From: Owenia fusiformis
Lineage: Eukaryota; Annelida; Polychaeta; Sabellida; Oweniidae
NCBI GenBank assembly: GCA_903813345.2
Contig: CAIIXF020000009.1
Span: forward strand, 35,209,759-35,273,758
Length of the DNA: 64,000 nt
Reading direction: 5' to 3'
Shown here: piece after piece, positions 1 through 64,000 of the stretch
Layout of the letters: every line of letters begins with the position of its first letter
Numbering within the stretch: position 1 is the stretch's first letter
Made by a program: the position numbers and the translations under genes
Notes under the pieces: model-generated
Seen by the model: only the letters and a program-made list of their open reading frames with translations
Database searches by the model: none
Told to the model about the DNA's origin: nothing

Positions 1-159
1 CTGAGATGACATTAACTGAAGTTAAACGGACATCAGTCGACGAAACTATCAGAGAGATTGAGCAGATAAATTTATTTGAAGAACGATCACGGAAAACGAT
101 CACAAATTACGAAATGGCGTTAAAGACCGATCATGATGATGTCCCTTTTGCTGATGAAG
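1..159 (+). CDS. SORBS-like gene, 5'-most visible exon (start beyond window or ATG at 6)
   Basis: The frame is open from the first base of the window and contains an ATG at position 6. It encodes a charged segment including VDETIREIEQINLFEERSRK and MALKTDHDDVPFADE. A donor (GAAG|gtagtt) at 159/160 leaves phase 1, exactly what the next exon at 5305 needs. Without splicing the frame stops at 201-203 after 14 more codons. I prefer splicing because GAAG|gta donors in phase 1 recur through this gene. The sequence is acidic/basic, probably helical, and I recognise no domain. The true 5' limit cannot be seen, so whether ATG 6 is the initiator is undecided. Assignment to the SORBS gene rests on phase and strand only. 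Confidence 0.5.
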
Positions 160-894
160 GTAGTTCCCGCATGCCAACTGTGATGTCATCAATATTGCCA
201 TAGTAACCGTTACATGCCACGCTGTTATATTGTGAAGCTTTCTAGCTGATATACTAACATCCAACACAACTAATAACTACACGCTATTATTCTGCTGCGC
301 AACATTTATGGACATCTGAAATCTGAATGTGACTGTTTTGTATGAGTTTGCCAATTTCATAATTTTTTGTTTTGCGACTAAGTCATAACTATCAAATTCA
401 TGATCATTGACCCCTCATTTCACATGACCTTTTCACTTGCACTTTGACAAACATGCATCACGGAGGACTATTTCTCATGAAATATTTGACATTGTATAGG
501 GCATGTTCTAAAAGGTGTGCTGGCTCCAATTTAGTGGACTCTGTGGCCTTATCCATTGTTTAGTCATTGTGTGGCTTAAATGACTAAAAGGAGGACTGAT
601 ACAAAGGCCACTGTTTAGGTTTTTTGATAGAAGAATGACTAAAAAGTGGCTTCAAACTGGAGTATAAAGGGTTAAGTAAAAGGATGGTACTGAGTGATCC
701 AACCCACCCAAGATGCATGCCTAATAGAATCATAAAACCTTATCAAGTGATACAATCTGTACCTGACACCATCAACTATTGTATCTTAGTATCCCTTTAA
801 AATTTTATATAATTTTGTCAAAGTAACAATTATCACAAACAATGAAGCTCTGATTTCATAACTTTACATGACCCAAAACAGCCTCGAGACAGCT

Positions 895-1290
895 TAATGT
901 TGAAAGGTGGGGGTAAACAATGCTAAAAAATTAATTACAAACTTTTCCACAACTTGCAGTTGGTATGGGTATATGTGTATCCCAATTGATATAGAATTTT
1001 CCCTATTAAATGATTATGTTGGAGGAGTTTGCAATCATTAGTTTTAAGCTGTGATTTGTAAAAAATAAAAGAACTAGATATAGCTGAATTCTATTGTTGA
1101 TGAAAATTATGAAGTTACGTCATTTTTTGTAAATATATCAGAATCAATAGCATTCCATTGTAAGTTTAAGGCAGAGTAAATCTGGAAGAGCTGAATTACA
1201 AGGCTCTCATACTTTATCTCTAAAATCTAAAATTGACATGCTTTATAATTTTAGTATGACCACACTTGTATAATATTTGCATAATTTGTC
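895..1290 (+). repeat. Imperfect direct duplication, copy 1 (copy 2 at about 1470-1790 and 2395-2475)
   Basis: Copy 1 has the marks TTCCACAACTTGCAGTTGG, CCCAATTGATATAGAATTTT, GGAGTTTGCAATCATTAGTTT and, at its end, TTTATCTCTAAAATCTAAAA followed by a TGACCACACTTG-like end. The same order recurs at about 1540-1770 (TTCCACAACTATCAATTTG, TTCCAATTGATATAAAATG, GAAGTTTGCAGTCAGTAGTTT), and the end segment recurs at 2397-2475. Copy 2 is split by the MITE at 1809-2359, so the MITE inserted after the duplication. Confidence 0.6.
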
Positions 1291-1808
1291 AAACTTAAAT
1301 TATCCTTCACATTCTTTTCAATGGGGACAATCTAGCCGACAATCTACCTAACACTCATCTGCACACCACCTAAATATCTTTGTTGTTTCCCTTACAAATG
1401 TTGACTGTATATTTTGAAAAGTGAAGCTCCTCATGTTATAATGTTGAACCCCGGGGCTGGACAACCAACCTTAACTCAATTTAATTTGGAGAGGGGGTAA
1501 AATGGTTAAACAATTGATTAAATTTACTTACTTTTTTCCACAACTATCAATTTGTAAGGACAGATGTGAATTCCAATTGATATAAAATGTTCCTTTAATG
1601 AAAATATCATAGAAGTTTGCAGTCAGTAGTTTAAATCCTTCAGTATATATTTCATGAAAATGAAAAAAACATATGGCGTAGTGTTGAATTATATTTTTGT
1701 AAAATGACCAATATAAAACCATTCATTTTTTTGTTTTGTTACTATATCAGAATTATTTATCATTCCATTAAAAGGGTCGACTCTTAATGGCAGGGAAATA
1801 TGGAGGTA

Positions 1809-2359
1809 GGTGCGGAAAGTCACTTTTATTTGCTAATTTTTCCAGCCCCATGTCATTTGAATGGTAGCTTTTATCAAAAGTTGCCACAAGTTTCGCTTAT
1901 TCCTATAAAGACCAGCACTTTTTTATCACTAACATTTTTTGTGGTCGTGGCAAATGTTGCCCAAGTTAAAATAGATAATAAAGATAATTATCAAAACTCT
2001 TGCTAATCGTCATATTTTCACTAAATCAAGAAAGTTAGGACAAATGTTCATCTGATAATATCAGATAATATTGATAATTATCAAAACTATTGCTAACAGT
2101 TATAATTTTAGTTACATCAAAACTATCACTTTTATTGATAACTATTTCTAGCAAATGTTTCATAGAAAAGGGCCCGTGTGAAATTAGCATTATCTGAGGA
2201 TTTATAAAAACAATTGATAATTATCAAATCTATTGCTAATTTTGGTAATTTAACTTTTATCAAGACTATCACTTTTATTTATTATATATTTTTTTCGGGC
2301 TGGCTGGTAACAATGAAATTATATATTATCACTTGTTGATAAAAGTCAGTTTCCGCACC
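1809..2359. mobile_element. MITE with TA target duplication
   Basis: The ends are inverted repeats: GGTGCGGAAAGTCACTTTTA on the left and the reverse complement of GGTGCGGAAACTGACTTTTA on the right. Both sides are flanked by TA (1807-1808 and 2360-2361). The interior has three diverged units built around GATAATTATCAAAACTATTG. It has no coding capacity. TA duplication and size fit a non-autonomous Tc1/mariner-type MITE. It interrupts copy 2 of the neighbouring duplication. Confidence 0.7.
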
Positions 2360-5304
2360 TAAATGAAAATCCATAAGTGCTAAATTGCATGTGGTTATAA
2401 TACCTTTACATAGTTTATCTCTAAAATCTCAAATTTACATGCTTCATAATCTTTATGGAAATGACCACGCTTGATATTGAATTCACACAATGGGTACATG
2501 GACATGATGAATATAGTTCAGTAGTTAGCATGTCTTTTCTGCTGCTGGATTTAATGAATTTTTTTTATATAGCGATGCTCAAATGGATTATCTGGCATAC
2601 ATAGTATTACTGAGTTATACATGAACATACAGGGATCATAGACATTCACTTGTTTGCTTCATAATTCGACTAGTGATCCAAATTATCACACTGAAACTTG
2701 GATATATGCTGAACTTTAACTTAATACCAATCTGCCATGTCAACTGCCATGTGATTTTAAGCATTCTGGGTAAATGATAAGGCGATCATTTTGGATCTTC
2801 CATCCTGAATCTTGTGTGCAAAGACTTATCTCCACGTTTATAGATGAACCATTTGAAAGATCGAATTCAATTTTTCAGATGTGATTCTTTGTATGAAAAT
2901 CTCAAACTGATTAGTTTTGGGGCATTCTTGCTGATGTTGCCATTTTGATTTTTTTACCTAAAATCTTGTATTTTCAACTGATTAAAGGCATTGGGCATTG
3001 GGGATAAAAACTCAAGGACCACCCATCGGTATGGACATATTGTACACGTTTGTGCCATCTGGAGATCAGTAGCATATTAATGAGAGAACAAATATATTAT
3101 ATGAAAAAATATTCCATTCCTTGTGAGTGAATTGCTTACGGGTAACACAATCTCTCCATAGCCAGAGGGGAATGTGATGGGTCGCATCCCCTCCATAACC
3201 AATAAAAATAGAACCATTAGATAGTGGAAGAAAATAGCTTTAAAATGCTTTTTAAGCTTCTAGCTCAAAACAGATCTATTTTTTTGTTTTGCCTTGCTTA
3301 TGCCACGATTATCCACCCACTTGACTGAAACCCGAAAATTTGGCGATTGTACCCCCTGACTGAAAGCTGACTACGCCCCTGCTCTCCAATCTACACTAAA
3401 ATGCCTTCCTCTTGCATGTAACAAAGCTATATTTTAGAAAAACACAGTCTACTCATCCCGCTACTCATGTTATGTGTGTCTGTGCTCGACCCTTGGTGGT
3501 CAAACCTTCTAAATTCCATATTTTTAATTTGATAGGAATATATTTAAAAATCCACATATCTTTTATTGTGCTTGAGAAAAGGACTTGATAAATGGAGGGC
3601 TTCGTGACATCCCTATCGAACTTCATTTGCTGGGATAATGATATTGATAAGTTAAATTCAATTTTAGATATGTATTGCTTGAGGCCATCTTTTAGTCAAA
3701 ATACTTACAGAATACCCAAATTGTGGCCCATAATGGAGTATAGAGGGTTAAGTCCACTTTTTAGTAATTTTGTGTAGCAATGTCTAAAAGATGGCCCAGA
3801 GTCCAGTCCATCTTTTCTTGGGGCCAGTCCACTGATTAGAACATGCCATTGTATAGTACATTTCATTCATATGTGTTGAAGGTCCTGTCAGACTATCAAT
3901 CAACTTTGAATAGAAAAACGTCCCTTGATTTAAATACTGTTTATTTAATATACTTTACCTGTATATTATTGGTATTTTGTGTGTTGAAAATTAATAATGA
4001 AGAAAGTATCCATGTTATCTTTATGTGTGGAGATTAATGAAATAATATTTTGTAGAACTTTGTATAATATGATACTATGATAACAGAATTAGTGTGATGG
4101 TGCTCTCAGGATTGATTCTTGATGGACTTTATGTGATTTGATGCAATTTTTGTGAGGCAAACATCTTGGTATATATTTTCTGGAATGCTATTTGCTGAGT
4201 TATGTTTGTTTTCACCAATAGGTGGCTGAATACACTTTCACCAATAGGTGTCACTCTGCAATGAATGTTATCTCCCACAATGCTCCACTGCCTCCACCTG
4301 CCTACCTCTTTCGATAGAAAATGTTATCTATGTTTCTATTTATGTTAGACCTCCTTTCTTCACCATCACAAAAAGTCCACTTTCAAAGTTCCCATAACAC
4401 AAAGACCAGACTCAACAAAATTAGCAATTATAGGCAGATTGTTCTTTTACGTCTGATCTTTGTATAAAAGGATTATGGGAAATTCAGAAGTGGTGCTTTC
4501 TGGTTCTCTCTAGAATGGGGGAGGGGATAGTGAAGGAAGGTTCCTATGTCTAACTTTCTTATTCTCCTCCTCAGATGGATTTCTATTGTACAACTATGTA
4601 TTCTCTCAGGAAATATCGAACCTTCCCAGGGGTTTCACTAATAAATGAAAATAACAGAAAAAATTAATGGAAATCATGAATTTAACATGAAAAAGTCCCT
4701 AAAACAACAGGAGATTTCGTGAAAATCGCATGTTGCCTACTGCTAATGAAACCCCAGCTACCCTTAAACCCCCCTAAAACCAATCATCGTTCACAGACCT
4801 ACGTAGGCCTGATCTAAACAACAGAAATCCATCTAAATCTCCTATGATTTCGAATGATGTACCATTTACTTAGTTCATTTGACAGACTGAAAAAATGAAA
4901 TTGAATTGGATAAATGGGATATTATAATTTTTATAATTTGTATTATATTTAGAATAGTTGTTCTTGTACCTGTACACAACCAATCTGCAACAGTACCTAA
5001 CTGTACTGTTTATCAAAATACTGTTCTGTAGCCTGAAATGGTATTGTGAGTTAGAGAATTGCAGATTGGGGATTTAGGTAGATTTCTTTTATTGATTTCA
5101 ATCTTTCTTTAAAAATATGAATTTTAACTGATTTTGTTTTGATCTTTATAGTCTGATTTACATTATTATCATTTAATCTTTCCTTTCTGATTTTGTTACT
5201 GCTATGGGCTCTCATTTACCCATTTTCTTGATAGTCTTGAAATTTTTGAGAATGTTAATTTATTCAAATTATCGTAATATTTTGTGTTTCTTATATATTT
5301 GCAG

Positions 5305-5349
5305 CTGATGAGAACAAACCCATAATGAACAGTTTAACTGCTAAACCAG
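5305..5349 (+). CDS. SORBS-like small exon (phase 1-1, 45 bp)
   Basis: The acceptor is ATATTTGCAG and the donor CCAG|gtaaaa. Entered in phase 1 it reads ADENKPIMNSLTAKP and leaves in phase 1, so it can be included or skipped without changing frame. It joins the exon ending at 159 to the one at 6490. I recognise no domain. The D-E-N-x-P beginning resembles the first residues of the repeat exons at 23554 and 29674 (DENPY). Confidence 0.55.
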
Positions 5350-6489
5350 GTAAAATACCGTAAAACCTGTGTTAGTGAACACCTCTCTAGTGAACACCTT
5401 TTGAACATTTTGCTTATCAAAAACCTTTCATAGGAATTTATAGGGAAAAGAACAGTCACATCTCATGTTAGATTACTTTTCTGTAGTGAACACATTTTGT
5501 GAACAACGAACAGGTTATATATATTTTGCAAGTGGATCCAAGAGACCAAGTGGGCGAGTCAATTATTTTGCAGGGGTGGCATGATACACACATTTCGATT
5601 TTGTATATAGTGAATTCCCAGCGATTGATTCAGTACAGTAAAACTGTCATAATGAACACCTCTTTAGTGAAGATCTGTGCCCAGTGAACACATGACTCTA
5701 CTCTATTGAACACCATATCAGATGTTCCCACGCTTTATATCAATGATATAGTTTACATAAGAGAAGTATGACTGTATGAATTCTGGGATATTCCTGTTTT
5801 GTTGAGACAGATGAGAATAAAATTAACCCTTTGCAAAATTGATCAAAACTGCCTCCAATCATCCAATACTTGGCTCAATCTAAGAGTGACCAAGTGGAGA
5901 AAATGGACTACTCATTGAAAAAATCTGTGATCCGGTATTTGTGCATTCTAATCTGGTTTTTATTGAATTCGCTTCTGATTTCGGAATTTACAGATCTGAT
6001 ATTTATTGACTACTAAACTTTTAGAAGGTTTTCTTAAATAAGGCAATGTGAGTATGTGGAAATTGATATGTGTATATCCTGCCACCCCTACAAAATAATG
6101 GACTTGCCCACTTGGTCTCTTGGATCCACTTGTAAAATATATATAACCCAACGAACATTTATATCATGGCAAAAACATAGAGTTCATCTGTTTAAAGCTC
6201 GTACACATGGATTCGCAGAAATCAACACGCAATTCCCTCAAAATAGCTGCACATACCTTCTCAGAGAATGAAACAGATATCTGCCAATTGCCATTGAAAA
6301 TTTCTTCCAAAGAGACAAACTACAGATATGTATATATGTAGTGAAAATAAGTAAATTGGTCATAAAAATATTTAAATATAACATTGGGATGTTTAGTCTT
6401 GCTTTTTGGATGCAGTATGTTATTTTCCTCTTGTAGCACAATCGGTTACATTATGATTTTTTGAAACAACTTTGATATACTTTCATCAG
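5350..6489 (+). repeat. Intron with an inverted-repeat pair and pogo/Tigger-like termini
   Basis: The segment at about 5500-5600 (AAGTGGATCCAAGAGACCAA, then a GGGGTGGCA stretch) recurs inverted at about 6050-6155. The left segment lies between GTAAAACCTGTGTTAGTGAA (from about 5354) and CAGTAAAACTGTCATAATGA (from about 5636). Both resemble the CAGTAAAAC...GAACAC ends of pogo/Tigger-type MITEs. A third such end occurs at about 19346. There is no transposase coding sequence. Confidence 0.5.
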
Positions 6490-6689
6490 GTGTGTGGACC
6501 CCTGGCGCAAAGCCCCCTACCCCAGAACATGAGAAACCAGCTCCCACTACAAAAATAGAGGACTCTAGGAGTCCATTTAAAGATATGGCTCAAGTGTGGA
6601 AGCCTGGAGGAGACAGTGGATCAAAGAAGGAATTCAAACCAGTCAAATTAGATACAACTGCAATTGAGCGAGAAAAATCAAAATCTCCT
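6490..6689 (+). CDS. SORBS-like N-terminal exon with W-x-P-G motifs
   Basis: The acceptor is CTTTCATCAG and the donor TCTCCT|gtgagt. Phase 1 in, phase 0 out, 200 bp. The product begins GVWTPGAKPPTPEHEKP and contains MAQVWKPGG and KKEFKPVKLDTT before EREKSKSP. Two V-W-(T/K)-P-G motifs sit about 30 residues apart, with a third W-K-P in the next exon. Proline- and lysine-rich composition suggests a disordered adaptor segment with possible SH3-binding sites (PPTP). Translation without splicing continues into the intron to a stop near 6815, which I do not treat as coding. Confidence 0.75.
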
Positions 6690-7618
6690 GTGAGTAGAGT
6701 AAAAGAATATTACATTTATAGGAAATTAAGGATATTTGATTTTGTCATTGAAACTCATGAAAATGAATGGTGCCTCCATCAGACAACAAATTCAAATGAA
6801 ACCCTGAACTTGTGAAGCTTGGGATATTGCAGTTTCTAATGAAATTCTTTGACAAAACAGTCCTTCAAAACTCTGCAAAATCTCCCTTTCATACAAAAAT
6901 AATCATGATCAAAACCTCTCAAATAAACTGATTTAAGATCAACAAGAATGGTTTGAAAGGTAAATTTTTCTATAACTATGTTTTGACAGAGAAATATAAA
7001 GATAGAATTGATCGATTTCAATGAAAATCTGTTTCTAAATTGTCTTAGTGAGTGACCAGATCAGCTTGACCTTGGAGTTTTAACACAGGCCATCAATTTC
7101 ACTTCCAAATATAGAGCTGTCAATCAAATTCTTGATCTGCATGGAAGAGTAAAAGTTATTTTTAGATTGATTGATGTGGATGATCTTCATCTTGAATTGT
7201 TCTCAGAAACAGAATTGAATTTTGTAACAATGCGGAATTTTTAAACATTGAGAAAATGATTTGTGATAAATATATACAGCTCATAGTGACCTACTTGTAA
7301 TAGGCATTGGAAAAAGTTTTTAGCACAATGAGTCAAATCAAGAATCATCTATAAATTGTAGATATGAAAGAAACAAAAAGATCAGAATGAGATATTCTAT
7401 AGTTGGTAAAAAGGATTAGTGCCTTTATAATTTTTCTAATATTCTGGGATGTTGAAAGAGATTCCTAATATGGTAAAATGGGGTGCATTGTGCTTTTCAC
7501 CAGTGAAGCTATGTAATTTTGTTCAAAGTTGCAAATAACTATAATTGCTTAAATATATTATGAAGTTGGGACTTTTCACCTATTTCTTTACTTTTAATTT
7601 TATTGTTACATATTCCAG
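6690..7618 (+). other. Intron, 0.9 kb
   Basis: AT-rich; I see no exon, repeat or other structure in it. Confidence 0.5.
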
Positions 7619-7943
7619 GTTCCTCCAAAACCTGAAGAAAGTTTTGCATGGAAGCCCCCAGAAAAGGAGGAACGCATAGCTGCCGCAGCAACCATATCTG
7701 GGTCACTACATTCAGTGCCACCTAGGAGCAGTAGTAAGAACTACACCAAATTAAACATTAATGGAGATACTCATACGAGCATGGACTCAAATGTATATAT
7801 CGAAACCAATGCAATAAATGGACGAGAGTCCCAACAATCCCCAGATGCAAATAGCAGTTCAACTTTTGAGAGGAGGTTTGCGACTAATTTGCCGTCCACT
7901 AGCAGTCTCAGCCCAACCATAACCCTGTTGCAAAAATCGAGAG
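7619..7943 (+). CDS. SORBS-like N-terminal exon (PPKPEESFAWKPP)
   Basis: The acceptor is ATATTCCAG and the donor TCGAGAG|gtaggt. Phase 0 in, phase 1 out, 325 bp. It opens VPPKPEESFAWKPPEKEE, combining a PPKP SH3-ligand-like stretch with a third W-K-P motif. An alanine run (AAAATISGS) follows, then a serine/asparagine-rich tail ending LQKSR. The tail looks disordered. The frame stays open a little past the donor (to 7975), but the phase-1 donor matches all possible downstream acceptors (18060, 20477). Upstream of SoHo, vertebrate SORBS proteins are likewise long and low in complexity. Confidence 0.75.
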
Positions 7944-10014
7944 GTAGGTTGTCATTTTGTGGTTATTTTCAGTGAATATTGCACGTTGCAGTCTTACGTC
8001 AGTCTGGTCAGTTCAACCTTTCTATTACCCACCTCAGAGTTGAAAAATGGGGAGCAATAGAGGGCCATGATGCAAGACTATGTATCATGTCTCTATGCAA
8101 CCACTCCTCAGGTGTTTCAACTTTGAGTTTCAATGGGCTAGGGTTCTTATTGCCCTCTGTTGGAACAACTTGACCAAGTATAGGTTTAAAGGAGGATCTA
8201 TCTTTTAGCTTATTTTAGGTATTTCCATGTTGCACTAACCATTCATATATGAAGACCTGTCTATGAGAACACCAGTCAGGTTAATTACCAGTATTCCCAA
8301 TCGATACTGGAGAATGGGTTGCTTAGTACTATACTGTACAGGTTTTTTATGTTGTCTTATATGGGTGAGGGATACTATTATAATGCTGTTTACATATCAA
8401 AACTAAAGTGATACTTTTAAGTATAAGTTTACAATTTCAAGAGTTATTTAACTTAAAAAAGTCTAGACTCTCCTTAGCTCATTTTATTTTATTTTTCCGA
8501 TTCTGATAAAAAAATATGATAACCAGGTTAAAATCTCACCTGAATACAAATAAATATTCAGTTGCAAGATAATTTTTTTAATTTTTTTATTTTAACTGGT
8601 TGTTCTGCTCAGTTACACTAATACTGTTGCAATCACTGCTAAATATTGTCAATGTTCAACTGATTTTGAAAAGTTATCAAGATTTTTGAGAAGGCTCACT
8701 AATTACTCTTATGTAAACTGACCTCTAAAATTGTCTTTCATCCCATGTCTACCACTCCTACGCCTAATATTTATTTATGGACTTTTCAAGACTTTGGTTA
8801 ACCCCCAACCACTAAAATCAGGACACTTGAAAGTTTTAAGATAAGTCCTGCTTGGAGCTGTGCCTCCAAAGGGTAACATTTGAACTGGATAGCCCATTTC
8901 TTTGCACTTTATTACTATCATATTTTGGTAGCATATAAAACGAAGTTTATTGCGAGATTAAATTAAAATCATGGCCAATAGCTTAGCAGTTTATATAGTG
9001 AATAGAGTATGTGAAATTTATATAGCTTTAAACAAGACATATTGACCTTAAACGTGAAATCTGGCTATTTAAACAACTTTTTGCAACTGAGATAACTGAG
9101 AAATACACATAACATACAAAAACTATAAGGTTGAAGTTAGCCTCTCATCATCATAAGAGGCAAAATAACAATAAGTTTCTAAAGTATCCCTTTAATGTAA
9201 TATAATGTAATGTGACATTATTTAAATTAAAACAGATGTTTGTTAAAAATGAATAATGATAGCATCTCAATATGTTGCTATGTAATTATTTCATTATATA
9301 AAGTACTGCACATTTAGACATGTGTCTATATAAAATGAAGTACTCCACCCAAAGTAACATATTAATTTGAATTCATCTCAAGTCTGCACATATTGGTTAA
9401 TACTTGAGCTTAACAGTTTTAAAACAATAAATCTAATTGATAAAGCACTTTCTTAATGATTTTGTTTGAGACCTGTGTTTTTAAATTACACATACTTTAA
9501 AAGGTTAAAGAGATGTTTATTATAGTGCATCGTTGACAGTACCTATATGTTAAGTCATCCATGTTTAGGGCCTGCTGTCTTTATAATTGGCCCTGTAATA
9601 TGGATAACAGGTGTTTATATACCTGAATACATGTAGTGTAAATTGTCAGGTAGTACTCCATGATTTATCGAGGACCAAGCCAACAACTTATTGGTGAAGT
9701 TTCACCTATTAGAATACACACAGGGAGCTTAACAAGCTAAAATAAGCATACCTGGTCAGGTAAAAAACAGGTAAAAAGATACAAATTACTGGACACTCGC
9801 CAGTAGCAAGCATTTGTGACTTTAATGCATAAAATTCATGCAAATGTAGCCTACTACTGTAGTTAGAAGTGGTATGCAGGCGTGCATATTTAAGTTGAGG
9901 ATAAATCCGATAAGTAAACTTTGGCTGGATAAGTTTGAAGATTTTACAATTGCATTAAGGAAGAAAACAACAGAATAGTAGTGTATAGTACAAACTCAGT
10001 AAACATCAGTAGTG

Positions 10015-10023
10015 TTTATAAAA
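10015..10023 (+). promoter_or_regulatory. TATA-like box before candidate alternative first exon
   Basis: TTTATAAAA lies about 100 bp upstream of the ATG at 10123. A start site about 30 bp downstream would give a 5' leader of roughly 75 bp. In DNA this AT-rich such a box is expected often by chance, so it only supports the first-exon call. Confidence 0.25.
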
Positions 10024-10122
10024 CTACAAAATAATGGAATAATCACTAACCTAATTTACATACAAAGGGATTAACGGAAAGGATTATCCATTGGAAAAAG
10101 TGATTTCTAAAAAAAATTCAAA

Positions 10123-10318
10123 ATGGTTCGGACTTATGATGAGAAAACAATACGGCAATCCCCAACAAGGAAGAATTGGCGACGATGGTCATTTCGCGAT
10201 TTGAGACTGGAAGAGAGAAAGAAGTCTAATAGAGAAGCTCGGCAGAAGATACAAAGTGAAAAATATGCGGATGATTGCTATAACAATAATAATCTCAGAT
10301 ATGGCGGTTATGACCCAG
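10123..10318 (+). CDS. Candidate alternative first coding exon
   Basis: The ATG at 10123 has a good initiation context (A at -3, G at +4). The frame is open for 65 codons and ends at a donor CCCAG|gtaatc in phase 1, the phase needed by the acceptors at 18060 and 20477. The product starts MVRTYDEKTIRQSPTRKNWR and continues with a strongly basic, probably helical stretch (RDLRLEERKKSNREARQKIQ), then NNNNLRYGGYDP. No acceptor is obvious immediately upstream, which suits a first exon. It would give a shorter isoform lacking the W-x-P exons but keeping SoHo. No transcript evidence is available to me. Confidence 0.6.
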
Positions 10319-13300
10319 GTAATCCTTGTATACATAATATATCAATTTAAAGCATTTTATAAGATAGGAATCTAGTTGATATACAAACTATACCCTCTCC
10401 TAGCATCTTATTTTTGTTCATTTAGTTGTGACATATAAATGATGAAATTAACATGTACTAATACTAAACTCATACCCACATGATTTCTCAAAAAGAGATA
10501 CCTAATTTCCTTACCAGCATATTTGGTGCAACACAAATTAACAAATATAACTCTATATATCAGAGTATGAGAATACATTACATTGTTCTGACTTTAGATT
10601 GCAATTAACGATAGGGATGAAACTTCACTTAACTTTCTAAATCTTGAAATATAGTTCATAAGCTTAGAAGCAGATGTAAAACTTCCATTAATCTGTTAAT
10701 GAAAGAAAACATTCAATCTATTGCTAGGTTTGGGTCTTGTAGTGTGATATATCATATTACAGCACTTACACTACCAACAGGTCAGTAAGAAGTCAGGGGA
10801 GTTGTCATTCACATTGTCAACTGCAGCACCATACTGTTAGTCGAGCTGTCAATCTGTTATAAGGCCTTATACATACTATATTAGAATTTATTTTATTGAA
10901 AGTGTATTGAGTAAATATTACCTTTACAGAATGCTCTTTTCTGAAAAATGTTTTGTTGAATCGGGCTAACATCTTGATCTATTGAGGCATTTGATATGTC
11001 TCAAGGAATATAGTATAACGATTATATGACATGAGTTTCAAGAGCAATCGACCAGTTCAATGACAAAATGCTCTGAATATCATATTCAAAATTTCATCCA
11101 GGTTTGCAGAGAGAATGTACTTTGAAAATGTTTAACTCAGGCAGATACAGTGAACTTTTGGATTTGACACCCTGATTTCCAAAGTCAATATTTTTCATTC
11201 ACAATACTTTCCAATGGTAGGAATTTAATCTACCAATGGAACAAGGATAAGTAATGTACGCTTTATGAAATCCAAATCCCTATGAATTATTTTCTTTTTA
11301 GATAGGCGCTTACCCTTTTCAAAGATTTTATTTCGCTTTTTCAAATGAGAGCGTCATCTCCTTAGCTCTGGCCCTCAGGGTCCATCGTTCTACCTAACAA
11401 TGCATTCCTCTTATAAGTACAGTAGTTCACGTTGCTACACATTATAACTGAGTACATATTTTGAACCATGTTTGTCATTTACATTGTGAGTGCCAAATTC
11501 AACATTCCATTATTTGTAGGTGTCATCTTATCTTATCATATAAGCAAATTAATTACAGACAGTGTTTGGTCATTTTTATCAAAATCCCTAAATCACATTT
11601 CATATTTGATTTCAAATTGAAATGAAATGTCTAACTTAGATTTTCATCTATCTTCTAATGAATTTGCTCTAAGGCAGCCATACAGCAGCCACAGCTTCAA
11701 AAAATTGATAAAGAAAATCTACATTATACTGGTTATCCCTATATTTTATGCTGCATATTTCTCTTGATTTTTGGAAGCTACGACTGCCATACAGTTGCCC
11801 TAGATCAAGTGAAACACCAATAAAAGCAATTCATATTAATGTCAATTTTAAGTCTTTATTACCCACATTTGAACCTGATGGTATATACTCGTATTACTAT
11901 ATAGTAAGATAACATATTGTTAGTATTTGTAAATAATGTGACTGTTACCCTCATAAGTGGAGATAAACATGTAAATGTACAAACAATTGCGATGTTTGAT
12001 TGTCATTGTATACATGTCATTGTTCATTAAAGTCAATCATTTACAAAACTTACAAAGCTGTTAATTGCTTGTAACAAAAAGAAACTTCAATGTCATATCG
12101 TACAGAGTTCCGGATTTGTTACATATGATACATTCACTATAAAGAGGTGACTTTAAAGGCAACATTTTAAAACACAATGAAAGGCAAACCCCCGTTAATG
12201 ATATGTACCATATTAAAGCAATGATACCCCAAGTATAAAAGTTGTGTCATTGCCAGGCAATTTTCTATGAGTTTGGATACCTGCGGAAACTGCTTGTATT
12301 AGAATCTTAATGATCTCAATGATGAGCTCAGTATCTAATCATTATCCTTATTTAAAGCCAAGTTTCCCCAAGTAATTTGAAATCAACATTTTTAAACTAA
12401 TATTTAATAATCTATCATGGGTTAATGCCAGCAGAACAGTGATTTCACTGCATGCAAAAGTATGAAAAATAAGATTAATGATATTTAAAAAATCATTTGA
12501 TGATAAACTAAGGGTGGTCAGATATGCACTGCCTTGGAGACCCAAGTTTGTTTGAAGGTCAATTTTAAGACTTTAGGCTGGAGTCATAAAGATGAAACTA
12601 TGAACTTTTCATGAGTTAACACTGCTCTTATAAAATAAAACTCATCAATTAAATCTTCTTAATTCATTAAAAATTATATTATATGTAGTTACTTGGTTGA
12701 AACAGGTGAACTTTGTTTCCAATCATTAGATTCAAAGGAGGCCATGTGATTAGAAGTTTTCTCTCAAATCTTAGATTTGTCCGATTGTTACCGAAAATGT
12801 TATTCTTGCTTGATTTCAGTTCTTGTTATTTCTCAAAATCATTGCATATTCTGTGGGTTACAAAAACATGCACATACACAGTGTATATGAAATTACAAAC
12901 CACATGGTTAGGCAGCAACCTTTGTACGGGGGTTCAACATAACTTAACTTTTTATTTAGAATTTCAAAAGATCTCATAAAGAGATACAATTCTCTTTTGT
13001 ATTAAATAAGGTAATGATAGATATAAAAAATGGAGGTTTCTTGCACCTAAGTTTAACCTTTTCCCATCTGATTAACTCTTGTAACCTACACATGTATATC
13101 AAATGTTCCAATTATCATTGAACACAATTGGCATAAGACATGCAATTTGAAAAGTATATCAATGATATATTTTTGATGTTTCAATTTTGAAATCTTTGAG
13201 GTTTTTTTCTAATTTCATTTCAGTTTGTGTCTTAAATGATGGTCTCGTTTTCAAAAATAGACCTCAAATTGGCTACCCTTGTGAACTCTTAAGTCTGCCC

Positions 13301-15821
13301 CGCTTAGGATAATATATTTCAATCACATTCAAAGCACAGGTATATTTGCTATTTAAAGCAGACCCTGTCTAGTTACACCTGCACTATTCCGATTTAAACA
13401 TTTTGTCATATAATCAGTTAACTAAAAATACCGTACCTTATTCAATTTTAGAACTTACAAATTGTTTAGTTTGTAAAACTAAAATTTCTTTTTGGTTCAC
13501 TTGCCAGTATGAAATTTTGAGTTGTCACTTAGATGTTTCAATGGTTCGCTACTCAAAGGAACAGCCATATAATATATAATCTTGCGGAAATTACCTGACC
13601 TAGAATTAGGAAATTTACTCATAGCAAACTCTACAGAGCTATTCTACATTTACAGTGTTGTTCTTTTGATTACACAACACACAACAGAATTTGTAAAAGT
13701 CTGCACTGTTTTCAAGATCAAATCAAATATTTGTAAAAATAATATTGAACTTGTTACCAAATAGTTGTGTGTTGCTTTATTTAAGTTTGTTTCAATTCAT
13801 TACAAATAATAAATATGTGGAATTTACTCTGAGCAGGTAGACCGATATTGTTTGTACATAAGTGCACCCTTTGAACATAGTAGAAATCCTACAGCATTTC
13901 AGACTCAGATACTTTCTAGTGTAGGAACATGGTTTACTGACGATATTCAATAAAATATTAATCATGTTTTTCTGAATACAAATTAGACTTCAACTGTGCA
14001 TGCTGTTCCTGTAAGATTTCAAAAATGTAAAATGGCAGGTTATTTCTAAGGGTTAGGTCTGTTATAAGACTAGTCTGATTTGAAGAGCTTTTATGTGGGC
14101 TCAAGTCCTTATGTACTCCATAGTTAATGAGACAACTTTAGTTTTCACTCAATTTGAATACAAACATTTTCACTCAGTTCATATGGTTTGTTTAGTTAAA
14201 AAATTGAAACAATAATGAGTTATCATATCTTAAACATCCACAATCTTTGAATTTGCGGATTTGTTGAAGATTAAATGTTTTAACTCTTAGAGCCAGGGAA
14301 ATAAGGCACAGCTTGTGGAAACTATTGGGAAGTTTCAAGATTCCTTATTTGCTCTTAAAACAATAAATTAACATATTGTTAAAGATAGTGCAGATTATGA
14401 AGTCAGAGATAGATAAATAATCACCTTCATGTTCATGTTTATTAAAGAAATGCTTTAACTCATTGATGTTTAGTTATTTTCACAATTATGAATAGCAATT
14501 TGTGATTTAGAAGATGCAAGCTCACTACACATACAAGATCAGTGCAGTATCATTTCTTCCTGAAACATTCCTTTAATCAAATATTAAAATGTAAGTTTAT
14601 TTTAAATTAATAAACTTGAATTAAATCACAACAATGACCAATACCAATAATAACCAGTGTCACCAAAAATATTTCAATTATGTTGTTTTTTGGCCCTTGT
14701 ATGCCTGTTATACAAGTTGGCATGTTAGCATTGATAAACAAAGCCAAGTATCATCAGCACTGATGGGCATTATGGGATGGGGTTGACCTCAAATAGGTAA
14801 ATTGAAAATTGAAAACTCATGAAAAATTCATCAAAATATTGGCATAAACAGCATTGTAGTATAAGTATTATTGTAAGTTTTACAAATGGGGAACTACGTC
14901 TAGGTATCTTTTAATATATCTACTGTATATCTTTGTATACAAAATTTTGTCTATGGAAATATAAATAATGGTGTTGTATTTCTGACACATAATAAGAGCC
15001 TAATACTTATCAATAATATCTGGTGTTCTTCATAGATATGATCTTCTATATGAACAAAGCCACCTATCTCTACTACCTAATTTGATAAACCAACTTTGCA
15101 CAACTTAACCCCAATATAACCATCTATACTAAATACTGACTCTTCAATTTTATATTTATTGCACGAGGGTCAGAATGCAGCTTTCTTACACAGTTTGGTA
15201 CACAGTCTCAAAATACACCTGATTTCCCATTCATTGCATATGAGCACTTTTTCATTCTTTGTATATGGATAATTCTTGAGACTGGGTACCAGAGTGTCTT
15301 TACTCTACACGTAACTATGTTTTTCATTATATATTGTAATAGTAGATTTAGCGTTTTGTATATTTTTTATTACCTACATATTAGCATGCATGCCAGAATA
15401 TTTTTTGTAAATTATTTTATATATTTCTTTCACTGCTCTTTTATTACATGTATGGTATAGCAGCTGAGTGATACAATGATGTTGCATGTTCCATAGTTGG
15501 TATATGGTGCCCTCGTTCAGACCCCTTACGGCTGGTTCAGTCGCCACCCTTATGGTCCTTTTGAAATATTTGATTATTCTATTTTGATTAGACCTTGTTA
15601 TTTGTGTGATCTTGAAGTGAGTAATTAATATATTAAAAGTTCTTTGAATACCTTCAAAAACTGAAATTCAGTGATTAGATGTAACTGTTTTGCTGAGTTT
15701 ATTTTTTTTCTGTCTTGCTATATTCCTGAAACCCTCACATCCCTCATCCTTCTTTACTGGTCAAGGGCACCATTACATCCCTGCTAAGAGTTACAGTACA
15801 AGTCGTAACTCACATTCTGAC

Positions 15822-17627
15822 TCCTATGAGACACTACTGTACAATGCTGTTCCTTATGTATGAGACACTACTGTACAATGCTGTTCCTTATGTATGAGGC
15901 ACTACTGTACAATGCTGTTCCTTGTGTATGATACACCATTGTACAATGCTGTTCCTTGTGTATGAGGCACTACTGTACAATGCTGTTCCTTGTGTATGAT
16001 ACACTACTGTACAATGCTGTTCCTTGTGTATGAGGCACTACTGTACAATGCTGTTCCTTATGTATGAGACACTACTGTACAATGCTGTTCCTTGTGTATG
16101 AGACACTACTGTACAATGCTGTTCCTTATGTATGAGGCACTACTGTACAATGCTGTTCCTTATGTATGAGACACTACTGTACAATGCTGTTCCTTGTGTA
16201 TGAGACACTACTGTACAATGCTGTTCCTTATGTATGATACACCATTGTACAATGCTGTTCCTTGTGTATGAGGCACTACTGTACAATGCTGTTCCTTGTG
16301 TATGATACACTACTGTACAATGCTGTTCCTTGTGTATGAGGCACTACTGTACAATGCTGTTCCTTATGTATGAGACACTACTGTACAATGCTGTTCCTTG
16401 TGTATGAGACACTACTGTACAATGCTGTTCCTTATGTATGAGGCACTACTGTACAATGCTGTTCCTTATGTATGAGACACTACTGTACAATGCTGTTCCT
16501 TGTGTATGAGACACTACTGTACAATGCTGTTCCTTATGTATGAGACACTACTGTACAATGCTGTTCCTTATGTATGAGGCACTACTGTACAATGATGTTC
16601 CTTATGTATGAGACACTACTGTACAATGCTGTTCCTTGTGTATGAGACACTACTGTACAATGCTGTTCCTTATATATGAGACACTACTGTACAATGCTGT
16701 TCCTTATGTATGAGACACTACTGTACAATGCTGTTCCTTATATATGAGACACTACTGTACTATGCTGTTCCTTGTGTATGAGACACTACTGTACAATGCT
16801 GTTCCTTATGTATGAGGCACTACTGTACAATGCTGTTCCTTATGTATGAGACACTACTGTACAATGCTGTTCCTTGTGTATGAGACACTACTGTACAATG
16901 ATGTTCCTTGTGTATGAGACACTACTGTACAATGCTGTTCCTTATGTATGAGACACTACTGTACAATGCTGTTCCTTATGTATGAGGCACTACTGTACAA
17001 TGATGTTCCTTATGTATGAGACACTACTGTACAATGCTGTTCCTTATGTATGAGACACTACTGTACAATGCTGTTCCTTATGTATGAGGCACTACTGTAT
17101 AATGCTGTTCCTTGTGTATGAGGCACTACTGTACAATGCTGTTACTTATGTATGAGACACTACTGTACAATCGCTGTTCCTTATGTATGAGACACTACTG
17201 TACAATGCTGTTCCTTGTGTATGAGGCACTACTGTACAATGCTGTTCCTTATGTATGAGACACTACTGTACAATGCTGTTCCTTATGTATGAGACACTAC
17301 TGTACAATGCTGTTCCTTATGTATGAGGCACTACTGTATAATGCTGTTCCTTGTGTATGAGGCACTACTGTACAATGCTGTTCCTTATGTATGAGACACT
17401 ACTGTACAATGCTGTTCCTTGTGTATGAGGCACTACTGTACAATGCTGTTCCTTATGTATGAGACACTACTGTACAATGCTGTTCCTTATGTATGAGGCA
17501 CTACTGTATAATGCTGTTCCTTATGTATGAGGCACTACTGTATAATGCTGTTCCTTGTGTATGATACACTGCTGTACAATGCTGTTCCTTGTGTATGATA
17601 CACTACTGTACAATGCTGTTCCTTATT
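15822..17627. repeat. 34-bp minisatellite, about 53 copies
   Basis: Head-to-tail units of about 34 bp carry the core ACTACTGTACAATGCTGTTC followed by CTT(A/G)TGTATGA(G/T)(A/G)C. Units differ mainly at three or four diagnostic positions. The order of variants repeats: the block starting near 15933 is reproduced 306 bp (nine units) later, near 16239. The unit is not a multiple of three and ORFs through it are chance. The array ends about 430 bp before the exon at 18060. Confidence 0.9.
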
Positions 17628-18010
17628 TAAGGAACATTGTTCAGAATTGTATCGTACTCTAGTACACTGTGGAGCGTCGTATGGTACTCTACAGTCTCTG
17701 CATGATACAGTATTGTACATGGTATTTACTGCACACTTTATAGTTTTATGTAGTACTCTACTGTATATTGGACAGTACTGCATGGTACTCTACAGTCTCT
17801 ACCTTACATTGTACAGTATTGTATGGCATACCACTGTTCGCTGTATAGTATTGTATGGCACTCTTCTACTATTTAATGGGCAGTACTATTCGGTACTTTA
17901 CTCTGTGCAGATTTGTATGGTACTGTACTGTGTATTATACAAGTTTATATAGTACTCTACCATACATCATAGTTCTTATACTGAGATGTATTGTATTGTA
18001 CTGACTGTAT
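17628..18010. repeat. Degenerate flank of the minisatellite
   Basis: Diverged relatives of the array core, such as TGGTACTCTACAGTCTCT, GTATTGTATGGCA and ATGGTACTGTACTGTGTAT, continue for about 380 bp. This is probably the decayed old edge of the array. Overlapping ORFs on both strands (17535-17783 and 17647-17952) come from the repetitive composition. Confidence 0.55.
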
Positions 18011-18059
18011 GGCATGCTGTTCTGTAGGCTTAGATTAACGCACGCCATGCATTTTCCAG

Positions 18060-18107
18060 ATGATGATGCCTTCTTACCCACTGACATCAGAACCATTTAT
18101 TCTACTG
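18060..18107 (+). CDS. SORBS-like small exon (phase 1-1, 48 bp)
   Basis: The acceptor is ATTTTCCAG and the donor ACTG|gtaagc, both strong. In phase 1 it reads DDDAFLPTDIRTIYST and leaves in phase 1. Being symmetric, it is skippable and can be joined from either 7943 or the candidate first exon ending at 10318. It is an acidic, tyrosine-containing segment just upstream of the SoHo exons. I recognise no domain. Confidence 0.6.
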
Positions 18108-20476
18108 GTAAGCATGTTTTTCTGCCACAACAATTCACCATACGCTACTTATAGCGGAACTGTCAAAATGTGTGAATCTTTTATTTTGAGAAAATCTCTA
18201 ATTTTTGTTCTTGTGCTGTTACAATACAAGTACTCAACTTTTAGACATTTGTAAATCTTTGTCAAAAACAACACTTTTATCGGTTTGAAATAACTAATTT
18301 TCTATTCTTTTGATAACCTTTGACCATACAAGGGATTAATTCATCAATCCATTTTTGGTTTATACTAAAGCCATTTATGAGTAAATACGATACTGTTCCA
18401 GATCCTATTATACAGGAATTTCATGTTACTTTAATCCTATTCTTTATTTCAATGATATTCCTTGATCTGGAAGTTAATGTGACATAATACCATTTGGTTT
18501 TCATTGAAATTGAACCACTGAGGTCTCTTATCTCACGATTCTTGTAATAACATGAGATCAATGGGGCTCAAAGCTATAAAGAAACACTGTTTTGATTATA
18601 CAACTGTGCTGAGTGAACATAGAAAATCGTACATCAAATTCAAGAACTTCGTCTTCTCTCTATACTGAAAATAATGAGAATAGAAATTTGAAGTCAAATT
18701 CAGGAATTGAGATTTTGATAAACTGGAATAATTCGAGAGGGAAATTTAATGGAGAACACAGTTAGTGTTAGAATTGTCGGGGAGATTGAATTCAAACAGG
18801 CCATGATGAATATGGTGATCGTTACAACCAGGACGCATGTTAACAACCTTGTAAAAGGTATACTTTACCAGTTCTATGTCTTAATTTTTATTTATTTATA
18901 TATTTTTTGTATTGTTTTGCTTTTCTTTATTAGTTTAGTTTAATACCTAATATAGTAATTTCACACATTTATTTGGCACTCTAAATTTCCTCAGCATTTT
19001 CTAATAATTTTGATTGTTTTGTATGCTTGATTGATTCCTTCTTTGAATGAATATCTTATTTTTTAATGATTATGATTTTATTATGTTGCCACAAATGGTG
19101 ATGACATATTGTTACAGTCTCCAACTTTTTTTGGATGGTGTTCAATGTCTGGCGGTAGGTATTTTGCATCTGTAACAAATTGCAAGTGGTGACATTTTGC
19201 ATGTTAATGCCTTGTGTGCTAATGTTTTTAAAAGTTGATGATTGACGACCATACACATTACACATGTATTACAGGGAGACAAGAAATTCTTACTAATCAT
19301 TTGCCATTGATCTTATATTTTCCTTAGCTATTGTATGTCTGATTACAGTAAAATCTGTGGAAAGTGAACACCCTGTAAGGCAAAATGAAACATCCCGTTG
19401 AATTGTGGCTACCACATCTTTCCATGCTCCCTATCACTTGATAATGACAGGTTGGAGACAGTGCATTATCTAATATGGTAATCACACAAAAGGATATGCT
19501 GTACCTTGACATATATATACTCATGTCAACATAGTATTGCCAAGTAGGCATACCTGGATGTCTATATGACAGTTGCCAAATACAAGGTCATAAAGACTAT
19601 AATGTACGATTCTGTTTGTATTGGTTCAATTTTGTGCCAAAACCTTCGGGCGACATTTTGTAGTTTAGAACAGCAATTTGTCAAATATACATTGCTTGTA
19701 TTGCTCATGAGTGGAACATCCTCTCCCCTTTGAATTATTTCCTGCTTATATGTCTACAAGGCTTTTCATTGGAATGAAATGATCAATTGTTTGTAAGCTG
19801 AAGATAGCTGGTTGAAGAGTACAGTAAAGCATTATGGGTCCATACATGATTTGGATTGTTACAATCAGTCCAAATGTCATTTTTAGTTGAGATACTTTTT
19901 CAACTTCACAATTTATATTTTTTGATTAATTATCAGATTTATGTATTTCCTTGTGCTTTTTCCTCATTTGCACCCGGAATAATTTTTCATTTTGCTTCAT
20001 CGTAGGGGAATTTTTATCTCAGTGATTTCGTTAATTTTGTATACCTTCCATCCGCAAGTGTCAAAATGTGCACACAAATTGGTTTTGCATCAAAATTCCT
20101 TGAAATAAAAGGAAAACTCAGTGATCGAATGTAATTGTTAAATTACAAATCAGTTTTTCATTACCATGAATATTGTGATTTTTAACGAATTGAGAAATTA
20201 CTGAACAATATTAGATATATTCCTGTATATATTCCTGCTTATTTCACTCTAATCTATCATACTACAGCATTTGTATTATAATAGACTATAATACAGCATG
20301 GTGTTCATTTGCCCATGGATATAACCCATAATGTTGCTGGTAATGCTATTGCCCAGCAACCAAAACCTGTACAATTATGTAGTATTTTTGTAAAACATAC
20401 TATATATGGCAATGATATTGTACCTATGGGTACCATCTTTAAAATTATATTTATGATTTTTTTTGTTTGTTTCCAG
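18108..20476 (+). other. Intron, 2.4 kb
   Basis: Apart from the weak first-exon candidate at 18749-18857 and a pogo-like end (ACAGTAAAATCTGTGGAAAG) at about 19346, I see no supported feature. Confidence 0.4.
18749..18857 (+). CDS. Weak candidate alternative first exon
   Basis: An ATG at 18749 opens a frame beginning MENTVSVRIVGEIEFKQAMM that reaches a donor AAAAG|gtatac in phase 1. That phase fits the SoHo exon at 20477. No acceptor with a pyrimidine tract lies just upstream, so if real it would be a first exon. The initiation context is poor at -3 but has G at +4. Composition is unlike the neighbouring exons. It may be chance. Confidence 0.3.
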
Positions 20477-20673
20477 AGGGCCAGATACCAAAAGGTGCTG
20501 TTTATGTGGGAACTGAAGAAAAAGTTGAGGGAGAAATAAAGCACACCGACCAATATTATTTAGTGCCCTCTGGTGAGAAAACCAAAACCACTAGAAAGAT
20601 TGAACAAAAAGCCCCGAAATATCAAGGCATTGGGCCAACCAATGAAAAGGGAGTGCCTGTCGGGCTAAGATCT
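20477..20673 (+). CDS. SORBS: SORBS-like exon, SoHo domain first part
   Basis: The acceptor is TTTGTTTCCAG and the donor AGATCT|gtaagt. Phase 1 in, phase 0 out, 197 bp. The product runs from EGQIPKGAVYVGTEEK through DQYYLVPSGEKTKTTRK to YQGIGPTNEKGVPVGLRS. The last part matches the first half of the sorbin homology (SoHo) domain, whose vertebrate versions have a G-I-(P/G)-x-x-x-(D/E)-x-G-V-P-V-x-x-R-S pattern. Family knowledge: the CAP/ponsin SoHo domain binds flotillin and helps place the protein at lipid rafts. The second half lies in the exon at 21990. Confidence 0.85.
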
Positions 20674-20967
20674 GTAAGTAACGTCCTGAGTTTTGATCCA
20701 TTAGCATAGCATTTTGTTGTCTTTATCATAGTTTGGTTTTCATTCATGCACTTGATTTTGCTTAGATTGCTGCCACTCGTCACTTTTGTAATTCATTTTT
20801 TCATATTATCCATTTGCCCTACAGCAAAATAGTCAATTGCTTTTTAAAACAAATTGTAATTCAGTACTAGCTGTGAAGTATCTTGATTTAGAGATATTTC
20901 TACTGAGACTAATGTTTTTCATCATTTAAAGAAATTATAATAACACTTTCTTTGATTTCTTAAAAAG

Positions 20968-21021
20968 AGAAAATCGAGGACCCAGTCTGAAGAGATATAT
21001 ATACCAACAAAAGGAAAAAAG
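20968..21021 (+). CDS. Candidate cassette microexon inside SoHo (54 bp, phase 0-0)
   Basis: A pyrimidine-rich tract and AAAAAG acceptor precede 18 open codons reading RKSRTQSEEIYIPTKGKK, then the donor AAAAAG|gtgatt. It is phase 0-0 and lies between the two SoHo exons, which are themselves phase 0 at the facing ends. Inclusion would insert a basic, serine-containing stretch (R-K-S-R-T-Q-S) between GVPVGLRS and HIDDKNQKDWY. No stop occurs in frame. Transcript data would be needed for certainty. Confidence 0.5.
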
Positions 21022-21989
21022 GTGATTTTCAATTAGGGAATGGGAGGTTTACTGTGCAGTATATAACACATACTAAATGTCAATTTTCTCCGTCATATCT
21101 TTGGAACTTCTGAAGTACAAAATCACCTAGGAGTTAACATCTTAAATCATGCAAACAACCCTGGGTTCCCTTATAGTCCTTGTAGCAAGGCTAACCCTAA
21201 TAATAATGTATTGCACCACCTTATATCATAAATCATGTCGTTTGGGGAGTTCCATTTTCATAAGATTATGGAAAAGGGTGTTGCTGTTATTCTGAAACCA
21301 TTTTAACACCACATCTTCAACCCATAAGATATAAAATTCTAGCTACATGTACAATGTATATTCTTGTCTCCAAATGCAATGAATTAAACGTAGAATATGC
21401 ATAATGCATCTTGGCTTACACATCATGTATATTGTACATGTACTGTATTCCCATATAAATTGTTGTCTGTTTTATAACCATGCTGCATTTAGGAATCAGA
21501 GGTACATGGATGTTTACTCACACAATGCCTGTATCTTTTTATCAGTCCAATACAATGCCCCAAGATAACATGGCCTATGTGAATGAATGAATGCTTCAGT
21601 TGGAGGTGTTTCCTGGAGGCTGGGCATTAGATTATGTTGTTTAACTATAAAGAAAGACTCCAAATGTAGTATTTTAAGATCCCCTGTAACATAACATTCT
21701 CTTGTGTGATATTATGTAAATGCATATGTTTTGAACAAGTTGGGTTTCTCATTCATTCATAGTTTGTTATGAAGATTAATAAATTCAAATATCTATGAAA
21801 TGGAAAAATAAAAATTAACTCTGGAAGAAAGAATTTGCCAGATTTCAATTTTACTTTTGTTAGTTTACCTTAAACCAGTTCTCATGGAATATGAAATTAT
21901 GTTCCCTCGGGATATACTCCATATCCAAACTCTTCTATGGGATAACCCTTGTATCTTCTGTCAATTCACTAACTTCTCTTGTATTTCAG
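21022..21989 (+). other. Intron, 1.0 kb
   Basis: No exon or repeat recognised. Confidence 0.4.
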
Positions 21990-22062
21990 CACATTGATGA
22001 CAAAAACCAGAAGGACTGGTACAAACAGATGTACAAGACATTGCACAAGCAGCCCAAAAGAG
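21990..22062 (+). CDS. SORBS: SORBS-like exon, SoHo domain second part
   Basis: The acceptor is TTGTATTTCAG and the donor AAAAGAG|gtaagc. Phase 0 in, phase 1 out, 73 bp. It reads HIDDKNQKDWYKQMYKTLHK then QPKR. The D-W-Y-(K/R)-x-M-(F/Y)-K-x-x-H core is the most recognisable part of the SoHo domain (vertebrate ponsin has a matching KDWYRSMFKQIH-type core). With the exon at 20477 it completes the domain. This is the strongest single piece of evidence for the gene's identity. Confidence 0.9.
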
Positions 22063-23553
22063 GTAAGCTCTTATTTCACAATATTCACAATAGTCTCAAT
22101 AGTTTTATCAGTTGGTATAGTTTATAGGGCTTTACATGTCTAGGTAGAATCACATTGCTTGCTCTTAATATTATTAATGATTTCATTGGTTTATATGGCT
22201 TTACATGTTTGAATTCTTCAGCAACTTAATCATAATTATGTGCTTAAAGTCAAATCTGGCCTCGCTAGGGCTTTTAAGTTTTGATTGTCACAGATGGGGT
22301 GATTCAGGATTCCATTTTTAAATAGGTCATGGTTTGAATTGAAGACATTGACATTGAAGTACAATTGTTTCAAAATCTGACCTCTGATTGTTATATTTTC
22401 AGATATTAATCTAAATTCACCTGGAACTTAAGTACATGTACAAAGTTGTCCATGCACATGGTGTGTATGTAATGGGCTTATAAATGTAGGCCTTCACAAG
22501 CTTTTCATTATCAATATCACATTTTGCAAGATAGAGAATAACGTTAAAAAAGTTAATGATGTCTTTTCAGTTATCTTGAGTTCATCTTCTAATTCTAGTC
22601 ATCTTTGTCAAAGTGCATATCTGTCACATTAAAAATTATTTTCAACAGTTCATACAATTATTTCATACTTTTATTTCTTCTAATATGAAGAGGTTGTTTG
22701 AAATGTGTATCATATTGGTTTCTGTACTATTTGTACTGGTTAATATAATCAGATTTTGGTACTTCAGTATTATAAGTACATAATTTATGAGTATAGACAT
22801 CTTAAGATTTGGTTAATAAATGCAAAGGGTATGAATATATACCTTCATCTATACATGATAATAACCAATAGATCAGCGTAAGAGCAAGCAAAGTGAACTA
22901 TGTCCATGTACACATTTACCTATTTTTGGATATTTTGTTTGTAACTTTATATTTTTATTTCTGTTATTTCTGTTAAAGTCGGCTAGTTTTAAGTTGATTT
23001 AGTTGAAGATTAGTCATTTCAATCTCTTATGTTGTTTTTCTGATCAATGTGATAAAATTCTTGAAATATTTTTTCTCATTTAAAGTAACTCAGTCTATAA
23101 CTCTGATCCCAAAATGCAATTAAATATATTCGGAGCAACTCATACCTTCATCTATAAATGAAATAGTTTTTTTGGTACACGTATATTTTTCTGTAAATAT
23201 TATAGTTTAGGGTGGACCATTGTATTGCAAAAATTATAAAATGTATGGCTTGTACCTCTTGAAATGCACACTTGTCATGTTTATTACTAATTTTTCAAGG
23301 TTAAATATTTACAGACAAGAATGTTGCAAATTGCAGCCTATGATGATGTTTCCAGGGTCAGAGTTATAGTTTGAGCCCCTTTAGTGGCGTTGTATACTTC
23401 ACAAATTGCACCACAAACTGGCAATCATCAGTCACATATCTCATTGTTTTGTCAAGGGAAATGCTACTGTAATTTAGATTTCACCAACTGCACCTAGGGC
23501 ATGGCTGCACGCTTGGGAGCTTAAGGTTTAAAATCATAATGTTTGTCTTGCAG
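22063..23553 (+). other. Intron, 1.5 kb
   Basis: Nothing recognised beyond AT-rich intron sequence. Confidence 0.4.
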
Positions 23554-23628
23554 ATGATGAGAACCCCTACTCACCGACATATACCTTTCCAGAATCTTCC
23601 GATGAAGAAGGTAGCACCAAACAGGAAG
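23554..23628 (+). CDS. SORBS: YxPxYxFP repeat exon 1 (75 bp, phase 1-1)
   Basis: The acceptor is TGTCTTGCAG and the donor GGAAG|gtaata. It reads DDENPYSPTYTFPESS then DEEGSTKQE. It is the first of the short phase 1-1 exons carrying the motif P-Y-x-P-x-Y-x-F-P. A second in-frame donor, GAAG|gtagca at 23610, would shorten the product by six residues. It directly follows SoHo. Vertebrate SORBS proteins carry a related tyrosine/proline stretch (Y-N-T-P-Y-T-Y type) in this position, here apparently multiplied. Confidence 0.8.
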
Positions 23629-23667
23629 GTAATAAACAAACAGTCAAATAAAGATCATCATTTATTT

Positions 23668-23925
23668 ATTGATCCTTTATTGAAATTGCCTCAGTTGTTG
23701 AATTATTAAATATCCTAAATAATTGAATTATCCTCAATTATTGAAACATCCTTGGATATTTGAATATTCCCAACAGTTGAAATATCCTCAATGAATAACA
23801 ACTAAAACATTCTTGGATATTGAAACTTTCCTCATTTGTTGAATTATCCTCAATAAATGAAACATCCTCGGTTATTCAAATATCCTCATCTATTGAACAA
23901 TCCTCAATTATTGAAATAACTGTCA
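23668..23925. repeat. Diverged short tandem repeat (ATTGAAATATCCTCA-type)
   Basis: About ten loose copies of a 24-32 bp unit resembling TTGAAATATCCTCAATTATT lie in the intron just after repeat exon 1. An open frame through part of it (23820-24071) follows from the repeat composition. Confidence 0.6.
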
Positions 23926-24935
23926 TGTTTTCCTGTAAGAACCCAAGACTGAATTACAGTTTATGTCATTATTGTGTGTCATTGATATATATTTTTATTG
24001 TACATATTAATTTCATTCATGATTTATTTGTTGTTAAATGTTTAGAGTATTGTGGTGTATATGCACAATAATTGTTGTAATGTTGTATTGTGTTTGCACC
24101 GTTGTCATGGTAGTATTACACCATGGTAACTTATCAATCCATTCCCTATCATAGTCATTACATTTCATCTCTTTGCCATTACATTTACCAGCTAATGCAT
24201 ATAATAGCTCCATTCCGACAAGGCTTAGGATTCTTTTAAGAATTTTCTTCAACTCTGTAAATTTTTTATTTTCATTATTCTAATGAAGAAATGTCTGAAG
24301 TCATTCAGTATTTCTAGATGTTTCATAATCTCACCTGTTTTTGGCTGTGTGCAAGATATTCAAAATCTCATACTAAGTAAATCCTAGGTTAATATACAAC
24401 TCTGGGGTGATGACAGCAAACTGATCCCCTGTGAATCATAAACTGCTTATGTCTGCACTTTCTCTTCAACCTTACTGTTAGCTTCAGCTTCTCTATCTCT
24501 TTACTATAAACATATATTACATGTCAACCCTATACGATGAAGACACTGTATATCTTAGAACCAGTATATCTTCATCGTGATAACCAGCCCTCCTTTGTCT
24601 TGATGTTTTCAAAGTGTTGCAAAATACAGATAAGAGGGGTCTAGTAAACCAGAATGGTATGTCTCTGGCCCTCTTGTTTTTAAAAATGGCCCAATTTGTC
24701 TTTAAACATGGCCCAATTTGGCTCACTTGTTCAGGACACCTAAGGATTTATTATTATGCAGAGGCTCTCAATTAGACATTTTCACCACTGTCTTGTAGAC
24801 TGGTATTGACATCCATGTAATTAGACCTTTCAAACAATGTTATTCTGATCATCTAAATTTACATCTAGCATAATTTAGCATAGTCTAGCTCTTTAGCATA
24901 ATTTTATTTCCCTTTTCTGTTGTTGATATTTACAG

Positions 24936-25016
24936 CAAATAGGTCCAAGAGAGACCCATATAAGCCCATCTATGTCTTCCCTGTACCTGATTGGTGGGAA
25001 GACCCTGTTTTAGAAG
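24936..25016 (+). CDS. SORBS: YxPxYxFP repeat exon 2 (81 bp, phase 1-1)
   Basis: The acceptor is ATATTTACAG and the donor AGAAG|gttagt. It reads ANRSKRDPYKPIYVFPVP then DWWEDPVLE. The motif is P-Y-K-P-I-Y-V-F-P, followed by an unusual W-W pair. Symmetric and skippable. Phase, size and motif match its neighbours. Confidence 0.78.
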
Positions 25017-25025
25017 GTTAGTTAG

Positions 25026-25350
25026 CACTTGTCTCTATGGAAACCAGAGACTTGTGCTGTCTCCTTAGATACCAGATCATTTTTTTGTTTTGCAATGGCG
25101 TCCATTGTAGATATGTTTTATTTTGCTGTAGTAACCATGAATACATCAGGACCATTTTGTGATACTTTGAAATCTGGAGTGGCATGATGCTGCTATAGAA
25201 ACCAGAGTATCACTTTGTTGCTATGGAATCCAATGTAACACTTTTTGCACTGGAAATATAGTAACATATTGTCATCATAGAATGCTGAATGCCATAAAGT
25301 TGCCATAGAAACCAGAGTAGCATTCATTTGCCATAGAAACCAGAGTAGGA
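25026..25350. repeat. Diverged repeat of ATAGAAACCAGAGT
   Basis: Copies of CTATGGAAACCAGAG and CCATAGAAACCAGAGTAG recur at irregular 30-90 bp spacing after repeat exon 2. They are non-coding and imperfect. A (TTTG)n microsatellite follows at about 25685-25726. The rest of the intron to 26102 shows nothing. Confidence 0.5.
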
Positions 25351-26102
25351 TATTTCTGCTTGGAATTGATTTTGAAGAAATAAGCATTTAGGGAATGTTT
25401 AATTATTCTTTCATGGAGTATGGGCTTTGCTACATGTAGGTTGCGATGGTTTATTTATTATAAGGTTCATAAATGAGTATGATAATGGAAAATCATTTTG
25501 AAGTACCCACGTTATCACATTCTGTCCCCTCGTTTCAGTTTGTATTTTATCTAGCATTGTTATTTTGAGCTTGTATTCTAGTTTTCCCTCATTCTGATAT
25601 CCCTTTGGTTGCATAATGTTAGCCATAGCATGATAGAATTGATCACTTTTTCAGTTCATCAGAACACACTTGTTGTCCCAACTTTGTTTGTTTGTTTTGC
25701 TTGTTTGTTTGTTTGTTTTTGTTTATGAAAATGTTTGTGTAGTGTATATATACAATGTTTTGAGCTTGCATCAGTGTTTGCAGTTTTTATATACATGAAT
25801 GATTTTACTGTTTAGGTTAATAAGGATTCTCATATGAAAAAATTCAACTGAAATGGGTTGATATTCTGTAAATTTAGACCCTGCATGTCCAATATTAAGC
25901 GATAGTATATATGCTGTATGCATATACGATCTCATAAAGGAACCTGAGTTAAATGAACAACTATGCATATAATCTATGACCCTCTAGGTAGAATTGTTTC
26001 TCTGTATATGTCCCTTTAAATGGACATGTATTAGTAGATGTTTTGCATTGTTGTTAGAATCGCAATTTCTTTATCTTTCTATCCTCTCCTCGTTTCTTCC
26101 AG

Positions 26103-26171
26103 CCTCTGATATCAATCCTTATATGGCAACGTACAAGTTTCCTAAGCTCTCCTCGAGGTCAAAAAGTCAAG
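26103..26171 (+). CDS. SORBS: YxPxYxFP repeat exon 3 (69 bp, phase 1-1)
   Basis: The acceptor is GTTTCTTCCAG and the donor TCAAG|gtcagt. It reads ASDINPYMATYKFPKLSS then RSKSQ. The motif appears as P-Y-M-A-T-Y-K-F-P, so the middle proline is replaced by alanine. A serine/arginine tail follows. Symmetric phase 1. Confidence 0.78.
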
Positions 26172-26531
26172 GTCAGTTTTGGCTTGGTGTGTGTGTGAAC
26201 TGCATTCTTCCATATATGGGCATATTGTCTTAGCTTGATTTATTTTTTGTCAGTGTGAAGCATTTTTATTTCCTGATGTATGTTGATTATATTTATTTTT
26301 TATTTTTGTCTCAGTTGGTTTCATAATTTGATTTATCTTTCATATTAGTTGGGGGTTACACAGGTTCCTAGTTCTATTGAACTGACTTTTTAAAATAGGC
26401 AGAATCCATCACTAATGACCCCCCCCCCAAGTTAATGAACCATTTAGCTTAATTGTGGGATAACATTTGTTTTGGTTATTAAACATATTGAATTTAGCTT
26501 TAATTTACTAATCTTCTTCCCTTTGTTTTAG
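26172..26531 (+). other. Intron, 360 bp
   Basis: Contains a run of ten cytosines near 26420; nothing else seen. Confidence 0.4.
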
Positions 26532-26594
26532 TTTCCAATACTTATGAGCCTCGGTATGAATTTCCCCCACCTGAGGTCAAGGTCGTACCTAAAG
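26532..26594 (+). CDS. SORBS: YxPxYxFP repeat exon 4 (63 bp, phase 1-1)
   Basis: The acceptor is TTTGTTTTAG and the donor AAAG|gttaga. It reads VSNTYEPRYEFPPPEVK then VVPK. The motif is T-Y-E-P-R-Y-E-F-P and runs into P-P-P. Symmetric phase 1. Confidence 0.78.
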
Positions 26595-26753
26595 GTTAGA
26601 GGTCAATGTGTGCAAATACTAGAAGTGATTTGGATTTAAAGGCAAATTAAATATTAGAATACATGTTCAGTACATATCTTCGAGTATTATTTAGGAAGGA
26701 TTTAAATGTGTTGATAAATGTGTTCCATGAACAGGCACATATATTTTTTACAG

Positions 26754-26810
26754 AAAAAAATCCATATTCACCGACCTACAAGTTTCCAGAGGATGAGGTC
26801 AAACGTCCAG
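26754..26810 (+). CDS. SORBS: YxPxYxFP repeat exon 5 (57 bp, phase 1-1)
   Basis: The acceptor is TTTTTTACAG and the donor TCCAG|gtcaga. It reads EKNPYSPTYKFPEDEVKRP. The motif is P-Y-S-P-T-Y-K-F-P, almost identical to that of exon 1. The tail EDEVKRP resembles PPEVKVVPK of exon 4, which suggests recent exon duplication. The intron before it is only 159 bp. Confidence 0.8.
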
Positions 26811-27161
26811 GTCAGATAATTGGTCCCTTTTGGTTTGAATGCAAAGTTTAAATCAACACAATTTGTGTCGTTTTTCTTCACCCAAATGTCACTGTGAAAT
26901 ATGAAGTGGTATTTTTAGGTTAGGTTGAATACCTGTTGTTATGCATGGATACACCTCTGTTGTTGGATTGATTTAGGTTTTGGGATCATTTTTGATTTCA
27001 GCAAATGAGTCTTCTATGTTGTTGTTGAACCATATGTAGTTTTAGGGCTAGTGAATGTTTCCCAATTTCCTACTAAACTTGAAGCCATATGCTAGATAGT
27101 TGTAGTAAATTCACCTTCAGTCCACGACCTATTAATTTTATTTTATCCACTACACTTTCAG
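26811..27161 (+). other. Intron, 351 bp
   Basis: No further feature seen; it ends in a pyrimidine-rich acceptor CACTTTCAG. Confidence 0.4.
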
Positions 27162-28160
27162 AACCCAATCCCCCATCAGTCCCTAAGGAAAATCAAGACA
27201 CATTTAAGAAAATTTCAAACTCAACGCTTGATGCCGAATTCTCCAATAGAACAGAAGAAAATGATGTTAATTCTCAGATTGATTCTGAATTAATGAAGGT
27301 GAACAAACTTGACCGTGAAATCTTGGAGGAGATCAAATATATTGATAAACATTTAAAAGTTGGTAGCCCAGATATTGCAGAAGAAATTCGGAAGATTGAT
27401 ATACAGTTAAATAGTTATTCTCCAAAAAGAATAGATCACCCTAACACATACTCACCAACTTATACATTTCCTAAGACAGGGGAGAAGATAGCTGCAAGAG
27501 ATATTCATACCGAAACTGAGACTGAATCAGAACTTGAGGTTCCGTTTGCTAAAGATGAAAATGAGGCTTTGACCTACTTACCAACATATAGTTTCCCTGC
27601 AAGAATAAATGAACCTACAAAGGAAGTAATGCCCCCATATACCCCAACATACAAATTCCCAATCAATAAATCTCAAAATTCAAAAGAAGAATCACCAGAG
27701 GAGGGTCACTATACATCCCAAGATCCCCCAAAACATTCCCCTCAAGAGAGAGAAAGTAAGACAGTGACACCAAAGGCTGACAAAGGCAAATATTGGTATG
27801 AGCCAAATAAGACCTTGTTGGAAGAAAAACACATTGAACCACCTGTTCCTAAATCAAAACTAACACGCAATGCTCTTAAATACTTTGAAGCAATTCCCGA
27901 ACCGCTAAATGTTGCAAGATATAAACCTAATTACAAGCATCAGCCAGATGCTACCCCTGGTAACTATGTAGAAATTCAACCTACACCTAGTGATACGGAT
28001 GAATCAACTCAAGACAGATCTTTGAATAAAACACACAGCGATGACATAAAGGATTATAAACCAACTTATACCTTTCCTAAAAGTTTTGAAGATGCTAGGC
28101 GCATGGCTCGTGAGCATCCACCCAGTAGCGACGATGATTCATGGCGTGAGGATTCCGAAG
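27162..28160 (+). CDS. SORBS: Large repeat exon with five YxPxYxFP-type motifs (999 bp, phase 1-1)
   Basis: The acceptor is ACACTTTCAG; the best donor is CCGAAG|gtagct at 28160/28161, giving phase 1-1. It begins EPNPPSVPKEN, then an acidic, leucine-spaced segment that is probably helical (VNKLDREILEEIKYIDKHLK). The motifs follow: TYSPTYTFP, TYLPTYSFP, PYTPTYKFP, a degenerate RYKPNYKHQP, and DYKPTYTFP. Between them are charged disordered linkers and a KYWYEPNKT variant. If the donor is not used the frame runs on to a TAA at 28211-28213 (tail beginning SFSTMYHPTLANHNMG). I see no perfect AATAAA soon after that stop, so I favour splicing. Confidence 0.8.
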
Positions 28161-28613
28161 GTAGCTTTTCAACCATGTACCACCCGACACTAGCTAACCA
28201 TAACATGGGATAAGGATTTCAATGTTGTGTCTTCTAGCCCATTGTGATAACAAAATGTCCAATTTATCCTCTACCATAAACACCAAAACCACCAATACAC
28301 AATCTCTAACATTTAGTTATTAATTACATGTGTGAATTAACAAATAACCACAGAGTTTTTAGTTATAAGATTTTCACTTGCAGATGTTTAACAATATTTA
28401 AGGAATTACGTAAGATTATTAATATATGAAAATATGAATGTTTAAGGTTTCATCTAGCAGAATCTGACACATAAACATGATTAAGAGTGATGATGAATTA
28501 TGATTTATAAAATTAATGTTTCACAACAGGTTATAACTTAGGACTGGGGTTTTCTCATCACTTAACATTGTGTTATTTGGTGTATTACAATATTGTTTAT
28601 TTGTTGTTTGTAG
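28161..28613 (+). other. Intron, 453 bp (or short alternative 3' end)
   Basis: The first 53 bases continue the upstream frame to a TAA at 28211-28213. The rest shows nothing further. Confidence 0.4.
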
Positions 28614-28697
28614 GGCCTCCTATACCTCTTGTAGGGCCTCCCATACCTCCCAAACCTCGCCCTCGTTCTCCTCGTATAATCATAAATCCTCCTGGAG
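28614..28697 (+). CDS. SORBS: Proline-rich exon (84 bp, phase 1-1) with duplicated acceptor
   Basis: The acceptor is GTTTGTAG and the donor TGGAG|gtcagt. It reads GPPIPLVGPPIPPKPRPR then SPRIIINPPG. IPPKPRPRSP is a likely SH3 or profilin/EVH1-type ligand. The first 21 bases duplicate the start of the remainder, including the acceptor: a second CTTGTAG|GGCCTCC at 28634/28635 lies exactly seven codons downstream, so either acceptor keeps the frame. It interrupts the YxPxYxFP series. Confidence 0.65.
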
Positions 28698-29673
28698 GTC
28701 AGTGAACTTGCATGTGACCTTGACCTGATTTCTGAGCCAATCAGAATCATTGTTATATTTACCTCTAATAAACAACCAATCATGTGTTGTTTACGAAATT
28801 GGTGGATGTAACAGTGGTTATGATTGGTTAATGCTCTGCAATTATGTTTTTCAGTCTGTTTAACAAAGCATGCTATGTTGTTGCTTTCTCTAACTTCACA
28901 TTTTCATATGAAACATCATGGTTAGCTTGATATCTCTTATATCTGCAACCATGATTCTTTCAAATGTTTTCAGTTCATACTTGTGTATATACATTTGAAT
29001 ATAGGTATTTCATTTTTATAAGAAGCTTAGACTTATATTCACCATTTGCCACATTTTCTATTCCTCATGTACATTGTACAGGTAAAGGATTTGTCTTGGA
29101 ACATACCTTTCAGAAACACACCAGTGTTCATTCAAGGGGCACAATGATATTGAGAATTTAGATGAATTTTTCTTGATATTGAACAACATTTGAATAAATG
29201 ATTTCAGAGTAGTTGGGAGGACTCAGAATTTTTTTTATTTGAAGCCATGGTGAATATAGTCCAGTTCAGTCTAGATCTATTTCACTTACATGTATTTTGT
29301 TTGACAAAGTGTGACACATAGATTTTATTTTACAGTTGTTCATTTTCAGGAATTGTTTTTAGCTAATTAATTATTGGCTTTATATTATTTGTACTGTACA
29401 AGAGAGGCACCTTTGTTGTTTTGGATAGGGTTAATCACATAGTTCCTGCTTTTCCAAATGACAAATGCATTAAATATATTAAATTGTATCATAATCAATT
29501 TCGAATTCACCAGCTTTTTAAAGATGGTGAAATAAAAAAAACTCTTCTTGATGAATATACTGACTGTCTTGGATAAACTTTCTACAAAGTTTTGTTTCCT
29601 ATCTATAAAGTATAACCTTGCATTGTCATATTTGAATTGCTGTTATTAATACGTTGAGTATTGTTTTTTGCAG
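28698..29673 (+). other. Intron, 1.0 kb, containing a decayed repeat-exon candidate
   Basis: It holds the candidate exon 28974-29081; nothing else seen. Confidence 0.4.
28974..29081 (+). pseudogene. Candidate decayed (or cryptic) repeat exon (108 bp, phase 1-1)
   Basis: A good acceptor (AATGTTTTCAG) and donor (TACAG|gtaaag) enclose 35 open codons, phase 1 in and out. The second half reads LDLYSPFATFSIPHVHCT, where YSPFATFSIP looks like a worn copy of PYSPTYTFP. The first half (VHTCVYTFEYRYFIFIR) is hydrophobic and unlike its neighbours. I read it as a repeat exon losing its motif; a live, diverged exon is possible. Confidence 0.35.
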
Positions 29674-29739
29674 ATGAGAATCCCTACACTCCCAACTATA
29701 TGTTCCCCACTAGTCAATACTCCAGGGACATGGATAAAG
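29674..29739 (+). CDS. SORBS: YxPxYxFP repeat exon (66 bp, phase 1-1)
   Basis: The acceptor is GTTTTTTGCAG and the donor AAAG|gtgaga. It reads DENPYTPNYMFPTSQYS then RDMDK. The beginning D-E-N-P-Y-(S/T)-P-x-Y matches repeat exon 1 (DENPYSPTY) very closely. Last clear single-motif exon of the cluster. Confidence 0.8.
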
Positions 29740-29752
29740 GTGAGATACGTAA

Positions 29753-29945
29753 CATATCCCATATGTCCTTTATGAATATGAAATGTATCCTGTAGACATA
29801 GAATATATCCAATAGATATAAAATATATCCCTTGAATAGGAAGTATATCCTATGGATACAAAATATATCCCATGGATTTGATATTTATTACATGGATAAA
29901 GAATATATACAAAATATGTATCAAATGGATTTGGTATGTGTACGA
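29753..29945. repeat. Short tandem repeat (AAAATATATCCC-type)
   Basis: About six or seven imperfect copies of a unit near 26-27 bp (GATATAAAATATATCCC, GGATACAAAATATATCCCAT) start right after the repeat exon's donor. Intronic, no coding meaning. Confidence 0.6.
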
Positions 29946-30241
29946 TGAATAATTAAAACATAGGATATGAAGTGATAACATGGGTGCAACATATAAATCT
30001 GGAAAAAATATTTTGTCATATGGTAGTGTGAGTGGGAATGTTTTTGGGCCTTTCACCTCCACATGTTCAATATCCATTGCATAATCAATTAAATATGTGA
30101 ATCGGGTATCAAGTTTACTCATTATTTTGTCAATAACAGTAATAGTTAGTCATTTATGAAAAGGTATTAATTTTAAATGCTAGTTTATTTGATCAATTTA
30201 TGTCTACGTATTGACTGAAAACCAATAATTTCTATTTTCAG

Positions 30242-30371
30242 ATGAGACAAGATCTTTAGACCAATACGCCACCTATCCAAGAAGTAAGAGTTTATCAGAG
30301 GCAAGGCCGACATATGATACAACAAGTGACGTAGAATATAGTAGCAGTACCACAGAACGACCAAGGAAAAG
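30242..30371 (+). CDS. SORBS: SORBS-like linker exon (phase 1 to 2)
   Basis: The acceptor is CTATTTTCAG and the donor GGAAAAG|gtaagt. It reads DETRSLDQYATYPRSKS through LSEARPTYDTTSDVEYSS and ends TTERPRK. It closes the phase 1-1 series and changes phase to 2 for the YEPG exon. D-Q-Y-A-T-Y-P may be a remnant of the repeat motif. The serine/arginine segment RSKSLSEARPTYD has the look of a phosphorylation site region. Confidence 0.75.
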
Positions 30372-33300
30372 GTAAGTGTTGCTATAATTGAAGACTGACT
30401 TGTTATTTTACCTGTACACCATTATCATGCCAAGAACAGTTGTATTTCTGGTCTACGGTAAATGGCAGATTTTAAGTAGAGTTGACTAACCTGGGTCCCT
30501 GCAAAATTGGAACATTATTGCAGGAAAATTTTTAATATGCTATGGACACTTAACATTGAATTTCACTTTCCATCTCTTTGTTAAATCCATTCTATAGCAT
30601 CAGATATTCAATCATTTTAAATTTTTGTTGATTTAATTACTTTCAAAACACTCTAAAATACATTTAAACACTAATTATATGTTCATATTGGACAGGTGTG
30701 TCTACCTGACCTTAATTACTGCTATTATGACCTGTGGTGCCAGCTGAAAAAATTGCCGTTATGTTACAAAATTGGAAAAATTCTATAAAATATTTGTTTC
30801 CTGTTAAATGTTACTTATATAATTCCTAATCACATCTTTGACTTATAAGAAATGAGATTTTCAATACTTAATATTTCAAACATGTATATCACAAGCTGAT
30901 ACTGATATTAATATAGACATCACCAAGAAGTAATTAATCTATGTGTCTATGACATCAATCTACGACAGTGAACAGCTTGCACAATAAATGTGATTGTCAC
31001 ATCTTTCACAGGTAATGAAATTATGACAGGTTTACATTAACAAGGAAGCTTGGAACACCTTTTGTAAAATATACAAAAATGAATTTAGCTCTGAATCTGC
31101 TTTTTATTATACACCAGTATTTGAAAGTGTGGATGGAATGAGAATGAAGATTTGGGAGTGCATAAAATAGGAGAGTACATCATTTACTTAGAACAGGAAT
31201 CAAATGTAGTTTTTTAAGGATGCCTTATTCTTGACTAATTACGATTTTATGACAGCTCTCAATTATACATCTTCCAATTTTACATATAGAGAATCTTTTA
31301 TTGTAAAACAAAGACACTAGGATTGAACGTACAGATTTATTAGGTCGAGATACACTTTTTGGATTAAAGATGGATTAGAATTCCTCAGAATGTATCAGAC
31401 AGGGGTTTATATTCCTAAGGAGTTCCGGGTTATACTTAACATCCGTGACCAAGTTAGCTCGGGGTAAGTGATTATCATCAAAGAATACAACTGCACTATG
31501 GATCAATAGAGCATGCCACATGAGTTCAACAAAATTTCAATTTGATTTGACTTGACACTTTGGGGATATTGTAATTGAAATGTAAAATAAAATCTTGATT
31601 TGGTATAAGTAAATGTCATTTTGGACTCTATCTATGGTCATTAAATGTAACTTAGGTCAAGACTTCCAATTTAAGGTAGTGCTATTAGATGTTTAGAGGC
31701 TGAAAGTATAATATAGTATTAGGAGACCAGCTAGTAATATAGATGTATGACCTTAAAGATAATGTAGAAGTATTTGAAGGATTATAATATATTTGTGATT
31801 ATCTTCAGACAAATAAACTCAGACTCTCTCAAGGCCAAATCAGTGATCTCTAATGATATCAATATCTTATAAGCAAATATTGTAAAACATGCATTATTAT
31901 TTGGGAGTCTCATTGTCAAAACAATGGCATGATACACAGCCATTTTTTAACTTCACATATTCTGTAAAGAATGGCTATATTTAAAGAATTTTTCTGTTAA
32001 GACTGTTTTGACTCATTGAAGAATATATATAGGGAAAACTTGCCTGTGTATGAATTGTTAATTTTAAATGTAGCAAATAGATAATTTTTATGAATAAAGA
32101 ATTTTAGATATTCTGAAAAATATTAAATATTATGAATTCATCATGAGACAAAATACTAGGTTAAGAAACCTTGGAGAAACTTTCATGCACAAATTAAACA
32201 TGTTCTCCAGTAAAATCTGTCTTATCTGAATTCCTCAGGGACCAGTCAAAAGTGTTCTTATTGGCAGGTGTTTACATTTCAAGTTTTCTTTAAACTGGGG
32301 GTCAGTTGGTGATTAATCAAAAAAGAGAGTTTTCTCATTGAGAGGTGTTCAGACATACCAGTTTTATTGTATATTATGAGTCATTTATAAATAACTTACA
32401 TGTAGTTAAGACATGAGATATGTGATGTCAAGTTAATGTATCTGACATCATTAAACTTCTGTTAGACATTGAAAGATAAAGTTCTATTGTCATTGGCATG
32501 TTTTTACATACAGTTGGTTCGACAAACAATCTCTTATTTTTGAAATTAAAGTAGCATCGAGATAGGATAATCGCAATGGTTAGGCTTCCCACTGACCTTT
32601 AAATTTTTTCTATTCTTTAAGTGCAATTTTAGTAGTTTATGTTAAAAGATATGTATTTACCTTAATGTTCTAGAAAAGGGGATTTACTATTGAAAGGTGT
32701 ACCATATAGCACTTACTCTTAGAGTCCTAGAAATATGTCAACTATCAAGTAGAGCAATAATTCTACAAGCGACCAAATGAATATGAAGTGTACTAAAGAT
32801 AAGATTTAGTTGTGTTTAGAAGTTTTGTAGTATTGAGCTCATCGAAATAGACAAGAATGTAAGATAGATTCTGCATAGGGACTAGCTGTATATTATAGTT
32901 TGAATATTTTTTAACATGAGTGCTACAGGTACGGGTTAATTTAGTGGATAATTTGAGTGGATTTATAAGAAGGGTATTTGATGCATCTTTAGCATGGCCG
33001 CATCATATTCCATGCTTCAGGACAAGCAAAGCAATAGGCGAAGGTAAGAATATGGTAGATTAGATTCAGAGTGTGATATTTAGGAAACTTCTTAACATTG
33101 ATATATTGACTTTTTGGTATACTGAGGATATGATATTGAAATTCAGAGCCCTTGTTACAAGATCCGGATGACTTGAAATTACTAGGATGTACTGTATTTA
33201 CCTCAGTTTTTCTGTTGTTATTATCTGTTCTGGAGGCAGTGAATCTTGGATATATCTTAGCTAAGGTTTAGTGTAAGGTTATAAGTGAGTGAATTCCTGG

Positions 33301-33503
33301 ATATACGAGTATAAAGCTGAGGTATAGTTACTGAGTGAATTTTGGGATGTAAGATATGGTTTAGTGAGTCTCATGATTTAGATTGTATTGAACAGGCTAG
33401 GGTTACCAATGTCATTTTACTAGAAAGGGGTTCCAAAGGGAGTCCCTTATTTGAAAATGAAACCCTGTATTAGTTTGTAATTTTTTTGTTTTTTTTGTTA
33501 CAG
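30372..33503 (+). other. Intron, 3.1 kb
   Basis: Apart from the exon candidate at 32993-33043 I see no feature. A degenerate pogo-like end (CCAGTAAAATCTGTCTTATC) lies at about 32208. Confidence 0.4.
32993..33043 (+). CDS. Candidate alternative first or cassette exon (MAASYSMLQDKQSNRR)
   Basis: An ATG at 32994 with strong context (A at -3, G at +4) reads MAASYSMLQDKQSNRR to a donor GCGAAG|gtaaga in phase 2, the phase required by the exon at 33504. An AG at 32991-32992 just upstream would also make it a 51-bp phase 2-2 cassette. As a first exon it would produce a short isoform lacking SoHo and the repeat cluster, comparable to the short vinexin (beta) form in vertebrates, which lacks SoHo. The sequence does not decide between the two. 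Confidence 0.5.
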
Positions 33504-33627
33504 TCTCGGATCATCCTGGGCCCCGCCACATGCCAGGTCCAAACTAGAGGTCTACAAGAACCAACCACGCAGCATAGTAGACTATGAGCCTGGATTCTCT
33601 TCAATAGCATTTAAGGAGGCAAAATCT
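33504..33627 (+). CDS. SORBS: SORBS-like exon with RSIVDYEPGFSS motif
   Basis: The acceptor is TTTTTGTTACAG and the donor AAATCT|gtaagt. Phase 2 in, phase 0 out. It reads SLGSSWAPPHARSKLEVYK then NQPRSIVDYEPGFSSIAF and KEAKS. The (K/R)-S-I-x-(D/E)-Y-x-P-G-x-S-S pattern is shared with vertebrate SORBS proteins, where P-K-S-I-Y-E-Y-Q-P-G-K-S-S precedes the SH3 domains. It confirms the gene's identity independently of SoHo. Confidence 0.85.
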
Positions 33628-33849
33628 GTAAGTATAGTCTTGGGCTGAATAAATCTCAAGATATGATTGGTTGAAGAAATGGCTTAATATTAAAATATTA
33701 ATTAGCATTAAGAGAATTTCATGCATTTTTTGGGCATGTTTGGGATGAAAACACATTGCTAATAATTACAAAAACATTGTGGATATTTAGTTGCAATAAA
33801 ATGATGCACAATTTGATGAACATGCATGCCATTGCATTTATGTTAGAAT

Positions 33850-34229
33850 AAAGGACCAGATATGGTATGGTAAATGATTAAAACAGTCGCATCTTTAACC
33901 ATCACTTTACTCTGATCATAAATACTACATTTTTGTGAATGAAGTTATTAGGATAATAAATATATCAATCCAACTCTCACTAAAACTATTGTTTTGGACC
34001 TGTTCTTGTCACATTTTTAGCCCCCATGTCTGATATTTTGAAAAATGTGTTGAGATGGGGTCCTCATGGTTTCCCGGAGAAAGCGACTGTTAATTTTATT
34101 ATCCTTTGAACTTACTTGGAGGAAATTGACCTTACTTGAAAGAAATTATAAATATTTAATGGTGAGAAAGTACTCATGGTCAAAGATATGACCGTGTGAG
34201 ATCATTTGCCATACCATGCCTGGTCCTTT
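33850..34229. mobile_element. MITE, about 380 bp
   Basis: Left end AAAGGACCAGATATGGTATG and right end reverse-complementing to AAAGGACCAGGCATGGTATG form terminal inverted repeats. The inverted similarity continues inwards for about 60 bp. No coding capacity. A related segment, inverted, lies at 44301-44450 inside the second fold-back element, so this is a family. Confidence 0.65.
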
Positions 34230-34778
34230 GCTGCTGTTCTCATGATTTAATGAACACAAGCCTGTTCATTGTATGTACCCATATAACAGATAATTTCAAG
34301 ATGTTGACTTAAAATCATATAACATATTTACATTTTGGGATCTCTCTGGGATCAGTAAATAAGTAAAGGGTTTGAAAACAACTTCTGATTTCGTGAAACC
34401 CCTCCCAAGTTATTTTGATTTCTTGTAATTTTTTGTTACTGGGTAATCAACAAACAGGTTCATTGTACCATATACCATATACATATATTGTACTTAATTG
34501 TATTGCAAGATTGTGTTTAAATGAATGATTGTACATAATGTGTGTTGTACAACTTATGGCTGGCAATAATTGTATGTTTGCACCACAACTGATTGTCTCT
34601 GGCCATTTAGCAATTATTATATGTCAAATGAATTAATCCTTAAAAATAATTATAACATCAGGATTGGGAGAGTGTTTTCACATTAATTGACTCATCATCT
34701 TATCACTCACCGGTAACTATGGTAACCAACCATCTTGATTAATTTCATCAAATCAAACTAATTTTCATCTAATTGCAG

Positions 34779-34802
34779 TATCCAGGGAAATATCGCCATT
34801 TG
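34779..34802 (+). CDS. Candidate microexon YPGKYRHL (24 bp, phase 0-0)
   Basis: The acceptor is TCTAATTGCAG and the donor CATTTG|gtaata. It encodes YPGKYRHL with phase 0 at both ends, fitting between 33627 and the next phase-0 acceptors. The Y-P-G start echoes the Y-E-P-G of the preceding exon. So short an exon can arise by chance; moderate support only. Confidence 0.4.
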
Positions 34803-35569
34803 GTAATAAACATATTTTGATATAGAATATATTCTAAGTGTCTTATTTATGTGGATTTGGATAATGTAACATTGTAATATTTATAAAGAAATGTAGTGTC
34901 AAAATGCGTTCAGTTTTGCTTTTGTAAATGTTCATTGAAGTAATATGTCAGCAAATTAGAGAGAATTCAAAACAAATTGATGCCTCAGGTATTAATTTAG
35001 GCTTCTATTTTGATATAATTGGGAAGGGTTTTATTCTTTATTTTTGTGATAGTTTCTTTGCTTTTGTATTCATATGGTATATCATAATTATATAGTCCAA
35101 ATTAGAATAATGGCCTAACAAGCTTGGCTCATAATTAATGTATACTTCATTAAAAGATGTCACTGCCCTTAGATTTAATAAACGTCAATACTATACGCGC
35201 TGTAACAATATTGCTGTTGTAAATGAGAAAACATCTCTGCTTACGCTTTTAGATAATTTTCATATTGTAAATTAAATGCATTATAATTCTAGTCCTTTTT
35301 GATATTGTCTCTCGTAAAATCGAAAATAATTTGCTTTATAGTTATGTAAAATAACATAGATATTTTGTCATGTGGTGTACTTTTATTGCACATATATGTA
35401 TATCATATTCACATAATTCTAAAATATTTCATGCCTAAATGTTTTTACGAAATTACAAATACAAGTTTGGTGTTATTATTCAATTCATAATGATTCCTCT
35501 CGCTTGAATTTTGTTGGGAAAACTCAAAAGTCATGAAATATTTTATTGGATATTGGATACATGTTTTAT

Positions 35570-35622
35570 ATGATATGATATATTATATTATGATATGATA
35601 TGATATGATATGATACGATTGA
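35570..35622. repeat. (TGATA)n microsatellite
   Basis: About ten TGATA/TATTA units, intronic. The surrounding intron 34803-35709 shows nothing else. Confidence 0.7.
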
Positions 35623-35709
35623 ATTGTGTTCCACACATTGTTGTGATATATAGTTGAACATTCATGATATTCTTTCTGTTTCCTTACTAACAATGCTGTG
35701 TGTGTCTAG

Positions 35710-35727
35710 GACGAGAAAGTCAATGAG
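35710..35727 (+). CDS. Candidate microexon DEKVNE (18 bp, phase 0-0)
   Basis: A TTACTAAC sequence matching a branch-point consensus lies about 30 bases before the acceptor GTGTGTCTAG. Six codons DEKVNE follow, then the donor GAG|gtagtg. Phase 0-0. The branch point and pyrimidine-rich tract make it more credible than its size suggests. Confidence 0.45.
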
Positions 35728-36023
35728 GTAGTGTATATAGCTTGCCAGTATTTGCATCTTTCGTTAATTGTTGCATATTTAGAATTTTAGATAAGTTCTT
35801 AGATATTTAAGACATACCGTAGTGTCCAAAGCTAGGTTGGTTTTGATTGGTTAGTTGAATATTTCTGTTATGAGCTTTGATTTTGTGATATTGAATCGTG
35901 AATACTAAACATAAGTCCAAAATGTCAGTAAATATCTTATGTACTACCCTTTCATTGTGTTTTCAAAATCAGATATATACATGGATGTTAGCATTCATGT
36001 ATTTTGTATCATTTTGCATAAAA

Positions 36024-36303
36024 ATGCTTGCATCAAGCGTGAACAGCTATAAGAAATGCTTGCATCAAGCAGGGACAGCTATAAGAAATGCTTGCATCAA
36101 GCAGGGACAGCTATAAGAAATGCTTGCATCAAGCAGGGACAGCTATAAGAAATGCTTGCATCAAGCAGGGACAGCTATAAGAAATGCTTGCATCAAGCAG
36201 GGACAGCTATAAGAAATGCTTGCATCAAGCAGGGACAGCTATAAGAAATGCTTGCATCAAGCAGGGACAACTATAAGAAATGCTTGCATCAAGCAGGGAC
36301 AGT
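36024..36303. repeat. 32-bp minisatellite, about 9 copies
   Basis: Nearly identical 32-bp units with the core TGCTTGCATCAAGCAGGGAC followed by AGCTATAAGAAA. TGCTTGCATCAAGCA is an imperfect palindrome inside each unit. The array ends about 55 bp before the left end of the transposon at 36358. Confidence 0.9.
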
Positions 36304-36602
36304 CATAACATGGTACATTGAAAAACATATAAGCAAGTTACATGTAGTTTGTTTATACAGGGTGACCGGAAAAAAAGGAGACCATTGAAGTAATCAATTT
36401 CTCCTAAACTAGACAAGTGCCATCAATGAAATTTTGCATACACTGGAACAGTTATATGGAAATTTGTTACTGAAGGTTTCAATACAAGCATTCAACTGGT
36501 TCAGGAGCTATGATCATTTACATAACATGCTCCAAATAGGCACAATTGAGACCAACGCAGAGTTGGATTCATATGGCAAACTACCCTTACATGTTCTGCC
36601 CT

Positions 36603-36740
36603 CTATGGCATTATTATGGCATTACATATAGCAGTGATTGCCTTCTTTAGGTCAACAATAGTCTGAGGATTGTTTTGGTATAGATTGTCTTTCAAATATC
36701 CATACAAAAAGAAATCAGCAGGATTCAAGTCTAGGCTGTA
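36603..36740 (-). pseudogene. Transposase C-terminal fragment (DDE_3 type), minus copy
   Basis: The reverse strand reads YSLDLNPADFFLYGYLKDNL then YQNNPQTIVDLKKAI. P-x-D-F-F-L-(W/Y)-G-x-L-K-(D/E) is the hallmark end of the catalytic domain in many invertebrate mariner-like transposases, where the final acidic catalytic residue lies close by. Only this C-terminal part is preserved. It is a diverged inverted copy of the fragment at 36984-37121. Confidence 0.65.
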
Positions 36741-36983
36741 ATGGCAATGAAGGGTTATCTGACATGTGGTTCATCATCCTGTTGCCAAAGTGCTGATTTA
36801 CCAAATCTTAAGAGTCACTTTAGGTATTGGGCATAGTGCCATGTTACTAAAACCACTATATGGCACAATTAAATCCCATATGAAAACCAAGGGCTGCCCA
36901 AAACCTCCTTAGGATGATACTGTAACTGAGTGGGACCACTGAGTCAGAAGCCATAGGTCAGATAAGCTTCGTCTCCATACACC

Positions 36984-37121
36984 TCAAATTTGAATCCACC
37001 TGATTTCTTTTTGTGGGGCAATTTGAAAGACAATGTGTACCAAAACAATCCTGAGACAATTGCTGACCTAAAGGTGGCAATAGATGCTAAATGTAATGCC
37101 ATAACAATAGTCCGGATGTGA
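36984..37121 (+). pseudogene. Transposase C-terminal fragment (DDE_3 type), plus copy
   Basis: The forward strand reads SNLNPPDFFLWGNLKDNVYQ then NNPETIADLKVAIDAK and reaches a stop after IVRM. Same family block as the minus copy. Sequence upstream of it is frameshifted and unreadable. Confidence 0.65.
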
Positions 37122-37646
37122 AGTGCCATATTTTAAGTGAAGGTGGAAATGCTTATTATATGAACTTTTTTTGCATTTTCTGTTTAAACATGATATCCAT
37201 ATTCAGAAACTGTCGGATGCCCAACGGGCACCCTTGAGGAATTTTTTTGGCGGCCATTTTGAATTTTCACACGTTTTATGTATTTTAGCCAGCATATTAG
37301 AACAGAAAACTAGCATACACATACACAAATCTTGCTGTTTTTCTATAATAGAGTTTTAATATGATGTATACCAATATGTTAGGTTCCAGAAATGTTTCTT
37401 GACAAAAATAAAAAAAATTCAAGATGGCCGCCAACCTTACAATTTATGAAATGTCTCATTCTGTGATAATATCAAATGGATATTAGTGTTTCCTACAAAA
37501 TTATCAATAAATAATACTAAATACATCTGATTATGATCTCTTTCTCACATATAAAATATCTGAAATGAGTAAAAAGTAACCTACGTAATAATAATGATGT
37601 TCCACAAGGGTCATTTCTTGGTGCTATATATACCTGTATCTTGAAT

Positions 37647-39154
37647 TTATGAATTCTCTTCTTTTACTAAGATTTCATCAAGGATTTCCCTCAATAAATC
37701 CTCATCAGTTTCTTCCAATTCCTGTTCAGTTACTGTCTTTGTATGTTGGTTATTGCATTCATTCCCCTTGCAAACACAGAACAATGTACATGATAAAGTT
37801 GCCTTGGAGCATGAACATTGCCTAGTTCTACATACATTGCCCTCTGATGCACATGTGCACTTAATGAGCTGGAGAATCCCTTCAGGGGCACAGGGTGTAT
37901 CTTTGGGCATTGTTGTTGGGACAATTGAGCCTGTGCTGTTAATTTCCCAACCATAATCTGTTGGAAGGATAAGTGGGGGGTCAGGCATATCAGCATTTTT
38001 CCATATAGCTACTTGAAAATGAGCTCGCTTCACATGCTGGAAAAATGCTTCTGTTGTTGGTGGGAGGGATTTTAGCTTTGGTGCATTTGTAATGTGTTTT
38101 GCAGCATTTTTCTTTGCTCATACAGCATATCTCATATCAGACATTTTGTCTTTGACTTTAGGTGTAATTCCATAACATCTAGAAACAAATTCTGTTGAAG
38201 TTTTCTCAACTTCAGTCATGTCTGCATTGACATCTCCCAAGTTAGTGAGTGAGTATCTATTTAACACCTTCAGGACTGTTAGCTTGCCAATTCCATGCGT
38301 GCAAGATGTTGTATCATTTCCATGCGTGCAAGATGTTGTATCACTGCCAGAGAGACCATGCGCAGCTAACAAGTTTGGAATTTTTAATTTGTGTTCATTT
38401 ACGGTTGCATTTATGTTAATGTTTGCTCGGCCAGATGATGTTCCCTCCATTATGATGTTATTTTCCATTAACTTGTGCTTGAGACAGTGATGAAGAAGTA
38501 GTAGGAAAACATCAGTATCATCACTGAGTACACTGATATTCTGTTGGCCTTTACTGGCAGCATGCAGAACCTGGTGTACGATAACAACATCTGCTTCTTC
38601 TTGAGTGTTCCTCAAGTCATTACGTTGGTCAATATTGCCTTTGTGAATTTGTACAGGTGTTGGATCAGGACCTGTGATAACAAGGATGTTGGAGAATGAT
38701 CCTTCACTAGCTTTTTGAGTGAGATGGTCGATGACACACTTTATCATCTGGACCTTGTTCTCAGTCGCATTCAGTACAACATTCTGTATAGGGAGAGGTG
38801 TGTCAGAGCTGAACTTATACACTCTCCTGGCTGATTGAGCTCGAGATGACCTGGTGCTGTTCTTTATGCTATTGTCTTTATATCTGTCAAAGATAAGGTA
38901 TACATCTGATTCGGTTAGGAATCTCAGGATGTACTTAGTAAAGCAATACAGAAGTTTTCAATTTTGCCAGCCATCGGCCATGTTATGATCCAAAGGATGG
39001 CACACCCATCAACGACACGTACATTGCAATTGTTTCCTCTTGAGGTCACCTCAATCTGTAACTTTTGTTTCAGTGTTGATTTTGAAGTTGTGATATTAAT
39101 TTCTCCATTTTCATCAAATAGTGATAATGGAGGGAACATCATCTGGCAGAGCAA
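37647..39154 (-). pseudogene. Transposon-borne PIN/FEN1-like plus CXC-domain gene, longer broken copy
   Basis: Three open blocks share one direction: 39154-38924 (VRVVDGCAILWIITWPMAGK), 38822-38118 and 38033-37647. A frameshift near 38935 and a TGA at 38118-38120 break the chain; the second and third blocks are in the same frame. The middle block has EEADVVIVHQ, VLSDDTDVFLLLLH and GSDTTS...HGIGKLTVLKVL. I compare these with the acidic clusters and the G-x-D...G-I-G helix-hairpin segment of FEN1/PIN nucleases (inference). The last block holds C-x-C...C-x-C-S-C...C-x-C-K-G-N-E-C-N-N, like the CXC (tesmin/TSO1) domain. Such proteins occur as repetitive genes in many invertebrates. Confidence 0.6.
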
Positions 39155-39902
39155 ACATCAACATTAATGCAACCGTAAATGAACACAAATTAAAAATCCC
39201 AAACTTGTTAGCTGCGCATGGTCTCTCTGGCAGTGATACGACATCTTGCATGCATGGAATTGGCAAGCTAACAGTCCTGAAGGTGTTAAATAGATACTCA
39301 CTCACTAACTTGGGAGATGTCACTGCAGACATGACTGAAGTTGAGAAAACTTGAACAGAATTTGTATCTAGATGTTATGGAATTACACCTAAAGTCACAG
39401 ACAAAATGTCTGATGTGAGATCTGCTGTATGGGCAAATTAAATGCTGCAAAACACATTACAAATGCACCAAAGCTAAAATCCCTCCCACCAACAACAGAA
39501 GCATTTTTCCAGCATGTGAAGCGAGCTCATTTCCAAGTAGCTATATGGAAAAATGCTGATATGCCTGACCCCCCACTTATCCTTCCAACAGATTATGGTT
39601 GGGAAATTAATAGCACGGGCTCACTTGTCCCAACAACAATGCCCAAGGATACACCCTGTGCCCCTGAAGGAATTCTCAAGCTCATTAAGTGCACATGTGC
39701 ATCTGAGGGCAAGGTATGTAGAACTGGGCGATGTTCATGCTCGAAGGCATCTTTATCATGTACATTGTTCTGTGTTTGCAAGGGGAATGAATGCAATAAC
39801 CAACATACAAAGACAGTAACTGAACAGGAATTGGAAGAAACTGATGAGGATTTATTGAGGGAAATCCTTGATGAAATCTTAGTAAAAGAAGAGAATTCAT
39901 AA
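39121..39902 (+). pseudogene. Inverted partial copy of the PIN-like/CXC gene
   Basis: It covers the C-terminal half of the minus-strand gene at about 37647-38460. Blocks are 39121-39354 (starting IMEGTSSGRANININATV) and 39429-39902 (ending VKEENS), separated by a stop and a frameshift. Where the minus copy has TGA in ...SAV*A, this copy has TGG, so the two arms carry different inactivating changes. The start at 39121 is abrupt and marks the centre of the palindrome. Confidence 0.65.
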
Positions 39903-41559
39903 ATTCAAGATATATATAGCACCAAGAAATGACCCTATTGGAACATCATTATTATTACGTAGGTTACTTTTTACTCATTTCAGATATTTTATATGTGAGA
40001 AAGAGATCATAATCAGATGTATTTAGTATTATTTATTGATAATTTTGTAGGAAACACTAATATCCATTTGATATTATCACAGAATGAGACATTTCATAAA
40101 TTGTAAGGTTGGCGGCCATCTTGAATTTTTTTTTATTTTTGTCAAGAAACATTTCTTGAACCTAACATATTGGTATACATCATATTAAAACTCTATTATA
40201 GAAAAAACAGCAAGATATGTTTATGTGTATGCTAGTTTTCTGTTCTAATATGCTGGCTAAAATACATAAAACGTGTGAAAATTCAAAATGGCCGCCAAAA
40301 AAATTCCTCAAGGATGCCCGTTGGGCATCCGACAGTTTCTGAACATGGATATCATGTTTAAACAGAAAATGCAAAAAAAGTTCATATAATAAGCATTTCC
40401 ACCTCTACTGGCTCTACATCCAGACTACAAGGTCGGAATATGTAAGGGTATTTGCCAAATGTATCCAGCTCTGCGTTGGTCTCAATTGCGCCTATTTGGA
40501 GCATGTTATGTAAATGATCATAGCTCCTGAACCAGTTAACTGCTTGTATTGACACTTTCAGGAACAAATTTCCATAGAACTGTCCTGATGTATGCAAAAT
40601 TTCATTGATGTCACTAGTCTATTTTAGGAGATATTGCCTATTTCAATGGTCTCTTTTTTTTCCGGTCACCCTGTATGTGTCCACTGAATATTAACACAAC
40701 TCTTGTTATCCTAGCTGTTTCCATTATCTCATCCCTGTAATATTAATTACAAATGTATATCGTCTTTTAGTTCTGACATCAATGAAGCCTTTAAAGTGCT
40801 TTCTTTTTTACCGATGCTCATTAATATGCAGCACTTTAAATCAATTTTATTTCTCTTTGTTCTTAGTGAATTATAATATTAAACCATAGAGCAGATGCAG
40901 AAAAAAACGAAAGTTGAACAAATATTATACTCTAAGAGCGAGGAGGAAAATTCTTAATATATGGAGTATAGTTGGTTTGGCAGCATTTTCGGTTAGAGGG
41001 AAGTCTTGGATGAAAATTCTACCTAGGTGATAGCTTCACAGAGTGGTACATAATTCTTTTTTTCAGGGGTTAGCCCCCCACCCCCCAAAAACACCCCACC
41101 CCCGGAAAATAATTTTTTCATCTTCAATAATTTTAGATATCTTGATGTTTTTAAGTTACATACATAGACATTATATATATGAAGCATTTGCAAAATAAAT
41201 AATGCCAATCACTCCTACAGAATTTGGAAAATACTACAAAGTATGTACCCCAGGGGGCAAATTCGTGACCCATTTTCTTACTATTTAGAGCCTCACTTTT
41301 CAATCAGACACTGGAAGACATTGAAAAATTTCATGTGAAGTGCCCAGTAGCAGGGCTATAAGCCCTGAAAGGTTCAAACTAATTGAATCAGTAGGAGCTG
41401 AGAAAAAAATTGTTGATTTTTTGAAAAATTTGACATTTTTGAGAGGGGTGATTTTGTGTATGACTATAGCTGATGCCTATGGTTTCCAGATCTATCCCTC
41501 TGTGATGATAAATATGGTTTTGAAGTATGGAACTAAGATGTAAAAAATAATTAAAATGG

Positions 41560-43960
41560 GTTTTAAGGAAGTTTCATGTTTTAAACAAGTTCAAAATTCA
41601 AAGAATTGTACAATATCAGGTCTGAATTTACAAATTTTACGTAAGATCTTGGATGAGCCTTAGATTTTTTAAATCTGTCCCCCTTTGATGATATTTATGG
41701 TTTTGTAGTGTGGAACTAAGATGTACAAAATAATTTAGATGGGTTTTAAGAAGGTTTAAGAATTTTAACAAGTTCAAAATTTGAAGAATTGTACAATATC
41801 AGGTCTGAATTTACGAATTTCAGGTAAGACCTTGGATGAGCCTTATATTTTTTACATTTGTCCCTCTTTGATGATATGTATGGTTTTGTAGTGTGAAACT
41901 AATTAGTAAAAAAATAATTAAGATGGATTTGAAGAAAGTTTAAGGATTTTAAATGAGTCCAAAATTTGAAGAATTGTACAATATCAGGTCTGATCTGAAT
42001 TTATGAATTTCAGGTATGACCTTGGATGACCCTTATGTCTTTTAAATCCTTCCTTCTTTGATGGTATTTATGGTTTTATAGTGTGGAACTAAGATGTAAA
42101 ATATAATTTAGATGAATTCTAAGAAGTTCAAAATTTGAAGAATTGTACAATATCAGGTCTGAATTTACGAATTTCAGGTAAGACCTTGGATGGCTCTTAT
42201 GTTTTTACTTCTGTCACTCTTTGATGATATGTATTGTTTTGTAGTGTGGAACTAAGATGTAAAAAATGGTTAAGATGGTTTTGAAGAGTGTTTAGGGATT
42301 GCAATGAGTCCAAAATTTGAAGAATTGTGCAATATCAGGTCTGAATTCTCGAATTTCAGGTATGACCTTGGGAGACTCTTTTGTTTTTTACATCTGTTCC
42401 AAAATTTAAAGAATTATACAATATCATCTGAATTTTCGAATTATAGGTATGACCTTGGACGACTCTTTTATTTTTTACATCTGCCCCTCTTTAATGACAG
42501 TTATAGTTTTATGGTATGGAACTAAGATGTAAAATATAGTTTAGATGAATTTTAAGAAGGTTTAAGGATTCTAACAAGTTCAAAATTTGAAGAATTGTAC
42601 AATATCAGGTCTGAATTTGCAAATTTTAGGTAAGACCTTGGATGAGCCTTATATTTTTTTACACCTATCCCTCTTTGATGATATGTATGGTTTTGTAGTG
42701 TGGAACTAAGATGTAGAAAATAACTAAGTTGCATTTTAAGAAGGTTTGAGGATTTTAATTTGAAGAATTGTTCAATATCAGGTCTGAAATAAATGAATTT
42801 CAGGTATAACCTTGTTTAGCCCATATGATTTTAACACCTATCCCCTTTCCATGATTTGGTTTAGTTGTATGGAAATATGTATAATTTACATCGATTTTAA
42901 AGAAGCTTAACATTTTAAACAAGTTCAAAATCTTGGCGTATTGTATAATATCAGATCTGAAATTAAAGAATTTCAAGTATAATCTTGGTTAGCCGATATG
43001 ATTTTAACACCTATCCCCGTTTCATGATATATTTGGTTTAGTTGTGTTGAAATATGTATAACTTAATTTACATCGATTTTAAAGAAGCTTAAAATTTTAA
43101 ACAAGTTCAAAATCTTAGCGTATTGTACAATATCAGATCTGAAATTAATGAATTTAAAGTACATGTATAACCTTGCTTCGCCCTTATATTTTTAACATCT
43201 ATCCTTTTTTGATGATATATATGATTTAGTAGTGTGGAGCTAATATATAAAACATAATCAAGATGGGTTTTAAAGAAGTTTAAGGTTTTAAATAAGTTCA
43301 AATTTTCACAAATTGTACAATATCAGAGCTGATATTAATGAATTTTAGGTATTATGTTTTTTACATCTATCCTTTTTTTGATGTCATATATGCTTTAGTA
43401 GTGTTGAACTAAGATGTAAAACAAAATTTAGACAGGTTTAAAGAAGTTTAAGGTTTTAAACAAGTTCAAATTTTGACGAATTGTACAATATCAGAGCTGA
43501 TATTAATGAATATTGGGTATTTAGGTGAGCCTTATGTTTTTTACATCTATCCCTTTTTGATGACATATATGCTTTAGTAGTGTTGAATTAAGATGTTAAA
43601 CAAAATTTAGACAGGTTTTAAAGAAGTTTAAGGTTTAAACAATATAAAAAATTGAAGAATTGTATAATAACAGGTCTGGAATTTATTAATTTTAGGTATA
43701 ACTGTGAATGGCCCTTATTCTTTTTTTACATATATCTCTCTATGATAACATATATGGTTTTGTAGTATGAAACTAAGATGTAAAACATAATTTAGATGGG
43801 TTTTAAGGAGGTTTAAGGTTTTAAACCTGTTCAAAACTTGACAAATTGTACAATATCATATCTTCTGACATTAACGAATTTCAAGTATGTATCTCTCTAT
43901 GATGATATATGGTTTAGTAGTATGGAACTTAGATGTAAAACATAATTCAAATGGGTTTTA
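41560..43960. repeat. Tandem repeat of about 180 bp, left arm (about 14 units)
   Basis: The marker AATTGTACAATATCAGGTCT recurs near 41611, 41794, 41979, 42148, 42329, 42419, 42600, 42773, 42946, 43128, 43318, 43486, 43665 and 43851. Spacing is mostly 168-190 bp, with one half-length step of 90 bp. Units are diverged (unlike the young minisatellites) and share GGAACTAAGATGTAAAA and TTTGATGATAT segments. Confidence 0.85.
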
Positions 43961-43965
43961 AGGAA

Positions 43966-44302
43966 GAATCAGATCTATGGGTGTGACAAAATTACAAGCA
44001 ACATGTACAGTTCATGTACCAATCTATTCCTTACAATCTCAAATACAATATCTCCAAAAAGATTCACGATGTGTTAAGTTTAAAGAATCAGATCAAAAAT
44101 AGATGAAGTAATAATGGATTCAAAAAGCAAAAATGGGTGAAAAATGTTTAAATTCTCCCAAAATAATAAGAATGGTAACCATTCTTATGGAAAAAAATAC
44201 ATTATTGTAGAAATCTTTAGTTTTCCTGAAATAAAGGGTGCACTTTGGGGATTATTAGCAAATAGACATGAAAAGGAATGACATAAGCCAGAAATATTCA
44301 AA
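43966..44302. repeat. Dispersed repeat, copy A (inverted copy at 49711-50030)
   Basis: Sequence from AATCAGATCTATGGGTGTGA to the GACATAAGCCAGAAATATTC region matches the reverse complement of 49711-50030 throughout, including the GAATGGTAACCATTCTTAT palindrome. It sits at the centre of the second fold-back element. No ORF worth calling. Confidence 0.75.
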
Positions 44303-44450
44303 AAGGTCCATGTGCAGTATGGCAAGTGATTTTAGACGGTCATATATTTCACCATGAGTACTTTCTGGGCATAAATACAGTGGTTTTTATTTAAAAAAAA
44401 TATGCTTTCTTTCAAGTGAAGTCCCCATGAAAAATTATAAATTGGGACCC
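44301..44450 (-). repeat. Partial copy of the MITE at 33850-34229
   Basis: The reverse complement carries AGAAAGTACTCATGGT, ATATGACCGT and TTGCCATAC in the same order as 34062-34229. It has one end only. Confidence 0.6.
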
Positions 44451-44499
44451 TATGTCAACAATTTTTCTAAATGTTTAGAGCCAACCAAGGTTATACTTG

Positions 44500-45540
44500 A
44501 AATGTAGTGTTAATTGCCGAATTAATATTGTACAATGCGCCAAGATTTTGAACATGTGAAAATCCTTAAACCTTCTTAAAATCCATCTTAATTGTTTTTT
44601 TACATTTTTTTTACATCTTAGTTCTACACTACAAAACCATACATATCTTCAAAGAGGGACAAATGTAAACAATATATGGCTCACCAAAGGTCTTACCTGA
44701 AATTCGTAAATTCAGACCGGATATTATACAATTTTTCAAATTTTGAACATGTGAAAATCCTTAAACCTTCTTAAAATCCATCTTAATTGTTTTTTTACAT
44801 CTTAGTTCCACACTACAATACCATACATATCTTCAAAGAGGGACAAATGTAAACTATATATGGCTCACCAAAGGTCTTACCTGAAATTCGTAAATTCAGA
44901 CCGGATATTATACAATTTTTCAAATTTTGAACTTGTTAAAATCCTTAAAGTCCTTAAACATTCTTAAAATTCATCTAAATTTTATTTTACATTTTAGTTT
45001 GTTACTATAAAAGCATAAATATCATTAAAGAGGGACAGATATAAAAACATAAGGGTCATCCAAGGTCATACCTTAAATTCGTCAATTCAGACCTGATATT
45101 GTACAATTCTTCAAATTTTTGACTCATTAAATTCCTTGAACCTTCTTCAACACCATCTAGGTTATTTCTTACATATTAGTTTGACACTACAAAACCATAA
45201 ATATCATCAAAGAGGGACAGATGTGAAAAATATATGGCTCACCAAAGGTCTTACCTGAAATTCGTAAATTCAGACCTGATATTGTACAATTTTCAAATTT
45301 TGAACTTGTTAAAATCCTTAAACCTTTTTAAAAACCATCTAAATTATTTTGTACATTTTAGTTCCATACTACAAAGCCATAAATATCATCAAAGGGGGAC
45401 AGATGTAAAAAATCTAAGGCTCATCCAAGGTCTTATCTAAAATTTGTAAATTCAGACCTGATATTATACAATTCTTTGAATTTTGAACTTGTTTAAAACA
45501 TGAAACTTCCTTAAAACCCATTTTAATTATTTTTTAAATC
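44500..45540. repeat. Tandem repeat of about 180 bp, inverted right arm (about 6 units)
   Basis: Reverse-oriented units of the same satellite, with ATATTGTACAATTCTTCAAA-type markers near 44529, 44725, 44910, 45100, 45283 and 45467. Two adjacent units (about 44560-44900) are nearly identical to each other, indicating recent unit duplication within the arm. Confidence 0.85.
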
Positions 45541-48500
45541 TTAGTTCCATACTTCAAAACCATATTTATCATCAAAGAGGGATAGATCTGGAAACCATAG
45601 GCATCAGCTATAGTCATACACAAAATCACCCCTCTCAAAAATGTCAAAATTTTCAAAAAATCAACAATTTTTTTCTCAGCTCCTACTGATTCAATTAGTT
45701 TGAACCTTTCAGGGCTTATAGCCCTGCTACTGGGCACTTCACATGAAATTTTTCAATGTCTTCCAGTGTCTGATTGAAAAGTGAGGCTCTAAATAGTAAG
45801 AAAATGGGTCATGAATTTGCCCCCTGGGGTACATACTTTGTAGTATTTTCCAAATTCTGTAGGAGTGATTGGCGTTATTTATTTTGCAAATGATTCATAT
45901 ATATAATGTCTATGTATGTAACTTAAAAACATCAAGATATCTAAAATTATTGAAGATGAAAAAATTATTTTCCGGGGGTGGGGTGTTTTTGGGGGGTGGG
46001 GGGCTAACCCCTGAAAAAAAAGAATTATGTACCACTCTGTGAAGCTATCACCTAGGTAGAATTTTCATCTAAGACTTCCCTCTAACTGAAAATGCTGCCA
46101 AACCAACTATACTCCATTTATTAAGAATTTTCCTCCTCGCTCTTAGAGTATTAACATAATGTTTCAAAAAAACTTTACTTATGGATTTTTAAAAATAGAT
46201 TTGATTTTCAGTTCACATTTTCATTGCATATTCGAGTCTACATTTTGTTCATATTTATATACTTATTATGTCATATTAAGTCCATGAATCAATATTCTTT
46301 GAAAATCAAGGTGAAAAGCAAAATGCCAGTTTTCTGAGCCTCGCCAATTACATTGATTACTAGCACATGTGCATCCCCTTACAGAAAATATAAACGACTA
46401 TCTACTTTTAAGGATATTACGAATTGCAATTACAAATACTGTTATTTTTAAGGCCTAATAAATGGTTGGTTTGTGGTTGTGTTGAAAGTAAATGGAATCC
46501 AAAGAGATACAGCATTTCAAATTTATTTGTAGATCGATTTGTTCATTTTTGGAAGGTCTTGGAACAATTAAGCAACTTCAGTTCTTTTGTATCATTAGCT
46601 GGCACAATTCAACAAAATTGATCAACTAAACCTATAAACATAAACAAGGCCTCTAATATTCAAATAGAAAATCAATTGTAATTTGGGATGGTGCTGCTTA
46701 TTAATACATATTGGTCGTGTCCTCTCTGAGCATGCTCAGAGAAGACAAGCCACCATTTGCATTCACACAAATATTGACGCATAACCTGAAAGGTGAATTA
46801 ATACCTGGATTTTGACAATTTAGCAATTAAAGGTGAGTTTTTGGTACAAACACTGACATTTTGGACTCTAAGCTTCAGTATTCTGCACAGATTGTTTTTT
46901 GTGATTTTGGTTCCAATTGTTTTGATTAGATATTGGAAAATGCATGTTTTTCTGCTCTGTTAATAATTCAGTTGTTTATATACCTTGAGCAATAATATCA
47001 ATAGTAGGCTACATTTATGAGGGAATAAAAACCAAGATTATGTAGCATTCTAACATGCATGCATCTAACATACTAACATTAATAACAAATATATAAAAAT
47101 GATATATATATGAGAATGATGGCAATACATTACCTATCTTCATAATAAGTAGTTGTGAATAAGGGAGTTAATAATCAGTATAGGAGAAATAATTGTGATA
47201 TAACAAAGAGGTGTTAACTAAGTTTATTTATTCACAAATAGCTTCCTTTCTATATTAGCTTTGAAAGATCTCTGAGAGCTTTGCGTAGTGTGTCTTAATG
47301 GAATCATTTCAGCGAGTTCATTAATACACTATTGTTAATGTCACGTCATACATAACTCATCACCAAATAATCTGCTATAACAATTCACCATATTCACAAT
47401 AACTGAGTTACCTGTCAATTTTAATTACTTCAGGTTGATCCGCATGATGGGGTTATTCATTATGTAACTTTAATGATTATAATTAATACTTCTAATTAAT
47501 TAATTGGGGAATATTTTTCAGACATCTATGTTGATATTAAGCTATTATGGTAGTAAACCTAGTCCAAAATCAAAATAAATCTATAAAAAGTTATAATGAC
47601 ATTTTTATTTTTCATTACTTATAGAATATGGTCTCCTCATAAAGTAAAACAATAATTTACATTTTTGGTATTACATTACAAAAGGTTTTTATTGTTAATA
47701 CTAAATCTCCCTGGTAACTCTCTTTCCTATGATATAATTTCTGCATCTTTCTTTCGAATAGATGCAAACGGATATAGATTTTTATTTCTGCAGTATTTGA
47801 TACAATGTGACCTTCCAGTGATAAATGCTCTCAAGTTATGAACATGTCTAGCGGGGTATCCAGTTACAATATAAATGAGAAGAGAGATTTGATAAATGGA
47901 TAAATGTCACTAGAGACATAAAATATACAATACATAAATATGAACTGAACAATATTGACATTAGAAATAAATACATGTAGCATATGTCTTCTCTGCCTTT
48001 TTCAACATCTAGAATCATTCAAAAATGGAATTCAAAGTAAATCAAAGCAAATCAAGTTGATGTCATGTCCGAAGAATGCTGACAATTCATTGCAGTTTCA
48101 TTGACATTAAATTATATCGAATAGAACAATAAATATTTAAAGATAAAGCACTTATTTAGAGACCGCTCATTTCATCAACCAAGCTGTAACAAAAGCACTG
48201 TTATTCTTATATTTACATTACCTGAAGGCATTGGGAAACAATCTCTAGAAATCAATCTCCATTTGGATAGCTAGAAAATGCATGTCAAAATCAATAAATG
48301 ATATCTTGAGTGTTAAGAGGAAATTACCGCAATATTTGCATTTCAGGAGAGCTTTTGTTTAGGGAAATTATGGGATACAAACTTGATTTCAAAATGATGT
48401 TTCGATGGTGATGTTACAATTGCTTTCTAATTGGAAAACCATTGAAGAAGAATTGTCCCGTGGATGCAAAATAGTTGACCTTTGGCTCATTTGATACGCT

Positions 48501-49710
48501 ACATTCCCGAGCTCTGTTAACAATAAATTGACATAATTTTCTTGTGTATCTAAAATATAAATGATTGTTCATAGCCTGTTTATAAAAGTATAGTAAATTC
48601 CAATTAGTTCAAATAAATAGCTTTTATGGAGATTGTCATAGTGACATTATAAAAGAAACACTGGAATTGCAAGCTATGATATTTTCAAAATCATGTCATT
48701 TTGAAATTTTTATTTTCATATTTAATGACAATTTATATGGCATAGACTTGAAAGAAAATTTGAAAGATAAAACAGCATCTCGTACTTTAATTCAGTTGTA
48801 TTTATTATTATTAAGGGAAACAAACAAATGATTTTTTCGCAGCCAAGAGAAAATATCTTCATGAAAAATTTGCTGATTTGTTGCCAGTTGATGCTCCCAT
48901 GGCATAATCCATTTTTACCTCCAGCTATCGTTGCATGTTCTGTTATGGTGTCATTCTGGTGTGGACCTCATGTCCTTAACATCATTACTCAATTAATAAT
49001 GGCTCTTCACTATTATTCACCTTTCTGTATACTGTACATTTATAAGGCTGTCATATTACCAACTTGAAATTACTGTAACATGTTACCCTTTTAAAAAGAC
49101 CTTAACCCACAAGGGAAGTAATCGCTACTAAGATCTGAGTTGGGTTTTGGTCAAGGCTTGAGAATTCAAACTCAAAATTGTAAATAGTAAAACCTTTTGT
49201 TTATTGAAAGAAGAATATCTCCTTGGAAACAAGGTTTAATTAAAGCGTAACAATACAGGAAGTGAAGACAGGAAGACGTCTACGCTGTATCATTTGTCAG
49301 AATTATTATTGCTTCATAGCTATCATTATTGTCTGAACAGTCTAAGCTAGAATTTCACATTCTTTCTCTGACATTCAGATACTCACCATATCTTTCTGTT
49401 CACTACTCAGAATAAAATAAAGCAGTATTATTAAGTTGCGATTGAGGTTTTGAATATACATTTATAAATCTTACTTCCGTGTATTTATGGACTCATGTAT
49501 TGAATTGAAACTTTAATCCCAGTATTTTTACTTTTTAGATGTCATTATCAAGATATTATCTATATTATCTTATATAATCACATCTCTCCTTTTGAAGAAA
49601 CTTTTATTTGTCACTTTCCGAGGGAGATACTTTGGTTTACATGTTTTAATTCTGTTTTAAAGAGAGAATCAGATATAGCGAGCAGGCTAAACAAAAAATT
49701 GTTTCAATTT

Positions 49711-50030
49711 TAGAATATTTTTGGCTCATGTCATTCCTTGTCATGTCTATTTTCTAAAAATCACAAAAGTGCATACTTTATTCCAGGAAAACTAAAGATT
49801 TTTACAATAATGTATTATTTTTCTAGAAGAATGGTTACCATTCTTATTATTTGGGAGAATTTAAACATTTTTCACTCATTTTTGCACTTTGAATCATTAA
49901 TAACTTCATCAATTTATAACATATTGTGAATCTTTTGGGAGATATTGTATTTGATATTGTAAGGAATGGATTGGTAGGTCAATTATACATGTTGCTTGTA
50001 ATTTTGTCACCCCCTATAGATCAGATTCTG
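49711..50030. repeat. Dispersed repeat, copy B
   Basis: Inverse of 43966-44302. It ends at TATAGATCAGATTCTG. The 63-codon ORF inside (49738-49929) is not conserved in copy A, so it is not a gene. Confidence 0.75.
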
Positions 50031-50442
50031 CCTTTAATCTAATCATTCTATTATCAAACAAAGCAAGCTCGATATAGTCCCTAGGTAATTTGATATCTAT
50101 TGAAAGATACAGAAATGATGAAGATAGATAGATTTGAATCTGTCCTTACGTTACATTATTCAGGTTTACGTCACGTCATTAACAAGACATATGTTGTCAA
50201 GATGGATTATACTCAGCTTGGTAATTACGTGATTGGGTTTAAGCGGATCGCATAAATAATTAACAGCCCCATGAATTATAATTATACAACAGTCTATGAT
50301 CTAATTGTAATGAGAGTGAAGACTAATTATTAGGAGCCAGAAATACTACCTGCCTATTTTGAATATTTTTTTTGATGAATTAATTTGATGTAAGCACCTT
50401 TACTAACAATATCTCATTTCCTTGGGTGCACTGTATTTTCAG

Positions 50443-50475
50443 CATGATTCGTATCCAGAAATTTGGGAATACAGC
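50443..50475 (+). CDS. Small exon HDSYPEIWEYS (33 bp, phase 0-0)
   Basis: Strong acceptor (CTGTATTTTCAG) and donor (CAGC|gtaagt). It reads HDSYPEIWEYS, phase 0-0, on the far side of the 14.7-kb intron. Tyrosine- and tryptophan-bearing like other linkers of this protein. Splice sites are better than those of the other microexons. Confidence 0.55.
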
Positions 50476-51512
50476 GTAAGTTATCTGTCTGTATGACATG
50501 TCGGAAAGTAACCTTAGTAACAGTCTGTTACTATAGCAACCCTATTCTAAAGTCATATCGGGAAAAGGTTGCACACAAGTTTCATGCATTTGTGAACCCT
50601 GTTAACATAGAAAATCTGAAATAACAAAATCTTACTACAGTAGTTAGCATATCTATACAGAATATTAATCAAGTGATTTTCTATGGTTACCCTGACAACC
50701 ATGATTCAACCTCCTTTGCATGATTTAGCCTAGTGTTAGTCTCCCATAGTATCATCATCAGAGTTTTCACGTTTGAAATATACCAGTGTTTGTTGCCCAT
50801 TGTCTATCACAGCTTCTACATGTTAATCTTCACATTTCTACATGTTAATCTTCATATTTCTACATGTTAATAGTCACATTTATTTCTCCTATACATTTAT
50901 ATTGGGTAGTTAAGTAATTGCATTTGGCTGATTTAAGAACTTCAGTATTGCATGCATTGTAGCACATTCTGCTTAAAGGTCCTGTCTATGTTTATGTCTG
51001 GCCCAATAGCCATCCATGCTTTAAAACACGAGCCTTTAATAATTGATTATTTGAAATACTATACATGAAAGTAGTTTACATTCCTTATTCAATTATTTCC
51101 AATTGATTTTATGATTTCTTGGCAACTACAACATTCAATAGATTTCTGTTCATTTTATTTTACATTCTGCATATTGAATCTGTGTTAACCTTAAACAAAT
51201 TTTAATTTCTCACTTTAATATCTAACAATTTAACCAAGCACATGTATGTATGGGATGTGATCATTTCCAAAGGTTGTAAAAATGAAGCTTTGGGAGCAAG
51301 ATTTACACAAATCCTCTAACAATACGATATCAGTCTGGCACACAGGCTCAGAAAAGTGCACCGTATTGGATACCTTGTTTATTCAATTTGCACAAATTTT
51401 TGGGGTTGTGAGTTGCACTGAAGATAACATATATGCACAATATGCAACCTTTGGTAGATGACACTTGAATTAGATTGTTGAAAATATATTAAATGACCAT
51501 TGTTTATTACAG
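50476..51512 (+). other. Intron, 1.0 kb
   Basis: Contains three copies of a 22-bp unit (TTCTACATGTTAATCTTCAC) at about 50815-50880; nothing else seen. Confidence 0.5.
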
Positions 51513-51562
51513 AGTGGTCTACATAACCCACCCATTGACAAACCTGGCCAGTTCAGCAGATA
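51513..51562 (+). CDS. SORBS: SORBS-like small exon SGLHNPPIDKPGQFSR (phase 0 to 2)
   Basis: The acceptor is GTTTATTACAG and the donor AGATA|gtaagt. It reads SGLHNPPIDKPGQFSR and the split codon TA|T completes a tyrosine with the next exon. The phase change 0 to 2 is met exactly by the acceptor at 51914, which supports both exons. Confidence 0.65.
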
Positions 51563-51913
51563 GTAAGTCAATTTATTATTGTTTAATTAGAGTGGGGTGG
51601 GATGTGTAGATATCTCCATCATATACATACTCACAACAAAGAGGGGAAGAGACTGCAGCATTTTGAATATTTTGATTTGTACATACCTGTACCTCTATAA
51701 TATTGAATTGTTCCCCATAGTAAAAATATGCTCATTATATTTTTTGTTTTATACTTTCTATAGTTTACAATGTGTGTATTATAAGAATAGATCCATTGTA
51801 TGTTTACCCTATACTTATAGTAGAAGGTTGATATAAAATAAAAATATTATTGGAACCATATTTATATCTCACTATGAGCCACCCAGTATGATACTCTCAT
51901 TCATTTCCTCCAG
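51563..51913 (+). other. Intron, 351 bp
   Basis: Nothing recognised. Confidence 0.4.
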
Positions 51914-52062
51914 TACTGAAGGTCCAGACTCAGATGTGCGAAGTGTAGGATCTGGTTCTCAGCTTTCACCCCTGCAATCCAAGGAGGCTTATCGGCAAGT
52001 TCTCGTTGGGGGAGAGGTTCCCGTCAGTGGCTTCCGCAAACAAGTACCAGATAGACCCGCAG
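51914..52062 (+). CDS. SORBS: SORBS-like exon (TEGPDSDVRSVGSGS...VPDRPA)
   Basis: The acceptor is ATTTCCTCCAG and the donor CCGCAG|gtgaat. Phase 2 in, phase 1 out. It reads YTEGPDSDVRSVGSGSQ, then LSPLQSKEAYRQVLVGGEVP and VSGFRKQVPDRPA. The second half (EAYRQVLVGGEVPVSGFRK) has the density of glycine and hydrophobic residues of a structured or conserved short module; I do not recognise it by name. It hands over in phase 1 to the giant exon or, if that is skipped, to 61056 or 63117. Confidence 0.75.
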
Positions 52063-54245
52063 GTGAATATTTTACAAAATTAACATATTTAAAATTCAGT
52101 TTCATATTATTTTCACTTTTCTGATATAACTCTTGACCTGCAGAATTGGGGTTACACATATTTTGTATGATATAGATTTCTGTTAACATTATTTCACTTT
52201 ATTTCTCTATTTCTCTTCTTTAATTTACAATGTTGTCATTCTATATATTGTAATTTCACTTGTTAGAAATATGTGTTTAGAAATATTCTTTAACATTGTG
52301 TTATGTTGTGTTAATAATGTATAGAATATGAAAGTTGTCAGCAGTTCGACTTATAATCACTATTTAAACTAAAAGGCAGAATAATGTGTTCATAAATCTT
52401 ACTGCCTGGCACCTTATATGTTGTATGTAATCTCCCTGCATGTTTGTATGGATATAAATTACATTAGATTATTCGGTGTTCACAGACTTGTCCAAGGAAG
52501 TCAAGACAACCAATTTTAATTAAAAACAATTCATTCTCCCATTATACTTGTATTTGAATGAGAGTGGGAAATTGATATAAAAATGGTGTGCTGTTTGTAT
52601 AACACTGATGATAATGTCACCTAAATGAGTAATAAAGATCGTAAATAACCCATAATGGGGAATAAATCTATACTTAACCTTACACAGTATTTTACACCAA
52701 AATTGCTAATTTCATCTGAGAAGCCTAATTTTTTATTCAGCACTATGTTCAACTTATTTTTTATGAATGACTGTTTGTGTAAAGTTCATGTGTGATTATC
52801 TATGATAAATGTATTATTTCATGAAACTCACAAAATCAAACTGATTCTGTATGTCCATGCCTCGTAAGGTTACGCATGGTTGATTGTTCTGACTTCCATA
52901 GATAAGGTCCATAATGGGGATATAATCTGATCTATGGCAACCGGTACTTGAAATTATATGGATTTATTCCTCATATAGAAATTGTGTACATTTCCATCAA
53001 TCTATTATGAAAAGAATGAGTTCTATGTTGCCATTTGATTGGTCAGAATATTGGTCTCCATGGGATCTCATTTTCTAGACATTTTGGATGTTATGCAGAA
53101 ATAGCAAAGCATGTCTGACTTGTACTTGTACAATGTTACTTAAAGTGACAATATGTTTTGCATGAGGAAAAAAAGAGTTTGGTGCAGATTTTTCTGTTTG
53201 TTAGTTAAGGAATTAGAAATCAATGAGGTAGAACTGTTTTTGGTTTCTTTAATGTTTGCATGTTATGTTTTCTTATTTTATTTGTGGAATGTCGGTTTTG
53301 CATTTCCCTTATTTTTGCTGTTTATTTGTTTCTCAAAATGGTATACTTTCCATCACCTGGTTACCCATGATTCATGTGCAATGGTAGTTTTTCCCCATGA
53401 TGCTTAGCAAAAGGCTGGTGTTCTGAAAGATTCAAGGCTTATTTGGAGTGACAAAAGGATGGGTATGTATAATGTATATAAAGTACATTTCTGAAAACAT
53501 GAATTGTCATATACATGTAGAACTACTATGATTCTTTCCACAAGTCTCTTGATAAAGAAAAGCATGAAAAGAAAACAATGAAAACACTATATTGGAGTAG
53601 CTTAAGAATGACATGAATACATATTGATATACATCAGTGTTGAAATAGCAACTGCACTATTGTCAGGAGAGCTGTCCAAGAAATGGTTAAGACAAAAACT
53701 CCTACAGTTTCATTGTCATCACAAATGAAGGAGAGAATAGGAAAAGATCAAAACTGAGATGGAACTTTTTGTACATCTAATACATTCATTAGATTATAAA
53801 ATGAAAGTTAACATGAACTAAAGACATAGACCATGAACTAAGGAACACCAGCTTAAGTAGATCAAATGATGTTGTTGCCATCAATGTAGCAGTAATATAA
53901 ATCTTAATATTTATCTGAGTATGGGCTGGGTCATTAATAGTTGTTTGCATTATGCTTTGGTTACCTCTGATTCTCTTTGTGCCTTTGTATATATATATAT
54001 AGTGTAGTGATTGCACTAACCCCTTTCTGCACTTTCATTTTTCACAATTGGTGGCTAAGAAAAAGAGAGACTTGACTCTTATGAATGCTTAATTAAGAAC
54101 TGAATGCATGATGAACTGGATCCAGTGGATGCATATGCAGAATTTGAATAACTAAAGCTTTATGAAAGTTTTTAAGTGATTGCAAATAATTTTGTTGAAT
54201 TTAATGATTTTTCTACTAACCAGTAACAATGTTCTGTCTTTTCAG
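52063..54245 (+). other. Intron, 2.2 kb
   Basis: Open frames such as 53153-53407 lack matching splice phases. A short (TA)n run lies near 53988. Nothing else seen. Confidence 0.4.
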
Positions 54246-57200
54246 CCATATCTGATGTAGATTATGTCTCTGGCTGGCAAGATGCTCTCTCATATCATAA
54301 TATCACCCATAAACACTCAAAACAACCGATCAAACATTCCCCTTACCACAGTGCCTTCAATCCACCCAATGCTGACCCTTTGAAAAATTTAAAATCTTCA
54401 CCTAATCCTAAAATCTCTAGACGTAAACATCGAAGAAAATTAACCCAAGAATTAAGCCCTCGTAGTGCCAAATCAACACCAAGTCCAACTCCTGACCCCT
54501 ACTTATCTTCAAATAAAAATCATTCTACTTACTTAAATGAAGAAGTTACTGCTGGTCATATGTATCAGAATTCCTTTGAACAATCTAAAGGTCACCGTGA
54601 CCCTTGTATAGCTGTGCGAAAAGATAATGCAAAAAGGTTCTCATTTACTAAAGCTCAATTAGGTGATGACATTTTCTCACCCTCATCTCCCCATATGAAC
54701 CCAACAGAGCAAAGTTTAGAAACCTACAAACAATCAGCCACCAATTCTTGGTTAAATGACCCAGTGCATCATCATTTACGTGCAAATGGTAGTCAAATCA
54801 CAATCCATTTACATAATACTACACAAAGAGAATCAGATGTAACTGTTGATATTAACATTGGGGAAGGTCACAAATCTGCTCAAGCTCAATCTCATGTAGA
54901 ATCTAGTCCTGTTGAGAGGGATTCTAGGGTAAATGAAAATCACAACAGTGCTCAAGATAGATCATCAGTCAATTTAAATCATCACTCTGATAATAACGCA
55001 ATAGAAACTGTTGTCCAAGACATGTATCCAAGACAGTCTTCAGGGGTTAGAATTTCAAAGTTTAGCAGCTCAAAGGTTTCCAACAGGTCACCTTCACCTT
55101 TAAGGTCAGATGACTTAAGAGGTAGATCCAGACCAACATCCGCACAGCCATCAGAGTTGAGCAAACAATCTACACCACAACAGAATGAGTCAAAGGGTGT
55201 TGTTATCAAACGTGCAGGTGTTAAGAAGGACACTGAGAACAAAGACAGTATAGCTCCTTCTTTAAGCAACAGACCAAAGTCATACCATGGAGCGGAATCG
55301 GATTCTAAATCTTCAAGCACTGGTTATTTAAGACGAACAAAGAATGTAGACACATACGATTTTCCTGAAAAACCTAAACAATTTGAATATGGGAAAAGAG
55401 AAAAACCTCAAGACAACATACAAAGTAGAATCTCAAAATTAATGGGTAGCACAAACAAGGAGAAATCAACCAAAGATGACTCCAATATCTCAATGCCATC
55501 TAGTGTAAGAAGTTCACGTTCAAATCTCGATAACTCAAGTTTCTGGGATGGTTTTGACTTAGGTGCCACTAGTCCTGGAGAATCATCCATGGGTTCAATG
55601 TCCGCTATTAATGATCTTGTCAGAGATCCCAAATTACGAGAAGAACTTCAACGACCAGAGGTGTTGGAACTATTAAGGAAATATGATCCAATGGGGTCTG
55701 AATCAAGCTCTCTTAACTCAGAAAGTTCATATGTCCAAATCTATGAAGAAACTAAATCGAAGAAGCAGAGAGATAAATACCGTGAAAAAGTTGAGACTTT
55801 GTATAAGTCAAGAGTTGAAAATGATAGAAAGTCGCCAGATTCCCCATATCATTCTTTTGATAATGAGCGATCTGGGGATGTGATACCAACATATGTACCA
55901 GGTGTTAATAAAGATGTGTGGGATGAAGTTGACCATGAAAGGCAGGTGTCTAATGATTTTGCCCAGCCTGACGAATCAACTGATGCTATCCCTGATTCAT
56001 ACGCTGATATACCACCCCAATCAGAAAGTACTCCTAATAAGAAAAAGAAGAAGGTTCGAGTCAGAAGGCATGACTCGCTGATTAAGTCAGCTTCAGAACC
56101 AGATATCCCAAGAAAATTATTGAACAATAAAAGGGGTATTTTGAAGAATCCATTAAGCACCGAGGATATCATATCCAACTTAAAATCTCCATGTCCCTCA
56201 GAATGTAGTGAACGACCAGCCAGGATCGATCATAATACATACCAGTCATATGCTGCTGGTATATTGCATTCCTCACAAAAGGGGAAGAAGTTCATGAGGC
56301 TTCAACAGAATTATGCTATCCTTGAATATGTAGCAAACCTTGAGACTTGCATACTAGAATCAAAGGAGCCTAGACCTGTTGGCAGTGAACGGTTGACTGA
56401 AATGCATGTTAAGTCAAAGATTGGTCGAATGGGACAAAGAGATGATCTCGATGGAAATGGGAAGATATCTCAAGAAAAATTGAAACAGTTCAAAGAGCTG
56501 CAGCTCCTGTATAAGATTCTGGATGAAGCACAAGAGAAGGATGAATTTTACTATGACAATGACAATATTGCCCAATTTCAGTGGAATCCCTACAAGGATT
56601 ACAGTATAAAATACAGAGAAAAGTCCTTAGATGATATCTATGGCATATTTGAATACAATGACCCCAATTTGAACTACAAAAGGGGGAAATCAAGACCAAA
56701 ATCTAATGGTTCTGATTTCCGAAGAGAGTTATCTTTCCGTAAAGTTCTTGAAAAATATAAAAATCTAGATGCTGAATCTAGAGAGAACATGACTTTTGAT
56801 GATTTTTTCCAGTCTCAGAGATCAAGAAGGAACTCTGATGCTTCATCGATATACAGCACAGCAAGCACAGTTCCTGGCAGTTACTTACAGATGCAAGAAA
56901 ATGCTAGTAGAAGGTCTAATGATATAGTTCTGTATGGTACCAATATCGATGAAGATTCTAATAAGTATGAACAATATGTTGAATCCTTGAAAAATAGGTC
57001 TAAATCATTGCCGAATCTGCATCGAAGGTCATCTGAACAATCTGTTGAAGAATTGAAAATTGACGAGCCAAGATCAAGATCTGTTAACAGGTTTAATGAT
57101 GAAAGAAGGCAAAGTGAACCACTATCCAAGAAAAATCAACAATATGAAATGATCAAAGTCAGTCAAGGAAATCAAAGTATGACATACCCTGATGAAGAAA

Positions 57201-60116
57201 AAAAGATTGATATCCAAGATAGGCGTTCTAGATTTGAGAAACATGCAGCGCCACAAGTTGAGACTCAAGTCAGAAATAAGGAGAAATATGCATCCAACAA
57301 TGAGGGTAAAACTTCTTTTAAGGATAGGAAGTCTCAATTTGAGAAGGAAAAACAGCATAAAGTAAAAGAAAAACCTAATCTCAGATTGGCACCAATATCT
57401 AAGGAAAATATTACTAAGGAAAATAGTAATGAAAGAAAAACTTCACATAAACCAAGAATTATGGCATCACCAAGCGATTACTGGCATCCAGCACTTCCGC
57501 CACCAGTTTCCGACATGGAACCAGTCACAAGAGATTCACCCAATGAATCAGATGTAAAAGAAACTCATATAAATGAAATTGTTGTAAACCTCAATGGATC
57601 TAAATCTCATGGAACTCTTTTGAAACCAAGTAGAGTTATCCAGGAATCTGTTAACCATGCAAAGAATAGAAAACTCTCCACATTAGCAAGTTCAGATGAT
57701 TCTTATAGCAAAACCAAGATCAATTCTAGAGACACAGCAACAATAAATAAACAACATCACAAAAGGGATGGTCCTAAAATATCTGCGTCCCCTCTTGTTG
57801 ATCCACAAAATGATATACCTAAAATTTCTGCATCCCCTCTTGGAAAGTATATTTCATCCAGTAGTTCTACACAAAATCAACAAGATAGAATAAAGTCTCG
57901 AGAAAGTGTGCGTCGGGAACAGATAGCCCAAGAAAGTAGCAATCTAAATAGCCATTGGAAGGATCTTCAAGCTGCTTACATTACAGGTAAAGAAAATAAG
58001 TCTCCCAATAAGAATAGCTTCAGAAGAGGAGTAGATGACAGTCCAAATGCAGATGTTGAGAAAGCAGTCAAACAGTTTGAAGATGCAAGTAGTGATGAAC
58101 CATTGCAAAGATCTTCTGACTCCCCAAAATATGTTGATCCACCTAAACCAGACACCATCATAAAATCTGAATCTCAAGGTTACAAAAATGATAGACCTGT
58201 TCTTATGAAACCTGTATTAAGTAAGGTTAAACCATATTCAGGTCATGCTAATTATGAGAACATTGATGTTCCATCTGATTTCCATATCCCTACTACAACA
58301 GTTGCTTATGTTGCCCCAGTAGCGCCAACTGTTCCTCAAAGAAGTCAAAGAAAATTTGATATCAGAAATTATAAACCTTCCTCGACAATTGAAAGATTCC
58401 GACATGAACAGATGACAAGAATGAATAATAAACCACCAGTATCAACGCAGGATTCTTTTTTAGTGAGTACTGAGGGGATTGGCCGTGTCTTAGACCATAA
58501 TATGGGTGAAAGACCTGGCCAATCTTCTCGTGATCAGAACTACAGACCACTACAAAATGTTCATATACCAGAGAGGGACAACCAAATCAAACCAGAAAAA
58601 CTTGTCCCAGATGATACTGAACTGAAGCCTGATGCTAAGTATCCAAATATCAATGAGTTCAGTCGAGATATCATGGTTGAGAGGTCAAACTCAACTACTG
58701 CCTTAGCAGATGAAAAATCCCTTTTCGATCCAGGATATGGCCAATTAGGTAAATGGTCAGGGTTGAGTGAAGGTCTAGATAGCAGTCAGAACTTTGCGGA
58801 ACTTGAGAAGCAGGCTCCTTCTGAACCATTGCAAAGACAAAGTAGCATTGCAGGGAGTGATGACACTATGGTATATAAAACAAGTGATGATGATAATGAT
58901 GATGAAGGAAGTGATGATAGATATGACACTGGGAGAGAAGTGAAACCCCAGTTTGAGAATAGACTTGAGAAATCGCAGTCAGATCCTAGTATCACAAATG
59001 ATGATGTAAATGATGATGCACCTCAGCGACCACGAAGTGCAAAATCCCAACACGATGTTACAGATTATAATTTTACCTCACTTAAATCTAGATATGAATC
59101 CGGTTATATGTCTGGTCCTGAGGACAATGCTACAAGATCTGGTGGAATACAAAGAACAATTTCTGGAGAATTGTCAGATATCCGTAAGAAATTTGCCCAT
59201 AATGGTTCATTTGGGGAGAAGTTAAAGGAAAGGTCTGGTCCAGATGATAATGGGATTCCACCTTATAAAGCACCCCCAGAGTATAACAGTCAATCTTACT
59301 CAAAAACGACTCCAGATTTTTCTCAAATTTCAAACAGCTCTGCACTGCAATACAGATTCAAGAAATACCAGAATATAAATGACTTTCCTCCCCACCCAAA
59401 ATATGAGTCTTCTCAGAATGATCATAGCACTTCATCCAATGATTCACAGAATGAACTTCGTCAACCAAGATATTCAAAGGTTCGGCCTAAAGTTGTAAGA
59501 CACCTCAGTTATAACACAGGTTCCAAACAAGTATCACCTTCATACAGTTATGCTCATGTCAAACCAGACCAACAACCAAAAGATGTTAAAAGGCGCGACA
59601 TTAAACCCGATGGAAGTGCTTATGATATTTATGATACATTTAATATGTCTGGGCCTCCTTATATTCGAGAAAATACAGAACCAGGCACAACAGTTGACTC
59701 AACGCAATCACCATTTGATAGGAAGAGTAATTTTTATCAGTCGCATAATACTTATAACCCAAACTTCCACCCTTCTTCTACCATGCCCCAGCATCGTCCA
59801 TACGAGAACCATGATGCTATTCAGAATCATGTACGCCCATATGAAAACTTTTCTGCCTATCATCAAAATCAGGTTGAAAGTGATACACCTGCACAAACAC
59901 AAGCAAACCCTAATTCTAAAATCCCAACCTCCCCATATATATCCATTAGTGAGAATTACCATACAGTTGCTGTACCAAAATCCTCCACTAAGGCACAGCC
60001 ACATAGCAACCAGATATACCATACGCATCACAATGCTGCCAGAGCTGCATCTGGACCCTCTGAATCTACTCCCGGCATGGTCTCCATGGCAACTAACAAC
60101 CCTGACAACATTGAAG
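54246..60116 (+). CDS. SORBS: Giant SORBS-like exon, 5,871 bp, phase 1-1
   Basis: The acceptor is GTCTTTTCAG and the donor TTGAAG|gttttt; phase 1 in and out. About 1,957 codons are open without interruption in 65-70% AT sequence, which proves coding. The product begins AISDVDYVSGWQDALSYHN. Most of it is Ser/Asn/Asp/Lys-rich and looks disordered. Around residues 660-850 a more ordered block has YQSYAAGILHSSQKGKKFMR, LQQNYAILEYVANLETCIL, an EF-hand-like loop DLDGNGKISQEK and a helical LKQFKELQLLYKILDEAQEK. Internal repeats include KISASPL twice (57772-57846) and DR(R/K)S(R/Q)FEK twice. An acidic run (TSDDDNDDEGSDD) lies near 58885. If the donor is ignored a TGA follows at 60122. Vertebrate SORBS2 has a neural isoform (nArgBP2) with an extra large exon between SoHo and SH3s, a possible parallel. 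Confidence 0.85.
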
Positions 60117-61055
60117 GTTTTTGATTTTACTAACATTGTCTATCTTAACTTTCCTTTCATGTTGTAATGTGAAGTAGCGTGTAGTGATTACTTGAGGTTG
60201 AATTGCAGGTCGTTACTATTACAGTAGGTTTGCATAAGAAAGTATAAGTGCATCCTGGGAGCTTATTGCAAAAATGAAGTGGCAAAAAACGTGATTTGAA
60301 TAATATCACAGTTATGTGGTTCAGTTCAAATGGATAACTAGATATTGAAGCTCAATATGGTTGCATAAAAATTGATTTGCCCTGGAACAGATGTTATAGA
60401 TAGATATACAGATAGTCTATTAGAGTATTTTATTAGGCAACATGTGTTTATAACAGAACAAAAGATAAATAGCTGGGTGTGTTTATCAGGCAAATATGAA
60501 TAGTGTCAAAACCATATTCATGAATTTTTGGATTAAATGTTGGTTATGAGGTCAAATTTTTTAGGAGTAGTCTTGTCTCGTTTTTTGCATCAAGTTTTTG
60601 TGTTCCCATTATCAGCAGAAATTCTTATACAGAGTAGGAAAGGGGGAGGGAGGTTTATGAACAAAATCTTGGGTTCACTGTGATGTTTACTTTAGTGTTG
60701 GTTTCTTTTGTAAACAGGTGATGGATTTGATATACTTTATGTTTTGTTTTTTTTGGCTATTTTATTTAGCATGCTGTATTGCTGTTGTATTGTGTTGTGA
60801 TAATTTCACTTTTTAGGTGATGGATGTAGCATGTATATTCAGCATCACTTGAGTCTGAGTTGAGATATTATGATCACGGTCTGAAATGGGAATATGATTG
60901 GATGAGACTAAGGAAAATTTTGAACTTAAAAGCAAACGTCCAATCATAATCCTCGAAACGATCATCAATATCCCAACTGTATTTTATAATGAATGCCATT
61001 CGCACATCAGATTGACTTGAATACTGTATAGTGACAAAGCATGTTTATGATGTAG
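60117..61055 (+). other. Intron, 0.9 kb (or 3' end of a truncated isoform)
   Basis: The upstream frame ends at TGA 60122-60124 if the donor is not used. I see no supported exon inside. Confidence 0.4.
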
Positions 61056-61181
61056 AGCCTATAGCATACAGTCCACCAGCAGGGAAAGGTGACAAACGAT
61101 CGCCCAAACGTGCCCCACGTAGCCCTCTTACTGCTGTAGAACAATTAAGAGTCACTAGCCCTCCACCGCAGAGGGAAGAAG
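61056..61181 (+). CDS. SORBS: SORBS-like proline/arginine-rich exon (126 bp, phase 1-1)
   Basis: The acceptor is TTATGATGTAG (modest) and the donor AGAAG|gtatac. It reads EPIAYSPPAGKGDKRSPKR, then APRSPLTAVEQLRVTSPPPQ and REE. Basic, proline-directed (RSPKR, PRSP, TSPPP), disordered. Phase 1-1, so it is skippable and joins the giant exon to 63117. Confidence 0.7.
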
Positions 61182-61679
61182 GTATACAGTAGTCCTTCCC
61201 TTCCTTGTTACATACTTCACACACATTGCCCTCCCCTTGTTGAATATTTTACTGCGGCTATTCCACGTAAGATCTTCCATTATGGTCATAATGTAATCTT
61301 CCATTCCAAAATGGCACTATTCACACTGATTTAGGCTCATTTTTTCTTTTGCTTTGGAAGTGCCTAATTTTCAGCATTTCCAGATGATTTGCTGAACTCT
61401 CTCCAGTTTATTCTTTGCTAATTCCAAAACATTTCAAAATATTTACACATTTTTTCGAATTCCCTGATCTTGTACCTGTGTTATGACCATTCTGGAAAAT
61501 TTTACAATGTTTTGAGGGAGTATTATGGGGCATACCAGATGTGTTATTCCCCCAGTGCTCCTTTCATTCCCTTGCTTTACTAGAGCTTTTGGGAACATTA
61601 ATAGGTGCTCTACATTTTAAAGTTGCATTAAATGAATGAACCGGTGGAGGTAGAAAATGAATCATATCTTCAGCATTAA

Positions 61680-61988
61680 GGCCCCCTCACATATGCAGTC
61701 TTGTGAATTCTGACAATTGGAAATATTAACAGGCAAACCGAAGCGCATCGTTGCTAATGCTTCCGAAGCTGTCCGAAGCTTTCCGAATAGATACTTACAC
61801 ATATGGACACCCCAACGATGTACAATGTACAAAAAATATTTCATTAAGATTGGTGCAATATTAAGAAAGTTACAATATCTTTCACCTTATTTATTGGACA
61901 CCCTGTACATATACTAATGGGAACGAATTTTACTCAAGTCTTATTTGCAAGACTGCGTTTAGTGGATTCGTTCACATGTGAGGTGGCC
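61680..61988. mobile_element. MITE-like element, about 310 bp
   Basis: Left end GGCCCCCTCACATATGCAGT and right end reverse-complementing to GGCCACCTCACATGTGAACG form terminal inverted repeats. Flanks are TTAA-like on both sides, but I cannot fix the target duplication. The 66-codon ORF inside (61717-61917) is without recognised domain. Confidence 0.55.
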
Positions 61989-62241
61989 TTTAAAAAACAA
62001 TTGCAAGTTGATAATGCTAAATCATGCTTCAATTTGGAGTGCAACAATATTCTCATAAATCGTAGGTTCGGTTAAATTGTAGATAGGATAGAACTAATTG
62101 AACTAAAGAACCTATTTATTAAACTTATAGCTTGCAATTGTTTTGGGCTTCATAGATAATGGGTTTGTGGAACTTGATTATTTGTGTTATTTCCATCCCT
62201 AAATACTAAACCATATTGGGGCGGAGCTTGGTCCATAGTAC

Positions 62242-62340
62242 AATAACGTCATTTCTGCGGGCAATATAGTGAAATATTGGACCAAAGCCGCAGGCCCAAG
62301 GTCCAATATTTCACTATTTGCCCGCAGAAATGACGTTATT
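62242..62340. repeat. Long near-perfect hairpin (42/41-bp arms)
   Basis: Arms from AATAACGTCATTTCTGCGGG to GAAATATTGGACC pair with the reverse sequence at 62300-62340, with one single-base gap and a 16-base loop. A CCCGGGC/GCCCGAC-rich segment follows to about 62500 and may belong to the same dispersed element. Confidence 0.75.
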
Positions 62341-63116
62341 ACTATTATTACCACTGTTAATGCCCAGGGCTGAAATAGCAAATTTGAAATAGAAAATCTT
62401 ACGCACTGAACAATATTACTTTTCCCGGGCGTATAATGTCATTATTGCCCGACTAAAGTCATTAACGCCCGACACAATATTGCTCACGTCAATATAGCAA
62501 TTTAAATGCCTTCTCAACTTGTACTAAGACCCCTAGAACAGGCCCTGCAAGGTGGTAATAATTGGTTTTCTCTTGCCCAACACGTTCATAAATTACTAGC
62601 TGCATGATAAAGTGATCATCCAATCAAATGAGAATTCATTGATGAGAAAACATGAAAGGACAGGGACATCAGTATGAAATTAATTTAGTTGCTTAAATTA
62701 ACCTCCTCGTTGTAGTTGTAGAATCAAAAAGAATGGTATCTTATGTGTTATAGCTATTTGATGTTGTTTGGGTTCAAATGTATCATACTACATATTGTGT
62801 GCAGTCTCTGTCTGTTGTTTGTGCTTATTCTATCCTTTATTCCACATATTATCAGACTTTTCTTAGTGTGGTTCTCCTATGTCTACTAACAAACCTAGAA
62901 AATATTTATGCATGTTGATATAGAGAAATTACAAGTTTTTGAGATATAGTAGATTAGAAAATTGGATTAGATAGAGCTCTGTGACAAATTATCATAAATC
63001 TGCTCACAGTAGACTTTGTGCAAATATAGGCATAAGTTTGTCATTTCAATCATCAAGAGTTCAAAATATAAGTTCTTGTGCTTTACGAACAATAAGTAAT
63101 TTTTTCTTTGATTCAG

Positions 63117-63232
63117 CTTTGCCAAAACGATACCAGGAACATGCCAGGAAAACTCAACCAATCAGAAGTCCTGCTAGTACGCTTGATAGGAAAAAGATCG
63201 CAGAGGATGACGCTAAAAGGCGAGAACATATG
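63117..63232 (+). CDS. SORBS: SORBS-like exon, charged segment (phase 1 to 0)
   Basis: The acceptor is TTTGATTCAG and the donor CATATG|gtaaga. It reads ALPKRYQEHARKTQPIRSP, then ASTLDRKKIAEDDAKRREHM. The end is strongly charged and probably helical. In vertebrate SORBS proteins a charged segment precedes the first SH3 domain, so this may be the approach to it; that is inference. Confidence 0.75.
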
Positions 63233-63773
63233 GTAAGAAATATATTTTAGTTGTATATGTCTAGTCTGACCAGCGTGAATAGATTCTAACAATTATAGTT
63301 ATAGTAAACTGTTAGTTCAGCATTTGAAGTATCTTTAGTGGCAAATTATTAATATTAGCTGGTAAAACAGTTATGATGTAGAATATTTATTGAATTCTAT
63401 CATTTGATCTTGGCCAAAATGACTCTATCCTGTCCTACTGTCAACCTTAATTTGGCCAAAACAATGACTAGAAAACTAAAATAGATAGTAGGAATAAATT
63501 TGTATACATGTTCATGTAAGTTGTTTATAGACAATTACTGCCAACAAATTGTTCTTTCTGATCATGCTTGATTTAATTAAGTACTCAATAAAAATGTTCT
63601 GCCAAATTTATAAAATACTATATTACAAGCTAAACTGTATTGAAATCCCGGAAAATCAGACATTCATTAATCTAAGAAAAAAAGAAATAAGCATGGCCAG
63701 AACGACAATAGGTATCAACAGTATGATAAATTACAACACATTCTCATATTATATGACATGTTTTGCACTGCAG
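63233..63773 (+). other. Intron, 541 bp
   Basis: Nothing recognised. The ORF at 63549-63866 merely runs through the microexon in the wrong frame. Confidence 0.4.
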
Positions 63774-63797
63774 CTTGATGACATCGATAGTTTTGTG
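63774..63797 (+). CDS. Candidate microexon LDDIDSFV (24 bp, phase 0-0)
   Basis: The acceptor is TTGCACTGCAG and the donor GTTTTGTG|gtacgt. It reads LDDIDSFV, phase 0-0, following the phase-0 end at 63232. Acidic, compatible with the preceding charged segment. Nothing further is supported up to 64000, and the gene must continue beyond. Confidence 0.45.
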
Positions 63798-64000
63798 GTA
63801 CGTTTTAAATCCCCCAGTCCCACACACAAAACCAGATCATGTAGTTTGTGTAATAGCATGCTTTGACCCTTATGTGATATTAGTTTTGGCAATAAACAGA
63901 AACACACAAATAAAAATGGGAGGGGTACTTGAGAGGGAGGGGAGTTCTAGACACAATCACATGTCCAAAGGGAATGATGTTACCAAACTTGACACCTTGC

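Follow-up and report, generated by a model that had tools for sequence, protein, structure and literature searches.

What does a tyrosine-proline motif repeated over a series of small exons do in an annelid gene, and can the number of its copies be set by splicing? The series lies in a 64,000-nucleotide stretch of Owenia fusiformis DNA, here called the window, and all features given below are on its forward strand. The first-pass annotation had read the locus as a SORBS gene with the array placed directly after the SoHo domain, and both points are supported by a match to Pfam Sorb (PF02208), the domain taken as the mark of the SORBS/CAP/vinexin (SoHo) adaptor family. The match covers the full profile (1-42) at residues 46-92 of the joined protein, with an E value of 1.4e-7 and 31.4 bits vs a curated cut-off of 27; it starts in the pre-SoHo exon at 20477..20673, which has AG/GT borders and an open frame and holds the first part of SoHo (...KYQGIGPTNEKGVPVGLRS), and goes on in the SoHo exon of phase 0-1 at 21990..22062 (HIDDKNQKDWYKQMYKTLHKQPKR). 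The evidence supports the locus as the post-SoHo region of an animal SORBS/CAP (sorbin-SH3 adaptor) gene, a relative of human SORBS1. The end of the gene, where three C-terminal SH3 domains are expected, may lie past the end of the window; with E 0.5 as the limit, no SH3 match turned up in any forward frame of 1-19802, 30372-36001, 44301-54232 and 60001-64000, nor in the frame at 54227-60121.

When the exons were drawn again from open frames and splice dinucleotides, they agreed with the series first proposed: six measure 57-81 bp, another 999 bp and a proline-rich one 84 bp, all of phase 1-1. Splice borders, an open frame and the motif pattern together define exons A (23554..23628, 75 bp, NPYSPTYTFP), B (24936..25016, 81 bp, DPYKPIYVFP), C (26103..26171, 69 bp, NPYMATYKFP), D (26532..26594, 63 bp, NTYEPRYEFP), E (26754..26810, 57 bp, NPYSPTYKFP), F (27162..28160, 999 bp, with the four full copies NTYSPTYTFP, LTYLPTYSFP, PPYTPTYKFP and KDYKPTYTFP and one degenerate copy) and H (29674..29739, 66 bp, NPYTPNYMFP), while the proline-rich exon G (28614..28697; GPPIPLVGPPIPPKPRPRSPRIIINPPG) is defined by its borders and open frame. 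All eight have AG...GT borders and a length divisible by three, and their junction codon, which begins with G in every case and reads D, A, V, E or G, is at no junction a stop, giving 256 in-frame combinations on paper. The earlier statement that every exon can be dropped without a frameshift therefore holds for A-H, but not for the last one, exon I (30242..30371, 130 bp, likewise drawn from splice borders and open frame), which is asymmetric (phase 1-2), carries no motif copy, is not skippable alone and closes the series. A reading of exon F as a short 3' end by read-through was rejected: a stop stands 50 nt past the donor, but neither AATAAA nor ATTAAA follows in the next 600 nt.

Written as Y-x-[P/A]-x-Y-x-F-P, the motif has ten full copies, one each in A, B, C, D, E and H and four in F. 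The first-pass annotation had counted about eleven, of which the eleventh (ARYKPNYKHQ, in exon F) is degenerate, and had given the form P-Y-x-P-x-Y-x-F-P, which in its strict version occurs just five times. In the A-H protein, Y-x-P-x-Y is found ten times and x-F-P comes next in nine of them; YMATYKFP of exon C completes the ten. None of the ten full copies lacks either tyrosine or the F-P, although the search pattern already held the two tyrosines and mostly the F, leaving the final P and the low rate of near-misses as independent evidence. The window has ten copies, vs 0.055 on average over 200 Markov-1 simulated windows. Two simpler patterns compare differently with shuffles: the ten YxxP sites of A-H, all of them the second tyrosine of the motif, are within the range of shuffles for this composition (mean 4.3, maximum 12), whereas the ten YxFP sites are beyond it (mean 0.15, maximum 3).

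Could the array nevertheless be a neutral, low-complexity spacer that grew by repeat slippage? Minisatellites in the neighbouring introns would suit such an origin, and so would exon F, much of which is without predicted structure. The copies, however, are carried on separate exons with unrelated spacers, and 1000 shuffles of the A-H protein hold 0.002 copies on average, vs the ten found. Codon choice, too, is randomised among copies whose peptide is conserved: where two copies share a residue, the codon is identical in 109 of 285 pairs (0.38), vs 0.475 for random codon choice. We regard slippage as highly improbable. Since synonymous codons are randomised between copies, it is the peptide, and not recent DNA duplication, that keeps the copies alike, and by this comparison the array is old and its peptide under selection.

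The same comparison rules out recent exon duplication, and with it part of the earlier view of A/H and D/E as duplicate pairs: the same codon is used at only three of seven (A/H) and three of six (D/E) shared residues. What stands of that view is the common tail E-V-K of D and E (GAGGTCAA), though GAGGTCAA occurs, out of frame, in exon C too. The downstream intron flanks of D and E resemble each other more closely than any of 100 shuffles, as one of 30 flank comparisons, and for the upstream flanks of A and E one of 100 shuffles is as alike; no other of the 30 reaches 3/100 or less. At the DNA level, the closest copies are F1/F4, A/F1 and A/E.

How far is the array peculiar to this lineage? 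In human SORBS1, SoHo is presumably followed by three motif copies, the third ending in F-S. This presumed stretch aligns with exons C-D-E at a score of 116, reached by none of 500 shuffles, and in it the NPY-x-P-T-Y-x-F-P copies follow SoHo in C-D-E order and at nearly equal spacing, as they do here. The earlier remark that vertebrates have only a related stretch looks understated, given three presumed clear copies. Vertebrates thus seem to have shorter arrays of this kind, of which the one here would be an enlarged form, and with ten copies here vs a presumed three there it would represent an expansion. Vertebrate SORBS2 (ArgBP2) also has a tyrosine-proline stretch after SoHo, but there the motif is presumably degenerate and without Y-x-F-P.

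Searches of public data returned no further relatives. The motif letters, the array and the presumed human SORBS1 letters were not found in the main texts of open-licence literature, and among the matches listed for SORBS in molluscs and other invertebrates (12 of 14), none, judged by title and abstract, concerns such an array. The DNA pattern for NPYxPTYxFP was met in two viral stretches of the same local sequence (L001, L002) and five genome stretches, which we take as chance: six of the seven have stops in frame, the open one (L007) lacks a further copy, and none is SORBS-like by eye. In viral contigs searched at the protein level, none of three pattern matches was confirmed; solved structures gave no match up to E 10 with the SoHo exon plus A-E as query, and Rfam gave none at gathering score.

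We consider it about an even chance that this SORBS/CAP gene encodes a multivalent array of tyrosine ligands, expanded in its lineage, with the second tyrosines as candidate docking sites for Crk-type SH2 domains. The array would then be a largely disordered multivalent ligand, its ten copies spread over symmetric exons. The structure prediction for exon F agrees with disorder for three of its four full copies, which fall in blocks of mean pLDDT 45-50, but less so for the fourth, which at pLDDT 56-77 sits next to a short predicted helix; the N-terminal part of the exon, before the motif copies, is predicted to be helical. In this reading an adhesion kinase of the Src or Abl family would phosphorylate the second tyrosine (Y-x-F-P) of each copy, and the phosphorylated site could be docked by Crk-type SH2 domains in the manner of the p130Cas substrate domain or paxillin Y118. 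Exon G may add an SH3 ligand, and exon skipping could alter the number of docking sites per isoform. The pYxxP motif is reported as the Crk/CrkL SH2 consensus, bound by choanoflagellate Crk SH2 as well, and paxillin Y31 and Y118 are named among the ligands (PMC5043372); the paxillin 111-123 peptide is given as VGEEEHVYSFPNK, that is, YxFP (PMC3078918). Sorbs1/2 are listed among CrkL-associated proteins (PMC4719301), and SORBS1-CRKL binding has been reported again (PMC12624223). All ten second tyrosines match the YxxP consensus, the one Crk/CrkL ligand feature seen in the sequence.

Other observations fit less well. Most CrkL partners, about 86% of the top 61, are described as SH3 ligands, known or predicted, and not as SH2 ligands (PMC4719301). 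Phosphorylation of CAP by Abl and Src has been reported, in favour of the reading, but the Abl consensus is given as I/L/V before the tyrosine (PMC2777869). This consensus is matched by one of ten second tyrosines (exon B) and none of the ten first. The mapped CAP sites Y326 and Y360 presumably lie downstream of the array. Furthermore, docking of Crk alone would account for only one half of the motif, since the first tyrosine never varies either and yet does not form YxxP. The SH2 ligand proposed at the outset is plausible for the second tyrosine and not for the first, and the PTB ligand proposed beside it is not supported: PTB domains prefer N-P-x-Y and the motif has N-P-Y. The copies do not fit an endocytic Y-x-x-hydrophobic signal, a WW ligand (P-P-x-Y) or, as a general reading, an EVH1 ligand, which is resembled in exon D (FPPP) alone.

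The invariance of the whole motif raises a second explanation, doubtful in our view though not far-fetched, in which Y-x-P-x-Y-x-F-P works as one extended aromatic-proline peptide whose receptor is a folded domain, perhaps of SORBS itself or of a partner at the junction, so that the array self-associates and phosphorylation is an off switch. Two tyrosines and F-P kept in ten of ten copies, within the limits set by the search pattern, suit one contiguous face better than two SH2 sites. Against it, every second tyrosine matches YxxP, and no ligand class of such shape is known to us. Evidence cited for this and for the docking-site reading alike comes from ArgBP2, in which Y164 and Y175, the two of five sites compared, have the 11-residue spacing of the presumed post-SoHo MYNTP and LYNPP of SORBS2. 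All five were reportedly mutated jointly as Abl-consensus sites, and the mutant self-associates more, while tyrosine phosphorylation lowers self-association (PMC3903627). If the tyrosine-ligand platform is real, the array offers ten natural variants of one motif, with kept residues (Y, Y, F, P) set against free ones, and a single peptide could serve to look for what binds SORBS1 and SORBS2 just after SoHo.

A functional parallel to the docking-site reading is the substrate domain of p130Cas/BCAR1, also a YxxP array in an adhesion adaptor, with a repeat number reported to range from 6 to 25 across species (PMC5043372). Six or more YxxP in one region are found here too, although their number alone is not beyond shuffles, and man has 15 such sites vs ten in A-H. 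The Y-x-P-x-Y doublet is not known to us from Cas. The frames of the window that were scanned gave no Pfam match of Cas-type SH3 or FAT-like kind, though the gene may run on past the window; we do not file the array as a p130Cas member, and at most it may work like one. NCoR-family CoRNR boxes, as described in PMC4554918, similarly distribute short linear motifs over several exons, and alternative splicing diversifies them, but motif, partners and process are different, and the splicing is demonstrated for NCoR whereas here it is a possibility.

Is the exon choice, then, real? Combinatorial splicing of the array is possible, but 1-1 symmetry is also left behind by exon duplication and by itself is no evidence for it. 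All motif exons may always be included, the number of sites being fixed per species and the symmetry a relic, because serial duplication is harmless only where an exon is symmetric; this we hold to be a strong contender, if somewhat short of an even chance. Duplication alone predicts the symmetry, and nothing is unusual about the acceptors of A-H (CAG or TAG, 55-90% pyrimidine). Among nine splicing-factor words tested in the array introns, six were near expectation, including RBFOX-, QKI-, NOVA-, PTB- and TAAC-like words, and MBNL-like YGCY was fewer (30 vs 43 expected). Less easily reconciled with constant inclusion, though giving a mixed picture, are the donors of A-G. All seven deviate from GTRAGT at +3, +4 or +5, with scores of 6.1-8.4 bits, vs 10.3 for SoHo and H and 12.7 for I; the lowest score, however, is that of the pre-SoHo donor at 5.6. 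CELF-like TGTTTG is doubled (14 vs 7.0 expected, 0 of 200 simulations), at a density of 1.71 per kb, higher than the 0.75, 0.40 and 0.09 of three other stretches of the window, though with nine words tested and a TTTG microsatellite contributing; CAC pairs, from the same nine, number 14 vs 7.0 (4 of 200 simulations). SORBS genes are also reported as heavily spliced elsewhere, with 23 transcripts and 20 polypeptides for fly CAP (PMC7259718), and with alternative splicing of vertebrate SORBS1, whose exon 25 is under MBNL control (PMC12624223).

The boldest version, which we think rather unlikely, is that cell types pick from 0 to 10 YxFP sites per SORBS molecule, so that Crk-type signalling or adhesion clustering would be graded by exon count and not by expression, the 999-bp exon bringing four sites at once and exon G adding its SH3 ligand. 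If exon choice does vary, the locus would be a natural test of whether adhesion adaptors are tuned by docking-site number. At exon G, a 21-bp tandem repeat (28608..28649; Tandem Repeats Finder, 2.0 copies, 95% matches) doubles the acceptor TTGTAG and the first codons, placing two acceptors 21 nt apart; the second (exon start 28635), if used, would shorten G by seven residues in frame.

The window contains a eukaryotic gene structure in which the SoHo domain is encoded jointly by exons 20477–20673 and 21990–22062 (Pfam Sorb, E 1.4e-7). After it come eight exons, A (23554–23628, 75 bp), B (24936–25016, 81 bp), C (26103–26171, 69 bp), D (26532–26594, 63 bp), E (26754–26810, 57 bp), F (27162–28160, 999 bp), the proline-rich G (28614–28697, 84 bp), and H (29674–29739, 66 bp), all eight with AG/GT borders, phase 1-1, and a length divisible by three. 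A six-frame search of the window for Y-x-[PA]-x-Y-x-F-P yields ten matches, all of them within these exons (once each in A–E and H, four times in F), where 200 simulated windows average 0.055; in 1000 shuffles of the A–H protein, of 498 residues and 30 tyrosines, the mean was 0.002. YxFP occurs there 10 times against 0.15 expected from the 1000 shuffles, and plain YxxP 10 times against a shuffled mean of 4.3; as the 1000 shuffles reached a maximum of 12, the plain YxxP count is ordinary for this composition. The array is real and selected, and the first-pass annotation gave a good account of it. That annotation had placed coordinates 23554, 29674, and 30371 exactly and counted about eleven copies, of which ten are full and the eleventh is degenerate; the exon that holds the end of its range, exon I (30242–30371, 130 bp, phase 1-2), directly follows the series and has no motif copy.

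We read the copies as probably the outcome of old duplication and selection on the peptide. For same-residue pairs between copies, the codon is identical in 109 of 285 (0.38), less than the 0.475 expected for codons drawn randomly from this gene, and the copies are thus saturated at synonymous sites with the peptide still alike; x-F-P follows nine of the ten Y-x-P-x-Y in the A–H protein. Residual DNA likeness is seen in the pairs F1/F4 (the first and fourth copies of exon F), A/F1, and A/E. Codon use does not support the earlier suggestion of exon duplicates as far as recent events are concerned, shared residues having the same codon in 3/7 cases for A and H and 3/6 for D and E. Exons D and E have the tail E-V-K in common, and their downstream intron flanks are somewhat alike (0/100 shuffles as high, in one of 30 comparisons).

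After SoHo, human SORBS1 probably contains ENPYFPTYKFPE, DNPYTPTYQFPA, and SDLYSPRYSFSE. This presumed human stretch can be aligned to exons C-D-E across 57 columns with nearly equal spacing, with a score of 116 (0/500 shuffles as high). Of the five mutated tyrosines of ArgBP2, the two compared, Y164 and Y175, are presumably spaced like the post-SoHo MYNTP and LYNPP; mutating all five together is reported to increase self-association (PMC3903627). If human SORBS1 indeed has these copies, the array is less unique than first thought, and it is best classed as an enlarged form of something that SORBS proteins of vertebrates seem to possess already. The motif was not found in print in the main texts of the open-licence papers searched. 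Disordered binding motifs on tissue-specific exons are put forward as a general principle (PMC3437557), with the NCoR family as a case (PMC4554918).

The second tyrosine sits in Y-x-F-P in 10/10 copies and the first is equally invariant, a fixity that is partly by construction, the search pattern already containing both tyrosines and mostly the phenylalanine. If phosphorylated, the second tyrosines would be candidate docking sites for the Crk/CrkL SH2 domain, whose consensus is given as phospho-YxxP, with choanoflagellate Crk SH2 binding too and paxillin Y31 and Y118 as sites of this type (PMC5043372). Paxillin Y118 is printed as VYSFP, the same YxFP as in the array (PMC3078918), and p130Cas is reported to recruit Crk through multiple YxxP sites (PMC2689226). 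CrkL is listed as associating with Sorbs1 and Sorbs2, about 86% of its top partners in that work being predicted or known SH3 ligands (PMC4719301). CAP is described as a substrate of Abl and Src (PMC2777869). Only one of the ten second tyrosines fits the published Abl consensus, and Abl is no more likely to be the kinase than a Src-family or other enzyme. The mapped CAP sites Y326 and Y360 presumably lie downstream of the array, a 34-residue spacing in the presumed sequence matching theirs. The Crk reading leaves the first tyrosine unexplained; as that residue is invariant all the same, the somewhat less likely alternative that the motif acts independently of phosphorylation keeps some weight. 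Exon G contains PPIPPKPRPR, which resembles the SH3-ligand consensus. In a single-sequence folding prediction of exon F alone, three of its four copies fall in blocks of mean pLDDT 45–50 and the fourth at 56–77 beside a short helix. Residues 8–84 of the exon (27185–27415) are predicted as long helices (block mean pLDDT up to 93), and this part, unlike most of the remaining exon, is a possible coiled coil.

Exons A–H can each be dropped without a frameshift, as had been proposed; exon I, being 1-2, is not skippable alone. On paper, 256 combinations of A–H stay open, yielding 0 to 10 copies. Scored with an approximate human table from general knowledge, donors of A–G reach 6.1–8.4 bits; those of SoHo and H both score 10.3, that of I 12.7, and that of the pre-SoHo exon only 5.6. 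Among nine splicing-factor words in the array, two are raised, one is lowered, and six are near expectation; the raised TGTTTG is denser than in three other window stretches and owes part of its excess to a TTTG microsatellite (25683–25718). A 21-bp tandem repeat (28608–28649) at the start of exon G doubles its acceptor (TTGTAG) and first codons, and may allow a 7-residue in-frame acceptor choice. Degenerate minisatellites lie in the introns after exon A (23818–23918, 18 bp) and exon H (29776–29877, 20/40 bp). Genes related to this one are extensively spliced: fly CAP is credited with 23 transcripts (PMC7259718), and SORBS1 has an MBNL-controlled exon 25, placed immediately before the first SH3 domain and outside the post-SoHo array (PMC12624223). 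Actual skipping of array exons is weakly indicated, and combinatorial splicing is a fair hypothesis, no more.

Elsewhere in the window, a 5.9-kb open frame (54227–60124, 1965 aa) has no Pfam match and may be a very large exon belonging to the SORBS gene itself. A frame within 51837–52121 with SKEAYRQVLVGGEVPVSG resembles QIYKSVLEGGDIPLQG, a presumed human SORBS1 stretch (score 55, uncontrolled), and is perhaps a further SORBS exon. A large inverted repeat (36355–40676; six blocks, arms 90–98% complementary) carries a transposon-like coding block twice, in opposite orientations. The block has a Cys-rich end, and the only Pfam match, to MSL2-CXC, is sub-threshold (E 0.27). Nearby are a minisatellite (36018–36302; 32-bp unit, 8.9 copies, 97% matches) and, at 41490–44949, several arrays of satellite-like tandem repeats with a unit length near 180 bp.
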